A stretch of 50,933 nucleotides of DNA, from assembly GCA_037447655.1 (NCBI GenBank), contig JBBHKE010002376.1:1-50933 (forward strand), in the 5' to 3' direction. A model generated the notes under the pieces. It did not search any database, was not told the DNA's origin, and was given only the letters and a program-made list of their open reading frames with translations. The DNA comes from Zygnema cylindricum (Eukaryota > Streptophyta > Zygnematophyceae > Zygnematales > Zygnemataceae). Within the stretch, counting starts at the first letter, position 1. Each line of letters starts with the position of its first letter. This document shows positions 1-50,933 of this stretch, piece by piece. The position numbers were made by a program, and so were the translations under genes.

Positions 1-1065
1 ATAATTGTTGAGCAAAAAGTACTTACACAAGCATAAAATACAATTTCACGATACTCATTAAACAAGAGGGAAAATATAATACAAAAACTGTGACAGGTCC
101 AAGTTCTCTAAAAATCATTTTTCATTTACATTAGCCAAAAGTTTTCTGATGAAAATATTCACAACAAAGTCTTCCTTCCTCCATTTTCACCGACAAATAA
201 AATGGCCATGGTCCTTCCATCTTCCACTTGAAAGCATCGTCTCTATAATAAAGCAATCCGCTCTTGTAACTGCGTCCTATCCTTAAAGAGCTTGTTGTGT
301 TCTTCATCCATGTTCTCATCAAACTCTTCTCCTTTCAACTCTTCTCATCAAACTCCAAACATTCCAAACGCTCTAAATGTTGAAGGTCGTCAGATATCCT
401 ATAAAATCGAGCCTTGCTTACTGCTCCCCACATCCAAACAGAAAAAATGTACATTAATTGATCTTGTAGTGCAAAGCAGTTCTATATAACTCATAAAAGT
501 AAAAGCCTCTGACAGGCACGTTTTTAGTGCTGGGTGTATTAAGCATTTCCTAGCTCATTCAACTCCTTAGAAGTGGAGACGATCATGCCCATCAGATTGG
601 ATTCCAATAAGTGATATATGTCATATTTCACCTTTCGTCTTGTTTCTTCCCAGCACATCACGTATTTTAGATTATCATACAGAGACCAATATGTTCATAG
701 CTTACGTTGCACTAGGATTCCCTCCCAATTAGTGATATATTTTGTACTTCCCTAAGCCTGTGTTATAACTTTGCAAATATCACCAAGATTCATCAGATAG
801 CTCAACAGATAACAACAATAGAGCCATATGCTTCTTAGTCCTATTACTAGATAGCTGGAACAAGTTCCCACCACTATAATTGACAATCCCCGGACATCCC
901 AGGATGATTGGTTGGCTTGAATATGCTAGAGACTGATCTGTAAGCAGAAATCGTTTCTGGGGAACACCTCAGAAACTGGAGGAGCCGCAAAGATCTTTTG
1001 GAAAAAGCACATACAGCAAACTTTATAGACTTAAAACATTCAGGGAGAGCTTATCAGTCCACCAC
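1..1065. other. Gene-poor flank downstream of the XYPPX gene; possible terminal exon at 131-322 (minus)
   Basis: AT-rich sequence without a recognisable domain. On the minus strand 322-131 is an open stretch of about 63 codons whose second half (a Lys/Trp/Phe-rich segment ending in HQKTFG and a stop) has protein-like composition. An overlapping frame reads as a short Glu/Lys coiled coil. I cannot place either in a family. It could be the last exon of a gene beyond the left edge or the 3' UTR of the XYPPX gene. Nothing else is supported here. Confidence 0.3.
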
Positions 1066-3127
1066 TTACATGTTTGCCAGACTCAGAAATCCATGCGGCT
1101 GCAAAAAGGTGGTTTACACAAAAGATTCACCACAAGGAAATAAATGAAAAAGAAATGGCAGGTGCAGGTTCCAAACGACTTACCTTCCCATATTTCCCAT
1201 GCTTGCCATGGTGGCCACCATAATGGCCGCCATGATGGCCTCCATAATGGCCTGGATAACCACCATACTGAGGGTAATGGTGTTGTGGTGGGTACTGGTG
1301 GCCATATCCGTGACCTTTCTTGTGCTTGCCATGTTGCATATGGTGTGGATACCCTGGCTGGTGGATAACAACTGCCGGTGCTGAATAGCCAAAGCATGGG
1401 TGTCAAAAACCCAACCAATGTGAGTAGAGGTTGGCAAGTGACGATAGCAATATGGAGGAGGAAGCAGGACAACATATTGTGGCAAAATAAGAACCAGACA
1501 ACCCAAACATTTAGTTCATACAATTTACAAAGGGGCCAACAGTAGAAGGAATAAAGTTGGGTAACCAACAGGTAAATTACGCCAAAACTAGATGCTAGGT
1601 CAGCTTCAGAGGCATTACCATACAGTGACCTTCATCTTTTATGTTTGTTAATAAAACTCCAAAATGAATGTCATACCGCACTTTTATCTACAGCAACATG
1701 TCAATCTTAAAATTGACACAATTCTTTATGATAACGCTGATCTTCAAAAGGACCAAATCAAAGACAGGAAGGAAAAACCAGCAAAGAAAATACCTTCTGT
1801 ACTGACAATCGCATAGCAAAACCGGCTGAATCCACATCATGAACAAACGGCAAATCTTTCCATTTCCCTTACAGCTCGACTATAATCTCAGCATGACCAA
1901 AGGCAAAATATTGCTGCTGATAGGCGTTTGCAGAACATCATAAATCATAAAATAACATACATAATGACATACCCACGTAACTTACGCTATCAATTGGAGC
2001 CTTGTAGGGGAACCAAACTCACCCTATAACTAGAAGCACTGGTTCAATGATCATAGTTTTTGTAAACAAAACTATACGATTTTGTGAAACGTGCATCTCT
2101 CTGTACAACTACGCTGACTACTGAACAGTATCGCCAATAATGGTTACATATATTACCCTATTAACCTCTTGGTTGGAAGAAAAGGTCTCCAATCATCTCG
2201 CCATACCAGACCTCAAACTTTCCAAAACAATATACACAGAAAAGCATCTGCCTGTAAGAAATCCATAACCCCTCACCAAGCAAAGCACGTCCTACCACAA
2301 GACAATGATGCTAGAAAAACATCCCCTGAGTGTTTCACCAATCAAATTTTAAAACGACTCCGTCATCATAATATTAGTAGAGGTTAGTGTGATGCCCAGT
2401 CCCTTAAAACTATGAGTGTCATATACAGGTAGGGAGGATTAACAAAACTAAAAACTGTGTTGCTACACATGTATATCGAAACTGTCCAGAAATCTCGAAC
2501 ATTTTAGTTGGACGGTTCCTTGGCTAAAGGAAAGGGAAATGAAGGGAGAGAGAGACAGGAGACCTACGTGGTGCGTGTCCATATACTGGGGGAGGGTAAG
2601 CACCATAAGGTGGGGGGTAGTGTGGGGGAGGATAGGCTCCATGGGGTGGAGGATAAGCTCCAGGAGGAGGAGGATAGGCTCCAGGAGGGGGATAAGCTCC
2701 TGGTGGAGGATACCCGTACGGATTATGAGGATCTGAGCGTGACAAGAGATTCACACAGAAAAAAGTCAGTAAAGCAGAATGATTTCAATTTTGACAGCAA
2801 GAGAGATTACAGGTTGCAAACTGTTGAATGAAATTTAAAGACAATACGAAAATAATGACTTTCCTTTAGCAAAATATCATTACTGCTTTACAAAAATCAT
2901 CTCTCTGAGACATTCCGGAAGAATTTGAGAAACAAGTTGAATAACTTAAAAAATATATAAGATAGAACTGATCGCAAGAAAAAGTTTGATATTCGGAAAA
3001 AAAAAACGTTAAAACTGTCAAGGAACAGAAACAGCATGAAGAATCAAAACGAAAACAAGCCATAGTGGAAAGAAAGGACAGCATGAAAGGAAGAAAAACA
3101 TGGATTAATAGACTAACCGTAAGACAT
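1066..3127 (-). CDS. XYPPX-repeat, Gly/His-rich protein (plant glycine-rich protein A3-like), four exons
   Basis: Spliced minus-strand gene. Exon 1 at 3118-3127 (ATG TCT TAC G, donor GTTAGT). Exon 2 at 2568-2732 encodes six to seven tandem AYPPP-type repeats (PYGYPPPGAYPPPGAYPPP). Exon 3 at 1184-1380 encodes a tail with YGGYPGHYGGHHGGHYGG and a Lys/His/Gly end. Exon 4 at 1066-1098 ends at TAA. Every junction is GT..AG, phases agree, and the exons sum to 405 bp (134 aa). Proline-rich XYPPX repeats followed by HGK-type His/Gly/Lys tails are typical of plant 'glycine-rich protein A3' proteins. The Ala-rich hydrophobic segment usual in that family is not seen. Exon 4 is the weakest call: its stop overlaps a GTAAGT, so it may be spliced on. 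Function in plants is poorly defined; none is assigned here. Confidence 0.7.
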
Positions 3128-3129
3128 GG

Positions 3130-4600
3130 CTTCAAAAAATGAAGATTTTTGTCACAAAATTGCGTATTTTCGAAAGTGTATCGCTGCTCTTTGCCCTTCC
3201 AAGCTCCTTTGGTTGTCTTCAGAAACTTTGAACCTTGTTGAGCAAGTCATCAATCCTACATTTCTACCACGGTACAGTACAGTACTGTATGTCACGCGTA
3301 AGGCCTTCCTATTGGACGTTGGAGGGGTACCACACTTACATGTGTATGACAGTAATGCAGCTGGTAACACCTACAGCAGGACAGCACGTATTGCTTAACA
3401 ATAAGCGGTGTTTATTAAGTATTAACATACCTCCAGAAATTTATCGTACCTCCAGTATGTTACTGGAAGCAATACAACAATAGGGTAATTACTAATTAAT
3501 GTCCCTTAATGGCGTAAAGTCCAGTAAAGGTGCAGAAAGTTAGAGTACTGTTTCTTACAGTAGGTTATTGTACCGTACTGTCCTGATGTCCTGCGAGGGC
3601 AGTTTCCGCCGTCTAAAATTATAAAATGCGTCAAATACAGAAATACCATATCGGTGCCCCTAAATTCTACGCATTGAATCTTAAATATTGTCAATGACAA
3701 GGTCTTTTTTCTTGACTCTCATTTTCTAAACGGTGCAGCACCAGCCACGTCATTCGGCACCGAACTGCAGTAAAGTATAGTCCTGTACTTTACTGTACAC
3801 AAAACACAAAACAGACCCTATGATCCTATTGACATACCCGATTACGGCGTGTGGGACTATCTCTTCTCGGTGTGGACACAGGGACACACGGTTTTCTTAA
3901 CTACTGTACTGTACTGGCTCTTGTAACGAACCTAGGCTGAACAATTGTGGTAAATTGGTAATAATTCCTTGACGGTAGTTACGATACACGGCTGACTCAA
4001 TCGCACTGTAAGTAGGCACTTGTGCGCCTTGCCGGACCATTACTGTATATGGTATTTTCTCAGCGTTGGCGTTTATTACTTGATGGCTCGCCGTCGTACG
4101 CAACAACCATCACACATATCTCGATACGGGGTTCCTCGTTAACTCCAGTCAAGGCACCACGTCAGTGGCCAGCTGCACCACGTCAGTGGCCAGCTGCACC
4201 ACGTGCCGAACACGCAATCCTTGACTTTTTCACTTGAATTGTCCACGTGGATACAAGTTTCACCGTGCACTGTGATTTGCCGCAGGCTGGATTTTTCAGT
4301 ACACTGCCTCTTGGGTAAATGTCAATGACGCGCAAATAGAGGAGGGGCAGGCTCCTATGGTGTTGTACATAAAACAAAATCAGGAACAATGTAGAGCGGC
4401 TCCGATATATCATAATATCGAGAAGCTCAAATGTCGATATTTATTGGCTGACACTTAGGTTGACCCTTGTGACCTAACGCCTGATTGGGCTTCAATCCTG
4501 CATACAATATCCGAAAAATGAAATCATGGTAACAAACTTTGTCAAACATTTGGCACATGAAACTGTTATGTTTTAGGCTTTTAGCCCCACGGCGGCCATA
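3130..4600. other. Intergenic region with short repeats, no gene recognised
   Basis: About 1.5 kb without a credible coding exon. It contains several TACAGTAC/GTACTGTA palindromic words (near 3273-3285, 3575, 3785, 3903). At about 4153-4204 a 21-22 bp unit (CACCACGTCAGTGGCCAGCTG) is repeated roughly two and a half times. The short ORFs here have no family resemblance. Confidence 0.5.
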
Positions 4601-4635
4601 GTATGTTCAGTGACAGTGTTTTGGCGAACCGGGCC

Positions 4636-4735
4636 TCGGTTACAGTCGTTGGTCCATCGGTTACAGTCGTCGGTCATCGGTTACAGTCGTCGGTCATCGG
4701 TTACATTCGTCGGTCGTCGATTAAAATCGTTGATT
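4636..4735. repeat. Tandem repeat of a ~20-bp unit (TCGGTTACAGTCGT)
   Basis: TCGGTTACAGTCGT followed by a 5-7 base spacer recurs four to five times with slight variation (CATCGGTTACAGTCGTCGGT). It sits just upstream of an open stretch at 4818-5297. Confidence 0.7.
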
Positions 4736-4799
4736 CGGCGGCTTCGACATTGTCGGAGTGGCTGAGTGTGCCGCTGCTAGGAATAAAGAGCGTAATTTA

Positions 4800-5285
4800 A
4801 TACTCATTTAAGTCATTATGCAGACCGCGACGCTGTGGATGACTTCATTTCGACGGCGGTCGAGACATATGGCGGTTTGGGAGTTGCTTCGGACGAGTTC
4901 CTCCGTACTTGTTGTGGTCGGCGTTCTTTCGAGAGGAGGGGACATCGGGAGCCCTCCCGCTTGTGTCCTTGTTTCTTTTTGTCGTTTAGGTAGTTTTATT
5001 TCGGGTGCGCTACGCTGTTGTTGTTTTTGTGCTTGTTGTTTCTGCCAATATTGGCTTGCCCTTGTTTACGTGTTAGTTTCTTCCGCGCTATTTTTTTTAG
5101 TTTGCTTCTACCCCCATTCTTTTTTTCATTTCCGTTTTTGCCGTTTCTTTTTTGTTCCCATGTACTCAATGATTGACAATCGTGCTTTCTTAATAAAGTC
5201 TTTTCCATTTTATTTTATTTTCAATTCATTGAAGACATGCTGCAATGTAGAATACATAAGTGAAAGTTCCATATCAGAGCTTAAG
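4800..5285 (+). other. Possible coding relic, unidentified
   Basis: The longest open frame (4818-5297) is Cys/Phe-rich and low-complexity and is unlikely to be a protein. A different frame from about 4803 to 4990 has a more protein-like composition (HYADRDAVDDFISTAVETYG) and ends at a stop. No domain is recognisable. It could be an exon or a retroelement relic; neither is proven. Confidence 0.2.
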
Positions 5286-5296
5286 CTAAGCTGCTA

Positions 5297-5512
5297 AACC
5301 GTTAATCGTTATTAGTGTTAAATTTTTCTCGCCACTTATAACATCTTTTCTTCGTGGACACTATTCAGATTGTCAATTGGAGACCGCCAATAGGGAGGTG
5401 AGAATCTTGCCTTCCAATAGCAACCATCGGATTGACAATCCGACAAATGTGAGCGAAGAAAAGATGCTTTAAGTGGCGAAAAAAACTTTAACACTAATAA
5501 CGATTAGCGGTG
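5297..5512. mobile_element. MITE 1 (216 bp), CACCG-type TIRs, TA target site
   Basis: Long terminal inverted repeats of about 59 bp with few mismatches: the left end reads AACCGTTAATCGTTATTAGTG and the inverted right end CACCGCTAATCGTTATTAG. TA flanks the element at 5295-5296 and 5513-5514. There is no coding capacity. The terminus matches the ends of the large transposon at 11489-27068. Its length equals that of MITE 2. Confidence 0.85.
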
Positions 5513-6508
5513 TAATTGTTCTCTCTTTGTGTTAAGCTTCTGACATCCCATGGAAGAAGCAAGACATATCTTCCTCTCCATAGAATCAACACAGATTTTG
5601 ACGATCTATACATAGCAATCTCATGGTCGATGAGAGTAACCAAGTAAAAACGTTTTTTTTACCACTTGTGGTTTCATTGATTGGTTGACTTCTCTTTTCT
5701 TCTTCTCTTTGTCATCTTCTCTTCCATGAACTCGCTCCAACTCTCATGTTCAACATATATCTCAACACCAATAAAACCTTCACAAAATATTCTTAAAAAA
5801 TACGATAAAAAAGTCATACTATACGAGAGAAATAAGGATTTTCTAAAAACTACTTCACGTGGTTTTCAGGTTCACAGATACAATGAATTTCTTTCCTCAA
5901 GGAGTAAATTTGTACTTTGACCTTAACAAACAAAGGCTTGTACCATCTGAAATTGATTGTACTAAGTGATTATACACAGAAGTAAAACAACAACGAACAT
6001 CTATAGAAATAAAATATACTTAACATCCAATCTTGTGATGCGGGTATATAGGGTTAGTTATCGAAATATTATGTGGAAATCAAGGCCTTGGAGAGAAGGA
6101 AGAAAAAAAAAAGTACCTTGTTATTCAAACATCTCAAGAACAAATAGAACCGCTTTCATAAGTTAATACATGAAAACAAAAAAGAAAGCTTAATAAAAGT
6201 CAAAACTTACAGAGCAACAAAATTTATATAAACACAAGCCTTTAACACAGCTTTTTAACAAAAAAAAATAAAAAATCTAGGACCTTTTTGGAGATACAAT
6301 TACCTAGTCCAATGTTAATTCAAGGTTACGAGACCATTTGGTCCTTTAGTGTGGACGGAAATCATAATTGAAAAAAAAAGAAAATATTGACAAAACAAAA
6401 GATTGAAATCCCACGCTATACATTGTTCCTCGGTCCCAAAAGAACCAAAAACTGCCTTTGCTTTTTCACGATAAACCGGCAATTCATAACCTAACTTGTT
6501 TGAGTTCC
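5513..6508. other. Intergenic region, no gene recognised
   Basis: AT-rich sequence with A- and T-runs. It includes the 3' flank of the fibrillin gene, whose stop codon lies at 6509-6511. No coding exon, RNA or repeat of note was seen. Confidence 0.5.
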
Positions 6509-9500
6509 TCACGCCTTCACAAAAATACGAAGTTCTCCGCGATCCCCGCGAGAAACTCTCAAATCTTCGTCTAAATATGTGGTCTCAAACTCTCCACTTC
6601 TCAACCCAGAAGGAGGTCGAAGGAACTCCGGGAGTTGAGGAATAGTAAGAGTGGGAAAATCCTTGAGAGGTCCTTCTCCCTTAACCGATGTTTTTTCGAA
6701 AATGATACGAATGCCTGCTTTGCCTGTCAAACGTTGTCACAAAAAAAGAGAAAACAAAACAAAAAAGAATAACATAAGGATGACTAGTTGAAGGCAAGAG
6801 GTTGAAGAAACAAAAAAAAAATATACACAAACAAAAAGGGAGTTGTCAACCGGATGTTTTGAGTTAAACCATAGTACAATTGCACAAAAACAATTGGAAA
6901 CGCTTTAGGTGTTAGCCCCATACTATACGTGTATTATGGTGTAAAAGACACGTGTAGTATGGATAAACCACATATACCGTTTCAAATCGTTTCCGCACAT
7001 TTGAACAATGATTTAAACGAAGAAATAAACCTCCCAGTTTCTTTCCTGTCCATACCTCAAATGGTGCTTTTCCCTCTATTCTTCTTGCAATAACTCTATT
7101 TTTTTATGTGATCTGATGTAGACAAGGTTCCAGGTAATGAAAGAAAGACACACGCAAGTACTGGTGGTAGAAAACCTAGAGACTATTTAAACTATTCGCG
7201 ACGTCATTCTAGTAAACGGGCCGTACCAAAAGTTTCCATTGTGTGAGCCAAAGTCGCTGTCACTTCAAAACTTGGCAATGGCCACGGTGGGCCGAATTGG
7301 AGAGTTACGATGTTGTCGAGCGCTTGACTCGGTACATCTATTCTCTGGAAAACCTGCAAATGTCAAAACCAAGACTTCAAAAAATAGTCAGGGAACTTGC
7401 TTTTTTCATCAAATTAAGGACAATGTGATTTATCCCCAGTTAATAATGCCAGAACCAAGGGTTATAACAGACATTCAGGAAACTTGCTTCATTCGTCGAA
7501 TTAAGGACAACATTCTCTTCCGGCTAGTACACCGTGAATCACTATTAGCGTTGAGAAATAATATGCGGACTGTTTTAGCGTTAAAAGTTATAGTTTTGGT
7601 TTGAATGGCGTTGACAATTTTGAGTCGCTTTCGAGTTAAGAAAAAAGCAAGTCATGCCAAAGATGCTAACTTGTGTTCAGAGGCCAGGAAAAACCGGGAC
7701 TGAATCAGTGTTATCAACTTGAATAGTGATCAACGGTGTAGACCAAGACACCGTTCACCGACATTACAGTAAGAAAAGTACCAAGACCACTCCACAGTTT
7801 AAATCAATAACACAAACTTAGAATAGGGTGACGTAGCAGCATCCTACCTACCCATTTGGTGTAGTGTCTTCACCAATATTTTCTGATTTTCAGCCAAAAA
7901 ATAGCAAGATATAATCAGTAAACGGCTCTAATAACGATACATTGTGAAGAAACTCCATACAAATCCCTTTACCCTTGAGTCCGCAGTTGTAAGATGGATT
8001 ATACCAAAACTGCCCCTTTATCGTTGGGTGCAATTGTGTGCATATAGATGCCTTTGTACATATAAACTACCTCTTTATAAGTGAGAGTTAGCAAAAAAAA
8101 ACTAAAACAGTCAACGATTCTGACCTGCCCGAGAGTTAGAGGCAGCTTACTACACCTTCCAGCTTATACACAGGTACCTCTCTATGTGTGAGAGTCAACA
8201 AAGAAAATCAAAACGACAAACGATTCTGACCTGCCCAAGAGTTAGAGGAAGCTTTCCGACTGGTGGACCAGGCCGTTGACCCCCCAAACTGCCTGATAAG
8301 AAGCCGCTACTATAAACCAATCGCCACTGGCCTTGCATACTCCCCAGGTCTTCCGGAAGCTCAACCGATCTCCCGTTTCTCTCCAAATTCCTCGAAAGAA
8401 CTTCCACCTCCTCTGCATCTTTATCAGTGGCGGTCAGGCCTCGATCCAAACCCGCTACACCTCTCTGGAAAGGCCAAAAAAGAAAAAGCCGCGGGAATTC
8501 TTAAGCGTGAAAATGGAGACGGGAATGGGGATGGGGATGGGATCAGGATGGGGATGGGGATGGGATCAGGATGGGGATGGAAATGGGAATGGGAAAGGTA
8601 AAGGGAAAGGGAAAGGGAATGGGAAAGGGGAAGGGAATGGGAATGGGAATGGGAATGGGAATGGGAATGGAGAATGGAGAATGGGAACGGGAACGGGAAC
8701 GGGAATGGGAATGGGAATGGAAAAAGGGACGGTAATAGATATTGAAATAGAGAAGGCCAAAGGAAGTATGGTGGAAACTACCAATCTCTCCTTTGAGCTA
8801 CACTATTCTTGTTTCACATTTCATCGAGTACATGTATGCAATGACAAGCTATGGAGGTACAAAGAAAAGTGTAAAACCGTTTAAAACTCTAAAAAACTCT
8901 AAATGGCCCTACAAAACCTACAACGAGGGAGACAAGACTGACAGCCATGCCACAATGCAATTCTGAAATTTCAGATGAAATAATTGACTGGCCTCAATAA
9001 CATGTAAAAATTAACATTTGCTCCAGAAAATAAGCCAAGAACTAGGCTACAAGCGTTGCCTTGATAACTTTAGGAAAGACGAAGACTCTTTCGACCAAAG
9101 TGGTACCTGGAGCAATCCGCACATACAAAATAGGGGCTAAAAATACCACAACAACAGTCTCACAAATGCGAATTAACACAGGAAATAACGGACAATATGA
9201 TTGTGCATAACAAGGATCAAATTAAAAAAGTGAATATTTTTTTAAGATAAAAGCTTAATGGCAAAGTTCTTAAATTTCACGCTCTGTCCTGCTTATTATC
9301 CGTAAACATGTAGGCCCGTAATGTTATTGTTAAGATTTCTCAAACAACCAGATTTTGCTCGCAAAGTCTTTAGGGTGGCATAAGTGGACAATTTCTTGTA
9401 CTTTTACTGCACTTCACACAAACAATAGGAACATAGAATTGTGGGTATATGGACTTTTGTTCACAAGTACGTCACAATTAAGTTAATAATTTGCTTTAGC

Positions 9501-10786
9501 AATTAGTTTAACAAACAATTTCTTGCTAGTTAGCCGAGTAGATGGCTTACCGCATTTACTTGAAATGCAGAATTAAGGTAGACACGAAAATAGAATGTAA
9601 GTTGCCATCTTAAGGTTTTTAAAATTGGAAAAAAAAGGATACTTAGCTGTCCTGCACCTCTAAATTTGGCTACCGGTGTCAACTTTACAAAGTAGGGTAG
9701 TTAGTAATACATGGAATCTTAAATGATTTCCCCAACGCCTTAAATGTTGAGCCTTGGACATCGCATCGGCCTACTCACTATTTTTGAGGCTAAATTGTCC
9801 CTCTTCAAGAAAATGAAAAAGCATCACGTTTAAAAAGTGTTCTCACAACGCAACTTATCCCTGAATTCAAATAAACATATAAAGAGTACTTTTGATTGGA
9901 AAGCTTCACTTCGACCTTTGACCTGGACACTATTGGATATGTAGAGAATAAAAAAATAGCTTTTGCCGATGGAATAACTCTTGCTTTTGGATTGGGGACA
10001 GCATTGTCAAAATGTGAACAATTATTCACGATCACCATAACTTTTACACTTTTAAAGTTTGTAACGATTGTTTGACTAGACAAAAAATCCTTCGCATGGA
10101 GCAGCTTTTGTTTAAAACCCGGAACATGCATGAATAAAATTTTTGCAACGGTGTTAAAAGACATTATCCTTTTGTTTTATTGAGTTATAAACGAAATTTG
10201 GAGACAAAAATACACTGCCCAACGCTATTAGAGTTATTCGAGTGAGCGTTTTTTTATTCACCACAATCATAAAGTATTGTGACTATTTAGTTAGGTGACC
10301 CAGAATGATCCATGTAGCACAACTCGACTTAGTGTTTTTGATTCTCATGAAGTGTTAAGGCTAATGATTCACTAACTCTAATAGTGATGAGAAGTGTACC
10401 ATAACCAAGAAGCTTACCAATAGCTTGGATTTAAGTGAATCCAGACTGGTAGTAGAAGACATGGAATTATCTGAGCCAGAAACCATAGCTTCAGCTTTCG
10501 TAACAAGTTTTTTCCCCGGTTTGACTGCATATTTAATTACCACTTTGGAGGAAAAATGAGAGATTTGCATATTTTCAGTATCAATAAACCCTAATCCTCC
10601 AGATATATCTCCAGTTGTCTTTTTCCTTGTTAACGCCAATGGAAATTCGGAAGTGTTTAATGCACGATTGTTCGGCCAAAAATGGACATTCTGAGAGCCA
10701 CGTGGCTTAGAAAGGGGGAAATTATTTTGTACAGAATAGCCACACGTAAGAGTGTCAGATGGAAGGAAAAGTTGCTTGGAGACCAT
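6509..10786 (-). CDS. FBN4: Plastid-lipid-associated protein / fibrillin, FBN4 (PAP6) type, four exons
   Basis: Exons (minus strand): 10418-10786, 8231-8464, 7227-7353, 6509-6723. All introns are GT..AG, phases agree, and the sum is 945 bp (314 aa). Exon 1 encodes a Ser/Lys-rich N-terminus expected to be a plastid transit peptide, ending SLDSLKSKLL. Exon 2 carries GLDRGLTAT and the family block SLGGQRPGPPVGKLPLTLGQ. Exon 3 begins VFQRIDV and has GPPWPLP. Exon 4 has IRIIFEKTSVK, PEFLRPPSG and the C-terminal RVSRGDRGELRIFV. This is the complete PAP_fibrillin domain, and the block order and closing residues match FBN4/PAP6. Fibrillins bind lipids in plastoglobules and thylakoids; FBN4 is tied to plastoglobule plastoquinone content and stress tolerance. 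The start at 10786 is preferred over an upstream in-frame ATG at 10822, which would precede the transit peptide with a hydrophobic stretch. No disabling mutation was seen, so this is probably functional. Confidence 0.93.
7530..7738. mobile_element. MITE 3 (209 bp) in fibrillin intron 2
   Basis: The left end CACCGTGAATCACTATTAG and the inverted right end CACCGTTGATCACTATTC are flanked by TA at 7528-7529 and 7739-7740. It is non-coding. It belongs to the same terminus family as the elements at 5297, 10213, 11489 and 27076, with more diverged ends. Confidence 0.7.
8045..8256. repeat. 106-bp tandem duplication covering the end of fibrillin exon 2 and its splice donor
   Basis: CGATTCTGACCTGCCC followed by a near-identical AGAGTTAGAGG tail occurs at 8115 and again at 8221, exactly 106 bp apart, with similar upstream flanks. 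The copy at 8221 is the real exon end and donor. The other copy lies in the intron and carries a duplicate exon end plus GTCAGA donor at about 8119-8124. Confidence 0.75.
8516..8736 (+). repeat. G-rich GGGAAT/GGGGAT repeat in fibrillin intron 1
   Basis: About 220 bp built from GGGAAT, GGGGAT, GGGAAA and GGGAAC units, including a doubled GGGATCAGGATGG segment. The plus strand has long series of G-triplets able to form G-quadruplexes; the gene is read from the other strand, so its pre-mRNA is C-rich here. The long Gly/Met and Pro/Phe ORFs over this stretch are repeat artefacts. Confidence 0.85.
8900..10212. other. Large part of fibrillin intron 1, no further feature
   Basis: AT-rich intronic sequence between exon 2 and MITE 4. 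An antisense open stretch at 9805-10164 has no recognisable domain. Nothing else is supported. Confidence 0.4.
10213..10396. mobile_element. MITE 4 (184 bp) in fibrillin intron 1, 21 bp from the exon 1 donor
   Basis: The left end CACTGCCCAACGCTATTAGA and the inverted right end CACTTCTCATCACTATTAGA are flanked by TA at 10211-10212 and 10397-10398. It is non-coding. The ends are diverged from the family but keep the CTATTAG block. Confidence 0.6.
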
Positions 10787-11411
10787 GGCTAAAGAAGTAA
10801 ACAGAAAGTTTAATATTATCAACCTCTTCTGAGCGATTTCCGTGAGATGCTGTGTAGTTCTAAGGAGAGAGAGAGGACGAGAGCAACAGCAGTGTAAGGG
10901 TGTCCTATATTTGGCGTATCGTATCGTACATTGTAAAATAATTCGATTACGATATCTTTACAATACTGTGCTGTTGTGTATTGTAGTTCATTTCGATACT
11001 TCTCGATACAAAAGTCATAAACTGACATAACACGTTATCAGCGGTCGCAATCGGGTACCCGAATCCGAACTCGATTCGTACCCGACCGGCCGCGTCGGAT
11101 CAGGAACGGATTCGGGTGACAAATTCTGGGGCACGGCCGGATTCGCCCGGTGATTCAAAAAAAAACAAATCGGGTAAGGCCGGGTAAGCAAAAAATTGAA
11201 GGTTTCCTAAGTAGGTTCCACTACAGTACAGTAATGTACAGTACTGTACTGTAAAGTACTGTACAGTACTGTACTTTAGTGTTATTAACATTAAAATATA
11301 ATTTAATGTTAATATGAAAAGTTTTCATTTAGTACCTAACCATTTTATATTATCTATATACAAATTAGCGCTATGAACGGCAGATCTGTTTTTTTACAAA
11401 ACGTCCACGTG
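10787..11411. promoter_or_regulatory. Upstream region of the fibrillin gene, with palindromic repeats
   Basis: This interval should hold the fibrillin promoter (minus strand), but no TATA box or named element can be defended. It contains a GC-rich inverted-repeat patch at about 11040-11180 (CGGGTACCCG and GATTCGGGTA-like words) and a run of overlapping TACTGTAC/GTACAGTA palindromes at 11222-11276. Confidence 0.35.
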
Positions 11412-11480
11412 ACATATCAATGTTACAACGCTAAGTGTGTGATCGACGATCACGCACATGGCGTTGTAACATTGATATGT
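11412..11480. repeat. Perfect 20-bp inverted repeat with an inner palindrome
   Basis: Arm 11412-11431 (ACATATCAATGTTACAACGC) is exactly complementary to 11461-11480. The 29-base loop holds a second near-palindrome (GTGTGATCGACGATCACGC). It ends 8 bp before the left end of the large transposon. It may be a cruciform-prone site or a tiny MITE remnant. Confidence 0.9.
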
Positions 11481-11488
11481 GTACAGTA

Positions 11489-11510
11489 CACCGCCAATCG
11501 CTATTAGCGT
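11489..11510 (+). repeat. Left terminal inverted repeat of the DNA transposon
   Basis: 22 bp starting CACCGCC, identical in inverted orientation to 27047-27068, preceded by TA. Confidence 0.85.
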
Positions 11511-13275
11511 AGAAGTTTCTTTAGCGTACACTATAAATTACAGTGGTGTACGCTAATTAAGAATTCAAAAATTTCGAAAAAAAACATACATTCTAATTGT
11601 TCAATAATGCTAATTTGGGTCTCTGAAAAAATAAATGTCGGTCGCAAACATGCATACGCTAATATATGTACCCGTACAGTTTTTTTGAAATCGTACGCCG
11701 TCACGAAAAACATTCGTACGTACATGTCAGACTATTTTACCACAGTTAAGCGTCAACGCTACGCCGTAAAATTTGCATTTTTGGTCCAGTTGTAAGAAGT
11801 TTAATTTGTACGGATATAATGTTTACGCAACGCTTGTTGTATAAAAAGTTTGTCGCTTGTCCGTTGTACATCGATACTGTACGTTAATAAGGGTTCTCTA
11901 CGCTAATAATGTCGCGGTGTTTTGTTTTATTAGAGTGAGTTAATGCTATATGTGTGTTAACTCTAAAATGGTTGCACTTCCGTTTGTTTCTTTGGGTTGT
12001 GACCGGTATTAGCGTTAATGTTATGATGTATTAGAGTACACTCTTATTCTAAATTGGTCCTAAATGTATAATCACAACAACCACCTCGTCTCAAGCTTAT
12101 TTTGATTGGTCGCTTAAAATTACACGTGGTCAATTTTACATCCACGCAAACATTACGGCTCCAGCACGACGTGACAAAAACCGCTTTTCATACCCGCCGC
12201 CATTTCAAAAACGTTCCGTACATACAATTAGGAGCAGGCAGTTGCCATGGCTCTTTCATGAAAATCTTCCGTCGCCTCCACGTGTATACTCCCTCCCTCA
12301 AAACTGACGAAAAATATGAAACTTTTCCGCTTTCTCTGTGTCTTCTAAAATATTGGGATAACTCACTGACACGCCAAATGTTAAAATTCAAATTTTGAAC
12401 ACCGAAATTTTGAGGAAAGGTTTCCCTCCTTTTTGTCCCAGTATTTTTTTGGTTTTTTTGGTATATATATTCGGCGTTCAGTCCATCAATGGCACTCTCT
12501 TACCACATGCTCCATTTACGTAGGCTTTTGCATCCATATTATTTCATTTGTATCAGTTTTCGATCAAGGCGTTTTTTGTATATTTGCAAATATGTGGCCC
12601 ATTACTTCCCATATTACCTCATTTTTCGCGGCTAAAAACAACCATACGGATGGATTATTGCCACCTCTTGCCGTAAAGGACATGGATGGTTGCGAAACCC
12701 AAGGACCCAACCCACCAAGTGAAGAACTGGAATCACCCGACGTGGACCCCCTCGTGGAAGGCGATATTACCGGAAATTTGGACTCACCGTGTGATAAGTA
12801 CGGGAACGTCTCGGTGTCGATCCGAAAAGTTCAACAAGTTTCAACGAAGATTACTCGACTTCGAGTAATCAATTGGATGATCGCCGACTATCACGAGAAT
12901 GGCAAGGAACTGCTCATCCCGAGGACTGTCAAGAAGTTCCCGCAACATTTTACGGGGGTGTACCGTACAAGTAAGAGTTTTTACCATTGTCTTTACCTTC
13001 ATATATCAAACCCCGATTTCCTAATTTGTGTAGGGTTGTTTCCCATTGTTTGTAATTGAATTTTTCTTATCAAATATTTTATATTTGATTGTAACTCCCT
13101 CATATTGAATGTTTGTGTATGCCCTATTTTTTCCATCTTCCTCCTCGTGTCGTTATGACGGCTAGTTGTGCTGTGAGTCCAACCTAAGGACCTGCGACGA
13201 CATGGTGTCGTCGCCTGAATTTAGTGAATTTTAGGGTACTACATCGGAGTTTCGGGAAATGTTGGAGAGATCGAA

Positions 13276-13302
13276 AAGGCGACGACAATGCGTCGTCGCC
13301 TT
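13276..13302. repeat. Hairpin AAGGCGACGAC/GTCGTCGCCTT in transposase intron 1
   Basis: Perfect 11-bp arms with a 5-base loop. A half-copy of the motif (GTCGTCGCC) lies at 13206-13214. The same CGACGAC words form hairpins at 22025-22166 and, in related form, at 24388-24680. Confidence 0.8.
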
Positions 13303-13865
13303 AACGTTGGAAGTTTCCAAACAGGACTTCGGTCAGTTAATCGTGTAGCCGTTAGTATAACGTAACGCCTTAAAAATGTTGAACAAGCAACGACGTCCAA
13401 TATTCGAACCGTGTGTTAAATGAAACATGAAAATCATCATTTCGTTTCGTCGCTGCAACGTTGGAATTGCCGAATGCATCGTTGAGGTGGCGAAATACTT
13501 CAGTGCACGACCATACAATGTAAGTACCCTTCGCACGAAATCGCAATTTAGTACGTTTTGAAAGTAGGGTTTTATGTTTTACTTGTTTGGTTGTGCCTCA
13601 ACTCTTCGTAGCCGCATCTTCTTCAATTTTTTTTTACACGCGTTTTTTAAGCTACGATATGGAAGCCGACAATAAGCAAATTAGGCGACGACGTACAGTG
13701 AGGGCTCTTCGCCGTCGCTATCCTCCCCTTGTCACGGCAACCGTGGAAGAGTTAGCGAGGCAACGGGAGGCAGCAACCCCGTTAGCCATTGGATGGGAAG
13801 GAGGAGAGAGAGAAAGGAAAGAAAAAGAGGCATCTATTGAGGTGAGTAGGGTGGGTGAGGTAGAT

Positions 13866-14400
13866 ATTGAGGAAGGAAGGGGAAAAGAGGCGACGGTTGA
13901 GGAGGGGGGAGAAACTGAGGGGGGGGAAGGAATAGAGAGGAGGAGGAGGATAAAAAGGAAAAATAGGGTTTTTCATGAGAGTGAGGATGAGGGTGAAGGT
14001 GAGGTGGGGGGGGAAGAGAACATATTGAGTGGGGAGGGGGGGGGGGGGAGGCGGTTTTAGGTGAGGAAGGAAGGGGAACAGAGGTGACGGTTGAGGAGGG
14101 GGAGGAAAGTGAGACGGGGGGAGGAGTAGAGAGGAGGAGGAGGAGGATAAAAAGAAAAATTAGGGTTTTCCATGGGAGTGAGGATGAGGGTGAAGGTGAG
14201 GTGGGGGGGGGGAGAGAACATATTGAGTGGGGAGGCTAGGGGGGAGGCGGCATTAGGTTAGGAAGGAAGGGGAAAAGAGGCGACGGTTGAGGAGGGGGAG
14301 GGAAGTGAGGTGGGGAGAGGAGTAGAGAGGCGGAGGATAAGAAGGAAAAATTGGGTTTTTTATGAGAGTGAGGAGGGAGAATGGAGTGAGGTGTGGAAAG
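13866..14400 (+). repeat. Three tandem ~190-bp purine-rich units inside the transposon's second ORF
   Basis: GGAAGGAAGGGGAA(A/C)AGAGG followed by (C/T)GACGGTTGAGGAGGGG begins at about 13872, 14066 and 14260. Each unit then has GAGGAGGAGGATAAAAAG, a (T/A)GGGTTTT block and GAGTGAGGATGAGGG. The units differ in length, and their indels break the reading frame. Confidence 0.8.
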
Positions 14401-15108
14401 AATTCGAGAGGAGGAAGGAAATAAAGTTAGGAAAAAAAAAGTTAGTCATTGGAGTGACGAGGATTACGTCCCCTCAACTTCTTGTAGCAACGAGAGCATC
14501 GAGGATGGGGAGGAACCGGCTTATGAGAAGCATACCCCCGAGGTAGAAAATTCCACGGATATTCGGGTATGGAAGGATGTGGATGAGCCCGCCACCGAGG
14601 ACGAGCAAAGTTCGGATAGCGAGGGACGACAACGAGAGGATGAATACGCGGATGATGACGACGTGTTCGAGGCGCCTCCATCAACGAATAGAGAGAGAGG
14701 CATTGTATTGGATAATCCGGGTCCTCAAGCTCCCTACCGAGTTGAGGATCCGGATTGGTATTTTCCTCCTCCCACGGAAGAGGTAGAAATGGACAATTTT
14801 GTTCCTCGGGCCGAGCATTACATTCCGGTTGCCGAATAGCCGCAACATTGGAGGTACGGTGAACCTCGCCCCCTAAACTAGAGGGGAAATCCCCGTCCGG
14901 AAATTCTCGACATCCCTCCGGATGTTCCCGCACATCCAACGTGGCTCTTCATTGACGGCGACGACCGTGGCTCGACATTTACCCACATACGACAATTCGA
15001 TCCGTCGGATCCACGGCATACGTGGATAGTTCACGACGACCACGGATTTCAGGTGAATGTTCCCGAGTTATTACGGCTTCACCATCCGTGGGACCCCCGA
15101 CTATACAA

Positions 15109-16163
15109 GGAAACTCTGAGACCTCCATAAGTCCTCAGAGTGGACAGCTTCCAAGAAGCATCTAGGATAACCTTGACCCCTTTGTGTTTCAGCAAAAACT
15201 ACTGCCACACTTACAGACAATAACTCTGACCAACTTCACCCCTGTGAAGGCAAGACACCCGTGAGTCGATAGCAAAAATAATCTCTGAATTTGCTCCCCT
15301 GAGCAGTAAGTTATGGAGGGTCAAAGTTGACCTTTTGTACAGAAGCTCTCTGGGAGAGAGGGTCCTATCTCCTAATTTTTCTAAGTCCTATCTCTCTCAC
15401 AAACTCTATCTATTGATGTACGGAACAAATCAGATTACAGTTCCGTACGCAAAAGTACAGCTGCCGGTGTACTTTATGCACAGACATTGTACGACATGGC
15501 CTAAATGTCGACACATGTCATATCCAGATTCGGTGCCATAATCTTCAGAGATACCACAATCCAATGTAATTTCGCCACGTGTCATCCGATGTGGCGATGG
15601 CCACAAACCGCCGAAATCTTCTTCCGCGATCTCAACGCTAATTCCGGCTGTCCGATTAAATTCGATTTTAATCGTAACCGTAATAAATACATGCGCGGTA
15701 TTCGTTTCACTAAAGATATTAATGCGCGGTATTGATTTCTTGTCCGTACCGTAATCCGTACTTATACATTACCGGATCTATGTATCCCGTAAACAATTAT
15801 AGTTAAATGATTTATCCTATCTATTTATGTTTAAATAAATATCAAACCAAATACTACGTATCATTAGTTCTAGACTTAATGGCTAAGGCTACCGGCTAAC
15901 TGCTGTCTGCCGACCGATAGGTACCAGGATCAAATTTTCTGGCCGGCACATACCTTTTAGTAAATAAACCCCTAACTAATATAAATTTCCCGTAAACCTT
16001 TGGATAGCCTAGGTAGCCATGGCTCTAGCTCCCTCTCCAATTTCTCAGTGACTGCAACAAGTTTGAGAGTTGGAGGAAGAAGTTAGAGGTAGACTGCCTC
16101 GGCTTCTTTCTATATTTCTATTTAGACCTAGAAAATTCTAAAAATGGACCATTAATTTTTACA
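15109..16163 (-). repeat. 3' LTR of copia E1
   Basis: It ends at the insertion-site side with GGAAACTCTGAG, where the intact copies have TGAAACTCTGAG, so the terminal dinucleotide is mutated. It carries the tRNA-like block described under findings at about 15880-15940. Confidence 0.9.
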
Positions 16164-16176
16164 CTCCCCTTATTTT

Positions 16177-17346
16177 CTAGTCAATCTTTAATTTCAGACA
16201 ACACTTCTCCCTGCAAAAAATTTGCTTAGGGGAAGGCACAGGTTTGGTCATCATATCTGCTACCATCTCACTGTCTGGTCTGTTTTCTAAACTGATTATT
16301 TTGTTTTCTACTTTCTCTCTAACAAAGCTGAGTCTGATGTCTATGTGTTTGGCTTTAAAATGATGTTTAGGATTGGCAGAAATAGCGATTGCTGCCTGAT
16401 TATCACAAAAAATATTATGCACACCACTCTTAAGGTGACCAAGCTCACCAAGCAAAGACTTGACCCACATCAATTCTTTAACAGCAGAGCAAGAGGCCAT
16501 ATACTCAGCCTCCATGGTGGACTGAGCAATAACTTTTTGCTGTTTGTTACTCCAACAGCAAGCCCCATCACCGATATATAATACATATCCCGAAGTGCAT
16601 CTCCTCATCGGAGCATCACCATAACTGGCATCACTCCAAGTAGTGATGTCAGTATTCTCCCCACCCAAATGCAACCATAGATCCCTAGTTCCTATCAAAT
16701 ATCTAAGGACTCTCTTAGCTGCTTCCCAATCCCTCTTAGTGGGAGCATTTAGACTTCTACTCAGCACTCCTACAGCTGCAGCTAAATCCGACCGGGTACA
16801 ATTCATAAAATAGATTAGACTTCCCACTACTTGCCTGTAAGGAATAGTCTGCATGAACTTCTGTTCTTCAGGAGATAATTCCTCGTCTAAGACTATGACT
16901 CCTCCTTCCTCACTCCCCTCACTTCCCTTCTTCAACTCCATTGAAGTTGTACAACTATTAGCTTTATCCATTTGAATTTTTTCAAGCATGTTCCCTATTG
17001 CTTCGTTTTGAGTCAATGTTATAATTTTTCTTTTTCGGTCTCTCTCTACTTGAATTCCCAAAATATATTTTGCTTCCCCCATATCCTTCATTTCAAATCT
17101 CCCCTTAAGATCGGTTTTCAGTTTATTAATTTTTTCCATTGATTTACTTAAAACAAGCAAATCATCAACATAAATTGCAATAAATATAAAACCTTCCTCA
17201 TCTTCGAAAACATAGATTGAGTGATCTGAGCTGATCCGGATATATCCCAGACCGGTAAGAAACTCATCAAGCTTCTTATTCCACTGTCGAGGCGCCTGTT
17301 TCAAACCATAAAGAGATTTAATCAGCCGGCATACCTTACTCTCCTC
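16177..17346 (-). pseudogene. Copia E1 pol, C-terminal part: reverse transcriptase and RNase H
   Basis: This is in the same frame as the upstream pol segment, separated by one TGA (17347-17349). The first in-frame Met is at 17304. RT motifs are LYGLKQAPRQW (just before that Met) and the catalytic YVDD at residues 45-48. RNase H carries TTWSDASYGD, the Glu in STMEAEYMAS and the Asp in FCDNQAA, so its acidic residues are intact. The protein ends at the stop just inside the polypurine tract. It would copy the element's RNA into DNA in virus-like particles. Confidence 0.93.
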
Positions 17347-19734
17347 TCATTCCTCCACAAACCCTTCGGGTTGTCGCATGAAGATCCCCTCTTCCAACTC
17401 TCCATGCAAAAAGGTTGTTTTGATGTCCATCTGGTGCACTTCCATGTCTTCCGTTGCTGCCAGGCTGAGAAGTATGTGGACAGAGGGAAATCTGACCACC
17501 AGGGCAAAGGTTTCCTCGTATTCAATTCCCTCCTTTTGTGTAAATCCCTTTGCCACTAGTCGGGCCTTGTAGCACTCGATTGTGTTATCTGGGTTCAGTT
17601 TTAATTTGAAAACCCACTTACAACCGATTGGTTTTCGGTTAGGTGGACAATCCACCAGCTCCCAAGTATCGGCTGCCATAATTGAGGCCATCTCTTCATT
17701 GATGGCTGTCTTCCACCGATTTCTTTCTGGACAAGTCATCGCCTCTCCATAAGTTTGAGGTTCATCTTGATGAGATAGTTTAGTTACCTTGTTATTAACC
17801 TGTTTTTCTTGCAGTCTTTTGCTACTTCTCCTCCCTCCCTCAAAATCTGAGGCCGGAATAGATGGTTCTCGTGGATTCTTTCGAACAAACTCGGCTTCTC
17901 CCCTATCCCTTGATTCCGAATCAATTTCCACCACGTCTTCCGCTTCGAGTAGAGTTGTCACTGGAGTTTCCACAGCCGAGTCCTTTTCGGTCTGATTTGT
18001 TCCTGCAAGAATGTCATCGTCTCTAAAACCTGGATAGTTAGGAAGCTCAAAGTCATCAGAATTTTCTGACTCAAATCTGATTTTTACTGACTTTGTATAT
18101 TTGAAGGGATCCACAGACTTTCCTTCATCCATAACTACTAGATGCTTTACTAAGATTATATCTTCCCTTTTTAGATCATAAACTCTATATCCTTTAACAT
18201 CCTCATCATATCCTAATAAGTATCCCGGTTTTCCTTTAGGATCTAGCTTCCAATTGGACGGATCAGTATCTAGACTGAATACTTGACTACCGAAAACCTT
18301 TAAGTGAGATATGTCTGGTTTCCAGTTTGTCCATCTCTCATAAGGTGTTTGATCTTTTATAGCTGAAGTAAGAACTCTATTTTTGAGGTAATTAGCACAG
18401 TTCATTGCTTCTGCCCAAAACCTTTTTCCTATCTTTTTATCCGAGAACATACTTCTAGCATTATCACTTAGTGTTCTATTTAACCTTTCAGCTATCCCAT
18501 TCTGTTCCGGGTTTTCTAGAACTGTCTTTTGGTGTTGGACTCCATCTTCCCTCAGAAAATCTTCAAACCGGTTAGAAATATACTCCCCACCACTGTCACT
18601 CTTTATTCTCTTGATTGGAGTTTCATGGAGTTTTTCACTCCATGCTTTATATTGTCTAAAACAATCCTGAGCTTCTGACTTGTTTTTCAAAAAATACACC
18701 CGGGAATACCGAGACCAATCATCAGTGATAGTCATCATAAATCTCTTCCCCCCCGGTGAGAGCACTTTAGCCGGTCCCCAAATATCAGTGTGTACTAGAT
18801 CTAGAATTTTTTCTCCCTTATAGGTGGCAATTTTAGGAAAGGGTAATCTGTGTGTTTTACCTTGGGCACATCCACTACAATCACTTATATTATCACTCTC
18901 ACTGAACTTAATCCCTTCCACCACTCCTATCTTTTTCACCTCTCTTAACTTGTCTAGATTCACATGCCCAAGCCTCTTATGCCACATCATAATATCATGA
19001 ACACCAGCATAATAAAGTTTCTTCATTTCATTACTTAAAACCAGCCTAAACATCCCATGGCTACCTTTCTCATCAATGAAATAGACATCCTCGTCAAAAC
19101 TAGCATTAAAGACTCCTTCCATAGTGCTAGTAAAAAAACCCTTATCATCTAATACAGATGTAGAGATGAGGTTTTTGTTCAGCTCCGGAATAAACAATAC
19201 ATCGGAGAATGTTACTATGGATGTCTTTCCTTCTACTAACACTTTCAAATCTACCGATCCTACAAGAGTAGTGGTGACTATCCTTCCATCCCCGTACTCT
19301 ATCTCTTCAGTGGGAATATTTGTTATCTTAGTGAACAGGTGCCTATCCTTACACATGTGCATGGAGGCACCTGAATCTACAATCCTGCCTGCTTCACCTT
19401 TCAATCCACCGTAAGCACATTTCTGCCTTCGTGGTATTTCGACCTCGTTTTTCGCCTCCAACTCCTCATCCAAAAGGAGCTCATTGTCCTCGTCCTCGGA
19501 TTCCGCCTCATGTACCTGTGTCACAAGGGCATTTTTCTTTCCTCTCGGGGTACCACCGATCTTCCCCTCTTTTAACCGAAGCTCGGTTAGCTTAGTGCAC
19601 TGTGCCATATAGTGCCTAGGTTTCTTACAAAAATTACATAAACCTTTGGGAGCCCTTGGTCCAAACTCGTCGGTCTGATTTTTTTGCTCCCACCCCCCAT
19701 AGTTTCCGACCAGTTTCCGTGTATCCTTGTTCCT
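17347..19734 (-). pseudogene. Copia E1 polyprotein, middle part: zinc knuckle, protease, integrase, RT N-terminus
   Basis: The segment opens after an in-frame TAG (19735-19737). A CCHC knuckle (CNFCKKPRHYMAQC) precedes the first Met at 19608. Counting from that Met: aspartic protease DSG at 78-80; integrase zinc motif H210/H215 with C244/C247; integrase catalytic D275 (HTDIWGP), D338 (SDSGGE) and E374 (NGIAER); then the RT start (WVFKLK, ARLVAKGF, QMDIKTTFLHG). The order protease-integrase-RT is diagnostic of Ty1/copia. It is closed by TGA at 17347-17349. Confidence 0.93.
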
Positions 19735-19857
19735 CTAATCGGTCGCAGTTGCCAAGGCTTGGCCACTCTTTCCTCCCCTTCGGATCTCAATCGTATTCTC
19801 CCGAACGAGAATCATCCCTACCACTGAATTCAATATCCACCTTGAGTCCGGCAAGTC

Positions 19858-20511
19858 CTACACACAGTTGACTATGTTTTCGAACTCATCGGGTAACTTC
19901 ATCAGTAAACAGTTAACCTTTTCTTTTTCATTAAAATCTTTTCCCGCACTCTCTAGCTCCATGAAGAGTGTAGCAAGCTCATTGCAAAAATCCAACATCC
20001 CTCCCCCTTTGTATACATACTCCTTAACTTTCTGATCAGCCAACTGTTGTTGCTGAATCATACCACTTCGGTACATCTCTATGAGAGCCATCCAAAGATC
20101 GGATGCCCTTTTTACCTGCAAATAAGGACATGCAAGTCCTTGAGTGGGATGGCGTAGGATGAAGTGCTTTGCCGCCATATTGTTGAAGTCCCACGTTTCA
20201 GTATCATTCCCCTCGTTCCTCGGAATAGGTGACATGAATGCCGAACCAGTTGCTATTGGTGTGGTCGCCTTCTTCTCTTTTCCTTTGTCCACCACTTCTC
20301 CTTCCTTTGTTTTCTCCATTGAAGGTGGATCCTCTTTCCTGGTGAATTTTCTTCCTCCAAACCCTAGAGGGATTCGAAGACTTGATGGACACCCTAACCG
20401 TCCACTCACTATCCCCCAAAACCTTTTTTCGCACAGAGCTCCTATCATCATACTTTCCCAGTATATGAAGCCAGTTCCATTAAAGATTCGTACCTTAGAG
20501 GGTGGGCCCAT
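19858..20511 (-). CDS. Copia E1 gag (UBN2-type), start codon inside the primer-binding site
   Basis: Copia-type Gag of about 217 codons: MGPPSKVRIFNG at the start, then GFIYWESMM, a Lys/Glu-rich insert and a helical core (SDLWMALIEMYR, LMKLPDEFENIV). The ATG at 20511 lies within the primer-binding site GGTTATGGGCCCACC. An upstream in-frame ATG at 20535 falls inside the LTR and is less likely. A TAG at 19858-19860 cuts it from the zinc knuckle and pol, which follow in the same frame. Confidence 0.85.
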   Translation of the reverse strand: MGPPSKVRIFNGTGFIYWESMMIGALCEKRFWGIVSGRLGCPSSLRIPLGFGGRKFTRKEDPPSMEKTKEGEVVDKGKEKKATTPIATGSAFMSPIPRNEGNDTETWDFNNMAAKHFILRHPTQGLACPYLQVKRASDLWMALIEMYRSGMIQQQQLADQKVKEYVYKGGGMLDFCNELATLFMELESAGKDFNEKEKVNCLLMKLPDEFENIVNCV

Positions 20512-20515
20512 AACC
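20501..20515 (-). promoter_or_regulatory. Primer-binding site of copia E1 (initiator tRNA-Met anticodon region)
   Basis: Immediately internal to the 5' LTR, GGTTATGGGCCCACC is complementary to the GGTGGGCCCATAACC segment around the anticodon of plant initiator tRNA-Met. This is the half-tRNA priming mode known for Drosophila copia, not the usual 3'-end priming. Confidence 0.85.
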
Positions 20516-21570
20516 TGAAACTCTGAGACCTCCATAAGTCCTCAGAGTGGACAACTTCTAAGAAGCCTCTAGGATAACCCTGACCCCTTTGTGTTTCAGC
20601 AAAGACAACTTCCACCCTGGCAAACAATAACTCTGACCAACTTCACCCCTGCGAAGGCAAGACTCCCCTGAGTCGATAGCAAAAAGAATCTCTGAATTTG
20701 CTCCCTTGAGCAGTAAGTTATGGAGGGTCAAAGTTGACCTTTTGTACAGAAGCTCTCTGGGAGAGAGGGTCCTATCTCCTAATTTTTCTAAGTCCTATCT
20801 CTCTCACAAACTCTATCTACTGATGTACGGAACTAATCAGATTAGAGTTCCGTACGCAAAAGTACAGCTGCCGGTGTACTTTATGTACAGACATTGTACG
20901 ACATGGCCTAAATGTCGACACATGTCATATCCAGATTCGGTGCCATAATCTCAAGAGATACCATGATCCAATGTAATTTCGCCACGTGTCATTCGATGTG
21001 GCGATGGCCACAAACCGCCAAAATCTTCTTCCGCGATCTCGGCGCTAATTCCGGCCGTCCGATTAAATTTGATTTTAATCGTAGCCGTAATAAATACATG
21101 CGCGGTATTCGTTTCACTAAAGATATAAATGCGCGGTATTGATTTCTTGTCCGTACCGTAATCCGTACTTATACATTACCGGATCTATGTATCCCGTAAA
21201 CAATTATAGTTAAATGATTTATCCTATGTATTTCTGTTTAAATAAATATCAAACCAAATACTACGTATCATTAGTTCTAGACTTAATGGCTAAGGCTACC
21301 GGCTATCTGCTGTCTGCTAGCCGGTAGGTACCAGGATCAAATCATGTGGTCGGCACATACCTTTTAGTAAATTTACCCCTAACTACTATAAATTTCCCAT
21401 AAACCTCTGGATAGCCTTGGTAGCCATGGCTCTAGCTCCCTCTCCAATTTCTCAGTGACTGCGACAAGTTTGTGAGTTGGAGAAAAAAGTTAGAGGTAGA
21501 CTGCCTCGGCTTTTTTCTATATTTCTATTTAGACCTAGAAAATACTAAAAATGGACCATTAATTTCTACA
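20516..21570 (-). repeat. 5' LTR of copia E1
   Basis: It begins (element sense) TGTAGAAATTAATGGTCC and ends CTCAGAGTTTCA. It is a 1,055-bp partner of 15109-16163. Confidence 0.92.
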
Positions 21571-22024
21571 TACACCGTCTTAAAATATTGTCGGAAAACT
21601 CCCAAGGTAATGGCTTTGCGAGCGGCTTGTACTTCGGTTCTTCATAAGTTGCAAAATCTTCAAGTGAGGCGACCTCGTTTATGCAAAATCCCAAGGGTTA
21701 CCCGTCCGATTACCCCACCTCCACCACCGAGAGAAGAGGATTGGCAAAGAATAATCGAGGCAGTCACTGAACAATTGGCCGCCCAACAAGAACAAGTGGC
21801 GAGGCTCACTCGAGACTTGTCTCAAAAAAAACTGCGGTAATCGGTATGTTTGTGATTTGCAAATTTTGTAGGGTTTCCTTCTCTTCTTATCTTGTCATCG
21901 CTAACCCACCCACTCAATATGTTATTATTATTAATTTGTTGTTTATGTTAAATATACCAACAACAGGGGATCATCCATAAAGCATCGACAAATTCCAATC
22001 GTCTCTGAACCATGATTCCATTGT

Positions 22025-22166
22025 GGCGACAGTTGTTTGTCGCTGAATTAGCGACGACAAATTGTCGTCGCCTATTTCAACGACGAGCAGCTATCATCGC
22101 TGAAATAGGCGACGACAATCTGTCGTCGCTGAAATAGGCGACGACAATCTGTCGTCGCTAATTCAG
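22025..22166. repeat. Cluster of CGACGACA..TGTCGTCG hairpins in transposase intron 1
   Basis: Several hairpins occur in 140 bp. The last two are an exact tandem repeat of a 29-bp unit at 22101-22129 and 22130-22158 (TGAAATAGGCGACGACA, then TCTGTCGTCGC). The cluster ends about 60 bp before the exon 2 acceptor. Confidence 0.85.
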
Positions 22167-24039
22167 TTCTCAATCTTGAATATATTCAGTCACTAATTAT
22201 TTTTTGTTTCCTTACTGCAGTTGCAGGGTATCAAAAGGCAAGGCGGTGGTGGGTAGGAAGGGTGGCAGTACTAAAAGGGATAAGGGAAACTACTCTCACC
22301 TTATCTTTTGCGGGTTTTGGAAAGAGAAGCGTTGCGGTAATGAAGGCGTTACCGAGAAGGGGTAGGAAAGAGTTACCATGGGTGGTGAAAGTTCACATGG
22401 ACTTAGTGGACGAATTCTACCGATTCCAAAAAGCGGGGATGAAATTGTCCACTGTCATTGTCGGAAAAATGGCAAATCATATCATTGCCGAAATGAAGAA
22501 AGAGGGATCGACGGATTTTATCGACGACACAGGTGAAGAGATCAAGCGAATAATCACTCGGCGTTGGATTCAACGCTTTTTCGAAAAGCATAGCATTGTC
22601 GCCCGGGCTAAAAAGAGCAAACTACAATTAAGTCCGGAGAAGGAGGAATACATCGAGAGATCCGTGGCGTATCACAAGGGCGTATTAAAGAGGGGATTTC
22701 TCTCGGGTAAGCTTCGTATTTTCTTATAATTTGTTGATTCTTGTCATATACAGTTGTTTTTTTGTTTCCCCTTTCATTATACTTATGTTTTGTTTCCTTT
22801 TGTTTTTTTCTTTATTTTGGTGGATAATAGGTCGTTGAAACGAGGATTTGGTGGAGAATATGGACGAGACCCATTAAATTGTAAATATAGACAACAAGAA
22901 AACTTTAGGCTTTCGCGGCGACGAGGTTGTAAAGTACGCCGACGTTGCAGGCGGTGGAGAGTCCATCACATTGATGGTACGACTCACGGGAAGAGCGAAC
23001 CCTAAAACGAGGCTCCGATGATTATTTTCACAAACCGCGCACGAAGTTACCCGATAAAGGGCCTTTCCAATGATGTACCGGGTAAGTTTCATTAAATTTT
23101 AATCATTGACTTTTTATTCATCTTCCTTCATTTCCTATATATTTTTACGTATTCCTCGCTACGAATATATGTTTTACCGTTTCATATTGGTTTTTAATGT
23201 TTCTTCACCCCTTTCCCTCTAACTCGTTATCTATCCCTCTCCCCCCCCTCTCGGCCTCCTCTCCCTCTCCCACTTTCTCTCCCCCTCATGTAACTCACCC
23301 CCTTCCATATCCTTGTTTTTTTCCGATTGTAGGAGTTTGCTACCGATCCGGCCCCAATGGATGGAATGATAAAACCGTATTCCCGCAATGGATAGAAGAG
23401 CCGAGATCTTATCAAGGAGACCGTGAAGGACGTGAGAAAATAATATTCCTCGACAATTGTGGAGGGCACAATAATTCCGAGGAGTTAAGCCGAGTATTAC
23501 TCGCCAAGAGGACAATTCTCCATTTCTTCCCTCCGTGCGCAACTCACCTTGTGCAACCCGCTGACTCCTTCGTCATTTCCAAGATTAAGGAGGTTTGGTC
23601 TCGAAAATGGGAGGATTGGAAGATGAACGGTATCGAGAAGTATGCGTGGTCCCATCCGAGTGGCAAGGGTTGGTCTAGGAAGCTACTCGGGTCCGGGAAG
23701 GCTTTCTTCCTCAAGTTGGCTCGCGATTCAATTCGCGAAGTCAACGCAATGAAAGACGACCGTGGGATGGGTTTCGCACGTAAAGCTATGATCTAGTGCG
23801 GATTGTCATTGAAGGACGAGAAATGGGAGGAGAAAATGCTCACCCAAGATTTACAAATCATCATCATGAAATGGCGATGCCATTTCGATGGCGATGAGGT
23901 GCCAATTCCTTCTACAGTGGCACGAGATTTTGTTCGAGGCATTCTAGATGCCGACACTAGGGAGGATGAAGTTCTTGAAGACGCTGACGTTGAATGGGAG
24001 AACGAAGATTTTGAGTCCTTTCAAAATGAAGTGGTCTAG

Positions 24040-24387
24040 TTTGTGAAGTGAAGAATCATGTTTAGCATAATATTATACAATAAGTGTTTTTTTTTATTTT
24101 TTTATTGATTAGTACTTTTGGATGGTTAGTGTGGTAATTGTACTTAGCGTTACTCAAAGTTTGTCGAGTAAATTGTATCCATGATAAATTCAATATAATG
24201 GAATCCTTATTTGCTTTTCATTTTGAAATTTCTTATTGAAAATGATGTATGGAAAATGGACTTCAATGACACTGGATGTTACGGATGTTTTCAGTGTGTT
24301 TGGGGATTCATCGGTTACATGTTGTATTCCACGGTTGATGACAAATGGAGTACATTGCTAGGTCAATTCTGGCATTAAGACAGTTTT
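24040..24387. other. 3' flank of the transposase gene
   Basis: AT-rich, with T-runs and an AATAAT/ATTCAATATAATGGAA stretch that could serve polyadenylation. No coding signal was seen. Confidence 0.4.
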
Positions 24388-24680
24388 AGCGACGAGACAG
24401 TCTCATCGCTGAAGTGCAGAAATTCGGTATGATAATCCAGCGACAAGACAGTCTCATCGCTGAAGTGCAAAAATTCAATATAATAATCCAGCGAAGAGAC
24501 ACTCTCATCGTTGAAGTGCAGAAATTCGGTATGATAATCCAGCGACGAGACAGTCTCATCGCTGAAGTGCAGAAATTCGGTATGATAATCCAGCGACGAT
24601 AACGTCTTGTCGCTGAATGGTAAATTTGATGTTAAGTTAAGTTTTACCATCAATGACGAAAATATATCGTCGCTGAATGA
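24388..24680. repeat. 51-bp minisatellite (4 copies) of AGCGACGAGACAGTCTCATCGCT hairpins
   Basis: Units start at 24388, 24439, 24490 and 24541, with a diverged fifth at 24592 and a further half at about 24653. Each unit opens with a short hairpin (GCGACGAGAC/GTCTCATCGC) followed by GAAGTGCAGAAATTCGG. Since 51 is a multiple of three, it produces repetitive open frames on both strands that are not genes. Confidence 0.92.
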
Positions 24681-24699
24681 TACAATTTTGTCCCTACTA

Positions 24700-25600
24700 A
24701 AAATACAAGGTATACATAGGCGTATTAATAGGAAAATCCCCTAAATTACTTGTGTGTGATGCGCAAAACGCCAAGTATATACATAGACATAAATTGTAAT
24801 AAATTGACCTGCCGAAATCAAAATCAATAATTATAACTCATTTTTATTTTTTGTCTTTTTTTTTATTTCTGCACTAAAATGCCATTTTTTTATAAATCTC
24901 GATATTAAAATAACCTCGGATCATAACTTTTTAACAGTGACAAACACAATTTATATACAAAGCAAAATCATATGGAATACAAAAAAAAGTATACACACAT
25001 AAAAAACAAAGAAAAAAATATGGATAACATAAAAGAAAAACAAAACGACCAATTCCTTTCTTTTACATTCCTTTCACGGTGCACATAATAATTGTCCAAA
25101 AATTTACAAATGTACATATAAACCATAGCTATGGAAATGTACAGAGATGTAATTGAAAACGGAACTAACCAAAACCTATCTTGTAAAAATACCGAATGAA
25201 CAATCCTACTAAAAACATAAAAGATTATTCCTATCAAGATTTCTCCATATTATAGTTGAATTTGTCAATTGTGAGGAAAAAACCAAACTCAACAAACATC
25301 TATGCTACTCCTACCCTCCATCTTTTATAATCTCTCCTTTTTTATTTCCCCTCTCCTCTCTCACCTCTACTCCTTTCCATTCCTCGCCTCCCTCTTTCTT
25401 CTCCTACCTCACTTTCCCCCTCTCGTTCAAAACTTATTCTTTTATACTTTAATGGTAATGCGAATTTTTTCCATAGGTAGAAGGAATAATGTGTACGTCA
25501 CATCTGCAAATAAGACAAAAAAAGGAACCAAAAACAAATCAGCATCCACAATGAAAATAATATAAATTGAATCAAACAAACAAATAAACCACTATAACAA
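24700..25600. other. Non-coding interior of the DNA transposon
   Basis: Very AT-rich, with poly-T and poly-A runs and a CT-rich stretch around 25300-25440. No domain-bearing ORF was found. Confidence 0.4.
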
Positions 25601-25611
25601 AAAATGTACAA

Positions 25612-26015
25612 GTGGGAGAGGCAGATTGAGAGAGAGGGAGTTAAGGGTAGAGACATAGAAGAAGAGGGGGGGAAGGGAAATGGGATAAAAAAATAGGGAG
25701 AGAGAGGGATTCACGGATAGAGAGAGGCAGATTGATAAGGAGAGAGGGGGAGAGGTCGATTGAGAGAGAGAAAGGGGGAGAGGCAGATTGATAGGGAGAG
25801 AGGGGGAGAGGCAGATTGAGAGGGAGAGAGGGGGAGAGGCAGATTGAAATGGAGAGAGGGGGAGAGGCAGATTGAGGGAGAGAGAGGTAAGGGTACAGAG
25901 ATAGAAGAGGAGGGGGAGAAGGGAAATGGGAAAAATAATTAGGGAGAGAGAGGGATTCACAGATAGAGAGAGGCAGATTGATAGGGAGGGAGGGGGGGAG
26001 GGGGAGGTGGAGCAA
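25612..26015. repeat. Purine-rich minisatellite with a ~244-bp higher-order duplication
   Basis: It is built from GGGGGAGAGGCAGATTGAGA-type units of about 25-30 bp, repeated some ten times. A longer block (about 25620-25745) recurs at about 25864-25990 with the same internal landmarks (AAGGGAAATGGGA, GGGATTCAC(A/G)GATAGAG). The long Ser/Pro/Leu ORFs on the minus strand are products of the repeat. Confidence 0.88.
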
Positions 26016-26980
26016 ACCTATGGGGAGACGAGGAGGCGTTGAATATGGCGAGGGAGAGCGACACGCAAAAGGGAAGAGAGAGCGCTTTTCACCATATATT
26101 AAGGGAGATACAGAGGAGACAGGGTGGCTGGATGAAAAAATGGCAGGTTGATAGGGAAGAAAGTGGGTTGAAATGTGGAACAGGCGGCGGAGCTTTCGCT
26201 TGCGTCCTCGTGGAAAAATCCTAAAAAATGTCAAAACGACGTTGTAAGCGTCAGATCCCACCAAGAAACAGGTGGTTGTGATTGGCCAAGAAACGGTTGG
26301 TTGTGATTGGCCAAGAACGGATCCATTCTTTTATGGATTGTCCGCTTTTGGCGTTTCCTGTCCCCGAATATCACCAACGCCAAATATTGTTGTTTTATTC
26401 TATTAAATTCAAATAATAACTTTAATTAAGGGTTTTTTGGCACATCGACCCCGTATTAACATAAACGTTTACTTTATTTTACGATGGAGACCATATTACA
26501 ATGAACATCTATACTAAATGGAACCATTTTCACCTTAATACCATAAACTTTTACGCTAATTGAACCATAAAAATAAAATAACATTAATAATAACTATAAT
26601 TGCTTACAAGGAACCTACTTGGATTTGATAACCTATACATCAAAGTTACTGTAATACGCCGGCGCAACATTGCATTCAGTTACATTCATTTACTGAAATC
26701 GATGACTTTCCTCTGGCGAATATGTTTGACGTTCACACTGTCGACCATGCGGTTGTTGGTCAAATATGTGCGAACGTAACTTTTTAGGACCCGGCTTGAA
26801 CCCCTTTTAAGACCGCACATTCTCATGCGTCCGAGGCTATTAAACATAATGAGTTGTACATTTTTATTTAAAAATGTACGATTTTGTACGGTATGACATT
26901 GTCCGTACACCACACTAATTAAATGATGACGTACTTCCGTTTTGTACGGTACTAAAAATTAACCTTAAATAGAGTACATA
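26016..26980. other. Right interior of the DNA transposon, no gene
   Basis: It contains a direct duplication of GGTTGTGATTGGCCAAGAA at about 26271-26318 and subterminal ACGCTAAT copies at 26553 and 26998. No coding exon is supported. Confidence 0.45.
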
Positions 26981-27046
26981 AAAAAATAGAATGAACTACG
27001 CTAATGGAGAATAAATAAAAAAAGGGGGACGGAATTAGCGTACACA

Positions 27047-27068
27047 ACGCTAATAGCGATTGGCGGTG
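27047..27068 (-). repeat. Right terminal inverted repeat of the DNA transposon
   Basis: Exact inverse of 11489-11510, followed by TA at 27069-27070. An ATTAGCGTACAC subterminal copy sits directly inside it. Confidence 0.85.
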
Positions 27069-27075
27069 TAGAGTG

Positions 27076-27291
27076 GACCGTGAATCGTAATTAGCGCGAA
27101 AAAAAAATCGCCACTGAAAACATCTTTTCTCCGTACACATTTGTCCAATTTTCAGTTTAAGACCGAAATTCGTAAGCTTAGAATATTACCTTTATATCGA
27201 AACTGTCAGATCCACAATCCGGCATGTGTGTACGGAGAAAATATGTTTTTAGAGGTGAAAAAAACATCAACACTAACTACGAATCACGGTG
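27076..27291. mobile_element. MITE 2 (216 bp), same family, next to the transposon's right end
   Basis: Left arm GACCGTGAATCGTAATTAGC and inverted right arm CACCGTGATTCGTAGTTAG extend to shared CATCTTTTCTCCGTACAC-like inner arms. TA follows at 27292-27293; the left flank is TG. It has the same 216-bp length as MITE 1. Confidence 0.8.
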
Positions 27292-27293
27292 TA

Positions 27294-28016
27294 TTGTATT
27301 GATCGTGTTAATAACTTTCAATACCTGTTAACACCGGAAAGATCGGGAACATTAGTTAATATAAGTATAAAATACCATAAAGTAATAAATTCTTAAATTC
27401 TACTCGATGTTAGTAGATTACTAGATTTCCAAACCCCATAAGTTCAGTACAGTACATCTCTCAGCGAATGTTGTCAGGGTAATAAACTTGCATTTGAAAT
27501 ACTGTTGATGCCAGCTCAGCGTAGACGCTCAAAGTCGACACACAAAAGTACCAAAATGCATCCTAATGTTATTTTTTTCGACAAAAATACTGAAAATAAC
27601 ATTATGAATGTTAATTTGCCATTTACGCCAAAAAATAAAATAACACTAAAGGTGAGCGGTGTAGTTACCTGGCCAATTTGCCATCATGTCGAGCCAATTA
27701 ACTACAGTAGCCTATAGCATAAGTGCCTTAAATCCACTTATACTACGTGATGACATTGAAAATCGACTAAGATTTTACAAGCTAAAGATATAAATGTAAG
27801 ATTTGTAAGAAAGCACTATCGCATTCGAAATTATCAAAAAACCTAAAAACAATAAATAGAAGTAAGACGAACCACCATGGACCGTGAGCGTGACATGATA
27901 TCCGGCTCAGTATTATGCTAGACTTTGGTGGATTTGCATCGACCTGTCTGAAGCCACGTGGCCTATACAACGTGTACGAGTTTCAATGGTCTGATATTGT
28001 GGCCCTTGGTTTGACT
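27294..28016. other. Intergenic region, no gene; possible MITE end at 27661
   Basis: The inverted end CACCGCTCACCTTTAGTG runs leftward from 27661 and is followed by TA, but no matching left end was found. Short ORFs here show no family resemblance. Confidence 0.4.
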
Positions 28017-29064
28017 TGTAGAAACTAATGGTTTTATTAGTATTTTCTAGGTCTGAAAAGAAATATAGAAGTCGAGGCAGTCTATCTCTAACTTCTCTCT
28101 CCAACTCTCAAACTTGTCGCAGTCACTGAGAAATTGGAGAGAAGCTAGAGCCATGGCTACCTTGGCTATCCTGAGGTTTACGGGAATTTTATATTAGGGT
28201 TTATATATTTGATTAAAATGAATATGCCGGCGGCAGGATTTGAACCATGTACCTGCCGGCCGGCAGACACGACATAGCCGGTAGCCTTAGCCGTTTCATC
28301 TAGAGGTATTGTTACATAGCATATAGTTTGATAATTATTTAGATATGTATTATTGCGATAAACCATTTAACTAGAATTAATTACGGGATACATAGATCCA
28401 GTAATATGTAATGTACGACTTACGGTACGGACATAAATCAGTATCGCGCATTTGTTTCGTAAATGAAACAAATACCGCGCATGTATTTATTACGGCCACG
28501 ATTAAAGACGAATTTAATCGGACGGCCGGGATTAGCGCCGAGATCGCGGAGGAAGATTTCGGCGGTTTGTGGCCATCGCCACATCGGATGACGCGTGGCA
28601 AAATTCCGTTGGATTGTGGAAACTCCGGAGATTATGGCACCGAATCCGGATTTGACATGTGTCGACATTTTGGCCATGTCGTACAATGTCCGTACATAAA
28701 GTACACCGGCAGCTGTACTTTTGCGTACGGAACTCAATTCTGATTGGTTTCGTACATCAGTAGATAGAGTCTGTGAGAGAGATAGGACTTAGAAAAATTA
28801 GAAGATAGGACCCCCTCTCCCAGAGAGCTTCTGTACAAAAGGTCAACTTTGACCCTCCATAACTTACTGCTCAGGGGAGCAAATTCAGAGATTCTTTTTG
28901 CTATCGACTCAGGGGAGTCTTGTCTTCACAGGGGTGAAGTTGGTCAGAGTTTTTGTCTGCCAGGGTGGCAGTTATTTTTGCTTAAACACAAAGGGGTCAG
29001 GATTATCCTAGAGGCTTCTTGGAAGCTGTCCACTCTGAGGACTTATGGAGGTCTCAGAGTTTCA
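28017..29064 (+). mobile_element. Solo copia LTR with perfect 5-bp TSD
   Basis: It starts TGTAGAAACTAATGG and ends CTCAGAGTTTCA (1,048 bp). The direct repeat TGACT flanks it at 28012-28016 and 29065-29069. It is of the same LTR family as copia E1. A single LTR with an intact TSD is the mark of LTR-LTR recombination that removed the interior. It carries an antisense B box (GGTTCAAATCC) at 28236-28246. Confidence 0.93.
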
Positions 29065-29069
29065 TGACT

Positions 29070-30440
29070 ATCCAAATGTAACAATTTTGAAAGGTTAGTA
29101 ACTATAAATCCTCCTCCACACAAGGACGTTGGTCATGTACCGACTGTATGTAGCGATTGCTTTGCGGATGCAAAAACAAAAAGCATTAACCAATCGATGT
29201 ATACGCTTCTACCCTTATAAATTATTGATCAAAACTTTGTTAAGGGTGGACCTTCGTTTGTGAAAAAGTGAGGTTGTCTACTGAACTCATACGTTTTTGT
29301 AGTGATCCATACAACTTTTTTATAAAACATGTTAATAGGAGATCGATAGCAATTCTTTAATTTTCCAAGTGCAAATGTGGAGCGTCGAACTTCTTTTTTC
29401 CGCATATTTTACGTAATTCAGCAAACCATGCAATGTGTGGTTATTGTCTTCAAAGAGGACACCAACCACAAACAAGTCATTCAAAATTGTTGCATTTGGA
29501 AAGGAAGGTACAATCAACGACAAATAGGCGACGATAACCTTACAAATGGCGACTGGATTGTGACTTTTGGACAAACTATATCTAAATCCAACAAAAATTA
29601 ATATAAAGCCTTAAACGTAAGATATCATTTGATGCTCTTTTTGCCATTCAATAACATTTGTGGAAAGGATTTCGCATTCTAAGCATTATGCATTTTTTCT
29701 AATGGTATATTACTCACATACATTATCTTATACGTTACAAGACATTTTTTTGGCACCTCAAGAAAAAAAATACTTCTAAAAAACTAATAGAAAAAATCAA
29801 AGTACAAAACATAAGTAAAACAAAAAATTGTTGACAAAAGTTTGAAGGAAGGGATGGATACCTTTTAGCTTACGTAAAAGACAAATAACACAAACATCCA
29901 CTAAACGATGGATACCTTTTACCTTACGTAAAAGACAAATAACACAAACAACCACTAAACAATTAAGATTGAAAGTTATGAAATCAAATAGAAACCCGCA
30001 TTCAAAATTATATAAGCAATGAAAACTACTCCATACACTACTTGCAAAAGACAAAGTGGGCCATAAACCCAAGCCCAAGAATGTGTCTCACTAAATATAA
30101 AAATTGTAAAGCTCGGTCATATGCACGCGCTGGCTATGTGGTAAGTCACGCAGCTCTTGGGGCATGTTGTGTTGAGTAATGGTGGAAGTTTAAAAAAGAC
30201 GAAGGGCGTTTCGAATACGTTGGTGGTAAAATAATTATTATGAGTTGGGGAAGGGTTGCCAAGTGGAATAACTAAACAAAAAATGGTAAGCGCAATCATT
30301 AGTAAAGTCGTTGAGGAAGAAGTCTTACGTCCTAAACCTTCCAAAGTAGACGCTGTGAAGTTTTCATCGATGCGAATAGTCGCGTTGCTCGAATCTCATT
30401 GCTTTTCATATCACGACATCGACATAAAATGTTGCACGTG
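29070..30440. other. Intergenic region, no recognised gene
   Basis: AT-rich. Open stretches on both strands (29377-29601 plus, 30117-30344 minus, 30256-30441 plus) show no domain. A minus-strand frame at 30344 starts with a signal-peptide-like hydrophobic segment but overlaps a competing frame. Confidence 0.4.
29853..29960. repeat. 54-bp tandem duplication
   Basis: GATGGATACCTTTTA(G/C)CTTACG and the following bases through CACTAAAC occur twice in a row (29853-29906, 29907-29960) with two visible differences. Confidence 0.9.
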
Positions 30441-30868
30441 ATGAATCTTGTAGGGTTTATGAGGACTTCGTCTCCACTCTAAGAAATAACATAATATTTA
30501 TGCAAAGGCCATGTATACCTATAGATTACGAACGTGGCCAGAGTTCACGCCACCCTTCTATTGTATATTATGTTTTGTACCCAATGGAACGACTGAGGGC
30601 ATGTGTCGAGCGTGCCGGAAACATCAGAGGAGGGCCCATTGCCCGGGTAATTGGCATTGGAGTCCTGCAAACACCCTTCCCCAGAATGCGAATGCTCCCC
30701 ACAACCATGCTTGTGCTCAATGCTGCCCGCCTTGTTCCTGTGAGCATGCATGCAAAGGTGGGGATGAGTGCTTGGGGAGGGCGAAAGATATCCCCTCCCC
30801 CGCGCCTCTCCTTTCCCCTCCTGGCAGGGGGAAAGGAGGAAATCCTTAGAGGTGGAGCCGGGTCCTTG
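30441..30868. other. Probable 3' LTR or flank of the gypsy element, boundary not resolved
   Basis: GC-richer than the DNA to its left, like the gypsy interior. It lies beyond the polypurine-like tract at 30869-30883, where the gypsy 3' LTR is expected. No second LTR copy exists in the window to fix the ends. Cys-rich ORFs on the plus strand are antisense to the element. Confidence 0.35.
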
Positions 30869-30928
30869 ATTTCCCCCCCTCTTAGTCAACTGTGACTAAG
30901 ACTGTTGAAGAATTACCCCCCCCAATTC

Positions 30929-31300
30929 GCAGTTCCCGCATAACCAGAGAGCAAACGGTTTAGGACGAGGGTCCTAAGAGGAGGGGAGACAAGATTGATG
31001 CCAACACTGGTCGCATCGATCACAGACCAGTACAGAATTCTGGGAGGGAGATGAGAGGCATTGGGAGGAGCACAAAGGGGGGTCAGCAAAATAGGTAAGG
31101 TGGAAAGTAGGTTCGTCTTCTAATCCGCGGAGGTGACAACGAGCCACATTGATCTAATTTTCTTTGATCCTCCGCCCATCCTTCCCTTCAAGTGTCAAGA
31201 CCCTCTTATTGGAGACTTCCACTACCTTCAAAATCACCCTCCCCGCGGATATGTCCAGGGTGTCCTTTTTCTGTTGCATCCGATACACGAAATCCCAGGT
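30929..31300 (-). pseudogene. Gypsy pol C-terminus: integrase tail and PHD-type zinc finger
   Basis: The integrase C-terminal SH3-like part (DFVYRMQQKKDTLD, GRVILKVVEVSNKRVL) ends at TAG 31154-31156. The same frame continues into a Cys/His cluster spanning 31072-30929: CSSQC, eleven residues, CDRC, four residues, His, two residues, Cys, then WLCGNC. That is the C4HC3 spacing of a PHD finger, including the Trp two residues before the seventh Cys. The first pair has three residues between the cysteines rather than two. A second TAG (30974-30976) lies inside the finger. PHD fingers typically read histone H3 tails. Here it could direct integration or recognise chromatin; that is inference. Confidence 0.78.
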
Positions 31301-32290
31301 AGAAATCGTCGTTGCCGCGGGACAAAATTCCCGCTCCGGCGTTGCGAATACTAAAGTTGATCTCGATGCTGAGCTGCTTGTAAATTCCCCATTGCAAGAG
31401 GCATTTCGCGGTGAAATACCTTGGCTCTGTCGGCAATCAATTTTTCGACCGTTCCTTTGCTGTCCATCTCCGGAAGGACCACTGCTTCGGCCGAGGCAGC
31501 ACCGGGGAGGATGGGATGCCGTTCGAACAAAATGAAATATGGACTGTAGGAGTGGAGGGATGCTTACCGGCTGAATTGGTACCCCATGGCGATCCAAGGC
31601 ACCCTTCTATCCCACTCACCTAGATCCTCTTCCACGACATATTTACGCAGTGACCGCTTCACTGTTTGCACGCACCTTTCGGCCAAACCGTCGGCTTGTG
31701 GGTGGTCTCGGCTGGTCAACCAGTGATCGATGAGACACAATTCCAACAAGTTGGAGAATTCTCCCGCAAATTCGGAGCCCTGGTCGGTCAGAACTTCGGC
31801 TGGGGCCCCAAATTGGGAAAGCACTCTTTGCAAGAATGCGTCCGCAATAGACTTGGACTCCTTCCTGGGTAAGACCACCAATTCGATCCACTTAAAAAAA
31901 TGCTCTATCATTACCAACACAAAGCGGTTCCCTCGTCTGCTAGTGGGGAGAGGACCCAGCAGATCCAGAGACCACCAATAAAACACCCCCTTGATGGGAA
32001 GGGAATGAAGCTAAGCACCTCCCTTTTTGTCGAAAGCTGCTTTGACTCGGTCACAGGAGGAACACGTCTGCACAATCCGGTTGACTTCGGTCCGCAACCC
32101 GTGCCACCTGTACGATCCTGCGAACAAGGAGGTAGTTCGTTTCTGCTCAAAATGGCCACACTGCTGGTGAAGGTTAAAAATAAGAGTCTCCGGTCGGCCG
32201 GGGGAGGAACCACTTTCCTCGTCCCATCTGCCCACTTCCGGATTAAGATGCCCCTTTCCCACTCGTATGGCGCCATTCGTGTTTGCACCC
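31300..32290 (-). pseudogene. Gypsy integrase (zinc-binding and catalytic core)
   Basis: The H2C2 zinc motif is visible in the 32454-32011 frame: His-X4-His in NLHQQCGH, then CSSC after EVNRIVQT. The core follows in the 31986-31564 frame: Asp in WWSLDLLGPLP, Asp in LTDQGSEFAGEF, Glu in ADGLAERCVQTVKRSL. A stop codon after YQFSR (at 31564) sits where the next residues (ASLHSYSPY) continue the family pattern in the same frame. Another frame change follows near 31300. It would insert the cDNA into the host chromosome if intact. Confidence 0.87.
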
Positions 32291-32297
32291 GAGATAA

Positions 32298-32806
32298 CTA
32301 AACTCCTGACAAATGCGGAAGAGGGAAACCTTGTTGGACAGATTGGAGTGCATCGGGATCGTTCCAAATATCTTTCCGTCCGCCCCCTATTGGCGCCTGC
32401 CCCTCCACGTCTACAGAGAAAGTAGACATTTCCCCCCCAAATTGAGCAAGCCAAATAAAGGCAGATGAAGCTCGAATGAGTCCCAAACTGATTTCAAGAT
32501 CCTCATCATGGCGGGTCCCGGTGGAATCTCTAGTGGAAGGGTCAGGATTTCTGCTAAGTCCGTCGGCAATCCCATGAATCTCTCCGGCCCGGTGGATTAT
32601 GTTGAAGTCATATTCCTGCAGTATTAACACCCACCTGGCGAGCTTGCGTGTGAGCTTACTGTTCTCCATAATCCACTTAAGGGGCTGGTGATCCGTGATC
32701 AGAGTGAAATGGACTCCGTATAGATATGGTCTAAAATGTTGGATGGCCCATACCGCCGCCAATAATTCCCCGTGATAGCTACTGTAATTCCCCTCCGCTC
32801 GGTTAT
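32298..32806 (-). pseudogene. Gypsy RNase H, 3' part (left of the copia E2 insertion)
   Basis: It resumes at the insertion point with NNRAEGNYSSYHGELLA (catalytic Glu), then FTLITDHQPLKW (Asp), ILQEYDFNIIHRAGE and GIADGLSRNPD. The remainder lies at 40922-41030. The linker runs open to a stop at 32298 and overlaps the zinc-domain frame of integrase. Confidence 0.88.
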
Positions 32807-33163
32807 TGAAACTCTGAGACCTCCATTGGCCCTCAGAGTATGCAGATCCAAAAGAAGCTAATCTAGATAGTGCCGACTCCAAGTTGATATAAACCCAAAT
32901 GACTGACCCCTTGACAGTCAAAACCCCAATATAGATTCACCCCTGTGAAATAACACTTTTTGTGTGCTCAGTTCCACCACAGAATGCAAAGTTAGAGTAT
33001 GAGATTTGGACATATTCACCCACTTTGACTTTCCCTAATAAATACAGCCACCCTGGCAAACAAAAAACTCTGACCGATTACACCCCTGTGTAGCCTGGAC
33101 TCCCTTGAGTCCGCAGCAAAAAGAATCACTGAAAATGGTCAAGTAAAAATTGATGGTTATGGC
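32807..33163 (-). repeat. E2 3' LTR, outer piece
   Basis: It begins TGAAACTCTGAGACC beside the TSD GTTAT and runs to the E3 insertion point. It continues at 36930. Confidence 0.9.
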
Positions 33164-34590
33164 TGTTGTTTTTGGAAGATTCAGTTTCGCATATGCGTGC
33201 GTGTATTTGCTTGCTTACGTAATTACCGGAGTTAATGTGGAGGTTTGAACGGATTTGCGGATTGGGGGTTTTGCACGAGTAAATTAATTAACTAATTGAG
33301 TGGAGCGAAATGCGCTGAACAATGGACGGCGGATCGCGAAGCGATCCGATTTGAAATATTCGAAGTGTTTGAAAAAGTACGGCCGCCATACGAAACATAA
33401 TGCGACAGACCGCATTTATTAAATGTGACGCCGCCGGTACGGAGCGTCGTATTTGACACGTGAGATGTACGGCAAAGTACGTAGTAACGGTACGGACTAA
33501 TTTGGATAGCTTGACGAGGTTTCGACAAGTGGATTTTTCTTATGACCACGCGGCGCGACACCAAGGGTGCCGATTGAGAGTGACGGACGGCGGATATAGT
33601 CCGCCGAGATTTTCTATGTAGTGGTGACACGAAATCGCGTCAATCACACGATATTTATTTTTGGACGTTCCGGATTGCTTGCCAAGTGATTCGTGGTACA
33701 CGTGGAAGGCGGATGGCGTCCGCCGATATTTCCAAGGGACCACATTGTTTTTTTTGACGCATTATCTAGTGGACCGTACATATGCCATGTCGGTTCACTA
33801 CGTGGACTTATCGACAAATGACTAAGCAAGTTGTCGCTTATGACGCGTATTTTGCGGACGCGTCCGTGTAAATATTTGATACAACATTGTTTTGTCTTAT
33901 GTGTATTATTAATTAGTATTGATTATGACATTTGTTATTTAAGTGATCAATTAGGGTTTTCGACAGTTTAATTTGTGTGTCTTTATTTGTCGTTTATGCA
34001 GACAAGTGTACGCTTACGATTGCTAGGCTTTCAGGTGTACGCTTAAGATTAATTTATTCTTAGTGATGGTATATTATGGTTAAATAGGACTAAATGACAG
34101 TTATGTAATGTATGTTAGTTATTTTGACACTTAGTGATTTGTTAACAGCTCACAAGTGTATATATAGATTTGAGCTTCATTAGGAAAATAATCAATGCTG
34201 GTTAGAAAAGTAGGGACCGAAGATGTAGACTTTTAGGGTTGCCGATTAGGTCATGCATTTGAGTAATATGTTTATTGATATACTTTTGTTTATCTAATGT
34301 TTATGTGAGATTGGACTCTTTTTGTTATTATTTATTTATGTTATTTTATGTTTGTTTGATATGCATTATTTATGCATTTGTCCTAGGGTTTGTTTATGTC
34401 GATTATTCCATCAAACCTTAGATGTTGTCATAGGGTTTATTTATGTTGATTATTCCATGAAACCCTAAATGTTGTTGTATGTTAAATGGAGGATGCATTT
34501 CAAATGATTGTTCATTGGCCTAGCTTCGCTTAGCTTCTTGCATGATAGTTTGGGTTGCTTCTGCGGTCTATTTTAGACCAAAGAACAACA
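33164..34590 (+). repeat. 5' LTR of E3
   Basis: Starts TGTTGTTTTTGGAAG and ends AAAGAACAACA. A TATA-like GTATATATAG lies at 34158-34167. The 112-aa minus-strand ORF in it recurs identically in the other LTR and is not a gene. Confidence 0.95.
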
Positions 34591-35497
34591 GGTTATGGGC
34601 CCACGCCCCATCTATCATATGTTAGGTTAAGTCGATGTAGGTTTGTGTCACATGCATTGTAGCGGGTTAATTTTGTTCTTGCTGGTTGTATTGCAGTAAT
34701 GGTGTCTGTGTACCCATGAGATCGGCCTTATCATAGTGTTGGTATGTGCCGAGTTTAATCTTGCATCGCCCCAAGGGTTAACTTAGTGACAGTGCCGAAA
34801 TGTCTACCCTCAATGAAAATGATTAATTATGAAAAATGATATTTTATTTTTGGAAAATACATATTCGTTTGATGGAGAAATGTGGAAGGTGGAATTTCGA
34901 CGTTTGGGGGAGAGAGATCCGAAAGGTGGAGTTTTGACATGTGGTGGAGAGATCCAAATTTTGTGGATCGATGATTGTTGAAAATTGGATTTGTAATGTA
35001 GATTTTGAGTTGTTGGGAATTTTTGGGAAATGTGATATTATTAGAATTTTTGGGAAAATACTATTTGTTAAGTGTATTTTTAATGGGAAATTTTGGGATC
35101 AGATTATTAAATGGAAAAAGAAAAGAAAAATTTTGAAATCTAGATTTAATATGGTTGAGGTATAAATTTTGAGTTGGGATATATTATTAGTGTGATCGTT
35201 TGGTTTTAATTCTTAGTTGATTTGTGACAGAATTGTGAGAAGTAGATTCAGATTTAGATATTGTTGAGAAAAGATAAAATTTTGTTGTAATCGGAAAATG
35301 AAAATATATATTATGTATTATGAAACTTGGAAGGCATATGAAGGCAGCGGAAGCGATGGTGGCGGAGGCAATTTGGCGGATTCAGATGGAGGAGACAGCA
35401 GAAGGTGACAGTAGTGACAGCTGATGATGTAAATCTATGGAGTGTGACAGATGATGACGTGGCGTCATGGATTTACGAAACTAAATCTTCGGGGGAG
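34591..35497 (+). other. E3 interior: primer-binding site, no coding domain
   Basis: GGTTATGGGCCCAC at 34591-34604 matches the initiator tRNA-Met anticodon region. The ATG inside it opens a frame of only 11 codons. The rest is AT-rich, with a GA-rich patch at 35330-35450 before the polypurine tract. Confidence 0.88.
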
Positions 35498-36924
35498 TGT
35501 TGTTTTTGGAAGATTCAGTTTCGCATATGCGTGCGTGTATTTGCTTGCTTACGTATTTACCGGAGTTAATGTGGAGGTTTGAACGGATTTGCGGATTGGG
35601 GGTTTTGCACGAGTAAATTAATTAACTAATTGAGTGGAGCGAAATGCGCTGAACAATGGACGGCGGATCGCGAAGCGATCCGATTTGAAATATTCGAAGT
35701 GTTTGAAAAAGTACGGCCGCCATACGAAACATAATGCGACAGACCGCATTTATTAAATGTGACGCCGCCGGTACGGAGCGTCGTATTTGACACGTGAGAT
35801 GTACGGCAAAGTACGTAGTAACGGTACGGACTAATTTGGATAGCTTGACGAGGTTTCGACAAGTGGATTTTTCTTATGACCACGCGGCGCGACACCAAGG
35901 GTGCCGATTGAGAGTGACGGACGGCGGATATAGTCCGCCGAGATTTTCTATGTAGTGGTGACACGAAATCGCGTCAATCACACGATATTTATTTTTGGAC
36001 GTTCCGGATTGCTTGCCAAGTGATTCGTGGTACACGTGGAAGGCGGATGGCGTCCGCCGATATTTCCAAGGGACCACATTGTTTTTTATGACGCATTATC
36101 TAGTGGACCGTACATATGCGATGTCGGTTCACTACGTGGACTTATCGACAAATGACTAAGCAAGTTGTCGCTTATGACGCGTATTTTGCGGACGCGTCCG
36201 TGTAAATATTTGATACAACATTGTTTTGTCTTATGTGTATTATTAATTAGTATTGATTATGACATTTGTTATTTAAGTGATCAATTAGGGTTTTCGACAG
36301 TTTAATTTGTGTGTCTTTATTTGTCGTTTATGCAGACAAGTGTACGCTTACGATTGCTAGGCTTTCAGGTGTACGCTTAAGATTAATTTATTCTTAGTGA
36401 TGGTATATTATGGTTAAATAGGACTAAATGACAGTTATGTAATGTATGTTAGTTATTTTGACACTTAGTGATTTGTTAACAGCTCACAAGTGTATATATA
36501 GATTTGAGCTTCATTAGGAAAATAATCAATGCTGGTTAGAAAAGTAGGGACCGAAGATGTAGACTTTTAGGGTTGCCGATTAGGTCATGCATTTGAGTAA
36601 TATGTTTATTGATATACTTTTGTTTATCTAATGTTTATGTGAGATTGGACTCTTTTTGTTATTATTTATTTATGTTATTTTATGTTTGTTTGATATGCAT
36701 TATTTATGCATTTGTCCTAGGGTTTGTTTATGTCGATTATTCCATCAAACCTTAGATGTTGTCATAGGGTTTATTTATGTTGATTATTCCATGAAACCCT
36801 AAATGTTGTTGTATGTTAAATGGAGGATGCATTTCAAATGATTGTTCATTGGCCTAGCTTCGCTTAGCTTCTTGCATGATAGTTTGGGTTGCTTCTGCGG
36901 TCTATTTTAGACCAAAGAACAACA
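35498..36924 (+). repeat. 3' LTR of E3
   Basis: 1,427 bp, near-identical to 33164-34590. The TATA-like motif recurs at 36492-36500. Confidence 0.95.
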
Positions 36925-36929
36925 ATGGC

Positions 36930-37769
36930 TGCCCAAAGTTTGCCATTTATACAGGGTGCTCTCTGGGAGAGGCAGCTGCCTACCCAAAATTTATCTAAGT
37001 CCTATTCCCTCTCTAAAACTCTATCTACTGAAGTACGGCACCAATCAAATTACTGTATCGTACATAAAAGTACAGGTGCCGGTGTACTTTATGTACGGCC
37101 ATTGTACGACATGGCCAAAATGTCGACACGTGTCATATCCGGATTTGTTCCCGTAATCTCCGGAGTTGCCGCAATCCAATGTAGTGTTACCACGTGTCAC
37201 TTAATGCGGCGGTGATCGCAAACCGCCAAAATCGTACGCCGCGATCTCGGCATCCTTCGCGGCCGTCAGATCAAATTTGGATTTCAATCGTGGCCGTCAT
37301 AAATACCTGCGCGGTATTCTTTCCAGCGTCAAACAAACCGCGCGGTATTTATTTCGTAATCGTACCGTACGTCGTACTTTCCACAACTGTTTCTATGCAG
37401 TATATATATAGTTCTAGTTAAATGAATTATTTTTATTGTAACTATTTAAATAAATATCATACCCCATGATATCTAATACAATTTAGACTATCTGGATAAG
37501 ACTACCGGTTATTGTGGTTGTGACGAATGGCAGGTACCAGGATCAAATCCTGGACCTGGCAAAACTATCTTTTAGAGAAAACCCCCTATAAAACAACTGT
37601 CTGTCTCCCTCTAGACAGCACAGGCAGCCATGGCTAACTCCTCCTCCAGTCTTCAGTGACTGCGACAAGTGTGGGGACTTGAGGAGGAGTTAGAGGCAGG
37701 CTGTCAATATCTACTATTTTGCTTTTTATTTTGCAATCTCTAGACCTAGAAAATACTTGAATTCCAACA
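36930..37769 (-). repeat. E2 3' LTR, inner piece
   Basis: It continues the LTR after E3 and ends at ATTCCAACA, bordering the polypurine tract. It carries the block GGTACCAGGATCAAATCC (37533-37550), a B-box-like sequence within a short CCAGG/CCTGG stem. Confidence 0.9.
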
Positions 37770-37782
37770 CTCCCCTTATTTT

Positions 37783-39717
37783 CTAGTCTATTTTTCTTTC
37801 AACTCCCACAAACAAGTAAACAAACATCCCCTCCCCTTTTTTTTTCCTTTTCTTTTTCCTTTTTCCTTTTCCTTTCATAAAACTTAAGTATTTAACACAG
37901 TGCATTAAATGAACTGAAACGATAATTATATCACACATTTTATTTAACATCCCATTTTTCTTAAATTCGAGCAAAGATTTTATCCACTTCATCACTCTTT
38001 CATCCACACACAAACCGATTTCCCTCTTGCGATCTAAACAGCCAGCCCGATTTCCAATCTGCAACATACACCTAGATGCTAACCCTTTTACAGGCACATC
38101 TTCGTCACACCAAGTAGTGATGTCAAATCCATCCACCCCCAAATATTCCCTTAAACCACTAGTCCCCACTAAGTTCCTCATAAGATCTATATCTTTCGTA
38201 CTCATATTTTTATCTATGATAATTACCCCATTTTCTGAACTTCCCTCACTCTCTCCCATGGAATTCTTTCCACTATTACTTTCTAATTTAGTTCCCAATA
38301 AATATTTCTTCTCCCCTAAACCTTTAATCAAATATTTCTCTTCTCCCCTATCCTTTCAAACCTCTTCGAGTTTCACTTCTCCCCTTTCCTCGGAATCCGT
38401 TGAAGTCTCACTTTCCAACCAGTTTTCTGGTTCCCTATTATCTATAAAGTTATCCTGAATAATTTTATCTTTCCCGTTTTCACTTATGGATCCTAGAACT
38501 GACTTTCTCATTTCTAAGTCATACACTCTACACTCCTCAACATTCTCAAGTACCTCCTCTCTCTTTACTTCCCTTATACCTCCAAAAGCACACTGTTGCT
38601 TTCGTGCAATTACTGTGTTCTTTTCTTTCTTCCCCATACTACTAATCCGGAGAAGCTCTAAAATATCTTCATCCTCTTTCTCCTCTTCCCCTACTTCCTC
38701 CTCATCAACATTCCAACTTCTAAGTTTTTCCAAACAAGGGCATTCCTCCATATAATGACCCGGTTCCCTACAAAAGAAGCAAGCCCCCCTTTTCAAAGCT
38801 CCCCTTTCTTTTCCTCTCCCTCTCTTTCCACCAAAGTTCCGATAAGGTTTACCTTTGTCTTTCTTTCTCTCATCACGCTTTCGCTCGTCACCACCGTTCC
38901 TCTCATCACGTTTCCGCCAATCACCACCAGTTGAAAATGCATTGACCTTGTCCTTTCCCCTACGAAGCTCCAAAGTGCTTTCCCTTACAAAAATTATCCC
39001 CATGGTAAAGCTCCAAGTCCATGAGGAGCCATCTATTGCCTGCATACGATAAATAATGTTTTCGTACTCACTTGGGAGTTTCATAAGTAGTGTATTAAAC
39101 TTACCCTCCTCAGATTCTACACATCCCGCACTAGCTAGCTCAACATATAACGCAGCAATATCATTGCAAAACTCTATCATGCTACCGCCTTTATAAACAT
39201 AGGCATCTATTTCCTATTTTACTAATTGCTGCCTCTGAATAGTCTCACTCTTATAAATCTGAATTAGTACTTCCCATATCTCTGAAGACTTGGTTAGACT
39301 TAAAAGAGTGATAGCTATCGACTTAGACACATATCTAAGTATGAGATGTTTTGCTATAGTGTTTTTGTATTACCATATTTTTCTGTCATTTTCTTCAGTT
39401 TTAATCCCTACATGTGGTACCATAGCTGAGAGCCTAGCTCCCCTCACCATAGGTGTCCCTTTTTCCATCTCCCCTATTTCCCCATCCACGGAAAGATTCT
39501 TCCCTTCACCTTCCGTTGCATCTGAGCTCCGAATGATATTCTGGGCAGCCTCAGATGAATCTCCATAGTAAGCTCCTCCAAAGCCAGGTGGCGGACATCT
39601 CACTTGTCCCGAAACAATTCCCTATAAGTGTTTCTCAAAAAGCAATCCCGCCATCGTAAACTCCTTATAGGTGAAGTCTGTTCCATCGAACATAGGCACC
39701 CTAGATGGTGGGCCCAT
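37783..39717 (-). pseudogene. E2 gag fused to a residual RT/RNase H segment
   Basis: The ATG at 39717 lies in the primer-binding site (start MGPPSRVPMFDG). The frame has several stops but stays in register: 39603-39370, 39180-38356 and 38331-37783 are all in one frame. The middle part has the Gag helix (LLMKLPSEYENII) and a CCHC knuckle CFFCREPGHYMEEC. A TGA at 38356-38358 precedes a segment matching the end of copia RT (KGLGEKKYLLG) and a shrunken RNase H (DGFDITTWCDEDVPVKG). The protein ends in a Lys-rich tail. Protease and integrase were lost without breaking the frame. Confidence 0.82.
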
Positions 39718-39721
39718 AACC
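39706..39721 (-). promoter_or_regulatory. Primer-binding site of E2
   Basis: 16 bases complementary to the anticodon region of initiator tRNA-Met (GGTTATGGGCCCACCA), directly after the 5' LTR end. It contains the gag ATG. Confidence 0.87.
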
Positions 39722-40916
39722 TGAAACTCTGAGACCTCCATTGGCCCTCAGAGTATGCAGATCCAAAAGAAGCTAATCTAGATAGTGCCGACTCCAAGTT
39801 GATATAAACCCAAATGACTGACCCCTTGACAGTCAAAACCCCAATATAGATTCACCCCTGTGAAATAACACTTTCTGTGTGCTCAGTTCCACCACAGAAT
39901 GCAAAGTTAGAATATGAGATTTGGACACATTCACCCACTTTGACTTTCCGTTATAAATACAGCCACCCTGGCAGACAAAAAACTCTGACCGACTACACCC
40001 CTGTGTAGCCTAGACTCCCCTGAGTCCGCAGCAAAAAGAATCACTGAAAATGGTCAAGTAAATTGATAGTTATGGCTGGCCAAAGTTTGCCATTTATACA
40101 GGGTGCTCTCTGGGAGAGGCAGCTGCCTACCCAAAATTTATCTAAGTCCTATTCCCTCTCTAAAACTCTATCTACTCAAGTACGTCACCAATCAAATTAC
40201 TGTATCGTACATAAAAGTACAGGTGCCGGTGTACTTTATGTACGGCCATTGTACGACATGGCCAAAATGTCGACACGTGTCATATCCGGATTTGTTCCCG
40301 TAATCTCCGGAGTTGCCGCAATCCAATGTAGTGTTACCACGTGTCACTTAATGTGGCGGTGATCGCAAACCGCCAAAATCGTACGCCGCGATCTCGGCAT
40401 CCTTCGCGGCCGTCCGATCAAATTTGGATTTCAATCGTGGCCGTCATAAATACCTGCGCGGTATTCTTTCCGGCGTCAAACAAACCGCGCGATATTTATT
40501 TCGTAATCGTACCGCACGTCGTACTTTCCACAACTGTTTCTATGCATTATGCATATAGTTCTAGTTAAATGAATTATTCTTATTGTAACTATTTAAATGA
40601 ATATCATACCCCATGATATCTAATACAATTTAGACTATCTGGATAAGACTACCGGTTATTGTGGTTGTGACGAATGGCAGGTACCAGGATCAAATCTTAG
40701 ACCTGGCAAAACTATCTTTTAGAGAAAACCCCCTATAAAACAACTGCCTGTCTCCCTCTAGACATCACAGGCAGCCATGGCTAACTCCTCCTCCAGTCTT
40801 CAGTGATTGCGACAAGTGTGAGGACTTGAGGAGGAGTTAGAGGCAGGCTGTCAATATCTACTATTTTGCTTTTTATTTTGCAATCTCTAGACCTAGAAAA
40901 TACTTCAATTCCAACA
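39722..40916 (-). repeat. 5' LTR of E2
   Basis: 1,195 bp, TG..CA ends in element sense (TGTTGGAATTGAAG ... GAGTTTCA). The tRNA-like block recurs here at about 40680-40700. Confidence 0.92.
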
Positions 40917-40921
40917 GTTAT

Positions 40922-42400
40922 TACTCCTACTGGCGTAAGCTACCAAATATTCGGCACTAGCATCATCCTGTTGGGCTAAAACAGCTCCCAATCCAAACCG
41001 GCTCCAATCAGTGTAAAAGAGAAAGGGTCTTTAGTGATCAGGCATTCGGAGCACTGGGTGTTGCTTCAGGGAATCCTTGAGGAACTGGAAGGCAATCTGT
41101 TGCTCCTCCGTCCACTGCCACTCCTGGTCTTTCCACAGCAACTGGTTCAGAGGCTGAGTGTGGCTGCTAAATTCAGGGATGAATCTCCGATAAAAGTTAG
41201 CCATGCCTAAAAATGTGCGGAGTGCAGAGACGTCCTGAGGAGGGGGTAGGGCATCAAGGGCCGCAACTTTGACCATATGGGGACCCACTGTCCCGGGTGT
41301 AACTTCGTGTCCCAGGTAAATAATTTTCTGCACCCCAAAAATTCCCTTACCCGGGTGACATTTCAAGCCCGCTGCTTGGAGAGCTCGGAGTACAATCTGT
41401 ATGTGCTCCAGGTGTTCCTCGAAGGTCTTCGAGAAGATAATCACATCGTCTATATAGCACCGTGCACAGTCAATTCCCCGGAGTGCCTCGTCCATGGCAC
41501 GTTGGAATTTGGCTGGCGCATTTTTCAGCCCGAATGGCATGTAGAGTCATTCATACAACCTGGACCCTGCCCAAAAAGCTGTCTTTTCCCAGTGCTTTGG
41601 CTCCATCGCGATCTGGTGGAACCCATTCTTCATGTCTAGTGTGGAGTAAATGGTGGCCCCGGCCAGCGAGTCAAAAATCTCTTCCGGGGTAGGCATTGGG
41701 TATCGGTCAGGTATAGTGGCCGTGTTAAGCATCCGGTAATCTCCACACATCCGAAAGTCTACCGTTTTCCCAGATGAGTCCTTCTTGGGTGAGAGAACGG
41801 TAGAAGACGCAAATCCATGGAGTTCGGTACTTTCTTGAACCAATCCTGCTTCCACCAGAGTTTGTACCCTTGCCGTGATGAACTCCTTTTCCTTGAAATT
41901 GAGAGGGTACAGCTTCTGCCAAACAGTAGCCGTCTCGTCTATTAAATCAATTCGAAAAGGGGTTCATTTGTAGATGCCTACGTCGGTATCAGACCAAGAG
42001 AACACTTGTTTGTTCTTCTCCAACAGGTCGGAAAGCTGGGCCTTTTGCTGAGGGTTCAACTGCTCCCCTAAGGTCCAATCCATCTTTCCGAGTTCCACCG
42101 CTGCCCAGGCCTCTGGGGGTCTACCCCAGCGGAAGATATCGAATTCCATCCCTACCTGCGGGTCTCCCTCAGCTCCTCCCGTTAAAATGCTGCTGCTAAC
42201 AACTTCCGCTAAGTTGTCTCTCTCCGAGCCTCCGCTCCCCCCCACTGAGGAATCCCTTAATTTCGGTAAAATACTGGGACAGGAAAATTTTGATGATAAA
42301 AATTGTTGTCTTGCCTCCCTCCCCCCCTCAAGCTGCAAGTGGGCCTGCACCGCTAACAACTTTGGAGCTTGAAGGTAATGATCCCTCGATTGCGGAGACT
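40922..42400 (-). pseudogene. Gypsy reverse transcriptase and start of RNase H
   Basis: The frame is shared with the methyltransferase. It contains EAGLVQES, CGDYRMLNTATIPDRYPMP, the DMKNGFHQI block, LYMPFGLKNAPAKFQ and the catalytic YIDD (41448-41460), followed by FLGMANFYRRFIPEFS and the RNase H start toward the insertion point. Nonsense codons: TGA at 41964-41966, and TGA at 41547-41549 just before LYMPFGL, where the family normally has Trp. The DNA after 41031 (FYTDW.. region) runs to the GTTAT site of E2. Confidence 0.9.
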
Positions 42401-42409
42401 GAAGGCTAG

Positions 42410-43370
42410 AGAAGGCCAGAGAATGTTTTATCATCCATGTTATTGCATTTAGATCCATGCTTTGTCCGAGTAGGCTGCACCTCTAGAGGTCTGATATACC
42501 TGGTGCCGCTGTACTGGCTGGTTGGAATCCCATGGCTTGTTCTCGTTCTTCCACCGTTGGCGTTATCCAAACTCCACGTTTGCTGTCAAATATCATTCTT
42601 GCCGCTCCCTTTCGATACGCATGGCTATTGGGGAAGGAAACCAATGTTGGCAGTGCCCGCTGAGGTGCTCCTGATTGGTTGCACTGGAAGAACGGGGGAC
42701 GATCAGCCTTAGTTACGGGAGTAGCCATCCGCCCTATCCCTAAAATTTGTTGCAGGGTAATCTGGGGATCTGTTTTGTGGTTCTGTAAGAGCTTGTTCAT
42801 GAGTGACAGAGGTATCAAATTCGTCCAGTACGCCTGAACTCTGTGAGCCCTAGATCCCAGTTGAGCCGCATCGAAAACAAGTGGAGCTCCTAGAATCTGT
42901 TTGACTTTATTCCAGCTATTTGCGACTTGTTTTCTCTTATCATCTCCCGGGTGAACATTCTCCAAAACGTACCCTACTGGTTGGTCTAGGGATTGCTGCA
43001 GCCAGGAAAGTAATTTGATCATCTGGAAGAAGGTTCGACTCCTGCTATCCTGATGTCCCTCGCCTTTCCCGGCTAGAGAGTATCCTTGACATGGCCATCC
43101 TGCAATCACCAAATCAACGTGCTCCAGCATAGCGAGATGTGGCTTAAGGATATTGTCTATATTTTGCGAGACACTTCGGTGCGATCTGCAGATGGCGGAT
43201 ACCGGAAGTTGTTGGGGATACAATTGGTGGAGTTGTTGGAGTCGGTATTCACTGACAGCCCGAGCATCCGGTGAAATTTCCACGGCCACATATGACTCCA
43301 CTTTATGCCCAGCCTTCAAGACAGCTTCGAGGTCCGAGCTAATTCTAAAAAAAATAAGGATAATATCCGG
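42410..43370 (-). pseudogene. C5-cytosine DNA methyltransferase domain inside the gypsy polyprotein
   Basis: The main open frame is 43319-42483. Counting from its Met at 43319: motif II-like VAVEISPDA (11-19); motif IV GWPCQGYS with catalytic Cys at 77; motif VI LENV with Glu at 120; motif VIII SRAHRVQAYWTN (156-167); EEREQAMGF (257-265). Motif I (ILSLF) lies upstream at about 43355-43370 in another frame, broken at a homopolymer of eight T (43347-43354). A TAG at 42483-42485 is followed in the same frame by LLGQSMDLNAITWMI, which fits motif X. All core motifs are therefore present. HRVQAYWTNL resembles the DNMT3/DRM class, while PCQ rather than PCN resembles other classes. It would transfer methyl from SAM to cytosine, perhaps on the element's own DNA. 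Confidence 0.9.
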
Positions 43371-43572
43371 AGTCCAAAATCCGGGATAGATAATGACACC
43401 ACTTGTCGATTGAATTTTTGATTTTCGGGCGGAACTTCGAAGGTTCCAACCGCGGTTCTTTTTCCTTCACAAAAACAGCTGTCAAGGATTTGTCCACTTC
43501 CCGCCGAAGTTTTGTTATTTGTAATAATCTGTTCTGGTATCTTTTTTCCCACCGCTTGGAAATAGGGAATTG

Positions 43573-44160
43573 CTATATTATGTCTGCGATATCGGTGGCG
43601 CTGGCGAGCAGTTCCGTGGGTGTGTGAGTAGCATAGACGGGATAACATCCTGCGACGGGAGCATTATCTTTCCCCCTATTCCATAGATCCAGAGGAACCA
43701 CCACCTTGACTCCTTCGGGATCCTCAGGATCCCGAACAGTAAACTGCTCCTTCCACACACTTAATCCCATATTCACCCTTGTCCAGGTGGCCATTCCCAA
43801 TAAAATCTCAAACTGCTTACCTTCCACCACCAGGAAGGGAAGCTGAATTCGGACCTTCTCACCTGCGTCGTCGGCAAACTCTATTAACATAGCTTTGATT
43901 ATTCCGTGTACCGGTTGGCTCCCATTGCTAACAACACTTAGATAGATGTCACTGGGGAAGATTTCCGGTCGGAGTTCTTCAGGCATTTGCTGCAAAGCCG
44001 ATGTGGTGATTAGATTTGGGAGTGCTCCTGTATCGACCACTACATCTTGATACCCGCCGTATCCGTTGAGTTTGAAATTCCCCGTCCGGTTGAGAATTAG
44101 AGCCACAGATAACGTTTTGTAGTCCCTATCCATCATAGGGGTCTTTGGGTCTGCTGACAA
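43573..44160 (-). CDS. Gypsy aspartic protease (retropepsin)
   Basis: Open for about 195 codons. DVVVDTGALPNLIT holds the catalytic DTG at residues 43-45, followed by flap-like and ILLGMATW segments, the last matching the conserved (I/L)LG(M) strand of retropepsins. It lies in a different frame from the preceding Gag linker (44126-45016), overlapping it by 35 bases, so a programmed frameshift or a mutation separates them. A stop at 43573 precedes a Lys-rich linker leading to the methyltransferase. Confidence 0.82.
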   Translation of the reverse strand: MSADPKTPMMDRDYKTLSVALILNRTGNFKLNGYGGYQDVVVDTGALPNLITTSALQQMPEELRPEIFPSDIYLSVVSNGSQPVHGIIKAMLIEFADDAGEKVRIQLPFLVVEGKQFEILLGMATWTRVNMGLSVWKEQFTVRDPEDPEGVKVVVPLDLWNRGKDNAPVAGCYPVYATHTPTELLASATDIADII

Positions 44161-46242
44161 AAAAACGGATCTGGGCCTGATCGGCCCGGTGTTTCTCCCC
44201 TCCTGAATGGATTTCCTCTCCGAGGGCCTGGATGAAAACTTCCTCCGGGAAGTTATGGGAAGAGTCCAGTGTTTTCATGTGAGTGAGAGTGTAGGGCATT
44301 AGATGCCTTACTAACATCATCGTTGGTTTGGAGGAAGGAGGTTGAATTTTTGGCGACGAACTGGAGGAATCTGTTGGTTCCACCGGTTGATTCTTCTTCC
44401 CCCCCCCTGCTTCCTCAATTTCTTGGTCGGATTCTGGCGCTGGCAGTGTTTCTGGCGTGTTATCCTCCGGGCGTTCCGCCAAATATTTTTCGAACCAGTC
44501 TTGGGTGTCACGCGTTTCTTCCTCCTTTGCTCGTTCCTCCATGTTCCTTGTTTTGGTTGTCCTGTAATTTTCGAATCCCGGAGGTAGTTTCGTTGCGGCT
44601 GGTGGAGGTGGGTTTGTAGATTTGATTCCGAGACCTATGTCGTCGTTCAGGATGACGGCCCTGGGGGTGAAGGACAGAGGTCCAGTAGCGTTCCTGTTGT
44701 GGTCTCGTGGAGCGAGCTTTTGCCTGTCCCTTCGTTGCGCCAAGGTTGAGTTGCGGAGCTGCCTGCGATTGTCCCCCACACCGACATTCCAGGCTCCCGA
44801 AAGGAGGGTTTGTGCGTGATGTGCTTTCGCAGGTTCCATGTCCCATCCCATCACCTCGTCATCGTCTTCGCCCGCTGCGGTTTCCTGTTCAAGCTCCGCG
44901 AGCTTCTGTAGTAATTCGTGCTTTCTCCGGTGGAGTTTCTGGGCGATCGTCAGAGCAGGAGTCCTGGAGGGCGATCCTAATCCCAGCGCTGCCAATTCTG
45001 CAGCCATGGCTGCCATTTGCTGGCTCTGCTGTTGGATGATAACCTCTGGGGTTAATCGGGCTTGACCTGTTGGCTATCGTTCTGGGTTTTCCGGGGTGCG
45101 GCGTCCCCAAGGGTAAAGAAGCTGCAGCGGGAGAGGATTCACGGCCGTTTCACCTTCTCCGGTGAACAGTGAATATTGCATCATCTCTTTAGGAACTCCA
45201 TTCTTTCCGAAGAACTGCCCTTCCTTGTGACCCATGAAACCACAAGCCTCACACTTCGAGCCCTCGGTGGTATGTTTCCCCCGCAATTCATTTGAGATTT
45301 GCGCGTCATCAAATTTTGGAAGTTTTATTTGTCGCAATTGGGCTTGCGACATCTTTGTAGTCTCAGCTTGTGGGGTCGGCCGGTAATTCTCTTTGTTCAC
45401 CGGTGTTTTATCGTCTGACCCTCCTCCTTGCTTCCTTTCTTGCTGCCTCTTTGTCCTTTCAGCTCTCTCCTTCTCCCATTCCTTCTGCTTAAGAGCTAAT
45501 TCCGGTTTGAGCTTCCGGGGGCATCGCTTCCATCCATGACGTGTTTGTTGACAATTTAAACAGTTATAGAGGAAGACACGATCATCGGCCCCCATGGCAG
45601 GTTCGGATCCGCTATCCACCACCTGTTTCCCCTTAAGCTTCCGCAAGGCTAAGAGTTCGGCCGACTCTTCATGTTTGAGAGGCATTTCTCCGGCAAATCT
45701 TGCAAAGTTCCCTCGGGTTTTCCCGATTACCGCTTTTTCCTGGGCCTCGCGGTTGACAAAGTGATCATAAAGCTTCATGGCGGCCAGAGAGATTTCTTTG
45801 GCGGTTGGATTCACGTCCTGGATGGCCTGTCCAGCAATCCAATTATCGAGGGCTGCCTGCCCCGTCGGTCCGAACGAATTTCGGACAGCGATGAAATATT
45901 TGGTTGCCATGGCCGGAAGATCAATGGTTGAGAGTTTGGTCTTTTGACAGAGGCTGGACAATCTGTTAAAAAGAGTCTGTGGTGTTTCACATTTTGGCAA
46001 CGGAATTCCGTGAATTCCTTGATAGCAGATTCATTCCTCTTGGTGTAAAGGAGTCTCCAAGCATTCAAAAGAGTGGTACAGGGGGTTGGGTTTGCAACCA
46101 TCCGAGTGGCAGCCTTGGCCTCCTGGATGGCCTGAAGCTGAGCGTCGTAGGCTCGTCCTTGTGCCTGCAGTTTCATGTCCTCTGTGAAGAGGGCGGTGAT
46201 AGGAGCGGCTGCAGCGGCAGCCAAGTCTGCTTGCGCCTGCAA
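44126..46242 (-). pseudogene. Gypsy gag C-terminal region with zinc knuckles and coiled-coil linker
   Basis: Three open pieces: 46242-45811, 46000-45074 and 45016-44126. The first holds Gag helices (QAIQEAKAATRMVANP). The second holds a CCHC knuckle (CLNCQQTRHGWKRC) and a second, defective one (CEACGFMGH without the last Cys). The third has a Gln/Leu coiled coil (KLHRRKHELLQKLAELEQE) and a Glu/Pro-rich linker. The second and third are in one frame with a TAG at 45074; a frame change near 46000 separates the first. Confidence 0.78.
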
Positions 46243-47602
46243 GACTGCCTCATCAAGGATAGGGTCTGATATTTTGATGTTGGAGCCATCAGAAGAGGTT
46301 GTCGCTCCTTATAGTCTGCCAAAGATCCACCAGCAAGATAGTTCACCATCATGGGGAAAAGCGTGGTCTCGAAGTCATCCGGAATGGCTCCGCCCCTGTA
46401 TTTGTTGATTTCAGATTGGGTGAAAGACTTCCACAGCAATTCGAAATCAGAGAAAGCGATTCTCGAGCTATCTCTTGTAAAGATCCTTGCGTCCCCCATT
46501 TCGTTTTCCTCCTCTGCAAGGTTGGTGAACTGAGAAGAGGATGGTCCGGTTGGGCTGACAAACTGAACCGGTGAAATTACCCCGGGATCCGCGTCGGGTG
46601 GCTCGGAGCCTCCTCCTTTTCCGGTAGAAAGAGCTGCCTGACGAGAGATGGCACTCCCCCCCACTGAGGAAGCTCCGGTTACTGGTGGGATAGTGAGATG
46701 ACCTGTATCTCCTTGGAGTTGGCCCTTCGGATACGAGGAGCTTATCTCCTTGGGAAAAGCGGCCCGAAGTCCGACTCCTCTATACCCAGGAAAGGCCCTT
46801 TCCTCCCGGCGAACTGTTTCCACCGAGGGAATGTGGAGAATAGGTTTAATCACCGGTGGTCCTTGAGGGATTGGTGGAGAAGGGGAGAGAGATGAATGAG
46901 GACTAAGAGGGAAAGGGGTCTGTCTCCGTGTACGCCTTCTGGAGGTTTTTGGTGGAGGAGTTCCTTCGCTGGAATCGGGAGAACGTCGGTGGTGAGGAGA
47001 GTAGGCAGGAACGTCGTACTTGTAGGGTAAGACACGTGGTCCTGGTGACCCACGGATTGCAGCGGCCGGAGAAACAAAAGGCGAAGGAGATGAGGCTTGA
47101 GGTGGAGATGGAGGAGGAGTGGAAAACCCAAGGGAGATGTGTTGTCTCTGGTCGGGTTGTAATAATACCACGGCCTCCTTAGTTGAAGACCCAGCCACTG
47201 AGACAACAGTAGGACGCTCAGCGGAGGCGGCTGCAACGTTATCCGGTAAATCTGCACCCATCCCCTGTTTGTTAGGTCCTGTTGTTTCCCACCCTTCCCG
47301 CTGAAGATGAGGCTCCGGTCTAAGTTCCGAAGAAATCCCGGGAGCTGGCATCTCCGTAGGGGTTGTCTGCGCTGTAGTTTGTCTCTCAGCCGAGGGACCT
47401 GTTTCTCTAGGAGGAGCTACCTGTCCCCTATGATCCCTCCTGATATTTGTCTAGCCTCCCTTATGAGGGTCAATTCCTGTTCAAGGGCCCTCTTCCTCTC
47501 TTCTTCAAGAGCTTCCCAATCGATGGTGAAGGGTCCAGCCCCCGCCGTAGCCTGACTCTGAGATAGCAAGATATCAACAAGTTTTTGTGTACTGCTCACC
47601 AC
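46173..47602 (-). pseudogene. Gypsy gag N-terminal region (Pro/Ser-rich)
   Basis: 47602-47417 encodes a Glu-rich coiled coil (EALEEERKRALEQELTLI). After a frame change, 47351-46290 encodes a long Pro/Ser/Arg-rich disordered segment, then a structured Gag-like part (FSDFELLWKSFTQSEINKY, FPMMVNYLAGGSLADYKE). Another frame change near 46290 leads to the next piece. It is unusually long for a gypsy Gag. The upstream end is lost at the junction with a copia fragment. Confidence 0.7.
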
Positions 47603-48436
47603 AGATAGAAATAATAATAAGATTAACTCAAAAGGAGACCATTGGAAACATTTTTGAAAAATTCCGAATGGACAAGGCTAATAGTTGTACCACTCCAATG
47701 GAACTAAAGAAGGGAAGTGAGGGGAGTGTGGAAGAGGGAGTTATAATTTTGGATGATGAGTTAGGCACTAAAGAGAAAAGATTTATGCAGACAATTCCTT
47801 GGCATCCTAATATACTTCATGTATTGTACCCATCCGAACATAGCCGCAGTGTAGGAGTACTAAGAAGAAATTATGAATGCTCCCACTAGAAAGGATTGGG
47901 AGGCAGCTAAGAGAGTCCTTAGATATCTCAGAGGGACTAGAGATCTATGGTTCCATTTGGGTGGGAACAATAGTAACATCACCAGTTGGAGTGATGCCAG
48001 CTATGGGGATGCTCCTATGTGGATATGCACGTCTAGATATGTATTGTATGTGGGTGATTGCGCTTCCTGCTGGAGGAGTAAGCAATAAAAGGTCATTGCT
48101 CAGTCCACCATTGAGGCTGAGAACATGGCTTCTTGCTCTACTGTAAAAGAATTAATATGGGTGAAGTTTTTACTTGGTGTGCTTGGTCATCTTAACAGTG
48201 ATGTCCAAAAGGTGTTTTGTGATAATCAAGCAGCAATTGACATTTCTGCCAATCCTAAACATCACTTTAAAGCCAAACACATGGACATTGGACTTAGCTT
48301 CGTTAGGCAAAAAGTAGAAAACAAGATAATCAGTTTGTAATGTAAACCAGATAGTGAAATGGTAGCAGTTATGATGACTAAACCTGTGCCTTCCCCTAAA
48401 CTAATTTTCTACGAGAGAAGTGTAGTCTTAAATTAA
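47587..48436 (+). pseudogene. Copia E5 pol remnant (RT C-terminus and RNase H)
   Basis: Three pieces parallel the end of E1 pol: RLTQKETIGN and MDKANSCTTPMELKKGSEGS (47587-47889), DWEAAKRVLRYLRGTRDLW with SWSDASYGD (47873-48088), and FCDNQAAIDISANPKHH (48125-48340). A frame change at about 47880 and several stops disable it. The first 13-16 bases overlap the gypsy gag ORF at the junction. Confidence 0.88.
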
Positions 48437-49506
48437 AGAGTGACTAGAAAATAAAGGGAGTGTAGAAGTTAAAGGTTCTTTTAGTATTATCTGGGTCTAA
48501 ATTAATTGAGGAAAAGAAGCCGAGGCAGCGTGCCTCTAACTCCTCTCTTCAGCTCCCACACTTGTAGCAGTCACTGATGGTTGAAGAAGGAGATAGAGCC
48601 ATGGCTGCTTTTGCTATCCACAGAGAGAAAACCAGATGCTTTAGTAGATTTACTAAAAGGGAACTTGACAGACCGAATATTTGATCTTGGTACATACCGT
48701 TTGTCAAGCTATTTGGTAGCGGTTAGCTTTATCCTAATAGTCTAGGATTGGAGCTAAGACATTAATGGTTCAACAGATATTTAAACTGTGACGCGTAAAC
48801 AAATAAACTTAACTGAAACTATAGACGTTGCGCATGGATACAATTTTGTAAAGTACAGACTACACTACGAATACGTAACGGATACGGCGCATTTTGTTTC
48901 GATAGCGAAACAAATACTGCGCAAAGACTTATGACAGCTACGATTAAAACCCAGTTTAATCAGTCGGTCGCAAAGGATACCGAGATCATAGAATAGGATT
49001 TTTGCGATTTTCGATCACCGCCACATCGATTCACACGTGGCACAACCACATTGTATTACGACATCTCCGCGGATTATAAGAACGAATCCAAATATGACAT
49101 GTGTCGACTCGTTGGTTATATCCTACAATGGCCGTACAGAAAGTACACCATCACCTGTACCTTTTTGTACAACACAGTATTTTGATTGGTGCCGTACTTT
49201 AGGAGTTAGAGTTTTAGAGAGCGATAGGACTTACAAAAATTTGGTAGATAAGACCCTCTCTCATAGATTGCTTCAATACAAAAGGAAACTTTGAGCCTCC
49301 ATAACTTACTACTAAGGGGAGCAAATTCAGAGATTCTTTTTGCTATATACTCAAGGGAGTCTTGCCTTCATAGGGGTGACGGTGGTTAGAGTTTTTGTCT
49401 GCCAGTGTGGCAATTATTCTTGCTGAAACACAAAGGGGTTAGGGTTATCCTAAAGTCTTAGTGTGAGCTGCCTATTCAGAAGACCTATGGAGGTCTTAGA
49501 GTTGCA
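47603..49506 (+). mobile_element. 3' part of a copia element (E5): RT end, RNase H and 3' LTR
   Basis: Truncated at its 5' side against the gypsy gag. The interior runs 47603-48436, the polypurine tract 48444-48460 and the LTR 48461-49506 (1,046 bp, ends TGTAGAAG ... AGAGTTGCA). No TSD can be assigned because the 5' part is missing. Confidence 0.87.
48461..49506 (+). repeat. 3' LTR of copia E5
   Basis: It aligns along its length with the LTRs of E1 and the solo LTR (shared GTACACC...CTGTACC, TTGTACGG-type and CCTCCATAACTTACT blocks) but is clearly more diverged. Confidence 0.85.
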
Positions 49507-49914
49507 GAAACGTGTGGTACTGCACGAAATATAGTACTACACGAAATGAACGAAACAACATTTGATTTCAATGAACGACATTAAATGTTGTTTGGCGATC
49601 GAAGATTCGCGAAGAAAATCGGAATTTCAATAGTTAACACGGAATGATGACCGTCAAAATTCAACGGTCAACACCGAACGATGACTGGTGAATTTCAACA
49701 GTCAACTTTTTTTTGCGCGCTTTCAGATTGAACGACTGACATTAATCTCCAGAATACGAACAAGTGGCACGTGTGAGTGCCGGCATACTGGAATGGTTTT
49801 TTTTGGCTGTAATTTTCCAAAATGGAGGGAATATGACGTGTGGTATCATCCTATAGGATGCTCGAGAAGAATGGGATAGAATAACGACGACCTATATGCC
49901 TTGTGGCATACCCA
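49507..49914. other. Spacer between copia remnants, with short inverted and direct repeats
   Basis: It contains AACAACATTTGA..TTAAATGTTGTT as an inverted repeat near 49555-49592 and a direct repeat of a GTCAA(A)ATTCAAC(G/A)GTCAAC-type motif at 49650-49710. No coding signal was seen. Confidence 0.45.
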
Positions 49915-50306
49915 GAGTGGTGCCGAATAATTCTGTACATAATGTATCGCGGCTATCGTACTTTGTATATACATTATTTAGTGTATGATGGTTTTTGATT
50001 GGTCTAGAGGAATTGTGAGAAAGTTTTTACGACTTACACAATTTTTAAAAAGCCCTCTCTCCTTGAGGCTATCTATATAAATTTGTTGTCTTGGAACAGC
50101 CATAAGTTAATGCTTAGGTGAGCAAATTCAGTGATTCTTTTTGTTGCGGGCTCACGGGAGTTTACGCTACACATGGGTGTAGTCGGTCAAAGTTTTGCGT
50201 GCCAGGGTGGCACTTATTCATTGCCAAAGTCAAAAGTGGGAATATTATCTTAGAGGCTTCATATAAGCTAGACACTCTGTGTATTAATAGAGGTCACGAA
50301 ATTACA
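49915..50306 (+). repeat. Copia LTR, 3' portion (element E6)
   Basis: Shares the conserved LTR end (GCCAGGGTGGCA, GAGGCTTCATATAAGCT) and stops at ATTACA directly before a primer-binding site. A TATA-like TATATAA is at 50074-50080. The 5' boundary is unclear. Confidence 0.65.
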
Positions 50307-50400
50307 GGTTATTGGGCCCACCCTCTATGGTGCCCATTTTCAATGGAACATGGTTCATTTGTTGGGAAACCATGATGAGGGGTGCATTTTTTAATAAACG
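50307..50400 (+). pseudogene. Primer-binding site and gag remnant of copia E6
   Basis: GGTTATTGGGCCCACC is the shared primer-binding site with one extra T, which destroys the overlapping ATG. The next codons match the copia gag start (IFNGTWFICWE), then the frame decays. Confidence 0.7.
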
Positions 50401-50439
50401 GCTATAGGGCATTATGAGTGGTCGTGTGCGTCGGGATGC

Positions 50440-50933
50440 ATAGATAATGTTTTGTAAAGTATGAAGTACGGTACGGTTCCAAAAGGGATACCGCGCGTTT
50501 GTTTCGACAACAAAACAAATATCGCCCAAGAATTTATGACGGTTATGATTGAAACCCAGTTTTGATGGGACGGCCGGGAAAGATGCCGAGATCGCATAAT
50601 AGGATTTTAGCGGTGTGCGGTCACCACCACATTGATTGATTCGTGGCACAACCACATTGGATTACGACATCCTCGAGGATTACAAGAACATATCCAAATA
50701 TGACACGTGTCAACTTGTTGGCCATGTCGTACAATGGCCGTAAAGAAAGTACACCGCCACCTGTACCTTTCTGTACAACAATATATTATGATTGGTGTCG
50801 TACTTCAGTAGATAGAGTTTTAGAGAGATATAGGACCTAGAAAAATTTGGTAGATAGGACCCTCTCTCCGAGAGAGCTTCTCTACAAAAGGTCAACTTTG
50901 ACCCTCCATAACTTATTACTCAAGGGAGCAAAT
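50440..50933 (+). repeat. Copia LTR fragment running off the right edge
   Basis: It aligns with 48830-49320 of the E5 LTR and with the solo LTR, plus orientation, ending at GGGAGCAAAT at the window edge. It probably belongs with E6 as an internally deleted copy. Confidence 0.75.

Follow-up and report, generated by a model that had tools for sequence, protein, structure and literature searches.

A decayed Ty3/gypsy retrotransposon of Zygnema cylindricum with a DNMT3-like methyltransferase in Pol and a putative PHD-finger remnant behind the integrase

The window analyzed in this work, a stretch of 50,933 nucleotides from the streptophyte alga Zygnema cylindricum, contains on its minus strand (47606-30899) a dead copy of a Ty3/gypsy retrotransposon, which lies in two parts around a nested copia-type element and carries, between protease and reverse transcriptase (RT), a C5 DNA methyltransferase (MTase) that is DNMT3-like by sequence profile and predicted fold. 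According to the ORFs, the Pfam matches and the direct reading of motifs, its domains follow one another in the order gag, zinc knuckle, protease, MTase, linker, RT, RNase H, integrase, and a putative PHD-finger remnant; the succession of protease, RT, RNase H, and DDE integrase is that of Ty3/gypsy elements. We consider it probable that this copy belongs to a streptophyte-type Ty3/gypsy family in which a DNMT3-like de novo MTase embedded in Pol, together with a PHD finger behind the integrase, would serve to mark the element's own cDNA or insertion. The more surprising feature is not the element-borne MTase itself but the histone-reader module beside a DNMT3-type writer.

The 5' part of the element (40917-47606), delimited by ORFs, domains, and the copia similarity at its boundary, extends from gag to the start of RNase H; it adjoins a copia RT fragment at 47607 (the copia similarity covers 47607-49503), which serves as a provisional limit. 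The two gag ORFs (47450-46176 and 46030-45077, that is 45077-47450) were assigned from position and order, no Pfam family reaching its cut-off in them, and the CCHC zinc knuckle CLNCQQTRHGWKRC (45521-45562), absent from the Pfam output, was recognized by directly reading the CX2CX4HX4C pattern. The aspartic protease (about 43579-44274; ORF 44274-43573, with DTGA at 44034-44005 and ILLG at 43806-43789) matches Asp_protease_2 under the Pfam cut-off (0.0065) and aligns in BLASTP with the proteases of its relatives (at best 30% over 148 aa, 3e-8). It is followed by the MTase domain (motifs I to X, 42435-43369), by a linker placed through alignment to the related protein P0082 (41967-42434), and by the RT (41034-41963, with YIDD within 41459-41433), identified by its identity with P0082 and by PF00078, which matches one piece just below cut-off (41963-41550, 7.7e-7) and a second one clearly (41546-41034, 7.5e-16). 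RNase H starts at about 41031, is cut at 40916 by the nested LTR element and continues from 32806 in the 3' part (30899-32806), which was delimited by Pfam matches and by the ATAAC target duplication and includes the remainder of RNase H (about 32301-32806; PF17917, 3.2e-22), the integrase with its H2C2 zinc finger and rve core (31567-32493; PF17921, 2.5e-10, and PF00665, 2e-10), and the putative PHD remnant (30929-31072). The original prediction had assigned 42458-41031 to the RT; the RT proper begins at about 41963, the stretch 42482-41967 being the motif X end of the MTase plus the linker, and past 41031 the element runs on through RNase H, integrase, and PHD remnant to about 30899. A search for LTRs of the gypsy element found no repeat pair between its two ends, which are undefined.

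The copia-type element interrupting RNase H (32807-40916, minus strand) is foreign to the gypsy element. Its LTR pieces are 96.7% and 97.6% identical, its copia-type gag match lies under the cut-off of the family, and a 5-bp target duplication, ATAAC, flanks it on both sides, which shows that the two gypsy parts were formerly continuous. One LTR of this nested element houses, in turn, a 3.76-kb LTR element (33164-36924) with 1427-nt LTRs that are 99.8% identical, ATGGC on both flanks, and a 0.9-kb internal part without long coding frames, apparently a recent, non-autonomous insertion. Elsewhere, the window harbors a copia-type element with long gag/pol ORFs and LTRs 94.7% identical (15110-21570, minus strand) and a piece of a DDE_1 transposase (23110-23793; PF03184, 3.4e-11). 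A protein search with its copia polyprotein yielded 225 hits, the best of them 37% identical, and scans for tRNA genes and Rfam families gave no match.

Concerning the MTase, the ORF 43466-42483 (minus strand) matches PF00145 (C5 DNA methylase) at 1e-10, and the core motifs that had been predicted are all in place: motif I (LSLFF within 43369-43349, the remainder from 43343), although split between frames, motif IV (AGWPCQGYS, 43103-43077), motif VI (YVLENV, 42971-42954), motif VIII (RAHRVQAYWTNL, 42851-42816), the EEREQAMGF block (42551-42525), and motif X (LLGQSMDLNAITW, 42473-42435). Motifs I, IV, VI, VIII, IX, and X stand in canonical order, without the rearrangement of the DRM type. Among solved C5-MTases, DNMT3, and not the tRNA enzyme DNMT2, is the nearest both by sequence profile and by predicted fold; a first structure model built from 8 rows had been poor (pLDDT 47). 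The bacterial enzymes HaeIII (1e-9) and HhaI (1.5e-8) also match the profile, DNMT3 matching far more strongly in sequence and fold. No DRM or CMT row is found among the 50 VIA rows listed, which rules out neither. In an alignment of 46 rows, the catalytic Cys, EN, and AHR are almost invariant. In four Closterium sequences (P0107, P0108, P0111, and P0112), ECQ or SCQ replaces the PCQ of motif IV, the Cys being retained.

The window copy is unable to make the MTase protein. A frame break inside motif I splits this motif across two frames, and the copy is therefore not intact; counting the protease, which lies in yet another frame, three frames are in use between the protease and the end of the MTase. 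The idea that the MTase runs on into the RT in a single frame proved half right: MTase, linker, and RT do have a common frame, but it is interrupted by in-frame stops at 42485-42483 (preceding motif X), 41966-41964, and 41549-41547 (within the RT), and a further one lies at the start of RNase H (41033-41031).

In agreement with the original prediction, the comparison with related sequences supports the view that the MTase, placed between protease and RT, belongs to the gypsy element instead of being a host gene that recently inserted there. This is because of the collinearity with P0082, the clade formed with it, and the protease sites preceding the MTase in relatives. P0082 (685 aa, from a separate JGI contig of 4,594 bases) contains MTase, linker, and RT in a single open frame and is collinear with the window, with identities of 49% in the MTase, 31% in the linker stretch, 72% in the RT, and 90% in the final 42 aa; the motif X stretch plus linker aligns to its residues 336-500 (31%, 1e-21). 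P0022 is likewise collinear for the MTase end and the RT. An MTase motif was recognized by pattern in 110 of the 124 listed relatives. Within this set of 110, a protease site precedes the motif in the same ORF in 19 cases and a zinc knuckle precedes it in 4, while an RT follows it in 2 and an integrase in another 2 cases, these being pattern counts on sequences that are in many cases fragmentary and in which some sites are missed. In P0087 and P0088, the integrase zinc finger directly follows the MTase, with no RT in between, which implies that the place of the MTase differs among elements and is not fixed.

The phylogenetic analysis embedded 52 rows, namely the window, a retroelement locus termed L001, 41 proteins chosen from the 124 on the list (23 picked manually, plus 18 that span 240 or more reference positions and are not near-copies at 78%; Calypogeia P0100 and Closterium P0115 were left out), eight MTases from viral contigs, and, as the sole cellular DNMT3, one animal DNMT3A, plant host DNMT3, CMT, and DRM being left out. 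In the careful tree, the window groups with P0082, P0001, and P0022 (98/100), a clade that in the quick tree has an SH-aLRT of 92 and is not starred. All 43 family rows form one clade (95/89) apart from the viral MTases and DNMT3A, the eight viral-contig sequences falling outside the family (100/99); since the DNMT3A row sits on a long branch in both trees, how deep this clade reaches is uncertain. IMG/VR scans using the window ORF, A2, and P0002 as queries retrieved no relatives, and the 29 C5-MTase loci obtained with A3 served only as a source of outgroup rows. The genome scan with A3 yielded seven loci, that is L001 and six short matches from Streptomyces or Saccharothrix.

The contig of L001 is binned as a cyanobacterium and is probably a stray eukaryotic contig in a mixed bin; the locus is a retroelement, since protease, MTase, RT, RNase H, integrase, and PHD finger are all present. 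Its first ORF, whose start is open, shows on direct reading two knuckle-like motifs, one of them canonical (none in Pfam), a protease match under the cut-off (7.8e-4), and the MTase (6.8e-12). Past a single UAG, in the same frame, follow RT, RNase H, an integrase with which the window integrase is 63% identical over 149 aa, and a PHD finger (PF00628, 4.3e-10). The pattern CARYYA after a stop is known for readthrough; the UAG between the gag-protease-MTase and RT frames stands in the context UAG CAA UCA (L001:3489-3497), which fits it, and is the only one of the 267 stop triplets on the forward strand of L001 to do so. It is, as a single case, a possible readthrough signal, and the arrangement of one UAG between these two ORFs is apparently new. 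The protease ORF of the window likewise ends in UAG CAA, but UUC follows.

The nearest structures to the L001 PHD finger in the PDB include those of CHD4, PHF12, UHRF1, KDM5, and ATXR5, among others, several of which read unmodified H3K4. In the window, where a stop breaks the remnant, the piece 31153-30977 matches PF00628 under the cut-off (3.6e-4) and aligns with the L001 tail with a score of 66, which 1000 shuffles never attained; taken by itself, the second piece does not reach significance (82 of 1000 shuffles). The window call, weak by itself, rests on position and on L001. Pfam found no chromodomain in the pieces 31606-31157 and 31153-30977, the match being to PHD instead. A PHD finger 3' of the integrase thus appears in both elements readable there (2/2; clear in L001, weak in the window), which is apparently new.

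As for the distribution of the family, 13 of 102 hits carry an organism name: three from Calypogeia fissa, two from Marchantia polymorpha, one from Sphagnum jensenii (with the MTase only partly kept), six from Closterium NIES-53/54, and one from 'Obscuribacterales'. All four green-lineage genera include at least one ORF with a protease site upstream of the MTase motif (P0100, P0071, P0119, and P0108/P0111/P0112). The contigs bearing the liverwort and moss matches measure between 0.87 and 25 Mb, which speaks for copies resident in those genomes; in the careful tree, all five rows from bryophytes cluster with two further rows (100/98), and the five Closterium rows form a clade of their own (100/100). 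Judging from these relatives, the family appears to occur in Closterium and in land plants too, which is apparently new, and the bryophyte copies do not fit the wider wording of a published statement. In the literature searched, most subscription journals lying outside it, and in the parts seen of PMC12344493, PMC6453930, PMC6338049, PMC9516144, and PMC10952607, we found no report of bryophyte copies, further retroelement DNMT3s, or PHD-bearing gypsy elements, although the survey in PMC12344493 may include bryophyte copies. PMC3286476, where 'PHD finger' and 'gypsy' occur together, was discarded as a precedent, as the part seen concerns a host gene near an insertion.

Most probably, the MTase of intact copies would be made within the Gag-Pol polyprotein, freed by the element protease, and taken along by the reverse-transcription complex, where it would methylate the double-stranded cDNA of the element or the newly inserted copy; the integrase-borne PHD finger would anchor this complex to the tails of histone H3 and bias the integration site. 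The element would in this way supply its own reader and writer, and a new copy would be marked from the start, as the silenced repeats of the host in its surroundings are. It is conceivable, and we propose it only tentatively, that a single old gypsy lineage common to streptophyte algae and bryophytes has kept across this span both a writer of the DNMT3 type and a PHD finger that reads H3. Such a pair would parallel, on the element, the reader-plus-writer DNMT3 of the host and would let the element select the sites of its insertion and mark them. In the arms race between transposons and hosts, parasites that carry the silencing mark of their host are a rarity; the vicinity of reader and writer gives a concrete prediction on how elements pick and mark sites, and since Marchantia is a liverwort amenable to genetics, its relatives would make function testable.

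Other roles for the domain have to be weighed. It might function without DNA methylation, in nucleic-acid binding, in a structural role, or with RNA as its substrate, for instance the primer tRNA; the domain of Klebsormidium nitens gave no methylation in a yeast assay, and RNA methylation was raised by the same authors for another class of elements, SymbioLINE (both in PMC5890265). Still, the near-invariance of the catalytic residues and the proximity to DNMT3 rather than to DNMT2 make this somewhat unlikely. The MTase might also act in trans, methylating host DNA broadly or jamming host silencing as a counter-defence, and it has been discussed that uncontrolled retrotransposon methylation may have driven the methylome of Symbiodinium (PMC5890265). 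This appears unlikely, since a Pol-embedded MTase would be expected at low level and packaged, and the K. nitens methylome is described as land-plant-like in spite of its Gypsy-Dnmt3 copies (PMC5890265).

The remaining alternatives concern origin. A viral or bacterial source of the MTase, instead of a host DNMT3, would agree with the HaeIII and HhaI matches, with the bacterial name of P0048, and with the bin of L001; it is made distinctly improbable by the far stronger match to DNMT3 and by the position of the viral-contig MTases outside the family, in a tree whose one cellular DNMT3 has a long branch. Finally, the decay of the copy and its three frames might suggest a host DNMT3 gene or pseudogene landed by chance in one gypsy copy, an explanation which we regard as extremely improbable, contradicted as it is by P0082 and P0022, by the 98/100 clade, by the 19 protease-MTase ORFs, and by L001. 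Self-marking by an element-borne DNMT3-like enzyme is the reading that we favor.

Chromoviruses are Ty3/gypsy elements with a chromodomain behind the integrase; they resemble the window and L001 elements in having a chromatin-reading module 3' of the integrase, with a putative PHD finger here in place of the chromodomain. Host DNMT3 enzymes (animal DNMT3A/B; plant DNMT3, PMC6453930) have the fold and motif order of the window MTase in common, which, unlike them, sits in a retroelement polyprotein and shows no Pfam match to ADD or PWWP in its ORF (43466-42486). The closest system by description is KnitGypsy-Dnmt3 of K. nitens (de Mendoza 2018, PMC5890265), a Ty3/gypsy element with an unrearranged Dnmt3 in Pol, whose publication in 2018 makes the position and domain mix less new than the original prediction had thought they might be; no Klebsormidium name occurs among the 13 organism-named hits. 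Methylation of an element's own cDNA, as guessed in the original prediction, is a published speculation as well, and the failure of the K. nitens domain to methylate in yeast was called inconclusive by the authors (PMC5890265); the words 'protease', 'PHD', and 'readthrough' are absent from the main text of that paper, figures aside. DIRS-like repeats are reported for KnitGypsy-Dnmt3 (PMC5890265), whereas none were found at the window element, whose ends are undefined; streptophyte elements labeled Gypsy there are labeled LTR Copia in PMC12344493. SymbioDIRS-Dnmt3, described as an independent capture and shown to produce CG methylation in yeast (PMC5890265), also carries a DNMT3-class MTase, sharing an ORF with the RT, but it has a tyrosine recombinase, whereas the window element has a DDE integrase with H2C2 finger and rve core.
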